In this document: positions 1-39,727 of the stretch, piece by piece
Layout of the letters: each line of letters begins with the position of its first letter
Position numbering within the stretch: position 1 is the stretch's first letter
Assembly (NCBI GenBank): GCA_938003855.1
Contig: CALKXD010000076.1
Location: forward strand, 1-39,727
Source: an uncultured Granulosicoccaceae bacterium
GTDB lineage: Bacteria > Pseudomonadota > Gammaproteobacteria > Granulosicoccales > Granulosicoccaceae
Length of the DNA: 39,727 bases
Reading direction: 5' to 3'
Notes under the pieces: generated by a model
The model's database searches: none
Told to the model about the DNA's origin: nothing
The model's input: the letters and a program-made list of their open reading frames with translations, nothing else
Position numbers and translations under genes: made by a program

Positions 1-60
1 GGCATGGAATGCACCGCAATATATCGCAGAATCATTGGCAGTGGAAAAGAATCACGCCCT

Positions 61-79
61 CTGCCGGGTCAACCGGCAG
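61..79. other. GC-rich hairpin near window start
   Basis: CTGCCGG and CCGGCAG form a perfect 7-bp stem around a 5-base loop. No T-run follows on either strand, so it is at best a weak terminator or mRNA-end hairpin for a gene lying before the window. Confidence 0.3.
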
Positions 80-113
80 CAACAAAAATAGTCCTGCCAG
101 ACATCAGCATAAC

Positions 114-152
114 TTGACAACTCACATTAATGCATGCATTAATGTATACATT
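114..152 (+). promoter_or_regulatory. Promoter with overlapping palindromic operators
   Basis: A consensus -35 box TTGACA lies at 114-119. Positions 124-145 are a perfect 22-bp palindrome with half-site ACATTAATGCA. It overlaps a second perfect 12-bp palindrome, AATGTATACATT, at 141-152. Any -10 element (ATTAAT at 138-143 or TATACA at 145-150) falls inside these palindromes, as expected for a repressor operator. The TGTATACA core resembles operators bound by some GntR/FCD regulators, and such a regulator is encoded at 1625-2308. That pairing is inference. Confidence 0.5.
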
Positions 153-196
153 ACACAATACACTAAACAACCCCACGACACTGGATACTGCCCGAT

Positions 197-1291
197 ATGC
201 CTGTGAATTTTACCATTGCTGTGTTTGAAGGGGATGGCATCGGACCTGAAATCATGGCGCCGACACTGCATCTGCTGGAGACGCTGCAGCAACAGACAAC
301 AGACTATTCTCTCAGCTTTGATACCTGCCCGGCCGGCGCTGACTGGTACGCACATACCGGCGAGTCGCTGCCGGAGTCCTCAATGCATCGTGCCCGCGAT
401 GCCGATGCTATATTGCTAGCGGCGATGGGCCTGCCCGACGTGCGCTATCCGGACGGCACCGAAATCTCACCGCAGATAGAGCTTCGTCGCCAATTGAATT
501 TATTCGCTGGCGTGCGCCCGGTGCGGGTAGCCCCCGGCCCTCGAACTCCGCTAAAGCTTGAGGGTAATCAGGCCATAGATTTTGTGCTGATCCGCGAAAG
601 CACCGAAGGACTGTTTTACTCGCAGGGCCGAGGTGAAGTGACCGCTGATTGTGCAGAGGAGACTCTGCGAATCACCCGGCAAACCAGCGCTAAGCTGTTC
701 CGCTTCGCGTTTGAACTGGCCGAGCAACGTCACCGCAGCGGACAGGGCAGCGGAACCATCACCTGTGTCGATAAAGCCAATGTGTTTCGTGCCTTCGCGT
801 TTTTCAGGAAGCTGTTTGACGAAGAGGCACAGCATCATAAATCGATAACCGGCAATCACGCCTACGTCGACGCCACTGCTCTTTGGATGGTCCAGAAACC
901 CTGGATTTTTGACGTGCTGGTCACCGAAAATATGTTCGGCGATATCTTATCCGATCTGGGCGCGGGATTGATGGGCGGACTCGGTCTTGCTCCTTCAGCC
1001 GATATCGGCGAGCACCACGCAGTGTTTCAGCCTTGCCACGGCTCGGCCCCGGACATTGCAGGGCTCGGCATCGCCAATCCGTTCGCGATGATACTGTCGG
1101 CGGCAATGATGCTCGACTGGCTAGGCAGCCACAACCACCTGCCAGTGATGGTCAGGCACAGCCAGCAACTGCGCGACGCGGTTTATCAGGTGGCAGTGAA
1201 TGACGCGCAGACGCCCCGCGATCTCGGTGGCAGCAACAGCACCATTGCCACTGCCGGTTATGTCGAGCAAGCGCTGGCAGAATTTGCTTAA
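197..1291 (+). CDS. Isopropylmalate/isocitrate/tartrate dehydrogenase family protein
   Basis: This is an NAD(P)-dependent beta-decarboxylating dehydrogenase of 364 residues, full length for the LeuB/tartrate/isocitrate family, acting in the cytoplasm on a 2-(R)-hydroxyacid with a neighbouring carboxylate. It has the N-terminal EGDGIGPEI motif (11-19), substrate arginines near 98, 107 and 133, the RESTEGLFYS loop (133-142), Lys193, Asp225 and the metal-binding FGDILSD segment (Asp249, Asp253). The C-terminal HGSAPDIAG nucleotide-site segment is also present. The ATG at 197 lies 52 bases after a large palindrome. No leuC, leuD or other leucine gene is nearby, and a GntR/FCD regulator follows. 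A catabolic hydroxyacid such as tartrate or malate is therefore as plausible as isopropylmalate. The family is secure and the substrate is not. Confidence 0.85.
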   Translation: MPVNFTIAVFEGDGIGPEIMAPTLHLLETLQQQTTDYSLSFDTCPAGADWYAHTGESLPESSMHRARDADAILLAAMGLPDVRYPDGTEISPQIELRRQLNLFAGVRPVRVAPGPRTPLKLEGNQAIDFVLIRESTEGLFYSQGRGEVTADCAEETLRITRQTSAKLFRFAFELAEQRHRSGQGSGTITCVDKANVFRAFAFFRKLFDEEAQHHKSITGNHAYVDATALWMVQKPWIFDVLVTENMFGDILSDLGAGLMGGLGLAPSADIGEHHAVFQPCHGSAPDIAGLGIANPFAMILSAAMMLDWLGSHNHLPVMVRHSQQLRDAVYQVAVNDAQTPRDLGGSNSTIATAGYVEQALAEFA

Positions 1292-1624
1292 ACCCGCGCA
1301 TTGACCTATGCCGACCTGGCGGCCATTGCCTGCGCTTATGTCTTGCGATCACTTGCAACGCTTACAAACCACAAGAGCTAAAGTGTCGGAAAACCCTGCC
1401 AGGCAATATCGACCTGTGATAGCGTAAGGACAGACTATCGATCTGTAGGCCGAATCACCGTACAAACCCGCTTGTCCGCAACCGAAGGCACTCTTCGCTA
1501 ACCCATGGAACAACCGATGACCAACGTATTCTTTTCTATAGCACGTTCATCCACCGTTGGTGCACTGCAGTCACTAAAACAACCACCTTTCGATCACATG
1601 TTGTCGGCCCCCTGAACTACCAGC
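1292..1624. other. Non-coding stretch of 333 bases
   Basis: No convincing gene is present. A 36-codon open frame (1505-1615) ends nine bases before the regulator ATG but has no ribosome site. A short dyad CACC-GTT-GGTG lies near 1552. The regulator's promoter is presumably here, but no clear -35/-10 pair stands out. Confidence 0.4.
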
Positions 1625-2308
1625 ATGTCTGTATCGCCCAAAAACACCAAACCACCTTCAGCCACACTGGCAGCCGTCGAGCAGATCAGGAAGCTGATTT
1701 TCTCCGGTGAACTCACCGCCGACTCAAACCACCTGGAAAGCGAACTGGCCACCCGCCTCGGTATGTCGCGTACCCCCGTTCGCGAAGCTACTCTAGTGCT
1801 TGCCGAGCAAGGCCTGCTGGAGGTTCGACCACGCAAAGGGATTCGCATCAACGCTGTCTCTGTGCACGACATGGCCGAAATCTATGAAGTCCTGACCGAA
1901 CTCGAAGGCCTTGCAGCCAAACGTGCAGCGCAGGCAGGGCACGATAAAAGCGCGCTGGTGCTTCTGGCACAATGCATCGAGCGCATGGATAGCGCACTGG
2001 CCAAAGAAAACCGCGAGACCTGGGCGCTGGCCGATGAAGATTTCCACACCGAGCTTGTACGCCTGGCCGGCAATAAGCGTATCGAAGATATCTGTAGTAA
2101 TTTTAACGATCAAGTGCGGCGCGCCCGATCAGTCACACTGCATATTCGCCCCCTGCCGGTGAAGTCAAACGAAGACCACCGTGCTTTGTATGAGGCTATT
2201 CTCAACGGCGACGCGCGACGTGCGCAAACTATACATCGAAAGCATCGTCACGAGGCCAGCCTACTGCAGATCAGGCTGTTGACGCAGTCAGGGCTTGTGC
2301 GCGTGTAG
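1625..2308 (+). CDS. GntR family transcriptional regulator, FCD domain
   Basis: A DNA-binding regulator of 227 residues. The winged helix (about 15-78) contains the typical GntR segment ESELATRLGMSRTPVREA. The rest is an all-helical FCD ligand-binding domain (about 85-220). Candidate metal or ligand residues are the Asp/His of EDFHTELVRLAGN, the His in NEDHRALYEAI and the HRKHRHE segment near the end. FCD regulators sense small organic acids and usually repress neighbouring catabolic genes. The palindromes before the 197 dehydrogenase are the obvious candidate operators. The ribosome site before the ATG is weak. Confidence 0.9.
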   Translation: MSVSPKNTKPPSATLAAVEQIRKLIFSGELTADSNHLESELATRLGMSRTPVREATLVLAEQGLLEVRPRKGIRINAVSVHDMAEIYEVLTELEGLAAKRAAQAGHDKSALVLLAQCIERMDSALAKENRETWALADEDFHTELVRLAGNKRIEDICSNFNDQVRRARSVTLHIRPLPVKSNEDHRALYEAILNGDARRAQTIHRKHRHEASLLQIRLLTQSGLVRV

Positions 2309-2374
2309 CCGCCAGCCGCGGAAACCAATCGCAAGCCAGGCTGTCGTACCCGTACCACTATCGAGACTACAATT

Positions 2375-3613
2375 ATGCCTGCAAAAAGCAAAATTCAATT
2401 CACGGGCAGCCAGGGCGATCAACTGGCAGGCTTACTGGAGCAGCCGGATTCAGGCAGTAACGGTCTGGTTCTGCTTGCGCATTGCTTTACCTGTGGCAAG
2501 GATATCGCCGCGGCCTCCCGCATTTCGCGAGCACTGGTAAGCCAGGGATTCAGTGTTTTCCGCTTTGACTTCACCGGCCTGGGCAACAGTGATGGTGACT
2601 TCGCTAATACAAACTTTTCATCCAATGTTGGCGACCTGGTCGCCGCAGCAGATTTTCTGCGTCAGCAATTTCAGGCTCCATCTCTGCTGATCGGTCACAG
2701 CCTTGGTGGTACCGCTGTGCTCAGTGCCGCCGCACAGATACCGGAAGTAAAAGGAGTTGCCACGATAGGCGCGCCGGCAGAAGCGGAACACGTGATACAT
2801 CAGTTTGCCTGTGACCTGGAGTCTATAGAGCGCGATGGCGAGGCTCGTGTGACACTGGCTAACAGGCAATTCACCATTAAAAAACAGTTCATCGAAGACC
2901 TGCGTGATACCACACCTGAAATGATCAGTCGCATAGATGCCGCCCTGCTGGTGATGCACTCACCGGTTGATTCGATTGTGTCAGTGACCAATGCCGAAAA
3001 AATCTATAAGGCAGCCCGCCATCCGAAAAGCTTCATCAGCCTTGACGATGCCGATCACCTGCTTAGCAAAGCTGATGATGCCCGCTATGTCGCAGACACC
3101 ATCAGCGCCTGGGCTAACCGCTACCTTAAAATTGACAGTGCCCCTGCAGCAACACGTCCCGCCGTTGCACATGGCAACGTACTGGTGGCCGAAAAAAACC
3201 GCAAATTCACTCAGGATATCTACACCGACAGCCACCATTGGATGGCCGACGAGCCGACGCGGGTCGGTGGCAACAACCTCGGCCCCGACCCCTACGCGAT
3301 GCTTCTGGCATCACTGGGCGCGTGTACCTCAATGACGCTGCGCATGTACGCCAATCGCAAGCAATGGCCACTGAAAGATGTGAAAGTCGAGCTTCAGCAT
3401 CACCGGGAGCACGGCGACGACTGCGCCTCCTGCAGCGCCGAACATCCGCAGATCGATGTAATCACCCGAACCATCACCATCGACGGAGATCTCGACAGCA
3501 CGCAGCGCGCACGCCTGATTGAAATCGCAGACCGTTGCCCGGTGCACAAGACTCTGCACGGCATTATCGAGATTAAAACATCGACCGCCGGACCGCTGAC
3601 CCCAACCGGTTAA
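2375..3613 (+). CDS. Bifunctional alpha/beta hydrolase - OsmC family protein
   Basis: A two-domain protein of 412 residues. The N-terminal alpha/beta hydrolase (about 5-250) has the nucleophile elbow GHSLGG with Ser109 and the LDDADHLL segment carrying the likely catalytic His. The C-terminal OsmC/Ohr-like domain (about 265-405) has paired cysteines in [15 protein letters not shown] (about Cys317) and DRCPVHKTL (about Cys388). OsmC domains reduce organic hydroperoxides with a reactive Cys pair, so a role in handling peroxidised or acylated metabolites is plausible. This fusion recurs in many proteobacteria, but I know of no established substrate. It lies 66 bases after the GntR gene and may be co-transcribed with it. 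The stop is followed by an AT-poor gap without a clear terminator. Confidence 0.9.
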
Positions 3614-3791
3614 CTGCCTACCTGAAGATGTCCCCGATCAGCCAACAACGCTGAATCGTGCTAGCGGGCAATATAACGCTATACTCATCAGTGCCCGTCT
3701 GGATACGGGCACTCACAAGCGGCATCCTAAAGCTTCGACACGGCACGCTGCACCGCACCCGATCAAAGCAGTCTTCACGGAGTAAAATCTG

Positions 3792-4427
3792 TTGCATCCA
3801 TCCCGCAGATCAGCACTCGCACTGCTGCTGGTTAGCCTGGCAGTACACAGCACCCAAGCGCTCAGCGACAACAAAGAACAATCCGCCACACCGCGGCCGC
3901 TTGTCGGCCTTGCATTAAACGGTTTTTTGTTGGGAAGCAATGAGTTTTCAGGCACCCTGTCTTTTTTTCCCAGGCAGCTACCGATCGAAATTGCCATTCC
4001 GGTTTACCATGGAAGTTTTACCGATTACGAGCAGTCAGACATCGATCTCAGACTTCGCTATTACCTCAGACGCAACCAGCCATATAACACCAGCCATGGT
4101 GCCAGTGGCATGTATGTAAGCCTGGATGCCCGTTACTCGAAGTTGCAGGGCCTGACACGCATCGAGTTCAACAATACCAACTCCAGAACAGAGCGCTACT
4201 ACGACAACACCAGCAAGCTCGGCATCGGAGTTGGTCTCGGAATACGCGGGGTGTTCTACTACAAATGGAAAGTGTACTTCGGTGCCAGTCTTAACTTTGG
4301 CCGCTATCTGACCGGCGACCACGACCTTTTCAGCAACCGGGGGCTTGGTGTCTGGAGCAGCGGCGGGACATCTGACGATCGCAATTACGTTGATCTTGAG
4401 TTCTTAAAGGTCGGCATGGTTTTTTGA
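3792..4427 (+). CDS. Putative outer-membrane beta-barrel protein, TTG start
   Basis: An unrecognised 211-residue protein. It starts with a signal peptide (MHPSRRSALALLLVSLAVHSTQA, cleavage near residue 24). The rest shows alternating polar/aromatic strands and ends in Phe (LEFLKVGMVF), the classic terminal signature of outer-membrane beta-barrels. The start codon is TTG at 3792. No ATG occurs in frame until well past the signal peptide, and GGAG at 3779-3782 sits nine bases upstream. It stands alone between the hydrolase-OsmC gene and a convergent rhodanese gene. Outer-membrane location is inference from the signal peptide and strand pattern, and no function can be assigned. Confidence 0.7.
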   Translation: MHPSRRSALALLLVSLAVHSTQALSDNKEQSATPRPLVGLALNGFLLGSNEFSGTLSFFPRQLPIEIAIPVYHGSFTDYEQSDIDLRLRYYLRRNQPYNTSHGASGMYVSLDARYSKLQGLTRIEFNNTNSRTERYYDNTSKLGIGVGLGIRGVFYYKWKVYFGASLNFGRYLTGDHDLFSNRGLGVWSSGGTSDDRNYVDLEFLKVGMVF

Positions 4428-4530
4428 ATCAAAATACGCCGCGCCCGCCACCTGATCAGCAGCACAGCTAAAGAACACCGACCTGAGGCTGCATGGCCTT
4501 TTGCTGTCAGCAGTCGGGTGGCAGACGCGT

Positions 4531-4968
4531 TTAAGGCGCAACCGTCGCTTTACCATCTTTGATCCACTGAACAATCCCGTCCTCGACGTTGTACACCGTA
4601 TCTATCTGCTGCCCGAGCCACTTGCCGATGATGGAGGTTCGACCGCCGACCTGGCAAATGATGATCACCGGTTTGCTGGTATCTATACGACCTGATAATT
4701 CTTCCAACCATTGTTTGGCATCGTAGCGACCCTTGTCGTCGAAGAAAGTCAGTAACTCGCTGCCGTCGACAACGCCGGTCGCCTGCCACTCGTCAGCGCG
4801 GCGTACATCAATGATCGGCACGCCATCCGCAAGCAGCTCTTGCAGGGCGTCAGTGCCGACATCGACGACGTCAGCTTTGGCAGGCACCATCGCTGAAACC
4901 AGCATCAGTGCCAGCACCAGCAGCCAGAAGTGAGGCTCGGCCAGTTTTCGAAAGCCACAGCTTTTCAT
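4531..4968 (-). CDS. Secreted rhodanese-like sulfurtransferase
   Basis: A single-domain rhodanese of 145 residues, exported by an N-terminal signal (hydrophobic WLLVLALMLVSAMV, cleavage after AKA near residue 32). The active-site loop CQVGGR (Cys105-Arg110) fits the six-residue CX4R pattern of sulfurtransferases. The IIDVRRADEW segment is the conserved first half of the domain. It should carry persulfide sulfur in the periplasm, probably supplying or detoxifying thiosulfate or sulfide. The divergent gene pair at 5216-6061 encodes a YeeE/YedE transporter for such sulfur species, which supports the role. An in-frame TTG at 4986 would add six residues, but the ATG at 4968 gives a normal signal peptide. 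Confidence 0.88.
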   Translation of the reverse strand: MKSCGFRKLAEPHFWLLVLALMLVSAMVPAKADVVDVGTDALQELLADGVPIIDVRRADEWQATGVVDGSELLTFFDDKGRYDAKQWLEELSGRIDTSKPVIIICQVGGRTSIIGKWLGQQIDTVYNVEDGIVQWIKDGKATVAP

Positions 4969-5120
4969 GCGCTCAATAATTTTCAAGGTTGCTGCTCATC
5001 GGTAAATCGCCCTCCGTTGGACGTCACTAGCGGGGTTTTGTTCAATTTCAATGACGTCATATTTCCTGGAACTCACCATATCTAATTGTTTTAGCTTTGT
5101 TTTTCAATGAGTTTACATAC

Positions 5121-5147
5121 ATTCAATTTTATGAATACAATATTCAT
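5121..5147. promoter_or_regulatory. Dyad operator between rhodanese and YeeE/YedE genes
   Basis: Two interlocking inverted repeats share a middle arm: ATTCA-N6-TGAAT (5121-5136) and ATGAAT-N5-ATTCAT (5131-5147). They lie in an AT-rich patch between the divergent rhodanese and transporter genes. Sulfide/persulfide-responsive ArsR-family repressors (BigR/SqrR type) bind AT-rich dyads before comparable gene sets, so such a repressor is a reasonable guess. None is encoded in this window. Confidence 0.45.
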
Positions 5148-5215
5148 CCCCGGACAAGCCCTGCTAATACCCGTGCCCGCACACTATCTTCCCGCCAATT
5201 TACCGAGTAAATCCC

Positions 5216-5647
5216 ATGGAAACAGAATTTACCCCGCTGCTGTCACTGTTCGGCGGCATGCTGATCGGTCTCGCCGCCGTTATCGTGATGGCGTGTCACG
5301 GACGTATTGCCGGAATCAGCGGCATTGTCTCACGACTGTTACCGCCCCGAATCGATAGCGCGGCAGTGCCGGTCAGTATCGCGTTTATCGGCGGACTACT
5401 GCTGGCTTACCCGCTGTTGCGCAGCCTTGGCATGCAAGCTGAGCAAACAGTCAGTGGCAACCTGCCGGTGCTTGTTGTGGCAGGGCTGTTGGTGGGCTTT
5501 GGCGCCAGCGTCGGCAACGGCTGTACCAGCGGGCACGGGGTTTGTGGAATTTCGCGGTTGTCCGGGCGCTCTATTATCGCCACGCTGACTTTTATGCTGA
5601 CGGCGTTTGTCACCGTTTACCTCGCCAGACACGTTGTAGGAGCCTAG
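5216..5647 (+). CDS. YeeE/YedE family membrane protein (N-terminal half, sulfur transport)
   Basis: An inner-membrane protein of 143 residues with about four hydrophobic helices. It carries the family motif [12 protein letters not shown] near residue 100 and an early [11 protein letters not shown] segment. In YeeE/YedE (DUF395) proteins these conserved cysteines line a pore for thiosulfate or related sulfur compounds. Single-chain family members are about twice this size. Here the protein is split into two adjacent genes, an arrangement often called PmpA/PmpB. The next gene starts three bases after this stop. The divergent secreted rhodanese supports a joint sulfur-handling role. Confidence 0.88.
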
Positions 5648-5650
5648 ACC

Positions 5651-6061
5651 ATGTACATTATTGCCGCACTGGCAGCCGGTTTAATTTTCGCCATCGGCCT
5701 GATTATTTCGGGCATGGCCAATCCGTTAAAAGTACAGAACTTTCTAGACCTTACCGGCAGCTGGGACCCCAGCCTGGCTTTTGTGATGGGAGGTGCAATT
5801 ATGGTGACGCTACCGGGCTTCTATATTCTGCGTAAACAGCGGAGCCCTGTTTTTGCCAGTCAATTCAACTGGCCAACCGCCACCGATATAGACGCCAGAC
5901 TCCTTAGTGGGTCGGCTTTGTTCGGGATCGGATGGGGACTGGGGGGTTTTTGTCCGGGTCCGGCACTGACGGCACTACCGGCCGCTGCCACCGGCACTAT
6001 GCTTTTTGTTGCTGCCATGCTGGCCGGTATAATAATCGCGAAGTTCAGCTTCGCAAAATAA
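5651..6061 (+). CDS. YeeE/YedE family membrane protein (C-terminal half, DUF6691 type)
   Basis: The partner of the preceding gene: 136 residues, about four hydrophobic segments, and the matching half-motif GWGLGGFCPGPAL near residue 100 with its conserved Cys. AGGAG at 5637-5641 gives a strong ribosome site. The three-base spacing implies translational coupling and a hetero-oligomeric transporter. The substrate (thiosulfate, sulfide or polysulfide) is inferred from the family and the adjacent rhodanese. Confidence 0.88.
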   Translation: MYIIAALAAGLIFAIGLIISGMANPLKVQNFLDLTGSWDPSLAFVMGGAIMVTLPGFYILRKQRSPVFASQFNWPTATDIDARLLSGSALFGIGWGLGGFCPGPALTALPAAATGTMLFVAAMLAGIIIAKFSFAK

Positions 6062-6089
6062 GCCTCCTGCGACCCCGGTCAAACGCTGG

Positions 6090-6114
6090 GCGCAACAGCA
6101 CTGTGCGGTTGCGC
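6090..6114. terminator. Hairpin between convergent genes
   Basis: GCGCAAC and GTTGCGC form a 7-bp stem, with a further GCAC/GTGC match inside. It sits between the transporter stop and the convergent aldo/keto reductase stop. It lacks a T-tract, so it may be a Rho-assisted or mRNA-end hairpin rather than a true intrinsic terminator. Confidence 0.3.
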
Positions 6115-6128
6115 TACCGGCCCTGCAA

Positions 6129-7022
6129 TCAGGCCACTTCGTGACCATTAGCCGCCTCGTAGAGAACAAACCAGTCTTCGCGGCTCATCTCTACTTTCAT
6201 GGCATCAGAGAAATTTCTGATTCTCTGAAGATTGTTTGAGCCCAATATCGGCATAATCTGCGATGGATGCTGTAACAGCCAGGCAATCGCGACGGCGTCG
6301 ATGCCGACACCCTGCGCTGTCGCCATAGACCCTAATGCGTTTTGCAGCGTGGTGGCGTCGGGTGCAAACAGCTGACCACCTGCCAGCGGCGACCACGCCA
6401 TCGGCTTGATGCCGTTTTCCTGCATAAATGCAACCGTGCCATTGGTCAGGTTATCGTTGGCCAGCAGACTCAATTCTATCTGGTTGGTGGCAAGTTTTGT
6501 TTTCATCGCCGACTGCAGCAAAGTCCAGTCCCAGCGCATAAAATTGGACACTCCCACCCATCCGATTTTGCCAGACTCGACCAACGCATCAAGTGCCGCT
6601 CCGGTTTGGTGATGATCCATCAAGGGATCGGGACGATGTATCAGCAGACCGTCGATTTTCTCTATACCCATTTTACTCAGAGAACTGTCAACCGATGCGG
6701 TGATATAGGCGGCGGTGGTATCGTAGTACTTAACACGGCGGTCAGGGAATTTATCCGATAGCAGCAGAATATCGCATTTGGTGATGATCTCCATCTGATC
6801 GCGCAGTGCCGGCGCTGCCTTCAACGCAGTGCCCAATAACGCTTCGCAGGCATAGCCGCCATAGATATCTGCCTGATCAAACGAAGTAATACCCTGCTCC
6901 AGACAGGCTTCTATTTTTGCCTGAACATGAGCGGCGGACTGATCGGTGTCGTCAGCAAGACGCCACATGCCATAGATAAGACGACTCAGCTCCACGCCGG
7001 ACTGAAGTTGCACACGTTGCAT
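6129..7022 (-). CDS. Aldo/keto reductase, YdhF-like
   Basis: An NAD(P)H-dependent oxidoreductase of 297 residues with the TIM-barrel aldo/keto reductase tetrad: Asp49 and Tyr54 in FDQADIYGG, Lys82 in IITKCDI and His129 in GLLIHRPDPL. The overall sequence resembles E. coli YdhF. Its ATG overlaps the stop of the upstream flavin monooxygenase gene by one base (TAATG), implying translational coupling. The pair may act in sequence, with the monooxygenase yielding an aldehyde (for instance from a sulfonate) and this enzyme reducing it. That pathway link is inference. Confidence 0.92.
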   Translation of the reverse strand: MQRVQLQSGVELSRLIYGMWRLADDTDQSAAHVQAKIEACLEQGITSFDQADIYGGYACEALLGTALKAAPALRDQMEIITKCDILLLSDKFPDRRVKYYDTTAAYITASVDSSLSKMGIEKIDGLLIHRPDPLMDHHQTGAALDALVESGKIGWVGVSNFMRWDWTLLQSAMKTKLATNQIELSLLANDNLTNGTVAFMQENGIKPMAWSPLAGGQLFAPDATTLQNALGSMATAQGVGIDAVAIAWLLQHPSQIMPILGSNNLQRIRNFSDAMKVEMSREDWFVLYEAANGHEVA

Positions 7023-8179
7023 TATTTTCTCTCACCAACGCCAAGTGGCGTGTCAGGTGTGCTGGCTGGCACACGGTTATAAACTGCCGGCAGCGAACAG
7101 GTTTCCAGATGGGGTAACACCAGCTTGCCGAAATAGTCACATTCTTCAAGGTGCGGGTAACCGGAAAATATAAATGACCGGATTCCCATCTTTTTATAAG
7201 CATCAATTTCTTCGAGGATTTGCTCTGGTGTGCCTACCAGTGCGGCACCACAACCTGAGCGTGCACGCCCTACCCCGGTCCACAAGTGCGGCTCGACGTA
7301 GCCTTCATCGTCGGCATTCTCGCGGTTCTTGGCCTGATGCGCAACGCCGAGCGAGGTGGAGTCCAGTGCGCGCTCACGTATTGCTCTGCCTTGTTCGTCG
7401 TCGAGTTTTGAAACAATCTCACGAGCATGCTCACGAGCTTCCGCCTCGGTCTCTCGCACAATCATATGTACACGCAGCCCATAATCGAGTGTACGCCCGT
7501 GAATCGCCGCACGCTCATGGACGGCTTTCATACGTCCGGCCAGCTCATCTTTTTTCTCCGGCCACATCAGATAGACGTCACAGTGCTCGCCGCACAAGTC
7601 AACGGCCGCTGGCGAGTACCCGCCAAAGTACAACAACGGACCACCATTTTGCTGATACGGCTTTACCGGATCTGTCGTGAGTCCTTCAAAATTGTAGATC
7701 TCACCGTGGAAGTTAATCTCATCGCGGGTCCATGCCTGCTTGAGAATCTCCACCACCTCACGCGAGCGCTGGTAGCGGTAGTTGCTGTCCTCCTTCTGCC
7801 CCGGAAAATCAGACGAGATAATGTTTACCGTCAAGCGTCCCTGAAGCATGTGATCGAGGGTGGCGAGGGTTCGCGCCAGCATAATCGGCTGCATTTCACC
7901 ACAGCGCACGGCGGCAAGCATGTTGATGTTTTTTGTCAGCGGCGCATTGGCCGCGACAAAGCTCAAGGTATCCTGCCCCACCTGATACGAAGACGGGCAC
8001 AGTATATTGCGAAAGCCCAGTTGATCGGCTTTCTGCATGATCTGCGAGGTGTTTTCCCAACTGCTGCGGAAGTCGCCATCCGGCACACCCAGGAAGCGGT
8101 AGTCATCCGAGCACAATGGCGCAAACCACGAAACTTCCGCGGCAGTCAGGTCTGCAGATTTAACGGGTACTATAGACAT
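7022..8179 (-). CDS. LLM flavin-dependent monooxygenase, SsuD-like
   Basis: A luciferase-like FMNH2-dependent monooxygenase of 385 residues. Segments matching alkanesulfonate monooxygenases include NIISSDFPGQ, SREVVEILKQAW, the LYFGGYSPAA flavin-phosphate region, HLWTGVGRARSGCGAALVGTPEQI and IFSGYPHLEE near the end. Such enzymes desulfonate alkanesulfonates to aldehyde and sulfite using reduced flavin from a separate reductase. The start is set at the ATG at 8179, which has an AGAGGA-type ribosome site; an earlier in-frame ATG at 8218 lacks one. No flavin reductase or ssu transporter gene is adjacent. The substrate may be a sulfonate or a related compound. Confidence 0.88.
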   Translation of the reverse strand: MSIVPVKSADLTAAEVSWFAPLCSDDYRFLGVPDGDFRSSWENTSQIMQKADQLGFRNILCPSSYQVGQDTLSFVAANAPLTKNINMLAAVRCGEMQPIMLARTLATLDHMLQGRLTVNIISSDFPGQKEDSNYRYQRSREVVEILKQAWTRDEINFHGEIYNFEGLTTDPVKPYQQNGGPLLYFGGYSPAAVDLCGEHCDVYLMWPEKKDELAGRMKAVHERAAIHGRTLDYGLRVHMIVRETEAEAREHAREIVSKLDDEQGRAIRERALDSTSLGVAHQAKNRENADDEGYVEPHLWTGVGRARSGCGAALVGTPEQILEEIDAYKKMGIRSFIFSGYPHLEECDYFGKLVLPHLETCSLPAVYNRVPASTPDTPLGVGERK

Positions 8180-8232
8180 GTTGCGTCCTCTGTCCGGTGG
8201 TGGCGCACAGAGTAACAATAGTAAAACAATAG

Positions 8233-8250
8233 ATCAATACTGTATCAATA
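8233..8250. promoter_or_regulatory. Direct repeat / small dyad before the monooxygenase operon
   Basis: ATCAATA occurs twice, 11 bases apart (8233-8239 and 8244-8250), i.e. on one helical face. The centre also reads as an ATAC-T-GTAT dyad (8237-8245), a core seen in some GntR-type operators. It lies about 55-70 bases upstream of the 8179 start, suitable for transcription control. The regulator is unknown. Confidence 0.3.
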
Positions 8251-8319
8251 TCAGCGAAGCGCCATCGCAGATGCCATTGCCAACCGTCTCGCACAAACAC
8301 AGTGAACGGGCAGAATATT

Positions 8320-9441
8320 TTATTGCCAAACGCTGACAGGATCACCGAGAACGCTGCAATCAACGTTAATTCCAAGTCCCGGTTCATCTGGCACTCGCAC
8401 ACCGCCGTGCTCCACCGGCGCATGAAATGCCGCAGTTTCCAGCGTCACCATATCGCGACAATCCAGAATGCATCGTAGCAAACGCGGTGCGACACTCTGG
8501 CCGAGGTGGGCAAGGGCCGCGAACGCAATCGTCGACCCGACGGTATCCTGAACACTAAGCGTTAGTCCGGCTGCCTGACACATATCACGTTGCCGCCGCC
8601 CGTGTGTAAGGCCTCCGGCTTTGGATATTTTCAAACCAATACCATCAGCGGCATCCAGTGATATCAAGCGCACAACATCGTCGTCGTTCTGAATCAGCTC
8701 ATCAAGGATTATTGGTACCGGGCAGCGCTTTCGCAGCGACAGTGTTTCGCGCCAGGTGGCACAAGGGGCTTCCAGCACAAAGTCGAGCCCCGACGGCAAC
8801 AGGCGCAGCATGCGCAGCGCCGTCTCAGGGGTTAACCCGCCATTGGCGTCAACCAGAAAATACTCACCGGCACGTCGATCCGCTAATGAGTCAGCAATTC
8901 GCTCAGCATCCAAAGCCGGCCCACCCTCAGTGTCAAGGGCACCAATTTTTATCGAATGGCCAAGGTAGCCTCTGGCACGATGATCGGCAACGCGCTGTCG
9001 CATGTCAGCAGGCTCAGCCGCATAAATCGACGAGATCGTCGGCAGTGGAATACCTGTCGAACCGCCGAGCAACTCACAAACCGGCAGCCCGGTGTATTTT
9101 CCAAGCAGGTCCCAACAGGCCACATCAATCGGTGCTTTGGCATGGTTGTGCCCGAGCAATGCCAGATCCATTACGTCGTTAATCCGGTCGACCTGACGGG
9201 GATCACAACCGATCAGCGCCGGTGCTATCTCTGCGATTCCGGCTCGTACTCCGCGTGCATGTGCCGCAATATAGTTGCTGCCAAATGGTGTACTTTCTCC
9301 AAAGCCTTGAAGCCCGTTGTCACACACCACTCGAACAATCGATGCATCAAAAAATGTGTAATGCCGCCCACCGGACAACTGATAGACACCACCGGCAAAC
9401 GGTAAGTCGACCTGATACAGCTCTATTTTTTCTATTTTCAT
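8320..9441 (-). CDS. Enolase-superfamily dehydratase, probable cis-3-hydroxy-L-proline dehydratase
   Basis: A mandelate racemase/muconate lactonizing subgroup enzyme of 373 residues. Catalytic and metal residues are in order: Lys165 in HSIKIGA, Asp198 in LVDANGG, Glu224 in LEAPCA, Asp247 in ILDELIQ, and Lys271/Lys274 in GLKISKAGG. From memory, the sequence closely tracks the characterised cis-3-hydroxy-L-proline dehydratase of Labrenzia: the start KIEKIELYQVDLPFAGGVYQLSGG, GWDA-type core, LPTISSIYA and SVQDTVGS. That enzyme converts the imino acid to pyrroline-2-carboxylate. The ATG at 9441 matches the family start; upstream in-frame ATGs add a non-homologous tail. No pyrroline-2-carboxylate reductase is adjacent. 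Confidence 0.8.
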   Translation of the reverse strand: MKIEKIELYQVDLPFAGGVYQLSGGRHYTFFDASIVRVVCDNGLQGFGESTPFGSNYIAAHARGVRAGIAEIAPALIGCDPRQVDRINDVMDLALLGHNHAKAPIDVACWDLLGKYTGLPVCELLGGSTGIPLPTISSIYAAEPADMRQRVADHRARGYLGHSIKIGALDTEGGPALDAERIADSLADRRAGEYFLVDANGGLTPETALRMLRLLPSGLDFVLEAPCATWRETLSLRKRCPVPIILDELIQNDDDVVRLISLDAADGIGLKISKAGGLTHGRRQRDMCQAAGLTLSVQDTVGSTIAFAALAHLGQSVAPRLLRCILDCRDMVTLETAAFHAPVEHGGVRVPDEPGLGINVDCSVLGDPVSVWQ

Positions 9442-9773
9442 GATCAATGGTTCCGATAGCCACGGGCCCCGGTCAGCTACCCAGACCACCTTAATTAAGT
9501 GCGAGACGTTAGCTGCTTCACGCTCTTTTCTATTCAACCGTACAACTTTTGAAATAACCCACAACTTGTCAACTTACAGCTGTGTATCGTGCAGCATCGA
9601 AACAGAAAAGACCGTCCCTGAAGGGCGCTCACGTTGCAGATCGATCAGGCACTAGAATTAATAAGTCCTTGGTTAAGACGATTTGCCCGCTGTTTCTTAC
9701 GGCAAACAGATGGCACCTGACGGCGCGCTTACAGGAAAAGTGCATCGGGGAAAATCTAAACCAGGACACTGCG
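9442..9773. other. Divergent intergenic region, 332 bases
   Basis: This separates the dehydratase (-) from the low-complexity gene (+). It must hold both promoters, but I see no consensus pair. A short palindrome ACAGCTGT lies at 9576-9583. An in-frame extension of the downstream gene back to 9582 reads as unrelated sequence and is not taken as coding. Confidence 0.35.
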
Positions 9774-10361
9774 ATGACATTCAATACTAACACTTCGTTG
9801 TTCAATTCCCTGCACGCGGCGATCAGCAACGCAAACTTCAGCAACGGCTTCGGTATTTCCAACAACACCGGCTACGGCAGCCAGTCGGGTTGTGGCTGCG
9901 GCACACAGTCACCTGATCAAAGCCTGCAAAGTCTATTTTCAGCGTTGAGGCAGATCCTCGATTCACTGCCACAGAACGGTGGAAGCTGTAACAGTCCCAC
10001 TGGCAACAACACCGACAACCGCAATGGTAATCTCAACAGCGGCAGCCAACAGGGCAATTCATTCGGCAATGCCGGTACGATGGGCAACTACGGTGCTTAT
10101 GGCTACGGCAATTCATTTGGACACAGCCACTCAACGGGCTATGGCGGTTCGCAGCACGCAATCACGCACCACCACAGCAGCAATCGCTCGACCGTGACGC
10201 ACAACGGCTATGGCGGCAGCCAGCAATATTCACATGGCAACAGCCAGGCGTCACGTCCAGCCGTCTACAACTATAGCTATAGCTTCAGTTTTTCGAGCGG
10301 TGGTGCCAGTCAGTCGGGCAATTTCAACTTAAACTTCAACGGCAGTTATCGTAGTTGGTAG
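9774..10361 (+). CDS. Low-complexity Gly/Asn/Ser/Tyr/His-rich protein
   Basis: An unrecognised protein of 195 residues. Residues 1-30 are Asn/Ser/Phe-rich and are followed by a CGCG patch. Residues 48-66 form the only ordinary helix-like stretch (SPDQSLQSLFSALRQILDSL). The rest is Gly/Asn/Ser-rich with repeated GYGGSQ, YGNSFG and NSFGNA units, a histidine cluster (ITHHHSS), and a C-terminal alternating aromatic tail (YNYSYSFSFSSGG, FNLNFNGSY). The start is chosen at the ATG with AGGA seven bases upstream. There is no signal peptide or membrane segment. The composition is prion-like, suggesting self-assembly, a surface matrix or secretion by a non-Sec route; all of these are guesses. Confidence 0.65.
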   Translation: MTFNTNTSLFNSLHAAISNANFSNGFGISNNTGYGSQSGCGCGTQSPDQSLQSLFSALRQILDSLPQNGGSCNSPTGNNTDNRNGNLNSGSQQGNSFGNAGTMGNYGAYGYGNSFGHSHSTGYGGSQHAITHHHSSNRSTVTHNGYGGSQQYSHGNSQASRPAVYNYSYSFSFSSGGASQSGNFNLNFNGSYRSW

Positions 10362-10386
10362 GCATTGCCGGCAGTACAAACTCTGC

Positions 10387-10411
10387 CACCCGACTTCACT
10401 GAAGTCGGGTG
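10387..10411. terminator. Strong 11-bp hairpin between convergent genes
   Basis: CACCCGACTTC and GAAGTCGGGTG pair perfectly around ACT. It lies 26 bases after the low-complexity gene and before the convergent importer operon, a position that suits a bidirectional terminator. The T-tract is poor on both strands, so intrinsic termination may be weak. Confidence 0.6.
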
Positions 10412-10522
10412 CCTTACTGCATGAGATCGACTCTATTTATGCAGGTGTTCTCTACCACCCGGCGCGAGCTTGCAAGGCGTAATCGCTTCAGAAGGCACAC
10501 CAAGGGCAGCAGTAACTGCCGC

Positions 10523-11380
10523 CTAGCCGCCTAGAAACAACTCTCCCACCTTCGGGTTGGCCAGCAATTCATCACCGGTACCGGCAATAGCAACCTCACC
10601 GGACACCAGCACATAGCCGATATCGGCAAACTCCAGCCCCTTTTTGGCGTTCTGCTCGACCATGATGATTGTCTTGCCTTCGCTGTGCTGAAGATCATGC
10701 AGGATCTCAAACACCATATCGATAAAACGCGGCTCCAGACCGATAGACGGCTCATCAACCAATAGTAGTTCCGGATTCATGACCAGCGCCCGTGAGATCT
10801 CCAGCAGACGGCGTTCACCACCCGATAAAACTTTCGCCAGATGCCTGCGACGTGCTGCCAGTCGAGGGTACTTGTCAAAGATCATTTCTGCCGCCTGCTT
10901 GGCCTGCACGGGCTGATCCTTCAGGAAGCCCCCCATCCAGAGATTTTCTTCGACGGTCATACCCGGGAATATAGATTTGTCCTGCAATATGTAGGCGATA
11001 CCAGCCTGTGACAGTTTTTCATTCGGGGACAAGGCGGTGACATCAGCACCGTCGATGGTAATGCTGCCGGAGAAGATATTGTTAAACCCGAAAATAGCAT
11101 GCAGCACTGTTGACTTGCCTGCGCCGTTCGGTCCGATCAGGCACAGCGACTGTTTGCGACCAACACGCAGGTTGATGTCGTGCAGAATCTCCATCTGCCC
11201 GTAGCCGGCACGCAGATTGTTGATAGAGACATGCGAATCGTTGCCGGTTAGGGCATCGAGTTGCTCTATCGTGATATCTTCTGCGATTGCTGCGGCTTGC
11301 CGGGTAACCTCATCGACCGAAATTACGGCATCAACGTTACCACTGCCATAGCCACTTATATTGTTATCGGTGTCAGACAT
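10523..11380 (-). CDS. Branched-chain amino acid type ABC transporter ATP-binding protein (LivF-like)
   Basis: An ATPase subunit of 285 residues, last gene of the importer operon. It has Walker A GPNGAGKST, the signature LSGGERR, and Walker B LLLVDEPSIGL. An extra N-terminal tail of about 50 residues (acidic, SDTDNNISGYGSGN) precedes the ATPase core, making it longer than typical LivF (about 235). The ATG at 11380 follows the LivG-like stop by one base with GGGAG upstream; an earlier ATG at 11404 overlaps livG and is less likely. The protein energises uptake through the two permeases encoded upstream. Confidence 0.92.
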   Translation of the reverse strand: MSDTDNNISGYGSGNVDAVISVDEVTRQAAAIAEDITIEQLDALTGNDSHVSINNLRAGYGQMEILHDINLRVGRKQSLCLIGPNGAGKSTVLHAIFGFNNIFSGSITIDGADVTALSPNEKLSQAGIAYILQDKSIFPGMTVEENLWMGGFLKDQPVQAKQAAEMIFDKYPRLAARRRHLAKVLSGGERRLLEISRALVMNPELLLVDEPSIGLEPRFIDMVFEILHDLQHSEGKTIIMVEQNAKKGLEFADIGYVLVSGEVAIAGTGDELLANPKVGELFLGG

Positions 11381-11381
11381 A

Positions 11382-12125
11382 TCAGTGTGCTCCCAGGTAG
11401 GCATCTATAACCCGCTGATCATTCTGGATCTGATCCGGTGCACCTTCCGCCAGCAACTCACCATGCGCCAGACAATAGATGTGATCGGCCATATTCATGA
11501 TCACCCGCATATTGTGCTCAATAATAAACAGCGTGATGCCGAATTCCGAGTTAGCCCGTTTCAGGCGATCAATCAGGCCGTTGATCAACGTCGGGTTAAT
11601 TCCGGCAGTCGGCTCATCGAGCAATAGACAGGTCGGCTCGTTCATGAGTGCCATTGCGAACTCAAGCAGCTTCTGCTGGCCAAACGACAATGACCCCGAT
11701 CGCAGGAAGCGCTTCTCGTACAGGCCGACAAATTCCAGCAGGTGATCTGCCCGCTCGTAGTCCTCAGCACTGTTATTGCCGAACGACTCCATTAGTTTCA
11801 TCTTGCGATGTGGCAGCGATATCAGCATGTTTTCAACGCCATTCATCTCGCCATAGATACGGGTCTGCTGAAAGGTTCGAAGTAAACCGAGGCGCGCGAT
11901 TTCAGGCACATTGAGCTTGGAGATCTCACGGTTCTCGAATTTGATCGAACCTGAATCGATCGGGTGGTAGCCGACAATGCTGTTAAACAACGTGGTCTTG
12001 CCAGAGCCATTCGGACCGATCAAACCAGTGATGCCGCCACTGTGAACGTCCATGGATACGTCTTTATTGGCTATCACGCCACCGTAGGACTTGCTGACAT
12101 TACGTACTTCAATAACCGTACTCAT
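11382..12125 (-). CDS. Branched-chain amino acid type ABC transporter ATP-binding protein (LivG-like)
   Basis: The second ATPase of the importer, 247 residues, normal for LivG. It carries Walker A GPNGSGKTT, the signature LSFGQQK, Walker B CLLLDEPTAGI, and the LivG-type C-terminus (MADHIYCLAHGELLAEG). Its ATG overlaps the stop of the LivM-like gene by four bases (ATGA), so the two are translationally coupled. It forms the ATPase heterodimer with the 10523 protein. Confidence 0.93.
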   Translation of the reverse strand: MSTVIEVRNVSKSYGGVIANKDVSMDVHSGGITGLIGPNGSGKTTLFNSIVGYHPIDSGSIKFENREISKLNVPEIARLGLLRTFQQTRIYGEMNGVENMLISLPHRKMKLMESFGNNSAEDYERADHLLEFVGLYEKRFLRSGSLSFGQQKLLEFAMALMNEPTCLLLDEPTAGINPTLINGLIDRLKRANSEFGITLFIIEHNMRVIMNMADHIYCLAHGELLAEGAPDQIQNDQRVIDAYLGAH

Positions 12126-13165
12126 CGGTCTGCCCCTTCAGTCGCATCATTTTTTTCAACCCGCACACCGAACCATTCCGGTTTACGATGCGCCAGCCAC
12201 CCCATAATGCCGTCCTGGAAGTACACTACCGTCACTACAATAAGCGCTCCCAGTGCAACCCACTGCCAGCCGAGTAGATAGTTCCAGGTAACTTCTTTAA
12301 ATACATGGAAGACGATGGCACCTATCACCGGTCCCCACAGCGTGCCTTTGCCACCGAGCAGTACGCACACCACCATGAAAATACCCAGGTTTATGGTCTG
12401 GTACGCGGATTCAAGCGGCTCGAAGCTGATCAGCTGAAACGCCGAAATAGCCCCGACAATGCCAACAAAAAAACCAGCCATAGACCAGGTCACCAGCTTG
12501 TATCGCATGGTATGAATGCCCATCGCTTCGGCTTTTTCTTCATCGTCTCTAATGGCATTGATGGCCGCACCAAAGCGCGTGCCGTACAGCCATCGAAGAA
12601 AGATAAATAGAATCACACCGGTGCCGGCAAACAGAAAATAGAAGAACAGCTTTCCTTCATCGAGGTCGGCAGGATACACCGGCAGAGTAATGCCCTGACC
12701 GCCGCCGACCCACTCCCAGTTTGAGACAAGCTCACCGGCTGCAATCGCGACACCAAGTGTACCGATGGCAAAGTAAGGACCTCGCAGACCAAACAGAATG
12801 TAGCCCAGGATCAACGCGCAGAGCGCACAGAATATACCTGCGCCCAGCATGCCCAATCCGACACCGGTGAAATACTGCACCGGGGTGAAGTCATTCATGC
12901 CGCCACCGGCGGCACTGGTGTATTCGGCCACATCGTAGACCAGACCAATTGATATCACGGCGGCCACATACATCCCTGTGCCATAGAAAAAGATATTGCC
13001 GAGCGAGTTATACCCCATTTGCCCGCCGGTCATGTCCCATGTCAGCGAGACCACGATCATTAACCAGAGTGTCGCCAACTGGGTGCGAAAATCAGGGAAC
13101 AGAAATGGTGCAGCCACTGTGAAAGCCAGCAGCACGATGTACAGAATTACCTTGAGTGCAGTCAT
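12122..13165 (-). CDS. Branched-chain amino acid type ABC transporter permease (LivM-like)
   Basis: An inner-membrane permease of 347 residues with about nine or ten hydrophobic segments. The family landmarks are present: LTWDMTGGQMGYNSLGNIFFYGTGMYVAA near the start, and the cytoplasmic ATPase-contact loop GTRFGAAINAIRDDEEKAEAMGIHTMRYKL near 190-220. AGGAG precedes the ATG. It pairs with the LivH-like permease encoded ten bases upstream. Confidence 0.93.
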   Translation of the reverse strand: MTALKVILYIVLLAFTVAAPFLFPDFRTQLATLWLMIVVSLTWDMTGGQMGYNSLGNIFFYGTGMYVAAVISIGLVYDVAEYTSAAGGGMNDFTPVQYFTGVGLGMLGAGIFCALCALILGYILFGLRGPYFAIGTLGVAIAAGELVSNWEWVGGGQGITLPVYPADLDEGKLFFYFLFAGTGVILFIFLRWLYGTRFGAAINAIRDDEEKAEAMGIHTMRYKLVTWSMAGFFVGIVGAISAFQLISFEPLESAYQTINLGIFMVVCVLLGGKGTLWGPVIGAIVFHVFKEVTWNYLLGWQWVALGALIVVTVVYFQDGIMGWLAHRKPEWFGVRVEKNDATEGADR

Positions 13166-13174
13166 CGTCTGCTC

Positions 13175-14089
13175 CTATTGAAGGCTTTGGCGCTTGCGCC
13201 GCTGCTGAATTAAACGAATGACCAGCACTAGTAACAGCAGCAATACCGCAATTGCCTGCTGATAACCAATACCAAAAATATGTGCTCCGTATTGTTCAAG
13301 TGCACCGATACCTAACCCCGCCGCTATCACACCCGGCAGATTGCCAAGACCGGCAGCCGTAACGATAACAAAAGACCGTATCGCATAAGTGATCCCGTAG
13401 AACGGCTGAATCAGCCAGACCATGACTATGATCGCACCGGCCGCACCACAAATGGCCGAGTTAAGAGAAAACGTAAACGCATAGACTTTTTCGGTATCGA
13501 TCCCCAGCACTCTGGCTGCACGCGCATCCTGAGCGGTGGCGCGAATCGCCTGCCCCATGCGACTGCGCTTCATGAAGATAATCACGCCGATAGCCAGCAC
13601 TGCCGCCATACAGACACCGATCAACTTGGCAATCGGCACATCGATGAAGTCGTTTTCGCCAAAATATAATGTGGCGTATTCCAGCTTGATGCTCTGGGTA
13701 TCCGAACCGAACAGCAAGTTAAGGATCTGCGCGATCATGATCGCCAGACCAAAGGTGGCAAGCAGAGAGGTAAATAGATCACGTTCAATAACACGCGAGA
13801 TCACCACTTTGTAGCAGACCCAGCCGATGCCCCACATTATAATAAAAGCCGCTGGCACACCCATCAACGGAGGTAATCCGAGCCCGGCCAGGTACCAGGC
13901 AACATAACCGCCGCAGATCACAAAATCCCCCTGGGCAAGATTTTTTACATTCATTACCCCCCAGACAAGTGCCAGTCCGTATGCGGCCAACGCGAATAAC
14001 GCGCCGATCATGAGGCCGTCAATCAGTATTTTCAGATTGACGATCGGAAATTCGAATAACAAACCGATATTGCTAAGGATTTGATCCAT
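13175..14089 (-). CDS. Branched-chain amino acid type ABC transporter permease (LivH-like)
   Basis: An inner-membrane permease of 304 residues. It has the LivH-type start (MIGALFALAAYGLALVWGVMNVKNLAQGDFV) and the ATPase-coupling loop RMGQAIRATAQDARAARVLGIDTEKVY. The C-terminus is basic (IRLIQQRRKRQSLQ). The first gene of the permease/ATPase block, it lies 162 bases after the binding-protein gene with a hairpin between them. The ribosome site is weak. Confidence 0.93.
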   Translation of the reverse strand: MDQILSNIGLLFEFPIVNLKILIDGLMIGALFALAAYGLALVWGVMNVKNLAQGDFVICGGYVAWYLAGLGLPPLMGVPAAFIIMWGIGWVCYKVVISRVIERDLFTSLLATFGLAIMIAQILNLLFGSDTQSIKLEYATLYFGENDFIDVPIAKLIGVCMAAVLAIGVIIFMKRSRMGQAIRATAQDARAARVLGIDTEKVYAFTFSLNSAICGAAGAIIVMVWLIQPFYGITYAIRSFVIVTAAGLGNLPGVIAAGLGIGALEQYGAHIFGIGYQQAIAVLLLLLVLVIRLIQQRRKRQSLQ

Positions 14090-14177
14090 AGAGTGGTTTT
14101 CCGTGGATGATATCTAGATGAGTGCAGGCGGCGTGCGCCAAACCGACGTGGTCACAATTGTCTGCTTCGCATAAAAC

Positions 14178-14203
14178 AAAGCCGGGGTAGCCCCGGCTTT
14201 TTT
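14178..14203 (-). terminator. Terminator-like hairpin inside the importer operon
   Basis: AAAGCCGGGG (14178-14187) and CCCCGGCTTT (14191-14200) form a 10-bp stem around TAG. On the minus strand the stem is followed by GTTTTA, a partial T-tract. On the plus strand it is followed directly by TTT. Its place between the binding-protein gene and the permease gene fits partial termination, giving more binding protein than permease, as known for several importer operons. Confidence 0.65.
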
Positions 14204-14251
14204 CGCAACAGAATCTCGTACCGATTAACCAGTTAAACCAAACGCTCGCTG

Positions 14252-15505
14252 CTATTGCGCTTCACGTGGCCAGTTAACCTTGTGCGAGGCAAACGCAGAC
14301 GGTGCAACGACATTGTACTCACCATCCTGAATCTGCCGAAGTACCATTGGCTTGGCGATATTGTTGCCCGCTTCAGAGAACTTGATTGGGCCATAAAAGG
14401 TTTGCAGATCAGTGGCGGTAAGCGCTTCCCGAACCGCTTCTTTATCAGTGGTACCGGCACGTTCGAAGGCGTCTTTAAACACATAGACGGCAGCAGTTGC
14501 CTGAGCGGACTGGTAAGGTACTTTTTTACCATCATAATCACTGAACGTAGCTTTGAACTCTTGCTCGTAGTTAGAGGCGGTACCAAACAGTGCATCTTCA
14601 TAGGACAGCGACTCGGCCCACTGGGTAGAACACAGAATATCGTTTGCGGTATCGCCGAATTTGCCGGTTACATCAGCCGCTTCACAGTGTGTCAGCGCGA
14701 TCATCGGCACGTTAATTTTCATCTCACCAATCTGGCGAACAGCCGTGGCCGCCCCTTTTGAGTGACCACTGACAATAAGCAGGTCCGGCTTCAGCAGCTT
14801 GACTTTAGTCAGAATAGCGCTCATGTCAGATAGATCACGCGGCAGTTTTTCATCGATAACCGCCTTCATGCCAAACTTCTTGGCGTCTTCAAGGACACCG
14901 GCGCGGATATCGAGTGAGAACGGATCGTTTTCAACCGCGACCGCAATCTTGACAGAAGATGCGTCCTTTCCGGCTTCTTCCGCTTTCTCAGCTGCCAGCG
15001 CAACCGCAGAGGCCAGGTACTGCTCCGAGGTTGACAGAACTGCAAACAAGTATTTGTAACCCTTGTTGAACAGCGACCGTGAGGCACCTTCGGCTTCAAC
15101 CATCGGAATCTGGTATTTTTCAGTGACCGGTGCAATGGCTTTGGTCAGACCTGATGAGTATGGCCCCAGCATATACTGGACTTTATCCTGGTTTATCAGT
15201 CGCTCGGCCAGTGTAGCGCCACGATCACCCTTGGATTCATCGTCGTAGTAGATGACGTCGAAGTTGTAGCATTTGTCGCCAATATTGATACCACCGGCTT
15301 CACTGATTTTGGAGATCGCAAACTCATAACCGTTTTTTGCATGAATACCGTTGGTGGCATACTTTCCTGTCAAGGAGATAGCCGCACCGAGCGTTAAAGC
15401 CTCACAACCATTGATCTGCTTGGCTTCATCAGCGCTGAACGCAGCACCTGAGAACAGCAACACCGAACCGCTCAGGCACGCGGTGATCGCGGAAAGTATT
15501 TTCAT
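14252..15505 (-). CDS. Branched-chain amino acid type ABC transporter substrate-binding protein
   Basis: A periplasmic solute-binding protein of 417 residues. The signal peptide is MKILSAITACLSGSVLLFSGAAFS, with cleavage just before ADEAKQ. The type I periplasmic-binding fold begins with LTLGAAISLTGKYATNGIHAKNGYEFAI, typical of the Liv/aromatic-acid binding group. GGAGGGAA lies eight bases before the ATG, giving strong translation. It is the first gene of the operon. The ligand could be an amino acid, amide or aromatic acid, and nothing in the sequence decides it. Confidence 0.93.
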   Translation of the reverse strand: MKILSAITACLSGSVLLFSGAAFSADEAKQINGCEALTLGAAISLTGKYATNGIHAKNGYEFAISKISEAGGINIGDKCYNFDVIYYDDESKGDRGATLAERLINQDKVQYMLGPYSSGLTKAIAPVTEKYQIPMVEAEGASRSLFNKGYKYLFAVLSTSEQYLASAVALAAEKAEEAGKDASSVKIAVAVENDPFSLDIRAGVLEDAKKFGMKAVIDEKLPRDLSDMSAILTKVKLLKPDLLIVSGHSKGAATAVRQIGEMKINVPMIALTHCEAADVTGKFGDTANDILCSTQWAESLSYEDALFGTASNYEQEFKATFSDYDGKKVPYQSAQATAAVYVFKDAFERAGTTDKEAVREALTATDLQTFYGPIKFSEAGNNIAKPMVLRQIQDGEYNVVAPSAFASHKVNWPREAQ

Positions 15506-15740
15506 TAAGTATTCCCTCCAAATAGATGTTTAGCGTGCCAGCGATACAGCACACACAAGTACACGGAGAAACACTTACGGCAGCCGCTGTGTCACCCGGT
15601 AGCCACAAGACTACCCCGCTGCGGCGTAATCTACAATGGTGATCTCACAACCCGGCGTTTCCGGCAATCAGCCGGCTGCAGGTCAGCTGGCAAACGGGTA
15701 TCCGCCGGGCAGTGTTATCGATAGTTGCAAATCAGCACGC

Positions 15741-16514
15741 TCAGCCCGCAAACAACTGTCGCCGGACTTGTTCAGACACGGCGGCAATCTGTGCCTCGGA
15801 GAGTTCACCGACGATTACCACCGCATGCCGGCCGGTCTGCCAGTGGGCAAACCGCATGGTCGCATGCTCACCGATCACTACCGCCTGATCTTTACTTTGC
15901 GCCCGGCCGAGGATACACACAGCCACAGGTTTGTCGGATTCAGGCAGGTAGGTGAGTTGGATCAGCGGGTCGTCGCCAACCCCCAGTGTTTGCGAGCGAC
16001 GGAATTGCAAACCAAGCTCATCGAGCGCTGGTACCTGCATCGACCGGGATAACCGTGTCGAAATTTTCGCTGCAGCATCGGCAGGCAACTCCACGGCCGC
16101 TGCTGTCAGAGTTTCGCGCACATACAAACTGTGATAATCCGCCACCAGCCTGACCCACTCCGGCGGTGCATCGACTGCGGCCAGATCGGCCTCGGGAACC
16201 ACATAGCGCCCGGCGAAGACGCCTAACAGCAAGCCTCCGATGAGTGTCGCGACGATCGGCCAGAGCCGAAAGCCTGCTCGCGTCGTCGGCGTCTGCTCAG
16301 TGATCCCGACTTGCTCGAGCGACTCGGATGGGGCCTCCAGGTGACGATCAAATGCCTCAGCGAAAGGCAACTGTGTGGCCTTTAGTTGTTGTAGAAATTC
16401 GACCGCTGTTGGATCGCTTTGGATCAGCGCTTCAACTTCCGCCCGCTCGTTAGCGTCTGCCAGGTTATCGGCATAGCGGATAAGCAGGGCCTCGTTGCGA
16501 TGGTTTTCGATCAT
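15741..16514 (-). CDS. Membrane anti-sigma factor
   Basis: A 257-residue protein with a cytoplasmic N-terminus (about 1-80) starting MIENHRNEALLIRYADNLADANERAEVEALI, the pattern of anti-sigma factors of ECF sigmas. One transmembrane helix follows at about 84-101 (LWPIVATLIGGLLLGVFA), then a periplasmic domain of about 150 residues. It lacks the HxxxCxxC zinc motif of ZAS-type anti-sigmas. Its ATG overlaps the sigma stop by four bases (ATGA), so the pair is coupled. It should hold the sigma inactive at the inner membrane until its outer domain senses a signal. The signal is unknown. Confidence 0.82.
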   Translation of the reverse strand: MIENHRNEALLIRYADNLADANERAEVEALIQSDPTAVEFLQQLKATQLPFAEAFDRHLEAPSESLEQVGITEQTPTTRAGFRLWPIVATLIGGLLLGVFAGRYVVPEADLAAVDAPPEWVRLVADYHSLYVRETLTAAAVELPADAAAKISTRLSRSMQVPALDELGLQFRRSQTLGVGDDPLIQLTYLPESDKPVAVCILGRAQSKDQAVVIGEHATMRFAHWQTGRHAVVIVGELSEAQIAAVSEQVRRQLFAG

Positions 16515-17059
16515 AGTTTCACCACCCCTATTTCATCACTGTTATAGGGCTTAACTCTCTTAAAACCGGTCACAGTCAGCTGCCCCGCCAGTGTCGCACG
16601 GGCACGCGCAATACGGCTCATCACAGTGCCTATGGGAACGGATAATATCTCAGCAGTCTCCTTGTAGGTGAAACCTTCCACATAGACAAGTATCAGCGTT
16701 TGCTTTTGCGCGATCGGTAACTCCAGCACCCGGTTTACTACCTCGTCAAGGTATCTTCGCCGCTCGGGGGATTCATTCTCGTTGGCTACAAGGGTTGTCT
16801 CTGCGTCGACTAGTCCGCTGCCGTTTCGTTTCGCACCGGCGCGCAGGTAGTTGCTTCGAATGGAGCTCATGATGGTAAATGCCCACCGGTCAAACTCAGT
16901 GCCGGGCCTGAATTGCTGCCATTTAAGCAGCACACGCTCACAGGTAGACTGCAGCAATTCGTCGGCATCACTTGAGGTAAGGGTAAGACTACGGGCGTAG
17001 CGTTGCAATCTGGGTAACAGTTGTATCAGATCGCTTTTCAGATGTTCCGGCGGATTCAT
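16511..17059 (-). CDS. ECF-type RNA polymerase sigma factor
   Basis: A sigma-70 family group IV factor of 182 residues. Region 2 (about 10-80) includes DADELLQSTCERVLLKWQQFRPGTEFDRWAFTIMSSI. Region 4 (about 108-165) includes LPIAQKQTLILVYVEGFTYKETAEILSVPIGTVMSRIARARATL, the DNA-recognition helix-turn-helix. It is followed immediately by its overlapping membrane anti-sigma gene. ECF sigmas usually control their own promoter, but I could not identify a convincing ECF promoter upstream. Confidence 0.93.
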   Translation of the reverse strand: MNPPEHLKSDLIQLLPRLQRYARSLTLTSSDADELLQSTCERVLLKWQQFRPGTEFDRWAFTIMSSIRSNYLRAGAKRNGSGLVDAETTLVANENESPERRRYLDEVVNRVLELPIAQKQTLILVYVEGFTYKETAEILSVPIGTVMSRIARARATLAGQLTVTGFKRVKPYNSDEIGVVKL

Positions 17060-17283
17060 TCTCGATGCCTTAAAATGCCCTTACTCGTGACTCCGCATCA
17101 TTGTGGCGTAAAACGGACATCCCGTATGGAATATATTTCTCATCGCTGACGCTGAATCAGCGTTCCCGCCGGGAAGTCCGGCCGGTAAAATTACAGCTTG
17201 CCGGATCCCCTACGCGAAGTCGCCGTAGTTTTCAGGCCCCTGCGCAGATGACAGGCCCCGGTGACACAACAGGAACAACATCG

Positions 17284-17988
17284 ATGTCAGACAACGCGCA
17301 TTCACACCTCGCAAAAAACATTGTATTGACCGGTGTCAGCCGCGGCCTTGGTGAGGCCCTGACGCATGGATTCATAGCGGCGGGCCACACCGTAATCGGT
17401 TGCGCCCGCAGCACCGGAGCTATTTACAAGCTGACCGGCACCTACCCCGATCCGCACCGCTTCGACGCCGTCGATCTGGCTGACCCCGGGGCCGTTGGTC
17501 ACTGGGCCGACTCTGTTCTCGACACGCACGGCGCGCCGGATCTACTGATCAACAACGCCGCGCTGATAAACCGCAACGCACCGCTCTGGGAGGTACCTGC
17601 GGAAGAATTCACATCGCTGATCAACGTAAATATCACCGCGGTATTTTCGACCCTCAAGGCATTTCTACCAGCCATGATCACAAAACGCGGTGGTGTGGCC
17701 GTCAATCTAAGCAGTGGCTGGGGCCGCTCGGTGTCGCCGGACATGGCCCCCTATTGCACTACAAAATGGGCCATCGAAGGCATGACTCTGGCACTGGCTG
17801 CCGACTTACCCGCCGGACTCGCAGCGGTCTCATTGAACCCCGGGATCATTAATACCGATATGCTGCAAAGCTGCTTTGGCGATCAGGCGGCACACTACGA
17901 CAATGCCGGCAAATGGGCTCAGAGCGCGGTGCCTTTTATTCTGTCACTCGATGCGAGCGACAATGGCAAGACACTCACCGCGCCCTGA
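17284..17988 (+). CDS. Short-chain dehydrogenase/reductase
   Basis: A classical SDR of 234 residues. It has the cofactor motif TGVSRGLG (16-23), NNAA (90-93), Ser143/Ser144 in NLSSGWG and the catalytic YCTTK (Tyr157, Lys161). The ATG at 17284 is favoured: AGGA lies upstream and the SDR fold starts ten residues later, whereas a longer frame from 17101 adds an atypical basic tail. It is divergent from the sigma factor gene. The substrate is unknown. Confidence 0.88.
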   Translation: MSDNAHSHLAKNIVLTGVSRGLGEALTHGFIAAGHTVIGCARSTGAIYKLTGTYPDPHRFDAVDLADPGAVGHWADSVLDTHGAPDLLINNAALINRNAPLWEVPAEEFTSLINVNITAVFSTLKAFLPAMITKRGGVAVNLSSGWGRSVSPDMAPYCTTKWAIEGMTLALAADLPAGLAAVSLNPGIINTDMLQSCFGDQAAHYDNAGKWAQSAVPFILSLDASDNGKTLTAP

Positions 17989-18466
17989 CCCGGTCTTACG
18001 CCCGGTAATCTCTGGCACAGACAACGGATGTATATTCGGGCGGTAACCAGTGCTTTATGAACCATTGCGGCAGCAGTATCGTCGACAACCGCAGGTGACG
18101 TCGCCGCAGATTTGACCACAACCGACCCGACCTTCGTTAATCCTGTACCAGCGCCCCCTTAGGGTTCAGTTCAGAGGAGCCACTGCCCACCCCCGATGGC
18201 AGCCACAAACTTTGCATTGGGCGCTCACCATCGCTTCTTGCCCGCCCCATTTGCCGATACCGGTCAGCGCCGGCAAATATGAGCGAACCTGCTGTATCCC
18301 GGCGAACAATTACCAGACTTCATATTACGACCATCGCGTCGTTTGCGAATCGATCCTTGTACGATACAATCGATCTGAATCAGCAGGTAACAAATGAGCT
18401 ATTGCCACAATCTCGTGTGCTTGCTCGTTCTCTTACCCCCCTACTCCCTCACCCGAAGTATGAACC
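17989..18466. other. Non-coding stretch of 478 bases
   Basis: No convincing gene is present. ATTTGCCG (18249-18256) and CGGCAAAT (18271-18278) form a perfect 8-bp inverted repeat with a 14-base loop. A TTGTA-CGA-TACAA dyad lies at 18357-18369, about 100 bases before the small secreted-protein gene, and may be an operator for it. Confidence 0.4.
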
Positions 18467-18829
18467 ATGAAATCACTACAATCACTCCTCGCTATACTCT
18501 CGATCACACTGTTTGTTGCCGGTAACGCCATGGCTGCAGATCAGTTCCTTGGCACATGGACTTCCGGCGCTAAAGAAGTCTTGAATGTTACTGAAAGCAG
18601 CGACGGCCTGAGCGCTGAATTCATTCGCGTCAACGTAAAATCACAATTTGAGAAAGTTCGTTTTCCGGCCAAAGTAAAAGACGGCGCGCTAGTGATCACC
18701 GGCGAACAGGGCGACCTGTCAGCGAAAATCGATACTGATAAAGGCCTGCTGGTTCTAGGCGGTGTAAAAGCCTTCCAGAAGTTGTCGGCTCAAGACGCAA
18801 ACGCACTGATCGAATCACTGAAGAAATAA
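18467..18829 (+). CDS. Small secreted protein of unknown function
   Basis: A 120-residue precursor. The signal peptide MKSLQSLLAILSITLFVAGNAMA, with cleavage before ADQF, leaves about 97 residues. The mature part reads as a run of short strands (FLGTWTSGAKEVLNVT, LSAEFIRVNVKSQFEKVRFPAKV, GALVITGEQGDLSAKI) ending in a short helix (SAQDANALIESLKK). This looks like a small beta-sandwich or lipocalin-like fold. There is no cysteine and no lipobox. I do not recognise the family. It is a single gene with its own upstream region and a downstream hairpin. Confidence 0.8.
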   Translation: MKSLQSLLAILSITLFVAGNAMAADQFLGTWTSGAKEVLNVTESSDGLSAEFIRVNVKSQFEKVRFPAKVKDGALVITGEQGDLSAKIDTDKGLLVLGGVKAFQKLSAQDANALIESLKK

Positions 18830-18938
18830 AGCAATGCACTCTCGGGGCCTGTTACCCTGGCCGAAAACTCTTTCGGCAACCTTGGCCTCCGGCAGCCAGC
18901 ATATTATCCATACACGGCGCTGATTGCCTGATTCCAGG

Positions 18939-18964
18939 CAACCCTCTCCATTGAGAGAGGGTTG
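18939..18964. terminator. Hairpin between convergent genes
   Basis: CAACCCTCTC (18939-18948) and GAGAGGGTTG (18955-18964) form a perfect 10-bp stem with a 6-base loop. It lies between the secreted-protein gene and the convergent glutamine-synthetase-like gene. The T-tract is absent or weak, so it is a probable bidirectional terminator of modest strength. Confidence 0.5.
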
Positions 18965-19001
18965 ATCAATATCAGAGGTAGTCACCCGCACCAAACCAGG
19001 G

Positions 19002-20342
19002 CTAGCCAAGGTCGAAATATCTTTCCAGCTCGACGTCCGGCACCTTTGCAGCGAAGGCATCCAACTGGCTTTGGCGCGTGGCGGTGTAGGCCTGTATAAA
19101 TTCATCACTTAACCAATCTTTCGCAAAGTCACTGGCACCAAGTCGCTCAATGGCTTCTGGCATTGAACGCGCAAAGTCAGGGCCACCCCCTTGCGTGTAT
19201 CCATTGCCCTGCGTTTCTTCGCAGGGTTCTGTTTTGTTAATGATGCCATCAATACCGGCGGCAACCGTCGCCGCGACAGTCAGGTAGGGATTCGTATCAG
19301 CACCGGGCAGGCGGTTTTCAACACGCATAGATGCCGGGCTGTGGCCAACCGCCCTGAAGCAGGTAGTCCGGTTTTCATAGCCCCAGGTTAATCCGGGTGG
19401 TGCAAACGTACCTTCAGCAAAGCGCCGGTAGGAGTTAACCGTTGGCAGAAACAGCAACGACAAATCACCCAGGTGCTTTTGCAGACCACCAATGAAATGG
19501 CGGAACGTTGTCGACATTCCATGATCATTACGCTGATCATGGAACACTGATTCACCATCGTTGTTTTTCAGCGACACATGTATATGGATTGACTGACTGT
19601 CAGCGGTCTCGCTCCAACGCGGCATATAGGTAATGCACTTATCTTGTCGCGCAGCCAGCACCCGCAGGAAGTTTTTCAACAACACCAATTGATCGGCAGG
19701 CTCCAACCCTTCACCCGCAGCAATGCAGGCCTCCATGAATCCGCCACCGATTTCTTCATGCATTTTGGCTAGATTGATCCTCAGGTGCTCACACATTTGC
19801 GACACCGATTCATACCAGTCAGTCTGCTGCACCTGATAAATTAATAGATCATGGCTGTTGTGCAGGGTCGCCGTGTGCAGATTTCTATAACCCTTCGCAC
19901 GCGCAGTTAAATCAGTTTCGTTGAACAGCGTATACTCTAACTCGAGCCCATAACGTGGCTGATAACCCGCATCAGCCGCACGCCCGAGGACGCGTTGCAG
20001 CAGGGACCTTGGGCAGAGCTTGGCTGTGTCCCCGGTATAATTCGACAGCACCAGCAGATCATGCCCCGGCTTTGACCACGGCAGACGCCGCACGGTAGCC
20101 GGATCTATTAGCAGAGGATCATCGTGAAAGTCGGCGGTGTCATCCGAGATTCCCGGTATCGTGCCAATAACATCAGTGGGGTCGAGTGCCAATGTCACTG
20201 GTGCCATGCCCATACCATCACTGGCGATACCGGCAAGACTTTTAATAGAGACCATTTGCCCGCGCAATAGCCCGTTAGTGTCGGTCATGGCCACTGTAGC
20301 GTAGCGGCTGTCTTTGTTTTTCAGGTAGTCTTCAATAGTCAT
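19002..20342 (-). CDS. Glutamine synthetase family protein, PuuA/gamma-glutamylamide synthetase-like
   Basis: An ATP-dependent ligase of 446 residues with the glutamine synthetase fold. The N-terminal beta-grasp includes VAMTDTNGLLRGQMV. The catalytic part has the metal-binding GLELEYTLF, the EEIGGGFMEACIAAGEGLEPADQ segment, HIHVSL, and GWGYENRTTCFR- and RVENRLPGADTNPYL-type segments for phosphate and glutamate. It resembles PuuA-type enzymes, which join glutamate to an amine. Relatives act early in aniline (TdnQ) and isopropylamine (IpuC) degradation. It is the last gene of the catabolic block, and its ATG overlaps the TetR stop by one base. Ligation of glutamate to an amine substrate or intermediate is the likely role; the amine is unknown. 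Confidence 0.88.
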   Translation of the reverse strand: MTIEDYLKNKDSRYATVAMTDTNGLLRGQMVSIKSLAGIASDGMGMAPVTLALDPTDVIGTIPGISDDTADFHDDPLLIDPATVRRLPWSKPGHDLLVLSNYTGDTAKLCPRSLLQRVLGRAADAGYQPRYGLELEYTLFNETDLTARAKGYRNLHTATLHNSHDLLIYQVQQTDWYESVSQMCEHLRINLAKMHEEIGGGFMEACIAAGEGLEPADQLVLLKNFLRVLAARQDKCITYMPRWSETADSQSIHIHVSLKNNDGESVFHDQRNDHGMSTTFRHFIGGLQKHLGDLSLLFLPTVNSYRRFAEGTFAPPGLTWGYENRTTCFRAVGHSPASMRVENRLPGADTNPYLTVAATVAAGIDGIINKTEPCEETQGNGYTQGGGPDFARSMPEAIERLGASDFAKDWLSDEFIQAYTATRQSQLDAFAAKVPDVELERYFDLG

Positions 20343-21022
20343 CAGTCACCGGTCTTTCGATTGCAATCGATGGAAAGTAGCTTGAGTTGCTTTAAGTCAT
20401 CAGGGACTTGGGTTGAATAAGCCTTAATAAATACAGTCAGGCCATTAGTGATGTACCTGGCAAGCGAGTTTGTATCCGGTATATTATCCGGCATATACAA
20501 AGCCTGAGTGCGCGGCGCTGACAAAATAAGCCCCCATAGATCCTGGGCCGCTAGCTCGGAGTCATCAAACTGAAGCCGGCCTTGAACACGCTGTGATTCA
20601 AGGTAGGTAATCATGCCGCGTAATAGAAAGTCCGGCCCGGCAGCCTGATAAGCCGGGCCAATCTCCGGAAAGCGCTTGACCTCTGCGATCACCAATCGCG
20701 CCAGTGACAGCATATCGGGCCGCAATACAAAGGCGGCATAGGTCCAGCCAAACGCATGCAGTTGCGAAACCATATCCGTGTGAACCGGTTCGGTGAAAGC
20801 TTTTAGCATATGCTCACGCTGGGGTACCAGCATGGCCGTAAACAACTGCTCTTTTGCACCAAAGTACTGGTACAGGGTTGGCTTTGACACCTTCGCTTCA
20901 ACGGCAATGGCGTCCATAGTGGCCGCGCTATAGCCAGTCTCCGAAAACACCTTGAGCGCAGCATCGAGAATTCGCTTTTCCTTGGCAACCCGGTTTTGCT
21001 CGCGTTTATGCAGCGCTGTCAT
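20342..21022 (-). CDS. TetR family transcriptional regulator
   Basis: A 226-residue repressor-type protein. The N-terminal helix-turn-helix (about 14-60) reads RILDAALKVFSETGYSAATMDAIAVEAKVSKPTLYQYFGAKEQLF, followed by a helical ligand-binding and dimerisation domain. Its ATG overlaps the hydrolase stop by four bases and its stop overlaps the next ATG by one, so it is embedded in the operon. It may regulate this operon, with the dyad at 24774-24801 as one candidate site. That assignment is inference. Confidence 0.92.
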   Translation of the reverse strand: MTALHKREQNRVAKEKRILDAALKVFSETGYSAATMDAIAVEAKVSKPTLYQYFGAKEQLFTAMLVPQREHMLKAFTEPVHTDMVSQLHAFGWTYAAFVLRPDMLSLARLVIAEVKRFPEIGPAYQAAGPDFLLRGMITYLESQRVQGRLQFDDSELAAQDLWGLILSAPRTQALYMPDNIPDTNSLARYITNGLTVFIKAYSTQVPDDLKQLKLLSIDCNRKTGD

Positions 21023-22326
21023 GTTGGCATCCGTGCCAGAAAAGACAACAGCCGGGCGTTGAAGTCATCGGGTTGCTCGACATTGCACACGTGTCCGGCG
21101 TCAGAGATAACTTCAAACTGCACATCTGCGTACGGGTCACCGTGTTTCGCAACATCAGTGACAATACGCTGCGCCACACTGCGGATTTCAGCGGGCGGTG
21201 CCAGCCGGTCGTACTCGCCGGTCATCATCAGCACGGGCATGGTCAGGCAGGAGAAATCGAATCGCTCAGGCGGATGAGTAAAGCAGTTCAACGCGTCCCT
21301 GTAGGTAGCGGGGGTGATCGCCGCCATAGATTGATGCAGTTTTTTCCTGCTGGCTTTATCTGCATCGGGACCGGAAATAATATCCACCACATCAGCCGCA
21401 AAGTCAGCCGGTGCAAGCCCGGCATTCAAGGGGGCTTCACGACTCTGCCGGAAGGCGTCACGCGCTTGCGATGTCGCCTCGGACATACCGGTACAACCAC
21501 CGGACAATATCAGCCCTGCGAGTTTGTCTGCAAACCGCATCGCAAACGAGGTGGCGATCCAGGCCCCGTAAGACAAACCACACAGCACCAGTTTCTCAGC
21601 CCCCAGTTGCTCGCAGACACGGAGGATATCGGCGCAGTAATCATCCACTGTTGTCTGCCTCGAACCCGCCTCGCTGTCACCATACCCTCGCAAATCCAGC
21701 GCTGCGGTGCGCATGATGCTGCCAGTCACCGCTAATTGCGCATCCCAGTTGCAGCGACTGCCACCAATGCCGTGCAAAAAAAGACACAACGGACCATCAC
21801 CCCGCGGTGAAACAGAAACCGTCAGCGCCGGAGTGCCGCTGATTTTCAGCGGACTGGACTTCTGACCGGCATTAAACCTAGCGCCATCCTGCGCTGCCGG
21901 TGGCGCTGCACTAAGGCCTGCCAGCGCATCGATACCCGCATGGAATATTGCAGCGCTGCCGGTCGCAATCTCCTTTGCACGCGCCCCGGTTGCCGATACT
22001 TCTGCAGTCCAGCTGATTATACTGCCACCATTGTCCGTGCTTGTTATGTCGATACCGGCGTGGTAGCTGTCTGCGCCCTCTATACCGCTAAGATGCGAAT
22101 ACTGAAGACGGCGGTCAGTATCACTGCGATACGTTAACTGCTCGCGATACCGTGTTGTTTCACCACGCACCGTAAAAGCCCTGATCACTCGCTGCTGCTG
22201 ATCAGTCTCTGCATGGATAGTCTCTATAAGCGGGTGCCAGCCAACACAAAACTGCCGCACAACTCCCCATACCGCATCAGCACTTGAATCAAGGTGACGG
22301 GTGACTTCGACTTTTTCCTGCGGCAT
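21019..22326 (-). CDS. SRPBCC domain - alpha/beta hydrolase fusion
   Basis: A two-domain protein of 435 residues. Residues 1-145 form an SRPBCC/polyketide-cyclase-like helix-grip domain, starting KVEVTRHLDSSADAVWGVVRQF. Residues about 165-430 form an alpha/beta hydrolase with the oxyanion segment FLHGIGGSRCNWD, nucleophile elbow CGLSYGAW, acid in MMTGEYDRLAPP and His in ISDAGHVCN. SRPBCC domains bind hydrophobic ligands, so the N-terminal part may hold or present the substrate cleaved by the hydrolase. The start at 22326 lies just after the acyl-CoA dehydrogenase stop; the 26 additional upstream in-frame codons overlap that gene and look non-homologous. The substrate is unknown. Confidence 0.85.
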   Translation of the reverse strand: MPQEKVEVTRHLDSSADAVWGVVRQFCVGWHPLIETIHAETDQQQRVIRAFTVRGETTRYREQLTYRSDTDRRLQYSHLSGIEGADSYHAGIDITSTDNGGSIISWTAEVSATGARAKEIATGSAAIFHAGIDALAGLSAAPPAAQDGARFNAGQKSSPLKISGTPALTVSVSPRGDGPLCLFLHGIGGSRCNWDAQLAVTGSIMRTAALDLRGYGDSEAGSRQTTVDDYCADILRVCEQLGAEKLVLCGLSYGAWIATSFAMRFADKLAGLILSGGCTGMSEATSQARDAFRQSREAPLNAGLAPADFAADVVDIISGPDADKASRKKLHQSMAAITPATYRDALNCFTHPPERFDFSCLTMPVLMMTGEYDRLAPPAEIRSVAQRIVTDVAKHGDPYADVQFEVISDAGHVCNVEQPDDFNARLLSFLARMPT

Positions 22327-22330
22327 CGCG

Positions 22331-23635
22331 CTAGCCGGCCAGCACGTCGGCATAACCACGCCACAGTGAATTGCGTGAGGTGTCGGGATCACCGGGTGCG
22401 TCATCGAGCTCGTCGGTGTCGTAGAGCGTCAGTACAGACAGGTAGTCTTCCATAATCTCAGAGGTGTAGGGCAGCATCAGCGCACCACAGCGACTGTCGC
22501 GATAGATCCGCTCAAGCGGCAGCGACTTCAACATCGCCTGACCGCCGCAGGTTCGAATGGCCATGGCGGCAATTTCCTGCACACCTTCCATCACATTGTA
22601 TTGAGCCGCATACATCCGCAACACCTGCCCTTTTGACGGAAAGCTCTGCGCCTCCATAAACACCTGCCACCACAGCGCACGCATCGCCGCAAGTTTCGAA
22701 TACATTTGACCGACCGTATGGCGCTTGGTGGCATACATGCGACGATCAGCCGCTGGTTGGCCGGGCACCTCACCACGTAAATACGCCACGGTAAAATCAA
22801 ACGCGCCCTGTGCAACGCCCATATAGGTCGGCGACAGCGTTGCCATCATGTGTGGCCAGTGCGGCAGTGTTTTTATAAAAATACCGCGCGGCATCATGAG
22901 ATCCTGCTCTGTGACGAATACATCTTTCAGCACCAGATCACGACTGTTAGTCCCGCGCATGCCGAGCGGATCCCACTCGCCCTGCACCGACAGGCCCACA
23001 GCATCTTTACTGACCACAAATATCATGGTGTCTTCGTGGCGAGGTTCTGTATCCGCAAAGTGCTCGGTACAGACGATTGAGTAATAGTCGCAGTAACCGG
23101 CAAGACTGGCGAATTTCTTAAATCCGTTAATCTTCCAGCCTCCCGCTACTTTTTCACAGCGCGTTTGCGCCGGTTTTGATGTCCAGTTCTGACCAGCTTC
23201 CGAAATTGGCTGGGAGTAGATACCCTGCTCTTCTACCGCGCGGCGAAACTGTCGCTCACGCAATGGCGCAAACTGTGCGCGTTCGTCATCGGTCAGATGC
23301 GGCATCTCATACATAAAGCGTGACCACATCATTGACGAGTTATGCATATTAAAGGTAAGTGCCGTCGCCCCGCAGTACTTGCCGATCTCGGCCCCCGCCA
23401 TGGCATATTCCCCCAGGCTGAATCCGTGCCCGCCAAATGCCGTGGGTACCGTCAGTGTCAGCAAGCCTTCGGCTGCCAGGTCGTGGTAATTATCGACAGG
23501 AAAGCTCGCGCCGTCATCGATTGACTTTGCTCTATCGACAAAGCGTGTTCGACCGAGTTCATTAATACGGTTGAGCACGACCGCCACCTCCGGCCGAATA
23601 CGCGACAGATCATAATAGTCGCCAATGTCACTCAT
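22331..23635 (-). CDS. Acyl-CoA dehydrogenase family flavoprotein
   Basis: An FAD-dependent enzyme of 434 residues with all three acyl-CoA dehydrogenase domains: the N-terminal helices (LAAEGLLTLTVPTAFGGHGFSLGEYA), the middle beta domain (SQPISEAGQNWTSKPAQTRCEKVAGGWKINGFKKFAS) and the C-terminal helices ending LPYTSEIMEDYLSVL. The ATG at 23635 has AGGAGA nine bases upstream; an earlier frame start at 23686 lacks support. In this setting it could desaturate a CoA ester. Some family members instead act as flavin monooxygenases or nitroalkane-oxidase-like enzymes on non-CoA substrates. No CoA ligase gene is present in the block, which leaves this open. Confidence 0.9.
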   Translation of the reverse strand: MSDIGDYYDLSRIRPEVAVVLNRINELGRTRFVDRAKSIDDGASFPVDNYHDLAAEGLLTLTVPTAFGGHGFSLGEYAMAGAEIGKYCGATALTFNMHNSSMMWSRFMYEMPHLTDDERAQFAPLRERQFRRAVEEQGIYSQPISEAGQNWTSKPAQTRCEKVAGGWKINGFKKFASLAGYCDYYSIVCTEHFADTEPRHEDTMIFVVSKDAVGLSVQGEWDPLGMRGTNSRDLVLKDVFVTEQDLMMPRGIFIKTLPHWPHMMATLSPTYMGVAQGAFDFTVAYLRGEVPGQPAADRRMYATKRHTVGQMYSKLAAMRALWWQVFMEAQSFPSKGQVLRMYAAQYNVMEGVQEIAAMAIRTCGGQAMLKSLPLERIYRDSRCGALMLPYTSEIMEDYLSVLTLYDTDELDDAPGDPDTSRNSLWRGYADVLAG

Positions 23636-23700
23636 AGTAATTCTCTCCTGATATTCTATACGCTTGCGGGCGGGCCGGATAACCAACAGACGCCAGTCGA

Positions 23701-24750
23701 CTATCGAGCCAGTTCACCCTGCAGTACCCCCTCTACCACCACCGCCTCGCCATCAAGTTCAATGGTGCAGGCACGCATCGGCAGATCAAAGTGGCCTTCG
23801 GTAAAACGACCCGCGTACTGGTTCGCTCCGGTTGACCAGAGGAAGTTACCGGCCCACGCTCTAAATTCAACCGCCTGCATATCGCGTTTATCGTAGAGCG
23901 CCCCGGACACCCAGCGCGCATCCGGATTCATACCCCATCCGACGTGCGAAAATCCATACGCTTTAGGATCGTCCCAGGCGGCCATGTAATCGCGAAACAA
24001 CTCGGCATCGAGCCCGCGGCCTTTTATTTCGGTGACAAAGTCGTTTTCGACAGTGAAGTCAATTTGACTCGACAGGTAGGTTTTGAAAGTCAGGTTCATG
24101 TCGCCGACATCCATCACAATGCGACCATTGACGGTGTTCGGTCCCGGGAACGCCAAACACAACCCCCCCGGCCAATGCGCGACGTGACCCGGTGTTGTCC
24201 CGAAACCCGCGGTGCCACCACAAGGCGCGTCGCGTATATCTATAGTGAGATCGGTACCGGCTTTGGAGGTCACTCTCATCTGCGATGCCGCCTGCAACAT
24301 CTGCACACCCAGATCAACCTTCGGCCCGAGCCAGGCCTTCGGTTCAGTGCGCTCCAGTATCTCAGGGTGCTCGTTGGTCACCACCAGAATGCGGCCACCG
24401 GCGGCCTCAACCTCGGGCCACTCCGGGGAGTGAATCATGCCCTCTACAGTGCAGTCGACGACGATCTCACATTGCTTCATTGCTTCAATCGCAGCACGGT
24501 TGTGCTGTATGGCTAGTGACGTGCCGGTACCTTTCACCGGCACTGGCGCGGTCTGCGGCGGGCTTGGCATCTTCAACATGCAGAAATCAGCACCGAGATC
24601 GTACAATGCCAGTTCCGCCAGATGAACCAGTACCGGCCGCGACTGTGTCTCGGATATCAGCGCGACTGTGGAGCCCTGCTGAATTCCATTGAGCGCAAAC
24701 ACACGACGAAACGACGCCAGCCATTTTCCTTCAATACGTTCCTGCAGCAT
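23701..24750 (-). CDS. NicX-like protein (2,5-dihydroxypyridine 5,6-dioxygenase family)
   Basis: A 349-residue protein closely matching the length and sequence plan of NicX, the Fe(II) enzyme that opens 2,5-dihydroxypyridine to N-formylmaleamate in nicotinate degradation. The family resembles M29 aminopeptidases. The three NicX iron ligands appear conserved: His269 in FSHVGWGMNPDARW, and His320 and Asp322 in EGHFDLPMRACTIELD. Other matching segments are RVTSKAGTDL, VMDVGDMNLTFKTY and FLWSTGANQYAG. The ATG at 24750 has AGGGG upstream; a GTG at 24774 would add eight residues. The full nic set (nicC, nicE, nicF) is absent, so the substrate may be a different hydroxypyridine or related ring. Confidence 0.82.
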   Translation of the reverse strand: MLQERIEGKWLASFRRVFALNGIQQGSTVALISETQSRPVLVHLAELALYDLGADFCMLKMPSPPQTAPVPVKGTGTSLAIQHNRAAIEAMKQCEIVVDCTVEGMIHSPEWPEVEAAGGRILVVTNEHPEILERTEPKAWLGPKVDLGVQMLQAASQMRVTSKAGTDLTIDIRDAPCGGTAGFGTTPGHVAHWPGGLCLAFPGPNTVNGRIVMDVGDMNLTFKTYLSSQIDFTVENDFVTEIKGRGLDAELFRDYMAAWDDPKAYGFSHVGWGMNPDARWVSGALYDKRDMQAVEFRAWAGNFLWSTGANQYAGRFTEGHFDLPMRACTIELDGEAVVVEGVLQGELAR

Positions 24751-24773
24751 GCCAAGCCCCCTGATCACATGCA

Positions 24774-24801
24774 CAATACTTTACTACACAGTTTAGTATT
24801 G
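24774..24801. promoter_or_regulatory. Nested dyad upstream of the NicX-like gene
   Basis: CAATACT (24774-24780) and AGTATTG (24795-24801) are perfect inverted arms with 14 bases between them. Inside lies a second dyad, TACTA-N7-TAGTA (24782-24798), in an alternative register. It occupies the 100-base gap between the GNAT stop and the NicX-like ATG. This is a plausible operator (for example for the TetR protein of the same block) or an mRNA hairpin. Confidence 0.4.
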
Positions 24802-24850
24802 AGGAAGTCCGATTCGTGGTCACTCTACATTCGGCAGGTAACGCTCCGCT

Positions 24851-25282
24851 CTAGTTTAAAACAAGCACGTGCGATGCACTGCTATCACTGATCGCCGAAA
24901 ATCCAAGTAACTCATAAAAGCGGCCGGTGTTTTTGTCCGGTACCCGCAAACGTATTCGCGAAAAGTGATTCGCTGAGTGCTCAATGCATTGCCGAACCAA
25001 CGCCGCGCCGATTCCGCCGGCACGGAACTCCGGCAGTACGTACAGATGGCGAAGCCGGGCCACGCTGCGATCACAGACATAGGGATCGAGGTTGATACCA
25101 CAGACACCAACGGTTCGGTTGTCACTGCTCGCAGTGAAAAAAACCTCGCCGTCGCGATCAAAGCAATTACTCTGCTGCCGCCACTCGTCAGTTAACCGAC
25201 GAACAAAAACAAAACCCTCGGCCTCGCTTTGCAGTACCAGGTCGTCAATATCGGCCGGCAGTCCGGTGACAGTCTGGATCAT
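24851..25282 (-). CDS. GNAT family N-acetyltransferase
   Basis: A 143-residue acetyltransferase. The acetyl-CoA pyrophosphate loop is RAGGIGAALV in the segment LRHLYVLPEFRAGGIGAALVRQC (about 80-102). The C-terminal segment RLRVPDKNTGRFYELLGFSAI is the typical last strand-helix. It starts 20 bases after the upstream hydrolase stop, within the catabolic operon. It could acetylate an amine intermediate or be a bystander; the sequence does not decide. Confidence 0.87.
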   Translation of the reverse strand: MIQTVTGLPADIDDLVLQSEAEGFVFVRRLTDEWRQQSNCFDRDGEVFFTASSDNRTVGVCGINLDPYVCDRSVARLRHLYVLPEFRAGGIGAALVRQCIEHSANHFSRIRLRVPDKNTGRFYELLGFSAISDSSASHVLVLN

Positions 25283-25302
25283 CGTAACACCGCGACAATC
25301 GC

Positions 25303-26229
25303 CTACGGCTGTTCGGTGGTCGCATTCACAACTGGATGGCGAATCGTGCCGATGCCTTCCACTGCCGCCACTACAACATCACCCGGCCATAACCACTCCT
25401 GCGGTGATCGCCCTGCACCTACACCTTCCGGGGTACCGGTGGCAATGATGTCTCCGGGTTCGAGTGTCATACCGGTGGAGATATCTGCTATCAGATGATC
25501 TACTTTAAACAACATGTTACGGGTATTGCCACGCTGTTTTTCGACACCATTGACGGTAAGCCAAAGCACCAGATTGTGCGGATCGGGGATTTCATCCGCC
25601 GTGACAATACAGGGACCGAACGGCGCATAGGTGTCCTGCCCTTTGGAGAATATCCACTGACCGGAGCGACGGTTATCACGCGCTGAAACATCGATCATGA
25701 CGGAGTATCCAAACACGTGGTCAAGTGCATCCTGTTTGCGAATCTTCTTTGCCGATGACCCGATAATAACCGCGAGTTCAACTTCCCAATCGAGCTGCGC
25801 GGTCATGTTGGCATCGTGGTCTATCGCACCCCCCGGGCCGATGACACTGGTCGGCGGCTTGGTGAACAGCACCGGCTTGTCCGGCAGATCTTTTGATGTA
25901 TCAAGAGTTTTAGCGCTTTCAGCCACGTGTTCCACGTAGTTCAGGCCAATGCCCCAGATATTCTTACGCGGCCGCGGGATCGGTGCCAACAACGTAACAT
26001 TCGACAACGCTTCAGCGGTGTGGATGGGCGGGGTGTCTCCAGCCTGATCAACTAATGCCTGCAACGCAGCAAGACCCGGTCGCCCGCTATCAATCAACTC
26101 GAGCATCGAGCAGGGCATTTCTTCACCATTTGCCGCCCCCAGATCTTCAACGTCGATAACAAGGTCATTCACGACAGCACCCAGTCGCGCCTCTGCTTCA
26201 ACGCCAGAGCGATAAGTCACTAGTTTCAA
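25303..26229 (-). CDS. Fumarylacetoacetate hydrolase family protein, TTG start
   Basis: A 308-residue C-C bond hydrolase or isomerase. The FAH core holds the metal site in LDWEVELAVIIG (two Glu) and VMIDVSARD (Asp), the substrate segment SKGQDTYAPFGPCIV, and TGTPEGVGAGR. Family members cleave acylpyruvates such as fumarylpyruvate or maleylpyruvate, the product line of gentisate-type ring opening. The gene follows a gentisate-dioxygenase-like gene, so acylpyruvate cleavage to pyruvate plus a dicarboxylate is the likely step. The start is TTG at 26229 with AAGGA six bases upstream, and MKLVTYRSG is a normal family start. Confidence 0.9.
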   Translation of the reverse strand: MKLVTYRSGVEAEARLGAVVNDLVIDVEDLGAANGEEMPCSMLELIDSGRPGLAALQALVDQAGDTPPIHTAEALSNVTLLAPIPRPRKNIWGIGLNYVEHVAESAKTLDTSKDLPDKPVLFTKPPTSVIGPGGAIDHDANMTAQLDWEVELAVIIGSSAKKIRKQDALDHVFGYSVMIDVSARDNRRSGQWIFSKGQDTYAPFGPCIVTADEIPDPHNLVLWLTVNGVEKQRGNTRNMLFKVDHLIADISTGMTLEPGDIIATGTPEGVGAGRSPQEWLWPGDVVVAAVEGIGTIRHPVVNATTEQP

Positions 26230-26240
26230 AGTTATTCCTT

Positions 26241-26264
26241 AAAATATAGGGCAAAATATAGGGC
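26241..26264. repeat. Tandem 12-bp duplication before the FAH-family start
   Basis: AAAATATAGGGC occurs twice head to tail (26241-26252, 26253-26264), between the bicupin stop and the FAH-family TTG start, just upstream of its ribosome site. A perfect tandem copy suggests a recent slippage duplication. It adds an AT-rich spacer that may influence translation. Confidence 0.85.
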
Positions 26265-26268
26265 GGGT

Positions 26269-27393
26269 TCAGGCAGAGACTGGTTGATAACCATTGTTAT
26301 CGGAAAACGCCTGCTCCCTGTAGAAATTAAACGCACGCATTACCGGCAGATCCGACAGACAGAACAGGCAGGCGTCGTCAGTGTCGGACGCATTGACGTG
26401 CTCGTGCCAGGCCCACGAAGGCACACAGAAGATGTCTTTTTCACGCCAGTCATAGCGCTTGCCATTAATGATTGAATGTCCCTCACCTTTCGCCACATGA
26501 TAAAGATAGCTGCCCGTATGGCGATGCGCCTTGGTATGTTCTGACGCCCGAAGCAACTGCATGGACGCGCCCATGGTCTGCATCACAGGACCGTTGCTGG
26601 TCGGGTTGACGTACTCCATTAGTACTCCATCGTATGGCGATCCATCCGTACACGCGGCATACTTTAAAAGAGCCTCATAAGTTGGCAGCCATTCGTATTT
26701 ATACATCGGGCTATACGCTTCTGACCATTTACCATTGGCCGGTGTAAGACCGGGGTTGCCCCAGGTTTTGGTGGTATCGTCGACGGCATAACCTACCGCC
26801 TGGGTAAGATCAGGGTGAACCTCAAAAAAACCCGCTTCCATGGCGTTAACAAATGGAATATCGAGACCATCCTGCCAGATACAGGGTGTACCGGTCGGCT
26901 CAACACCGTGCTCATGCCATGTGCCATTAGGCGTGAGTACAAAGTCGTTTTCACCGAGCGTCATTTTATGACCATCGACCACCGTGAAAGCACCCTCACC
27001 TTCCATAATAAAGCGTATGGCACTGGCTGAGTGACGATGCGCCGCCGCATCTTCACCGGGGTTCATCACCTGCAGACCGGCATACAGCCAGCCCACTGCT
27101 GCGGACACATCTGACCGACCCGGGTTGTTTAGATAAATCACCCGTCGACCGGCCTTTTCCGCGGTCACCAGGTCTACCGACCGCAACACATGCTCACGAA
27201 GATCAGCGTATCGCCAAACCACCGGAATCGATTGCGACTTCGGCTCCCAGGGCTCTATCTTGTTGGCGACCGTCCACAGTGCGCCAGCGTGGTAGTTATC
27301 AAGCTCATCGTAGTAGGCCAATAGCTCGGGCGTATCTTCGACATTGGCTCTGCCAACGACGTCTTCCCGATGATTCCCCGGTTCCTTGCCCAT
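26269..27393 (-). CDS. Gentisate 1,2-dioxygenase-like bicupin
   Basis: A ring-cleaving Fe(II) dioxygenase candidate of 374 residues with two cupin domains. The N-terminal cupin (about 95-185) has the metal ligands of gentisate dioxygenases: His119 and His121 in AAAHRHSASAIRF, and His160 in PNGTWHEHG. The C-terminal cupin (about 285-350) has KAHRHTGSYLYHV and PSWAWHEHV, so histidines are retained there too. Gentisate enzymes give maleylpyruvate; relatives act on 1-hydroxy-2-naphthoate, salicylate or aminosalicylate. GGAGG lies eight bases before the ATG. An FAH-family gene follows 39 bases later, matching ring opening then acylpyruvate hydrolysis. The exact aromatic substrate is unknown. Confidence 0.88.
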   Translation of the reverse strand: MGKEPGNHREDVVGRANVEDTPELLAYYDELDNYHAGALWTVANKIEPWEPKSQSIPVVWRYADLREHVLRSVDLVTAEKAGRRVIYLNNPGRSDVSAAVGWLYAGLQVMNPGEDAAAHRHSASAIRFIMEGEGAFTVVDGHKMTLGENDFVLTPNGTWHEHGVEPTGTPCIWQDGLDIPFVNAMEAGFFEVHPDLTQAVGYAVDDTTKTWGNPGLTPANGKWSEAYSPMYKYEWLPTYEALLKYAACTDGSPYDGVLMEYVNPTSNGPVMQTMGASMQLLRASEHTKAHRHTGSYLYHVAKGEGHSIINGKRYDWREKDIFCVPSWAWHEHVNASDTDDACLFCLSDLPVMRAFNFYREQAFSDNNGYQPVSA

Positions 27394-27585
27394 CTAACGG
27401 CCTCCGCATGTGGTGTTATGGGACAGCAAGTATTTTCAGGGGTAAGAATGAATGAATGTTTTTTTTATTTCAATCTTGATTTACCACAGCCGACTCTCAA
27501 CAGCCGAACTCCAGTGCCGTATGGTCACGCCTATGTCGTGACCAGATGGCTTACCTTTTTATCGAGCAGCAATCAGGCAAAACCG

Positions 27586-29067
27586 TCAGCGCATCACAAA
27601 CGGATTGGCCATCGGTTTATCTGAGGTGTTTATCCAGGTGGTTTTTGTGCGGGTGTAATCCATGATCGAATCCATCCCTGCCTCACGACCGTACCCCGAC
27701 TGGTTGTAGCCACCAAAGGGCGCAATCGGCGACACGGCACGGTAGGTATTGACCCAGCAAATCCCGGAGCGCAAGCGGTTGGAAACCCGATGCGCGCGAG
27801 CAACGTTTCCGGTAAACACCCCCGACCCCAGACCGAAATCGCTGTCATTGGCAAAGCCAATCACCTGTTCCTCCGTATCGAACGGCACCAATGACATCAC
27901 CGGGCCGAACATTTCTACTTTCAGCGTTTCGACACTGGTATCACGGCACTCAACCAGTGTCGGGTTGAAATAATTGCCGTTCAGGTTGTCGGTTCTTGAA
28001 CCACCGGCCCTGATGACCGCACCCTGTGCAACAGACTTTTTTAAGGTCGCTTCGATACGTTCAATCTGCGCGTTAGTACACAGCGGACCGACATGGGTAT
28101 TGGCGTCCTGAGGATCTCCAACCACAATGTGCCGCGAGCGTTCGGCAACTTCTTCAACAATCCGATCAAAGATTCCACGCTGCACAAACCCGCGTGATCC
28201 CGCCACACACGATTGTCCGGATGCCCCCCAATTGCCCGCGATAAGCCCGTTCACAGCATTTTCTATATCGGCATCGTCAAAAACGATGATTGGCGACTTA
28301 CCACCCAACTCAAGGGATGTCACCGCAAAATTCTCTGCCGAGTTACGAACAACATGCCGTGCGGTTTCAGGTCCGCCGGTAAACGCTATTCTGTCGACGT
28401 CCGGGTGACGGGTCAGTGGTATCGCACAGTTCTCTGCATCGCCGGTGATCACAGAGATAACACCGGGTGGAAAACCGGCCCTCTCTATAAGACGGGCAAA
28501 CTCAAACATAGGTGCCGGGGCGAGTTCAGAGGCCTTCAATACCACCGTACACCCAGCGGCCAGGGCCGGCCCCACCTTGGTGGCGGTCAAGAACATTTGC
28601 GCATTCCACGGGACAACAGCCGCGACCACGCCTATCGGCATACGCCGGGTGAACACGTGCATATCCGGTTTATCGATTGGCAGTACCGATCCTTCGATCT
28701 TGTCGGCTAGCCCTGCAAAGTAACGGTAGTAGTCGCCAACATAGCGCGATTGAGAAATAGTCTCCGTTGCAAGCTTACCGCTGTCGCTTGTTTCAACCCG
28801 ACCGATAGTCTCGGCGGATTGGTCGATCAGATCAGCCAGCCTGTACAGCAGTTTGCCCCGGTTGGTTTGCGTCATGTCGCGCCAGACCGGATTATCAAGC
28901 GCCTGTCTTGCTGCAGTCACCGCACGGTGCACGTCGTTCTCTGATGCACAGGCAAACGTCGCCCAGGCTTGAGAGGTCGCCGGATTGATACTTTGGTCGG
29001 TCTGCCCCTCGCTGCCCTCGCACCAGGCACCGTCAATATACAGTTGATAATGGGGAAGTGAACTCAT
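27586..29067 (-). CDS. NAD(P)-dependent aldehyde dehydrogenase
   Basis: A full-length aldehyde dehydrogenase of 493 residues. Key residues are Asn155 in VVPWNAQ, Lys178 in VVLKASELAP, Glu253 in LELGGKSP and Cys287 in GQSCVAGSR, with the FAFTGG-type motif here as IAFTGGPETA. The ATG at 29067 is preferred over an in-frame TTG at 29094, which has no ribosome site. In the catabolic block it would oxidise a semialdehyde from ring opening or from the LLM monooxygenase step, as in pathways for hydroxymuconic or formamido-type semialdehydes. The substrate is inferred only from neighbours. Confidence 0.93.
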   Translation of the reverse strand: MSSLPHYQLYIDGAWCEGSEGQTDQSINPATSQAWATFACASENDVHRAVTAARQALDNPVWRDMTQTNRGKLLYRLADLIDQSAETIGRVETSDSGKLATETISQSRYVGDYYRYFAGLADKIEGSVLPIDKPDMHVFTRRMPIGVVAAVVPWNAQMFLTATKVGPALAAGCTVVLKASELAPAPMFEFARLIERAGFPPGVISVITGDAENCAIPLTRHPDVDRIAFTGGPETARHVVRNSAENFAVTSLELGGKSPIIVFDDADIENAVNGLIAGNWGASGQSCVAGSRGFVQRGIFDRIVEEVAERSRHIVVGDPQDANTHVGPLCTNAQIERIEATLKKSVAQGAVIRAGGSRTDNLNGNYFNPTLVECRDTSVETLKVEMFGPVMSLVPFDTEEQVIGFANDSDFGLGSGVFTGNVARAHRVSNRLRSGICWVNTYRAVSPIAPFGGYNQSGYGREAGMDSIMDYTRTKTTWINTSDKPMANPFVMR

Positions 29068-29107
29068 GGTGGTATCCAGTGGTAAATTAGACAATCTATA
29101 TTTTCGA

Positions 29108-30145
29108 TCAGCTATTGAAGGCAGGCATTACATCATTTATGAAACGGGTCAGTGAGGCACGCTTTCTGTCGATAGACATCCCGCTGTCGATCCAGAATGA
29201 AAACTCATCATAGCCGAGGTCCTCGTAACGCTTGATCTGATCAATAACCTGTTGCGCCGTGCCTATCGTCAGATCCCGCAGCATGTTTTCCGGCGCCATC
29301 ATTGTATTGTCGCGTATATCCTGCTCGCTCAAGGGGTCTAAATGCCCTTGCTGTACGGTTCGTTTGTTCTGAAACCACGCACCGAAATAGTTATAAAACC
29401 GGCTCAGCTCGACAGCCCCGGCCTGTACATCATCACTGTCTTTTGCCACATAGGTATGGTGCAACAGCATAATCTTCGGTCGTGCACCACGGTAGCTGCT
29501 GCAGGCATCGTTAAAACGCTGCATCAGACTGGCTATTTCATCATAGCCCTGCCACAACGGAGTAACCTGTACATTAAAACCATTGTGTACGGCAAATTCG
29601 TGGCTGTTCGGGTCACGGGCTGCAATCCATATCGGCGGACCACCCTCTTGCAGCGGCTTAGGTGCGGAAGTTGTTGACGGGAAGTTATAGAACTCCCCCT
29701 GATGCGCACAATCCCCTTGCCACAGCTGCCTTAACAGAGGGGTGGTTTCACGCATTCTCTGGCCCGCCTCCCAGGCATCAAGCCCGGGCATCATGCGTTC
29801 GTACTCATATGAGTAAGCGCCGCGGGCAACCCCCAGCTCAAGCCGTCCGCCGGTTACCAGGTCCGTCATCGCTGCCTCGCCGGCCAGTCTTATCGGGTGC
29901 CAGAACGGCGCGATGATGGTACCGGTACCCAGCTTGACATTCCGGGTATGGCGCGCCACATCAGCAATAGTAATAAACGGATTCGGCGCGATGGTAAATT
30001 CCATACCATGGTGCTCACCAGTCCAGATAGCACGCATACCGCCTTCATCAGCAAGTGTGCACAAGCTCAGGAAATCTTCGTAAAGCTGGCTATGATTCTG
30101 AGTCTCGCTCAGGCGCTCCATATGAGTAAACAGAGAGAATTTCAT
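29108..30145 (-). CDS. LLM flavin-dependent monooxygenase (luciferase-like)
   Basis: A luciferase-like monooxygenase of 345 residues. The TIM-barrel starts MKFSLFTHMERL, continues with AIWTGEHHGMEFTIAPNPFITIADVARHTRNVKLGTGTIIAPFWHPIRLAGEAAMTDLVTGGRLELGVARGAYSYEY (the bacterial-luciferase signature region), and ends with a TIGTAQQVIDQIKRYEDLGYDEFSFW flavin-site segment. AGGA sits seven bases before the ATG, and the upstream gene, a flavin reductase, ends three bases away. The pair forms a natural two-component monooxygenase. Comparable pairs start degradation of pyridine and other N-heterocycles by oxygenating and opening the ring. Confidence 0.92.
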   Translation of the reverse strand: MKFSLFTHMERLSETQNHSQLYEDFLSLCTLADEGGMRAIWTGEHHGMEFTIAPNPFITIADVARHTRNVKLGTGTIIAPFWHPIRLAGEAAMTDLVTGGRLELGVARGAYSYEYERMMPGLDAWEAGQRMRETTPLLRQLWQGDCAHQGEFYNFPSTTSAPKPLQEGGPPIWIAARDPNSHEFAVHNGFNVQVTPLWQGYDEIASLMQRFNDACSSYRGARPKIMLLHHTYVAKDSDDVQAGAVELSRFYNYFGAWFQNKRTVQQGHLDPLSEQDIRDNTMMAPENMLRDLTIGTAQQVIDQIKRYEDLGYDEFSFWIDSGMSIDRKRASLTRFINDVMPAFNS

Positions 30146-30148
30146 GGC

Positions 30149-31081
30149 TTAATCCTGTTTTTCCGCAAGCGGGTGTATTTCACCTGATTCAGCACTGCCG
30201 ACGTACAGGCCAAATTGCCTGATACGGCTCTCTGCGACAAATCGGGCCATCATGGTTGCCAGCGCGTGATCATTGAACGGCAGGTTCTTCAGCGACTCAA
30301 TGGTTTCAAACGATCCCAGCTCACCGGTGTCGGCCGTCGTCGCCCGGGCGCGTATATAGGTGTAACGTTTTTGCCGGGTGCTATCTTCGTACACCGAATA
30401 GACAGGCCCCAGATCCACTGTTAAACCCAACGCATGAAAATGTTTTTGCAGTGAGCTTCGAGCACCACTACCTGCCGTTTGTGCAATACAGGGCAGTGAT
30501 GCACCGTCATTATCAGTCGCCACCAGAATACGGCCGTTACATTCCACAATAGCACCCGCCACACTTTCATAACCGGCTAGTCCGGGAGCATCAGCCTGCT
30601 GTTCTTTACTTAAGCTGAAATACCCGTTACTGCAGTAGCCAAGCCCTTGCCGGTTACTGCCGGATAATGCCAATACTTCACCAACCAAAACCAGATGATC
30701 ACCGGCAACATGACGCTGGTGCACCCGGCAGCTGAAGGTGGCAACCGCACCGTCAATTAACGGCACACCATGCATACCCTGATGCCACGGCGTGTTGTCG
30801 AACCGGTCGTCCACACTGCTGGCAAACTCGTTTGACACCGCTTCCTGTCCTTCAGCCAGAATGCTTACACCAAAATGTCTGACGGTATTAAAGAGTCCAA
30901 ATGACGACAAGTGGTTACCCGGACAAACCAGTAACAATGGCGGATCTATAGAGACTGATGTAAACGAGTTTGCGGTAAAACCTGCCAGTTCGCCGCTGTC
31001 AGAGCGCGCTGTCACGACAGTCACACCCGTCATGAAACTACCAAACGCACGTCGCAGGGTTTGCGCATCAAACTGACTCAT
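30149..31081 (-). CDS. Flavin reductase with degenerate Nudix-like C-terminal domain
   Basis: A 310-residue fusion. Residues 1-165 are a flavin reductase-like FMN-binding domain (FGSFMTGVTVVTARSDSGELAGFTANSFTSVSIDPPLLLVC; GDHLVLVGEVLAL) that supplies reduced flavin. Residues about 172-250 read like a Nudix fold (VAGAIVECNGRILVATDND, LQKHFHALGLTVDLGPVYSVYED, RYTYIRAR). The catalytic Nudix box is lost: the REUxEE position reads QKHFHA. The tail may sense a ligand or regulate rather than hydrolyse. The ATG overlaps the upstream hydrolase stop by four bases. It is the evident partner of the LLM monooxygenase encoded next. Confidence 0.88.
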   Translation of the reverse strand: MSQFDAQTLRRAFGSFMTGVTVVTARSDSGELAGFTANSFTSVSIDPPLLLVCPGNHLSSFGLFNTVRHFGVSILAEGQEAVSNEFASSVDDRFDNTPWHQGMHGVPLIDGAVATFSCRVHQRHVAGDHLVLVGEVLALSGSNRQGLGYCSNGYFSLSKEQQADAPGLAGYESVAGAIVECNGRILVATDNDGASLPCIAQTAGSGARSSLQKHFHALGLTVDLGPVYSVYEDSTRQKRYTYIRARATTADTGELGSFETIESLKNLPFNDHALATMMARFVAESRIRQFGLYVGSAESGEIHPLAEKQD

Positions 31082-31902
31082 ACAACACCGCCTGTTTTAA
31101 CTGAATGCCCGGGTAAAAAGCACCTCGTCAGCGCTTGCACGACCTGATCACCGTGCGTCATCGACATCATATGGCGCGCGCCCTCCACAATGTAGCATCG
31201 CGACCCGGGCACCAGCTGGCTCATGCGTTGCGACATTTCGGGTGTCGAATTCGGCTCGAGTGATCCGGTCATAAACAACGCCTGACAGGTTACTTTTGTC
31301 AACTGTTGATCAGTCGGCGCATCAGCCCTCGCAAAGGCTCTATAAGCGTCACGATACCCGATCGGATCCGCCGCATTCAGCCAGACCCGACAGGCCTTAC
31401 TGGCATCGGCATTGATACCTTCAGGCGCTGCGCCAAACCAGCGTTCAAGGGTTGCTGCAGGATCAGTCACCGGCGCAGAGTCGGTGGAGATGGCCTGTGT
31501 TAACTCAGCGACACGCGCATTGATCGCTGCCAGTGCTTCACTGGTACGCCGGTAGACTCCATTTAGTACGGCAATACCGGACACCTTTTTTTTGTAGCGC
31601 ACGGCCAGATCCAGGGCGATCAATGCCCCCATGGAATGCCCGACCACAATGGCCGGTCGAGCATCCGATAGCACTGCGGAAATCTGATCCGTATAGTCTG
31701 CCAAGTCGGGGTGATCGGCTTCGAGACGCGGACTGTTAGCATGCCCCGGCATATCTATTACCGTTAAAGAAAAGTGTCTGGCAAGCTGCGGTTCTATATT
31801 GATCCAGTAATCAGCGCGCATACCCACACCGTGGATCAACAGCATGGCTGGCCCGTTACCGTGGCAGCGACTGTTTATGTGTTCAACGCAGTAAGTAGTC
31901 AT
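31078..31902 (-). CDS. Alpha/beta hydrolase
   Basis: A 274-residue hydrolase. The oxyanion segment is LLIHGVGMRADYW, the nucleophile elbow VVGHSMGA has Ser90, and the late His is in EGARHMMS. The usual acid position reads GSLEPNS, with Glu where Asp is common. Size and motifs resemble NicD-type deformylases and meta-cleavage hydrolases. With a NicX-like and an LLM monooxygenase in the block, hydrolysis of an N-formyl or acyl ring-opened intermediate is plausible. It is coupled to the downstream reductase gene by a four-base overlap. Confidence 0.87.
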   Translation of the reverse strand: MTTYCVEHINSRCHGNGPAMLLIHGVGMRADYWINIEPQLARHFSLTVIDMPGHANSPRLEADHPDLADYTDQISAVLSDARPAIVVGHSMGALIALDLAVRYKKKVSGIAVLNGVYRRTSEALAAINARVAELTQAISTDSAPVTDPAATLERWFGAAPEGINADASKACRVWLNAADPIGYRDAYRAFARADAPTDQQLTKVTCQALFMTGSLEPNSTPEMSQRMSQLVPGSRCYIVEGARHMMSMTHGDQVVQALTRCFLPGHSVKTGGVV

Positions 31903-31967
31903 CGGTGCTATTCGACAGGTTCGGTGGTTTTAACCAGGTATCTCATCCGTTTGCAATCGTGCTTGCG

Positions 31968-32567
31968 TTAGATGCCAGCCGGGTTATCAACATCGTGCTC
32001 CAAGTCTTTTAGATCCTGATAGCGGTCACCGATGCGATGGTGCGGCCTGCCGCCGCTGGCCCCTCCAAGTACCAGGACTAGCTCATCTGCTCTGGGTGCG
32101 TCATTTATCGAAAACTGAATGGTCAGGTAATGCGAGCGACGCCCGGCGTCGTGCTTATCCATTAACGGCACTGCAATCGGCGCATTAGCCGGTCCACGGG
32201 TATTGCTGAAGGCAAGATAACTGCTCGCCGCCACGGCAGTTCGGTAAAAATTGCCGAAACGCAGTGTGTGAATAAGCGCGGAGGCATGTTCAATCTCGCC
32301 GTCCAATCCGACCACCGCCGCCTTGCCATAGGCTTCAATTTTATCGCCTCCTCCGGCCAGCGCGATAATACGTTGCGTCAGCGCTTCACCCAGGAGCGGA
32401 CCGTAGGCCATTATCTCAGGCTTCAGATCTTCAACGAACCGACCCGCCCAGGGGTTGGTCACGACCACCGCTACGGCAAACGTGCGCCAGGGTTCGGCGG
32501 CGGGCTTAAAACCCTCGATATGTATCTCTTCATCAAAGGTGACGAATTTGCGTATTTCAGGCTTCAT
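31968..32567 (-). CDS. DUF1185 (amino acid synthesis family) protein
   Basis: A 199-residue protein of the DUF1185/PF06684 type, recognisable from EIRKFVTFDEEIHIEG at the start, NPWAGRFVEDL, EAYGKAAVVGLDGEIEHASALIH, and DAPRADELVLVLGGASGGRPHHRIG near the end. The biochemical role of the family is not established, but members often sit beside LLM monooxygenase and flavin reductase genes. It is the first gene of the catabolic block. The ATG at 32567 matches the family start; a TTG at 32633 would add an atypical tail reaching towards the LysR promoter. Confidence 0.85.
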   Translation of the reverse strand: MKPEIRKFVTFDEEIHIEGFKPAAEPWRTFAVAVVVTNPWAGRFVEDLKPEIMAYGPLLGEALTQRIIALAGGGDKIEAYGKAAVVGLDGEIEHASALIHTLRFGNFYRTAVAASSYLAFSNTRGPANAPIAVPLMDKHDAGRRSHYLTIQFSINDAPRADELVLVLGGASGGRPHHRIGDRYQDLKDLEHDVDNPAGI

Positions 32568-32651
32568 CAGAGCGCTACCCTTTGCCGGGACATATTGGAC
32601 GGTAACTTTCTGATAAAACGTCGTTTCTGACAAACGATAAATTCGGGGCCA

Positions 32652-32679
32652 TTGACATTAGCTTTACTAATGTTATGTT
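32652..32679 (+). promoter_or_regulatory. LysR-type dyad and promoter between divergent genes
   Basis: ACATTAG (32655-32661), CTTTA, CTAATGT (32667-32673) is a perfect 7-bp dyad with the LysR T-N11-A pattern. CTAAT is the core recognised by E. coli GcvA, and the gene starting beside it is GcvA-like. A -35 box TTGACA (32652-32657) overlaps the dyad, with a possible TATGTT -10 at 32674-32679, so autoregulation of the LysR gene fits. The same dyad lies 88 bases upstream of the divergent DUF1185 start. Confidence 0.6.
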
Positions 32680-33562
32680 TATGGCAATGTCCCGTTCACT
32701 ACCTCCACTCGGCTGGTTCCGCGCTTTTGAGTGCGCCGCCACTCGATTAAGCTTCACCGCCGCCGCAGAGGAACTGGGATTAACCCAATCCGCTGTCAGC
32801 CAGCAGATTCGATCCCTGGAATCCCGGCTCGGTTGCCGCCTATTTGTGCGTAAGCATCGCGGCATTGCGCTAACCGATGACGGCCGTAAATTACTGCCTG
32901 ATGTCGCCCGCGCAATCGAGGCCATTCGCACCGCGACCGCGCCATTCGATTCTCAGGCCGACCCCGATGTACTGACTGTCGCGACCAGTGTCAGCGTCGC
33001 CCAGTGGTATCTCGCGCCGGAACTGCACAGGTTCGTCGCGCAACACGATGATTTACAAGTGCGCCTGCTGACGTCGGTATGGCCAGACGAATTATCCGAT
33101 ACGACTGACGTGCAAATTCGCTTTGGCCCTGCCAGGGATAATGACGCCGGGGAAGTTCCACTCGGGGACAATCAACTGATACTGGTCGCTTCACCTGCGC
33201 TATACGGGCCTGAAAAAAACAGCTCTGTAACAAGCGAACAACTAAAACAGTATCCGTTAATTCAGGCTGTCGGTACGTCAGATACCTGGGCACACTGCGC
33301 CAGGCATTTCGGTCTCGTCGATCACCACCGGCCGACGTTGTTTGTTGACACCCACGGACTGGCCGTCGACTTTGCCGTAGCCGGTTCAGGTGTCGCGCTA
33401 ACGAGTAAGTTAATCGCAACACCCGCTATCCGTAAAGGGCATCTGGTGCAAATCAATCCCGTGTCAATCAACGCCACCGACGGCTTTTTCATTGCCGTGA
33501 CATCACAGCGGCGTGCCACTCTTGCAAGACAATTCATCGACTGGCTGCTTGGCGAACTCTAA
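32675..33562 (+). CDS. LysR family transcriptional regulator, GcvA-like
   Basis: A 295-residue regulator. The N-terminal helix-turn-helix (about 8-68) reads LPPLGWFRAFECAATRLSFTAAAEELGLTQSAVSQQIRSLESRLGCRLFVRKHRGIALTDDG, in the style of GcvA. The effector domain (about 95-290) includes VATSVSVAQWYLAPELHRF. In-frame ATGs lie at 32675, 32681 and 32687. If the promoter proposed beside it is right, translation probably starts at 32687. It is divergent from the 13.5-kb catabolic block and is the best candidate for its activator. Confidence 0.92.
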   Translation: MFMAMSRSLPPLGWFRAFECAATRLSFTAAAEELGLTQSAVSQQIRSLESRLGCRLFVRKHRGIALTDDGRKLLPDVARAIEAIRTATAPFDSQADPDVLTVATSVSVAQWYLAPELHRFVAQHDDLQVRLLTSVWPDELSDTTDVQIRFGPARDNDAGEVPLGDNQLILVASPALYGPEKNSSVTSEQLKQYPLIQAVGTSDTWAHCARHFGLVDHHRPTLFVDTHGLAVDFAVAGSGVALTSKLIATPAIRKGHLVQINPVSINATDGFFIAVTSQRRATLARQFIDWLLGEL

Positions 33563-34277
33563 CCACTTTAAAATGCTATGTCGCGATCCGATTGAACCTT
33601 TCATAAACGGGCCTGATTGCAAGGTGTCACCCCCTGTCCGGAGATGACACAACACCAACGTATCGACAAAGCAGGATACAAACAACGCTCCGGTCCCTTT
33701 TGATCAAGCAAGCTCAGCACGTACTATATATACCCCCATGCGGGATCTGTTAATCGCTAAACGCAAGCACCGATAGACCGACACGATCCCCCTAAATAAA
33801 ATCGTTTTAAAGAGAAGTCGTGCTCCACGAAGACTTTACTGTGTAATCCCCCTATAGCGGCAGTCGCGGCATAGGTAACCACGACAACGGTCTCTACGAT
33901 CACAACTATGCACCTATCTTTAAAAGAACCGAGACCGGCGACAACAAACATGAAGGTGAACGATAGAACTGAGATGACAAAACGGCGGGGCAAGCTGACA
34001 CCAGGTAACTCCATTCCAGCAGCACGGGAGCCAAGGCCACTACCGCTCTGTAGTCAGACAACTCTCTGATCTTTGACTCATTGAGGCAACAAAAGCGACC
34101 GCGCGCGAGGAATACATCCTGCCGTGGCCACGCCGCAGTGCCGTCGCAGTTGAAACGGCAGTGGTATCGTATGAGGCAACATCACCCGCCCCCCGTTGAT
34201 CCAACTGACCGATCATAACAACGACTCTGGCGCAAAACCGGTTATGATGGCAGCATACCCCCACCGAGAGCCCAACC
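33563..34277. other. Gene-poor stretch of 715 bases
   Basis: The longest gap in the window. It contains an inverted repeat GTGTCA (33624-33629)/TGACAC (33645-33650) just after the LysR gene, two copies of ATCCCCCTA (near 33786 and 33846), and two GAGGCAACA copies (near 34084 and 34174). An 85-codon minus-strand frame (33757-34014) has hydrophobic stretches but no ribosome site or recognisable family. The promoter of the 34278 gene should lie at its right end. It may be a decayed gene or an undetected RNA. Confidence 0.4.
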
Positions 34278-35927
34278 ATGCCAGAGCCGCAATCCGCCGG
34301 TGACCTGATTGTCGCTAACCTGATCGCGAACGGAATCGACACCCTGTTTGGTTTACCCGGTGCACAAACCTACCCGCTGTTTGATGCACTGGCACGCAGT
34401 GCCAATAACATTCGCACGATATCCGCCCGCCACGAGCAAGCCACCGCTTACATGGCGCTGGGCTACGCAAAATCCACCGGACGACCCGCAGCCTATTCTG
34501 TGGTGCCCGGACCCGGTGTGCTGAACACGGCAGCGGCGCTGTGTACTGCATTTGGCGTTAACGCCCCCATTATGTGTATCACCGGACAATCACCGTCCGC
34601 TTTTATCGGACAGCTGCGCGGGCACTTGCACGAGCTGCCAGACCAGCGTGCGACCTTGCAATCGTTTATAAAAGGCGCCTACCGGATTGAGCATCCGCAA
34701 GACACCAACCGCGTCATGGGCCAGGCATGGCAGACCATGACCTCCGGTCGTCAAGGCCCCGTCTCGGTTGAAATGGCCTGGGATATGATGGCAGCTCACG
34801 GGTCATTGCCCGAACCCGCTCCAACACCTGCAGAAGACAATCCACCGGTCGACGCTTCGCAGATAGTGGCAGCCGCTAAATTAATAAAGCGTTCGAAGCG
34901 CCCCATGATTATGGTCGGTGGCGGAGCACAGCACGCCGCCCAACAAGTGCTACAGCTGGCCGAGATGCTGGGTGCTCCGGTCACCAGCCACCGCAGTGGC
35001 AAAGGCGTTATCCCGGGAGATCATCCGCTGTCAGTCGACATGCTATGCGCCTATGAGATGTGGCCGGACACGGATGTTCTGATCGGTATCGGAAGCCGAC
35101 TGGAACTGCAATACATGCGCTGGACCGGAATGCAGACCATGATTCAGCAAGCCGAAGCGCCGCCACATTTGATTCGCATTGATATAGACGCCGCAGAAAT
35201 GCGACGCTTGCAACCGCATGTTGCTGTCGTCGCTGATTCCGTCGACGCCTGCGCCGCACTGATTACCGAATTATCACCGGTCAAACCAAAGGTAGGCATT
35301 AAAAAACGCATCAAAGCCGCGCGGCTGGAATCACAGGCGCTAAGCAATGACATTCAGCCACAGATGGATTACCTCGAGGTGATTCGCAAAGTATTACCGC
35401 GCGATGGTTTTTTCGTCGATGACCTGTGTCAGGTTGTCTACGCCAGTTACTTTGGCTGGCAATCCTATCAACCGCGCACCTATATTACCTGTGGTTACCA
35501 GGGAACACTGGGCTATGGCTACCCGACAGCCCTTGGCGTAAAGGTAGCTAATCCCGACAAAGCCGTGATATCCATACTAGGCGATGGTGGCTTCATGTTT
35601 GCCGTGCAGGAACTGGCAACCGCCGTGCAGGAAAAAATAGGCGTTATCGCACTGGTTTTTAATAACTCGGCCTATGGCAATGTCAAACGTGATCAACAGC
35701 GATTGTTTGACAACCGCACCAACGCCACCGACCTGAAAAACCCGGATTTTCTATTGCTCGCTCAGAGCTTCGGCGCTGACGGTTACCGGGTTAACAATCC
35801 TGCCGAACTCGAACCGGCACTGGCGATGGCTATTGCCACCGACAAACCGGCAATCATTGAGGTAATGATAGCGCCCGACAGTGAAGCCAGCCCCTGGCAC
35901 CTGCTGGTAAAGCAGCCGGCCGGATAA
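34278..35927 (+). CDS. Thiamine diphosphate-dependent enzyme, acetolactate synthase-like
   Basis: A 549-residue ThDP enzyme with the three usual domains: PYR (1-170), central (190-325) and PP (360-530). Glu53 in SARHEQATAYMALGYAK is the cofactor-activating glutamate. GDGGF (435-439) through NN (462-463) is the Mg-ThDP motif. A long loop FIGQLRGHLHELPDQ follows the first domain's GQSPS motif. It resembles acetolactate synthase, benzoylformate decarboxylase and oxalyl-CoA decarboxylase relatives but matches no characterised one closely enough. No small regulatory subunit is adjacent, so a catabolic 2-oxoacid decarboxylase or ligase is likelier than branched-chain synthesis. It converges with an MFS transporter gene. 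Confidence 0.9.
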   Translation: MPEPQSAGDLIVANLIANGIDTLFGLPGAQTYPLFDALARSANNIRTISARHEQATAYMALGYAKSTGRPAAYSVVPGPGVLNTAAALCTAFGVNAPIMCITGQSPSAFIGQLRGHLHELPDQRATLQSFIKGAYRIEHPQDTNRVMGQAWQTMTSGRQGPVSVEMAWDMMAAHGSLPEPAPTPAEDNPPVDASQIVAAAKLIKRSKRPMIMVGGGAQHAAQQVLQLAEMLGAPVTSHRSGKGVIPGDHPLSVDMLCAYEMWPDTDVLIGIGSRLELQYMRWTGMQTMIQQAEAPPHLIRIDIDAAEMRRLQPHVAVVADSVDACAALITELSPVKPKVGIKKRIKAARLESQALSNDIQPQMDYLEVIRKVLPRDGFFVDDLCQVVYASYFGWQSYQPRTYITCGYQGTLGYGYPTALGVKVANPDKAVISILGDGGFMFAVQELATAVQEKIGVIALVFNNSAYGNVKRDQQRLFDNRTNATDLKNPDFLLLAQSFGADGYRVNNPAELEPALAMAIATDKPAIIEVMIAPDSEASPWHLLVKQPAG

Positions 35928-36007
35928 ACCCGAAAGCGCCTGTCTCCGGCGCTACACCCGGCTCAAGATGTGCCGTAAAAAGCAACCCTTGCCGCCTTTA
36001 AGGACAC

Positions 36008-37222
36008 TCAGTCTTTACGGCGCGCAAGTGCCTGAGCGACCAACAGCATCAATCCAGCTGTCAGCAGACAATAGACGCCCATACCGATAAGTTGCGACTC
36101 AAAGCCGATACCAATATCAATAAGCCAGCCGGTGACGCCCGGCCCTAGCGCCGAGGCAATGACCATTGCCGCCATGATCAGCGACCGCACTGCACCGAGA
36201 TGCCGGGTGCCATACACCTCCGGCCATAGCGCTCCGAATAAGGTGTTCGAGATACCGTTTGAAATACCATGCAATAACATATAGATCACTATGGCTGCTG
36301 GAATATCTACCCAGCCGAGCAACAGGTTGGCGACGCCCAGAGGCACCAGAAAGGTCGGCAGTAATTGCCGCGCACTGAACCGGTCGATCAAAAAACCAGA
36401 CAACAACGAAAACAAAATAGTTGTAATCGCAGCAATTGCAATAGAGCCTGCAATCAGCTCACGCGACCAGCCCTTTATTTCACTGATATGCACCTGATGG
36501 AAAAACACCGAGGTACCGATAAATGCCGGAGCCAGTACACCGGTTATCATGACCCAGAACAGCGGATCGGCCAGCACTTCACGGTGCGTCCACTGCCGAA
36601 CACCGCCGGCAAGATCAGCCGCCGGAATCTGCCCGCGCGGCAGGCGCTCTTTTTTCATTAACAGGTAAATTGCAGGGGTGGCAATAAAAATAATCAGTGC
36701 GCCTGCCAGCACCCAGCTTGCACGCCAGCCGATCAACCCTATCAGCCCGACCATAATCAATGGCAGCACTCCGGAACCTATCTGGTACCCCATCGATGTT
36801 ATAGAGACAGCACGGCCACGCTCGGCCGAGTACCAGCGCCCCATCGCGACCATTGCGATATGAGACATCATGCCCTGCCCGAACAAGCGCAGAGCAAAGA
36901 TCACCAGCACCAGCATCCAGACGGATGACACCAGTGACATCGCCAGACACGCCACGCTCAGCGCAACACAGACATAAAACGCCACCGTACTGACGGCATG
37001 GGAATCCACCACCCTCCCCAGCCACACCAGCGTGGCCGCGCTCGCTAGAGTACCAACCATATAGATGCCGCCAAAGTCACCATGACTTAAGGAAAAAGTG
37101 TCTCTTATCTCGGCACCAAACAGCGCAATAAAATAGGTTTGCCCGAAGCTCGAAAAAATCGTCAGCAGCAGTCCGCCGAGTAGCCAGCGCACGTTTTCGC
37201 GAATGAATAACAGAGTGTTCAA
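36008..37222 (-). CDS. MFS transporter, TTG start
   Basis: A 12-helix major facilitator of 404 residues. It starts NTLLFIRENVRWLLGGLLLTIFSSFGQTYFIALFGAEIRDTFSLSHGDFGGIY and has the loop 2-3 motif WLGRVVDS. The central loop carries LLMKKERLPRGQIPAADL. The start is TTG at 37222; the next in-frame Met would delete the first helix, and the sequence begins as its relatives do. It lies 129 bases downstream of the deacetylase-like gene on the same strand. Uptake or export of a small organic solute is expected, with no clue to which. Confidence 0.9.
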   Translation of the reverse strand: MNTLLFIRENVRWLLGGLLLTIFSSFGQTYFIALFGAEIRDTFSLSHGDFGGIYMVGTLASAATLVWLGRVVDSHAVSTVAFYVCVALSVACLAMSLVSSVWMLVLVIFALRLFGQGMMSHIAMVAMGRWYSAERGRAVSITSMGYQIGSGVLPLIMVGLIGLIGWRASWVLAGALIIFIATPAIYLLMKKERLPRGQIPAADLAGGVRQWTHREVLADPLFWVMITGVLAPAFIGTSVFFHQVHISEIKGWSRELIAGSIAIAAITTILFSLLSGFLIDRFSARQLLPTFLVPLGVANLLLGWVDIPAAIVIYMLLHGISNGISNTLFGALWPEVYGTRHLGAVRSLIMAAMVIASALGPGVTGWLIDIGIGFESQLIGMGVYCLLTAGLMLLVAQALARRKD

Positions 37223-37302
37223 GTAGTCCGGGTTTCCAGAATGGTCAGGCCGACACCCGATCGTTGTATCCTGTGCAGCTATAAGCTACACGATAACAGT
37301 GC

Positions 37303-37348
37303 TGCAGGCGCACCGGCAAAGCGGGCTTCATGGCCGGCACTGCCTGCA
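37303..37348 (-). other. Long GC-rich hairpin after the deacetylase-like gene
   Basis: TGCAGGC (37303-37309) pairs with GCCTGCA (37342-37348), and CCGGC (37313-37317) with GCCGG (37333-37337), separated by small internal loops and a 15-base apical loop. It begins four bases after the stop of the deacetylase-like gene. No T-tract follows, so it may stabilise the mRNA 3' end or act with Rho. Confidence 0.5.
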
Positions 37349-37351
37349 CGC

Positions 37352-38455
37352 TCAGCTTGCAACATTCGGCACCAGTGCCGCTGCGCGTGTGATGACGTCC
37401 TGCTGATGAGGCATCAGCGCCTGTCCCGCGTAGTCTTCGATCATCTCACCCCAGGGATCATCAATACCGCTTTCACTGCCGAGTAACTCCTCAACAACAG
37501 CAAGACCGCAATAAGGCACATAGCTGGCGGAGTAACCGCCCTCGTGTGTCATCAGCAGACGCCCGTTGCACATCTCACCCGCGGCGGTTTTCAGCATCGC
37601 TGTCATGCGCCGGTAGGTTTGAGACGACAACATCATCCGACCGAGCGGATCCATAGCGGAGGCATCAAACCCGCAGGGTACGACGATCAGATCCGGCTGG
37701 TACCGGTGCAACGCCGGTAACACTACTTGCTCCATGGCAGCAATATACGCACCTCTCCCGGAACCTGCCGGCAACGGAATATTGATGTTGCTGCCTACCC
37801 CGTCACCAGCACCGACACGATCAATTGAGCCGGACTGCGGCGGAAAAAGGCTGTCCTGATGAATAGACACAGTCAGCACACGCGGATCATCATAAAACGC
37901 CGCCTCCGTGCCATTGCCATGGTGCACATCCCAATCAATCGTTGCAATGCGCTCTATGCCGTGCACCGCCTGCGCATGTTTTATCACGAGCACAGCGTTA
38001 CCAAATAAGCAAAAACCAAGCGCCAGTTCCGCCAGGGCGTGGTGACCCGGCGGACGACACAGTACATAGGCGTTATCCACTACCCCGTTAACGACAGCGT
38101 CACACGCTTCAATCGCACCGCCCACTGCCAGCAACGCAATTTCATAGCTTCCGAGGCCCAGCGGTGTCAGATGACTTGCGTCCCCACCGCCGGAGTCACT
38201 CAGCCCTTTAATGTGATCAATGTGTTTTTGGGTATGGAAGCGCAGTAACTCATCTACCGTCGCAGCGCGGGGCTTGACCGTGACTAGATCATCAAGCAGA
38301 CCGCTGACCTCGAGCAGATTGCGAAAGCGGCGTTTGGTTTCAGGATTCTCTGCGTGCTCACCGGGCTGAATAGACAAGCCAGGTTCATAGAACTGATTCC
38401 AGTTATGGGTGTTGTGCCACATGTAGAGTTCATGACAGATCCAGCCAGTTGACAT
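37352..38455 (-). CDS. Class II histone deacetylase-like amidohydrolase
   Basis: A 367-residue zinc hydrolase of the HDAC/acetylpolyamine amidohydrolase superfamily. Catalytic residues are His138-His139 in RPPGHHA. The zinc ligands are Asp176 and His178 in DWDVHHGNG, plus Asp264 in PCGFDASAMDP. Tyr308 in HEGGYSA serves the transition state. Bacterial members remove acyl groups from polyamines or other small amines. GAGGA precedes the ATG. A downstream MFS gene on the same strand may share the transcript, suggesting deacylation linked to transport of an acylated amine. That link is inference. Confidence 0.92.
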   Translation of the reverse strand: MSTGWICHELYMWHNTHNWNQFYEPGLSIQPGEHAENPETKRRFRNLLEVSGLLDDLVTVKPRAATVDELLRFHTQKHIDHIKGLSDSGGGDASHLTPLGLGSYEIALLAVGGAIEACDAVVNGVVDNAYVLCRPPGHHALAELALGFCLFGNAVLVIKHAQAVHGIERIATIDWDVHHGNGTEAAFYDDPRVLTVSIHQDSLFPPQSGSIDRVGAGDGVGSNINIPLPAGSGRGAYIAAMEQVVLPALHRYQPDLIVVPCGFDASAMDPLGRMMLSSQTYRRMTAMLKTAAGEMCNGRLLMTHEGGYSASYVPYCGLAVVEELLGSESGIDDPWGEMIEDYAGQALMPHQQDVITRAAALVPNVAS

Positions 38456-38712
38456 AAGGTTCCTCGAAATCCGTTATCCGGTGGTTTGATCTGGCTGTTT
38501 GCAGCCAATGCAATTGTATCGTACCAGCAACCCCTTAAGGCCGGCTAAATCGCGGCTGCTCCGACGGCATTAGCACGCCACCAGCGCCGCAAGATAGCAC
38601 GGCTGACCCGACTCAGACACCGACGCTATAAGACAACACGAAAGCGTCTCCAATCGCTGTAACCCCATTAGCCAACAATCACCAATTGCACGCACTGACA
38701 AAAGCGACACTA

Positions 38713-38741
38713 TTGACAAGCCCGCCATGAACGCATAGTGT
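38713..38741 (+). promoter_or_regulatory. Sigma-70-type promoter
   Basis: A perfect -35 TTGACA (38713-38718) is followed after 17 bases by TAGTGT (38736-38741), a partial -10. Transcription would begin near 38748 and run towards the hairpins and terminator before dapA. The -10 is weak, so confidence is moderate. Confidence 0.45.
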
Positions 38742-38747
38742 CGACTC

Positions 38748-38884
38748 ATGAACTCTGCCCTGCATGCAAAAAAACCCACTAAACCTGTTTCAAATAAACA
38801 GGTCGCAAAAGACGCGCGCAAGTAGGACAAGGGAATACTTAACTAAAAAACCCCGGCAGCCTACAGCGGTTTCCGGGGTTTTTT
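38748..38884 (+). ncRNA. Candidate small RNA or attenuated leader upstream of dapA
   Basis: Downstream of the promoter at 38713-38741 lies an 8-bp hairpin, ACCTGTTT-CAAAT-AAACAGGT (38783-38803), then an unstructured A-rich linker, then a strong intrinsic terminator ending at 38884. No coding frame with a ribosome site fits. This gives a discrete RNA of about 135 bases, or a leader that ends before dapA unless the terminator is bypassed. It does not resemble a lysine riboswitch, which is longer and has a five-helix junction. Confidence 0.4.
38845..38884 (+). terminator. Strong intrinsic terminator 47 bases before dapA
   Basis: AAAAAACCCCGG (38845-38856) pairs with CCGGGGTTTTTT (38873-38884), a 12-bp stem with a 16-base loop and a run of six T at the end. 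The A-run makes it work in both directions. No annotated plus-strand gene ends before it, so it must terminate an unrecognised transcript or act as an attenuator. Confidence 0.8.
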
Positions 38885-38930
38885 GCATTCTGGTCACCGC
38901 TTTGCTGTCACCCACTCCCAGGAGACAAGC

Positions 38931-39727
38931 ATGTTTTACGGTTCACTCGTCGCACTTGTGACACCCTTTGCCAATGACGCAGTCGATCTGACAGCGCTGG
39001 CTCGACTGATACGGTTTCACCTCGACCACGGTACACAGGGAATTGTGCCTGTAGGCACCACGGGAGAGGCATCAACACTCTGCAGCCGGGAGCGCCGGGA
39101 GGTCATCGACTTTGTTGTGAGGGAAGTAGCCGGACAAGTACCCGTGATTGCCGGCACCGGATCAAATAATCCCGCTGAAGCCATTACCAGCGCAGCGCAC
39201 GCCGCTGACAGTGGTGCCGATGCAGTACTGCAGGTAATGGGGTATTACAATCGACCGGATCAGGAAGGCATCTATCAGCATTTCAAAGCGTTGAACGACA
39301 CCACGGCACTACCAATCATCGCCTACAATGTACCGCCACGCACTATCGTTGATATACAACCGGACACCATGGCTCGACTGGCAGCACTCGAACACGTGGT
39401 CGGTGTCAAGGATGCTACCGGAGATTTATCCCGGGTGCTGCGTGAACGCCTGTTGATTGAAAAAAACTTCTGTTTTTTGTCCGGCGAAGACCCCACGGCA
39501 CTGGCCTATAACGCGCAAGGGGGTCAGGGCTGTATATCTGTCACCGCTAACGTCGCACCGGCTCTCTGCGCAGAGCTGCAGCTGGCCTGCGCCACTCAGC
39601 AGTATCAAAAAGCACTCGAGCTTCAATTGAAGTTAATGCCTTTGCATCGCGCCTTGTTTATAGAACCCAGCCCGGCCGGCGTAAAGTATGCCTGCTCTCT
39701 ACTGGGCCTCACCGAGCCAGACTGCCG
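38931..39727 (+). CDS. dapA: 4-hydroxy-tetrahydrodipicolinate synthase (partial, cut by window end)
   Basis: It condenses pyruvate with aspartate semialdehyde, the first committed step of lysine and diaminopimelate synthesis. 265 residues are visible of about 292 and the frame runs off the window. Key residues are present: Thr43-Thr44 in PVGTTGEAS, Tyr106, Tyr132 in AYNVPPRT with Arg137, and the Schiff-base Lys160 in VGVKDATGD. AGGAG lies seven bases before the ATG. The sequence from MFYGSLVALVTPF is typical of DapA. The strong terminator 47 bases upstream of the start is unusual and may limit or separate its transcription. Confidence 0.95.
   Translation, partial: MFYGSLVALVTPFANDAVDLTALARLIRFHLDHGTQGIVPVGTTGEASTLCSRERREVIDFVVREVAGQVPVIAGTGSNNPAEAITSAAHAADSGADAVLQVMGYYNRPDQEGIYQHFKALNDTTALPIIAYNVPPRTIVDIQPDTMARLAALEHVVGVKDATGDLSRVLRERLLIEKNFCFLSGEDPTALAYNAQGGQGCISVTANVAPALCAELQLACATQQYQKALELQLKLMPLHRALFIEPSPAGVKYACSLLGLTEPDC

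Follow-up and report, generated by a model that had tools for sequence, protein, structure and literature searches.

The run of 13 co-directional open reading frames (ORFs) on the minus strand at 19002-32633 of the window, the 39,727-nucleotide stretch of DNA analysed here, consists of two gene blocks which are found separately elsewhere and do not form a single pathway. Judged by sequence comparison, a known kind of operon (block A) adjoins a conserved but uncharacterised ring-cleavage cluster (block B). We give a probability of roughly 0.6 to the reading that two independently conserved catabolic blocks are juxtaposed head to tail, block A being of the trigonelline or homarine (tgn/hom) type and block B an aromatic route. 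We infer the reactions and substrates of both blocks throughout.

Gene content and block boundaries

An ORF list and Pfam scan of the window recovered all 13 genes of the preliminary description, and its families were borne out by Pfam (GS, alpha/beta hydrolases, ACAD, GNAT, FAA_hydrolase, Cupin_2, Aldedh, Bac_luciferase, Flavin_Reduct and DUF1185), while the TetR gene at 20342-21022 had been omitted from its gene list (Table 1). Several gene starts were moved inward by comparison with the starts of orthologues, giving ~29067 (ATG) for the aldehyde dehydrogenase (ALDH), ~24750 for the NicX-like gene, ~23635 for the ACAD-like gene and ~22326 for the START/hydrolase gene; the DUF1185 start likewise moves inward, to 32567, the position given in the preliminary description. 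Block A (27586-32567) contains DUF1185, hydrolase, flavin reductase, LLM and ALDH genes, with a divergent LysR gene, and block B (19002-27393) contains bicupin, FAH, (GNAT), NicX-like, ACAD-like, START/hydrolase, TetR and GS genes. A promoter and terminator scan gave counts no higher than those of shuffled sequences (9 against 11.5 expected and 15 against 15.5 expected). At 32652-32679 a promoter-like site (10 of 12) runs across the start of the LysR gene.

Table 1 Features of the window. Counts out of 80 refer to the best 80 of 557 block A (LLM) loci
Feature	Position	Strand	Evidence
Divergent LysR regulator	32675..33562	+	HTH_1 and LysR_substrate; match near LLM in 62/80 loci
DUF1185/AA_synth protein (TgnF family)	31968..32567	-	PF06684, E=1.8e-71; 74/80 LLM loci
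Alpha/beta hydrolase, putative TgnD-like role	31078..31902	-	79/80 loci
Flavin reductase, 310 aa	30149..31081	-	PF01613, E=2.9e-38, residues 14-157
LLM-class flavin-dependent monooxygenase, putative TgnA-like role	29108..30145	-	PF00296, E=7.4e-55; tree
Aldehyde dehydrogenase	27586..29067	-	PF00171, E=4.2e-150; 76/80 loci
Gentisate-1,2-dioxygenase-type bicupin	26269..27393	-	3bu7, E=2.7e-165; both HxH...H cupin motifs
FAH-family hydrolase	25303..26229	-	PF01557, E=1.1e-70
GNAT, between FAH and NicX-like genes	24851..25282	-	PF00583, E=1.2e-13
NicX-like Fe(II) ring-cleavage dioxygenase (predicted)	23701..24750	-	Glu177 replaced by Thr; PDB search, alignment, tree
ACAD-fold protein, probably flavin-dependent monooxygenase	22331..23635	-	Pfam ACAD domains; PDB search; alignment
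START/Polyketide_cyc2 domain fused to alpha/beta hydrolase	21019..22326	-	Pfam; clade loci
TetR regulator	20342..21022	-	PF14246, PF00440; 9/10 clade loci
Glutamine-synthetase-family ligase	19002..20342	-	PF00120, E=1.5e-82; 8/10 clade loci
Branched-chain-type ABC transporter (solute-binding protein, two permeases, two ATPases)	10523..15505	-	

A search for conserved gene order across genomes, as had been proposed, found that distant genomes keep the gene order of both blocks, and for this reason we consider the clustering to exceed chance. Independent scattering of the genes was looked for in part; they travel as blocks and not singly. Adjacency of the two blocks is known from one contig of a 312-contig assembly. 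The ALDH and bicupin ORFs lie on the same strand 192 bp apart, as a single pathway encoded by both blocks would predict, yet the window's NicX, bicupin, FAH, ACAD, TetR and GNAT proteins have no match at E<=1e-8 in any of the best 80 of 557 block A loci, 61 of which show at least 5 kb downstream of ALDH. In congeners, moreover, the LLM gene and block B of AB1 lie inside different contigs, and 5.2 kb downstream of ALDH in G747 contain no bicupin. We therefore rejected the single pathway, which we regard as very improbable, on the separate occurrence of the blocks in relatives. Of the suggestion that the run encodes either a new route or two fused routes, the latter survives at the level of gene blocks and the single route does not.

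Block A and its relatives

Within the best 80 of 557 related loci (50 of them full 21-kb loci and two shorter than 5 kb) the order DUF1185-ABH-FRED-LLM-ALDH occurs in 54, and in 71 if the reductase is not counted (DUF1185-ABH-LLM-ALDH). A flavin reductase lies near LLM in 59 of these 80; the window's reductase has no Pfam family match beyond residue 157. The START/hydrolase query also matched 45 of these loci (22-30 % identity), where the match falls on the site of the block A hydrolase, and the GS query matched two at 25-27 %. Beyond the core, the genes shared around 68 block A loci include an ABC-transporter ATPase (13 loci) and four families found at 5 or 6 loci each, with no prominent mgd-like family among them. 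The ABC transporter at 10523-15505 of the window is possibly the importer for block A; in Chromatiales bacterium AB1 it directly follows the LLM gene, at 92-97 % identity.

On S. meliloti pSymA an ABC transporter and a gene annotated as succinate-semialdehyde dehydrogenase come after the same five genes. The rhizobial set is adjoined by a GntR gene whereas block A has LysR instead. In the LLM tree (42 rows, 12 including the window without a regulator label; the accompanying table covers 105 loci) the window LLM and the GntR-linked rhizobial proteins fall into different subclades. Of 22 other LLM genomes, 20 were fetched.

At the family level block A shares with the tgn genes an LLM oxygenase, a flavin reductase, an ALDH, an alpha/beta hydrolase and a DUF1185 protein; as family labels we take TgnA to be an LLM, TgnC an aldehyde dehydrogenase and TgnD an alpha/beta hydrolase. 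The tgn genes were described in Acinetobacter baylyi (Perchat 2018, as cited in passages of PMC8269262 and PMC7913881), passages of the literature assign opening of the trigonelline ring to TgnA/TgnB, and TgnF is given as a homologue of a DUF1185-family protein (in a passage of PMC7913881). Block A differs from tgn in lacking an adjacent succinate-semialdehyde dehydrogenase, in its LysR regulator and in its separate LLM subclade; the second aldehyde dehydrogenase (TgnE) was not found, there being one Aldedh among the 40 window ORFs in the Pfam scan. Apart from the succinate-semialdehyde dehydrogenase, block A thus appears to match the gene set for trigonelline degradation, and the earlier statement that the run matches no complete pathway no longer applies to this part of it. 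A substituted pyridine, formerly proposed for the whole run, is a well supported predicted substrate for block A only, and this is likely to be trigonelline or homarine. Ferrer-Gonzalez reportedly described homarine catabolism in 2026, with an operon of six genes and a regulator; a literature search for homarine operons gave no useful result. We liken block A to the homarine system as marine and as concerning an N-methylpyridine carboxylate, a likeness drawn independently of the gene families of the published pathway.

The LLM monooxygenase, using reduced flavin from its reductase, would open the pyridine ring directly, ALDH would oxidise the aldehyde, the alpha/beta hydrolase would cleave the enamide, and the DUF1185 protein would have an assisting role; the outcome would be a C4 or C5 acid and a methylated nitrogen.

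Recurrence of block B

Without its GNAT gene, block B recurs on Aminobacter pAA02 and in three genomes from another class; the congener AB1 also has it, except for TetR. The Aminobacter order is bicupin-FAH-CN hydrolase-FRED-NicX-ACAD-START/ABH-TetR-GS; L177 and L178 have the same set, as does L183 but without a CN hydrolase match. No match to LLM or DUF1185 was found in the fetched stretches of the 10 other loci of the NicX-like clade, of which L190 is a 5-kb contig, and GNAT had no match in the mapped loci of NicX and bicupin relatives. Block B in the window has neither a flavin reductase of its own nor the nitrilase-type CN hydrolase of some relatives, to which the source genome has remote matches only (28 %, E=5e-5); its match to the Asp/Glu racemase that adjoins the bicupin in R. 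pomeroyi is likewise remote (26 %, E=3.6e-10). The 461-aa hydrolase ORF carries its Polyketide_cyc2 (START-like) domain at the N-terminus, and the GS-family ligase falls below the NCBIfam equivalog cut-off for gamma-glutamylputrescine synthetase (PuuA), with 171 of 650 bits. Literature searches for a NicX/GS/ACAD cluster, for NicX with indole or hydroxyanthranilate enzymes and for serotonin/hydroxyindole degradation clusters gave no useful result.

The bicupin (Cupin_2 in Pfam) has as its top PDB match 3bu7, 'Gentisate 1,2-dioxygenase' or GDOsp, with which it has in common both cupin motifs and an FAH partner. It is 61.8 % identical to the R. pomeroyi megaplasmid bicupin, presumably the same protein as GDOsp, and scores below the NCBIfam gentisate_1_2 cut-off (309.7 vs 442.1 bits). 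FAH adjoins the bicupin in 18 of 19 mapped bicupin loci, the exception being L173; bicupin relatives at 36-38 % lie outside this mapping. There is no maleylpyruvate isomerase in the cluster.

A NicX-like dioxygenase and an ACAD-fold protein

Neither Pfam nor NCBIfam gave a match for the NicX-like ORF, and a NicX from a complete nic cluster likewise has none in Pfam. The sole PDB match of the window protein at E<=1 is NicX (7cn3, E=2.8e-57), to which it is homologous over residues 21-350. The iron ligands of NicX, which a passage of PMC7910607 gives as H265, S302, H318 and D320, are all present in the window protein, and together with R293 they are kept in 26 of 26 relatives; R293, H105 and H189 are also common to 7cn3 and the window protein. 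These relatives are those fetched and aligned, with four same-genus and three plasmid matches left out and L191, a fragment at a contig end, excluded. Glu177 occurs in none of the 26, being Thr in the window and 10 relatives, and Glu308, Tyr in the window, is absent from all of them. According to passages of PMC7910607, Glu177 contacts N1 and O1 of 2,5-dihydroxypyridine, an E177A variant retains 2.7 % activity, and NicX is reported as inactive on other substrates. The window protein lacks this residue, so that the dihydroxypyridine activity cited for NicX in the preliminary description should not be assumed for it, and a new substrate is predicted. In 23 of the 26 relatives the stretch fetched with the NicX-like gene also contains an ACAD-like gene.

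Acyl-CoA dehydrogenases carry their catalytic Glu in a GEGTSE-type segment. The ACAD-like protein is without this segment of 1ws9 (ALMLPYTSEIM vs RI-GEGTSEIL in the alignment), and its C-terminus resembles that of 3m9v, which we take to be KijD3, with an RDxxxGxxMxPY-like segment in common. Likeness to the ACAD-fold flavin oxygenases 3mxl (nitrososynthase) and 4zxv (DnmZ) is by score only, and true acyl-CoA dehydrogenases are also among its PDB matches. We rejected a true acyl-CoA dehydrogenase, as it had been called, because the catalytic-Glu motif is absent; the protein is probably a two-component flavin monooxygenase. A point of difference from the ACAD-fold flavin oxygenases is that a flavin reductase was found nowhere in the window but in block A. 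The public labels 'peptidase M29' for the NicX-like and 'acyl-CoA dehydrogenase' for the ACAD-like protein are probably both wrong.

Possible routes encoded by block B

The ACAD-fold enzyme with a flavin reductase would hydroxylate a ring, probably one bearing nitrogen. The NicX-like Fe(II) dioxygenase would open this ring, lacking the contact that Glu177 makes in NicX, and the product would be hydrolysed by the START/hydrolase protein. The GS-family ligase may gamma-glutamylate an amine, either substrate or product, and the bicupin and FAH would cleave a gentisate-type ring and split it, with pyruvate and a C4 acid as the products. Significant similarity to NicX and retention of all iron ligands would fit a genuine nic-type route through 2,5-dihydroxypyridine whose nicC, nicE and nicF genes lie elsewhere. 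However, the window and all 26 relatives lack Glu177 and Glu308, both kept in the complete nic clusters L206 and L207, and where nic clusters have nicC/D/E/F neighbours (an FAD monooxygenase, a racemase, a hydrolase and an isochorismatase-type gene in L206 and L207) the window has the ACAD-fold and START/hydrolase genes instead. The tree, which has long branches (L017, L022 and L023 among others), also separates the relatives from nic-cluster NicX with 100/100 support. The nic pathway was rejected on Glu177 and the neighbouring genes and appears highly unlikely.

Since the NicX/ACAD/hydrolase core occurs elsewhere without a bicupin, block B may be two funnels joined, one for a hydroxylated N-heteroaromatic through the core and the other an ordinary gentisate route through bicupin and FAH; we hold this at slightly under even odds. 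Bicupin-FAH pairs without NicX adjoin salicylyl-CoA 5-hydroxylase, IOR or Asp/Glu racemase genes elsewhere, and Shinella PSBB067 has both parts on one replicon, far apart. Two T-clade genomes with the NicX block (G295 and G190) are not among the four of 369 class genomes with the bicupin at E<=1e-70, so the bicupin and FAH need not serve the NicX route. Aminobacter, L177, L178, L183 and the congener AB1, on the other hand, keep the same order of both parts, which suggests a shared purpose. Another candidate for block B is a single linear route for a bicyclic N-heteroaromatic of the indole type, where hydroxylation would give an indoxyl-like compound, the NicX-type enzyme would cleave N-CH=C(OH) in it, the hydrolase would deformylate the resulting N-formyl aminobenzoate, and bicupin and FAH would cleave the last, gentisate or 5-hydroxyanthranilate, ring. 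The ring-openers are contiguous in five of the 10 other T-clade loci, loss of a residue contacting the pyridine N and O1 fits a different ring, and a passage of PMC6221969 offers a precedent in the indole-indoxyl-isatin-anthranilate-gentisate route of Alcaligenes In3, describing its gentisate genes as unknown. Against it, four of the 10 loci (L013, L015, L165 and L168) have no adjacent bicupin and a fifth, L190, is cut off by the end of its contig, no bicupin reaches the above threshold in G295 or G190, the GS ligase is left unexplained, and the nitrilase-type CN hydrolase of relatives is missing in the window. We consider this linear route doubtful. Equally speculative is the broader proposal that block B's NicX-like proteins, together with a mostly CoA-ligase-linked sister group, form a new Fe(II) ring-cleavage dioxygenase subfamily without the pyridine-binding Glu177. 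With the ACAD-fold monooxygenase and the hydrolase it would act on some ring different from 2,5-dihydroxypyridine (e.g. of indoxyl type), and block B would pass the product into gentisate-type cleavage, giving two successive, mechanistically different ring openings in one pathway. Indole, an aminopyridine and other amines are all candidate substrates of block B.

Under the preferred reading of two juxtaposed blocks, block B would define, within the rare NicX class, a subfamily that is widely distributed and amenable to testing, and its NicX-like, ACAD-fold and hydrolase genes form a conserved three-gene unit suited to expression and assay. With block A, operons of the trigonelline/homarine type would reach into marine gammaproteobacteria, where they belong to a LysR-linked subclade apart from the GntR-linked one of rhizobia, and this bears on which organisms may use N-methylpyridine osmolytes in the sea.

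Gene content of the window

The window makes up the entire contig (C76) of a 6.8-Mb assembly in 312 contigs, 98.1% complete and 1.3% contaminated. The minus-strand run at 19002-32633 comprises 13 genes, overlapping or narrowly spaced, with a TetR gene located among them, and the gene families given in a preliminary description for 19002-32567 are borne out by Pfam and NCBIfam. We distinguish block A, with a divergent LysR gene, from block B, in which the START-like domain (Pfam Polyketide_cyc2) forms the N-terminal part of a 461-aa hydrolase. The membrane protein after the ECF-type sigma factor, for which no Pfam match was found, is probably an anti-sigma protein. Homologues of the aldo/keto reductase (61%) and of the second LLM monooxygenase (78%) lie near block A in one relative (locus L112).

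Features of the window and of loci fetched from relatives
Location	Feature	Remark
Window 2375-3613	alpha/beta hydrolase fused with OsmC-like domain
Window 6129-9564	aldo/keto reductase, second LLM monooxygenase, enolase-superfamily gene
Window 10523-15505	branched-chain-type ABC transporter	copy in congener AB1 directly after DUF1185-LLM, 92-97% identity
Window 15741-17059	ECF-type sigma factor, then probable membrane anti-sigma protein
Window 19002-27393 (-)	block B	bicupin, FAH, (GNAT), NicX-like, ACAD-like, START/hydrolase, TetR, GS
Window 27586-32567 (-)	block A	DUF1185, hydrolase, flavin reductase, LLM, ALDH
Window 34278-35927	TPP enzyme	beyond LysR gene; exceeds NCBIfam cut-off of PRK08266, a subfamily without a name
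Window 36008-37222	MFS transporter	homologue (42%) close to block B of L178
L071 (AB1) 7374-9208	DUF1185-LLM pair	ahead of it a GST-like gene and a protein that, judged by eye, looks like the M29 type
L164 27424-28602	flavin reductase fused to LysR substrate-binding domain	might be gated by substrate
L183 8916-10033	bicupin match in two pieces joining at 9059	possible frameshift

Block A is an operon of a known kind

Among 398 genomes of the phylum the LLM protein had a match in 23, its own included (E ≤ 1e-60), and its surroundings were mapped for 20 of the other 22. The order DUF1185-hydrolase-(flavin reductase)-LLM-ALDH was present in 14 of the 20, with the reductase matched in 10 of those 14. 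In four (L062, L065-L067) the five genes were present in another arrangement, and L063 and L064 showed LLM and a reductase only. A scan of named genomes covered the best 80 of 557 LLM relatives, mostly from Rhodobacterales, with some from Granulosicoccaceae, Roseibium and others. Among these 80 the block-A hydrolase was near LLM in 79, ALDH in 76, DUF1185 in 74, LysR in 62 and the flavin reductase in 59, and all five block-A genes followed the window order in 54, or in 71 if the reductase is disregarded. NicX, bicupin, FAH, ACAD, TetR and GNAT were matched in none of the 80 (E ≤ 1e-8), at least 5 kb 3′ of ALDH being visible in 61 of the 76 loci with that gene; the START/hydrolase query gave hits of 22-30% in 45 of the 80, located where the block-A hydrolase sits. 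On Sinorhizobium meliloti pSymA these five genes are accompanied by a GntR regulator, an ABC transporter and a succinate-semialdehyde dehydrogenase, and the arrangement in Rhizobium laguerreae is similar.

In an LLM tree of 42 rows, one branch (99/96) parted the 12 labelled LysR from the 18 labelled GntR, a single change of regulator that none of 500 shuffles equalled, and the window, which has LysR, falls on the LysR side. Of 105 loci, 66 combined LysR with an ALDH of 65% identity or more, 21 combined GntR with an ALDH at 40-65% (succinate-semialdehyde dehydrogenase accompanying five of these) and 18 had neither regulator. In trigonelline degradation (tgn), TgnA is an LLM oxygenase, TgnC an aldehyde dehydrogenase and TgnD an alpha/beta hydrolase, and trigonelline genes are reported to map to the S. 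meliloti symbiotic plasmid; homarine catabolism is the subject of a 2026 paper. That the block A substrate is trigonelline or homarine is our reading and not a result. TgnF is described as a homologue of a former-DUF1185-family protein (PMC7913881).

Block B is a conserved, uncharacterised cluster

In the PDB the sole match of the NicX-like ORF at E ≤ 1 was NicX (7cn3, E=2.8e-57), with no match in Pfam or NCBIfam. For NicX the iron ligands are given as H265, S302, H318 and D320 and the substrate contacts as E177 and H189, with 2.7% activity in E177A (PMC7910607). We aligned the window with 26 relatives and five NicX-group references (7cn3, L022, L023 and the complete nic clusters L206 and L207, which have FAD monooxygenase, Asp/Glu racemase, hydrolase and isochorismatase-type neighbours). 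Every row shares the iron ligands and R293, and all except L017 have H189. Position 177 is Glu in all five references; the window has Thr, as do 10 relatives, and the remaining relatives have Val (12), Ile (2), Ala (1) or Asn (1). In the tree the references stood apart from the remaining 27 rows (100/100), and the window joined its 10 relatives in one clade (100/100). The NicX subfamily to which the block-B dioxygenase belongs has lost the substrate contact.

The other 16 relatives mostly have a NicX-hydrolase-ACAD-CoA ligase unit (ACAD and CoA ligase each in 13 of 16), and L199-L201 have the NicX-like gene a few kilobases away from the other genes of the unit, on the opposite strand. This unit occurs in several families (L194-L203, L019-L021) and also in a separate NicX group inside the window's own genus.

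A plasmid search found bicupin and NicX-like genes together on Aminobacter aminovorans pAA02, in the order FCD regulator, bicupin, FAH, CN hydrolase, flavin reductase, NicX-like (labelled 'peptidase M29' in the record), ACAD-like, hydrolase, TetR and GS, followed by a fusion of flavin reductase and LysR substrate-binding domain and then by an amino-acid permease. L177, L178 and, with no match for the CN hydrolase, L183, all from another class of the phylum, have the same set. The congener Chromatiales bacterium AB1 has bicupin-FAH-NicX-ACAD-START/hydrolase-GS, with no TetR match in its block B, and in Ensifer adhaerens the order is NicX-ACAD-hydrolase-TetR-GS-flavin reductase-permease, with no bicupin. 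Among the 10 other loci of the window clade, ACAD and START/hydrolase were present in 10, TetR in nine and GS in eight; bicupin and FAH were adjacent in five, absent in four and cut by a contig end in one, and GNAT had no match in any. We found no published description of block B among open-licence papers.

The PDB matches of the ACAD-like protein included acyl-CoA dehydrogenases as well as ACAD-fold oxygenases. Because its C-terminal segment reads ALMLPYTSEIM, compared with GEGTSEIL in 1ws9 and RFMQPY in 3m9v, we expect it to be a reduced-flavin monooxygenase. The hydrolase domain of block B is more similar to the hydrolase of the sister group (E about 1e-23) than to that of block A (1e-9) or to NicD (4e-4).

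The bicupin matched gentisate 1,2-dioxygenase (3bu7) at 2.7e-165 and was adjacent to FAH in 18 of 19 mapped bicupin loci. The settings of this pair include a neighbouring salicylyl-CoA 5-hydroxylase, an Asp/Glu racemase in Ruegeria pomeroyi and, in other loci, IOR genes; pairing and settings fit gentisate-type cleavage. Of 369 genomes of the class, four had the bicupin at E ≤ 1e-70, and two genomes with the NicX block (G295 and G190) were not among them; the NicX route therefore does not strictly need the bicupin.

Linkage of the two blocks

In AB1 the LLM gene and block B lie on different contigs, both in the interior, and the 21-kb stretch around LLM showed no block-A hydrolase, reductase or ALDH. 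Compared by BLAST with the NicX-like protein of the window, the M29-like protein of AB1 gave no match at 1e-3. In another genome (G747) no bicupin was present within the 5.2 kb following ALDH. The junction of A and B is known solely from the window, where an operon of a known kind adjoins a conserved, uncharacterised cluster.

Follow-up and report, generated by a model that had tools for sequence, protein, structure and literature searches.

What does a NicX-type enzyme act on when the rest of the nic pathway is not found beside it? The question is raised by a gene on the minus strand (23701..24750) of the window, by which we mean the whole 39,727-nucleotide stretch of DNA analysed, from an uncultured Granulosicoccaceae bacterium. 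We placed the gene using phmmer, a residue table, a tree and a start-codon check. The surrounding open reading frame, 23701-24774 on the minus strand, encodes 357 aa counted from a GTG; the likely start is the ATG at 24750, since it is preceded by purine-rich sequence and the alignment with relatives begins at residue 9. Residue numbers given below follow the 357-aa frame beginning at 24774. Among all PDB chains, the only phmmer match was NicX of Pseudomonas putida (PpNicX; 7cn3/7cnt/7cup), at E 2.8e-57 over residues 21-350, which bears out the NicX-like assignment made in a preliminary description of this DNA. Searches against Pfam and NCBIfam returned no matching family model for the protein. 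The genome holds a single NicX copy in a genome-wide search, and an AlphaFold2 model, with an input alignment of close relatives alone, reached a pLDDT of 48, too low for the ligand geometry to be read from it.

The metal site is intact. PpNicX binds iron through His265, Ser302, His318 and Asp320, with Arg293 holding Asp320 (PMC7910607), and the residue table places all four ligands in the window protein as H277, S314, H328 and D330. Three further PpNicX residues are also kept: Arg293 as R305, H189 as H200 and H105 as H115. The preliminary description was therefore right that the ligand residues are preserved (H277, H328 and D330), but the numbers it gave, 269/320/322, are slightly off the PpNicX positions 265/318/320, and it missed Ser302. 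Judged from its sequence, the gene product is a NicX-family mononuclear Fe(II) ring-cleaving dioxygenase with an intact metal site, and not a peptidase. The preliminary description had itself raised the M29 aminopeptidases as an alternative, and close relatives in plasmid records (NZ_CP083351.1 and NZ_CP015007.1; L001 and L002) are automatically annotated as 'peptidase M29'. With the NicX ligand set complete, and with the Pfam M29 model PF02073 matching neither this protein nor anything else in its genome, we find the peptidase reading scarcely credible and rejected it; going by homology, the label on these relatives is a misannotation of a NicX-family dioxygenase.

Within the family, the protein belongs to a separate branch. 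We sampled 398 genomes of the phylum, and their NicX-like sequences fall in three sets by percent identity: branch A at 71% or more, branch B at 49-53%, and NicX proper at 34-41%, the last in loci that mostly contain nicD, nicE and nicF. In a tree made by a quick method and rooted at its midpoint, fully supported splits set off branch A and, separately, NicX proper, and A and B together lie opposite NicX proper. On this phylogeny, branch A and its sister branch B are separate from true NicX. The substrate pocket differs as well. In NicX, Glu177 hydrogen bonds N1 and O1 of 2,5-dihydroxypyridine (2,5-DHP), with E177A retaining 2.7% activity, and Glu308 is the gating residue (PMC7910607). The first position is Glu in 13/13 NicX proper sequences, Thr in 90/90 from branch A, and Val or Asn in branch B; the second is Glu in NicX proper, Tyr throughout the 90 branch A sequences, and Phe, Val or Ser in branch B. 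The window protein has Thr188 and Tyr320 at these positions, so the DHP-pocket pair is absent. Measured against PpNicX (7cn3; PMC7910607), then, the protein shares whole-length homology, the iron ligands, Arg293 and His189, but differs in Glu177 (Thr), Glu308 (Tyr), its clade and its lack of nicC, nicD, nicE and nicF neighbours. We take the replacement of both glutamates to argue for a substrate without a 2-hydroxy/lactam group. The different substrate supposed in the preliminary description is thus probable, given branch-wide loss of the pair and a conserved operon, and the enzyme probably acts on something other than 2,5-DHP.

This bears on whether the gene could be an ordinary 2,5-DHP 5,6-dioxygenase feeding a dispersed nic pathway. 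nicD, nicE and nicF are absent from the window and from the 4-kb branch A and B loci scanned. Using NicE and NicF from a true nic operon as queries, the genome search suggested in the preliminary description yielded only weak look-alikes in the window's genome: the best NicE-like match had 28% identity (E 1.3e-8, contig C7) and the best NicF-like match had 42% over just 66 aa. A nic pathway elsewhere in this genome was rejected on these matches. The fully conserved iron site suits an ordinary 2,5-DHP dioxygenase, but Glu177 and Glu308 are replaced in all 90 branch A sequences, the nicE and nicF matches are weak, and the operon is unlike true nic operons, which in most of the loci examined have nicD, nicE and nicF around nicX. 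We consider this reading very improbable.

The operon around the gene is strongly conserved. In a one-genome-per-species scan, the best 80 loci are 73-89% identical and come from Rhodobacterales, Rhizobiales, SAR116, Granulosicoccaceae and a bryozoan symbiont; these, with a few plasmid and sample genomes, constitute branch A. The common order begins with an optional FCD regulator, a gentisate 1,2-dioxygenase-like gene (GDO), a fumarylacetoacetate-hydrolase family gene (FAH), an optional nitrilase, an optional flavin-reductase-like gene and NicX-like, and continues with an ACAD-like gene, an SRPBCC/hydrolase gene, TetR, a glutamine-synthetase-like (GS-like) gene, flavin reductase and an APC permease. 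Counting loci with at least 6.5 kb of downstream sequence, ACAD-like and SRPBCC/hydrolase genes follow NicX-like in 77/77, with TetR in 74/77 and GS-like in 70/77. Branch B loci contain NicX-like, hydrolase, ACAD-like and CoA ligase genes and a divergent flavin reductase. The window copy reads GDO, FAH, GNAT, NicX-like, ACAD-like, hydrolase, TetR, GS-like; the GNAT acetyltransferase (24851..25282, minus) sits between FAH and NicX-like, where relatives have a nitrilase and/or flavin-reductase-like gene. Looking by annotation in the open-access literature, we found no description of this operon.

As stated in the preliminary description and seen here by Pfam, ACAD-like and SRPBCC-hydrolase genes follow the NicX-like gene. 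The label 'acyl-CoA dehydrogenase' for the first (22331..23686, minus; Pfam ACAD domains, alignment to 1ws9 and 5gj7) did not survive alignment: Pro406 stands where the true acyl-CoA dehydrogenase 1ws9 has its catalytic Glu (YEGTSEI/GEGTSEI motif), and this proline is invariant among the aligned sequences of branches A and B. Because the catalytic Glu is lost and a reductase is encoded alongside, the protein is, from what is known of the family, probably the oxygenase part of a two-component flavin monooxygenase. The upstream hydroxylase reported as absent nearby would thus have been overlooked in this gene. A predicted structure, again from an alignment of close relatives alone, had a pLDDT of 40, likewise too low to be of use. 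In the window neither an HpaC/RutF-type reductase nor an APC permease adjoins the operon. A flavin reductase at 30149-31081 might serve it, although the adjacent luciferase-type monooxygenase is its likelier partner. That pair is part of a minus-strand set just upstream (27586-32633) of aldehyde dehydrogenase, luciferase-type monooxygenase, flavin reductase, alpha/beta hydrolase and a PF06684 'amino acid synthesis' protein, with similar genes (30-55%) near NicX-like in L005 and partly in L024; the set resembles pyridine/trigonelline ring-opening sets. Elsewhere, L002 (20707-21885) and orthologues in Mesorhizobium and Rhizobium operons encode a flavin reductase that carries a fused LysR-type substrate-binding domain but no DNA-binding domain, an arrangement suggestive of gating by an effector. 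Downstream on the operon strand, a branched-chain-type ABC transporter (binding protein, two permeases, two ATPases; 10523-15505) is possibly an uptake system replacing the APC permease of relatives. A 257-aa open reading frame without Pfam match at 15741-16514 adjoins an ECF-type sigma factor and is possibly an anti-sigma factor.

The third member of the invariant trio fuses an SRPBCC domain to an alpha/beta hydrolase (21019..22404, minus; Pfam). Alignment to the esterase 4uhh shows a full triad, S278/D399/H438, with S278 as the nucleophile; we propose that the protein is a deformylase, and by analogy it reads as occupying the slot of NicD. It is followed by a TetR/AefR-type regulator (20342..21022, minus) and a GS-like ligase (19002..20342, minus) that scores under the cut-offs of every NCBIfam GS equivalog and has a possible role in gamma-glutamylation of an amine. 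Among relatives, L010, L038, L045, L060 and L078 have a P450 gene close to the operon, and several of these five have a second GS-like gene; L010 and L078 also have a class I glutamine amidotransferase and an HpaH-like hydratase, and L045 has a ferredoxin. Set against the Azospirillum nic operon (L004: monooxygenase, nicE, nicD, nicX, nicF), the window shows the same logic of flavin hydroxylase, ring cleavage and alpha/beta hydrolase, but its hydroxylase has the ACAD fold and a separate reductase, its hydrolase carries the SRPBCC domain, and a GS-like ligase, TetR and often GDO/FAH stand in place of NicE and NicF. By this comparison, we infer that the trio follows the scheme of NicC-NicX-NicD but uses other proteins for the first and last steps.

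We hypothesize that the ACAD-fold flavin monooxygenase and its reductase would hydroxylate an N-heterocycle, that the NicX-like enzyme would then cut the C-C bond between the C-OH and C-N carbons to leave an N-formyl (N-acyl) amide, and that the SRPBCC-alpha/beta hydrolase would strip the formyl group. The unit attacked would be C(OH)=CH-NH, cleaved between its two carbons, so that 2,5-DHP would give N-formylmaleamate and indoxyl would give N-formylanthranilate. The substrate would most likely be a benzo-fused ring, such as 3-hydroxyindole (indoxyl), rather than 2,5-DHP. Indoxyl would pass through N-formylanthranilate and anthranilate into the 2-aminobenzoyl-CoA pathway, and in about half of the operons, including that of the window, the GDO/FAH arm may take 5-hydroxylated anthranilate instead. 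We favor this mechanism, which fits the pocket change, the partner genes and the genomic link described below; that the trio hydroxylates, opens and deformylates a benzo-fused N-heterocycle of the indoxyl type and releases anthranilate is nonetheless a tentative proposal, to which we give somewhat less than an even chance. It leaves the GS-like ligase and APC permease unexplained, and both point to an amine. Together with the GDO arm, these genes are superfluous for plain indole, and an indole with a substituent at position 3 would not be open to direct cleavage of this kind. Bacterial indole degradation by iif/ind clusters likewise uses a flavin monooxygenase with a reductase and ends at anthranilate, and N-formylanthranilate has been reported as an intermediate in some strains (PMC6221969, PMC9871250). 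The open-access literature yielded no description of a NicX-type enzyme in indole degradation. The iif cluster uses other ring-opening proteins.

The genomic link came from a 72% relative, L129, which has a 770-aa fused FAD monooxygenase/old-yellow-enzyme gene nearby. This is the architecture of 2-aminobenzoyl-CoA monooxygenase/reductase; the NCBIfam family that the fusion matches above cut-off is salicylyl-CoA 5-hydroxylase/oxidoreductase, not 2-aminobenzoyl-CoA monooxygenase. In the 398-genome sample, the fused gene occurs in 19/19 genomes with branch A or B versus 50/379 others (Fisher 3.5e-16; 1.6e-9 by genus, with 12 genera), values that are overstated because the sampled genomes are related. 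Where NicX proper is the sole type present, 8/15 genomes have the fused gene, a weaker enrichment (p 1.7e-4) indicating that lifestyle contributes to the link. In four lineages the fused gene is close to NicX-like: the distance is shortest in G390 and G388 (4.5 kb), followed by five genomes of the genus g110 (7.7 kb), G231 (15 kb) and Shinella (21-22 kb). In Shinella the stretch between the two genes includes tryptophan 2,3-dioxygenase and kynureninase, each scoring over its curated cut-off, and by its gene content the entire region is a tryptophan-anthranilate-CoA island. For branch B, genome G328 (L121) has tryptophan dioxygenase and kynureninase some 3 kb away from NicX-like. The window's genome has, consecutively on contig C281 (L174), monooxygenase/reductase, SDR, MarR, enoyl-CoA hydratase, ACAD, CoA ligase and RidA genes, and on a different contig a tryptophan dioxygenase; Ruegeria pomeroyi has the same kind of cluster beside its tryptophan dioxygenase. 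From its genes, we assign the C281 cluster to the 2-aminobenzoyl-CoA pathway, with activity on 2-aminobenzoyl-CoA over salicylyl-CoA being putative. Its counterpart is the aerobic 2-aminobenzoyl-CoA pathway of Azoarcus evansii (PMC4539516), which has the fused monooxygenase/reductase, CoA ligase and beta-oxidation genes that are linked to these operons, but which would form a lower pathway outside the NicX-like trio. Since the kynureninase in the same loci itself yields anthranilate, the link is one of shared context and not proof that the operon makes anthranilate; for anthranilate production by the NicX-like operon it is suggestive only.

The remaining genes form an arm around GDO. The window GDO (26269..27393, minus), a bicupin, matches gentisate 1,2-dioxygenase 3bu7, its best PDB match, over its full length (553 bits), but it scores 309.7 bits against NCBIfam gentisate_1_2, under the cut-off of 442, and also falls under the NCBIfam 5-aminosalicylate cut-off; in relatives it has a linked amidase. 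The FAH family protein beside it (25303..26229, minus), a proposed maleyl/maleamyl-pyruvate hydrolase, occurs in 35/36 relatives with GDO and in none without. A nitrilase-family amidase is present in 21/36 operons with GDO versus 0/40 without (p 1.9e-9, the genomes being related). In two Mesorhizobium loci (L035, L042), this amidase accompanies a NicE-type maleate isomerase gene (71% to Azospirillum NicE) just upstream of NicX-like, and among branch A loci the NicE-type gene occurs only there. The absence of a downstream amidase and maleate isomerase noted in the preliminary description is thus true of the window, but not of relatives' operons, where such genes come with the GDO arm. The linked amidase suggests an amino-substituted GDO substrate. 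Acting on 5-hydroxyanthranilate, GDO would leave C2 as an amide, giving maleamylpyruvate, then maleamate and pyruvate, and from maleamate maleate and fumarate. By chemical reasoning, this route would use each of the GDO, FAH, amidase and isomerase genes. A gentisate route for anthranilate via 5-hydroxyanthranilate has been reported in Nocardia opaca (PMC4539516), and a 2018 review gives no enzyme for it (PMC6221969).

How far do other substrates account for these observations? A substituted monocyclic hydroxypyridine other than 2,5-DHP, converted through a maleamate-type product to maleate and fumarate, would retain the ring chemistry of NicX, the sole characterised relative, and would reduce the anthranilate link to lifestyle. 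The NicE-type isomerase and amidase of L035 and L042 are consistent with it, as is the luciferase-type monooxygenase, flavin reductase and aldehyde dehydrogenase set neighbouring the window operon. However, the amidase is tied to the GDO/FAH arm (21/36 versus 0/40) and so need not serve the NicX-like step, for which reason we set it aside as evidence for a pyridine route; the genomic link to the anthranilate-CoA cluster is tight, and the lactam-binding Glu177 is gone. We regard a monocyclic pyridine as unlikely. Homarine catabolism was tried as a source pathway and rejected, as no supporting gene was found in the open-access literature.

An aminophenol- or hydroxyanthranilate-type aromatic amine, which the GS-like ligase might gamma-glutamylate in the manner of aniline degradation, would account for the GS-like gene of 70/77 operons, the common APC permease and a glutamine amidotransferase beside the operon in L129, since aniline degradation uses a GS-like enzyme and an amidotransferase (PMC4539516). 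Yet in the stretches read, branch B shows the trio but no GS-like gene, and GS is missing from seven branch A loci. The trio can thus do without the ligase, and we think an amine distinctly unlikely. Slightly less probable again is the opening of a hydroxyquinoline or of a 4-quinolone, with kynurenate as one conceivable source, to an N-acyl or N-formyl arylamine. This shares the bond logic and anthranilate endpoint of the indoxyl mechanism and would suit the tryptophan dioxygenase and kynureninase near the operon in Shinella and L121; quinaldine degradation also ends at anthranilate, with a CoA ligase and monooxygenase/reductase (PMC3534580). Against it, C2-C3 cleavage of a 4-quinolone would yield an arylglyoxylate and reach anthranilate only through a further step, for which no enzyme is seen in the conserved trio.

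Returning to the indoxyl mechanism, its fullest form has two parts: a new NicX branch that opens the pyrrole ring of a 3-hydroxyindole-type compound to N-formylanthranilate, as a third indole-to-anthranilate pathway beside iif and iad, and a GDO/FAH/amidase/maleate-isomerase arm that takes anthranilate along the gentisate route, by way of 5-hydroxyanthranilate and maleamylpyruvate. That both parts hold is a speculative proposition, and we think it rather unlikely as a whole. Were N-formylanthranilate the product, the branch would put an enzyme to a step that has been proposed in indole catabolism since 1953; the GDO arm, for its part, may provide the missing genes of the anthranilate gentisate route, for which the review names no enzyme (PMC6221969). 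NicX is the sole member of its dioxygenase subclass that a PDB search found with a solved structure, and its relatives are by default labelled 'peptidase M29' or '2,5-dihydroxypyridine dioxygenase'. Since branch A is common in soil and sea alphaproteobacteria and its operon is strictly conserved, one enzyme assay would assign a function to hundreds of genes.
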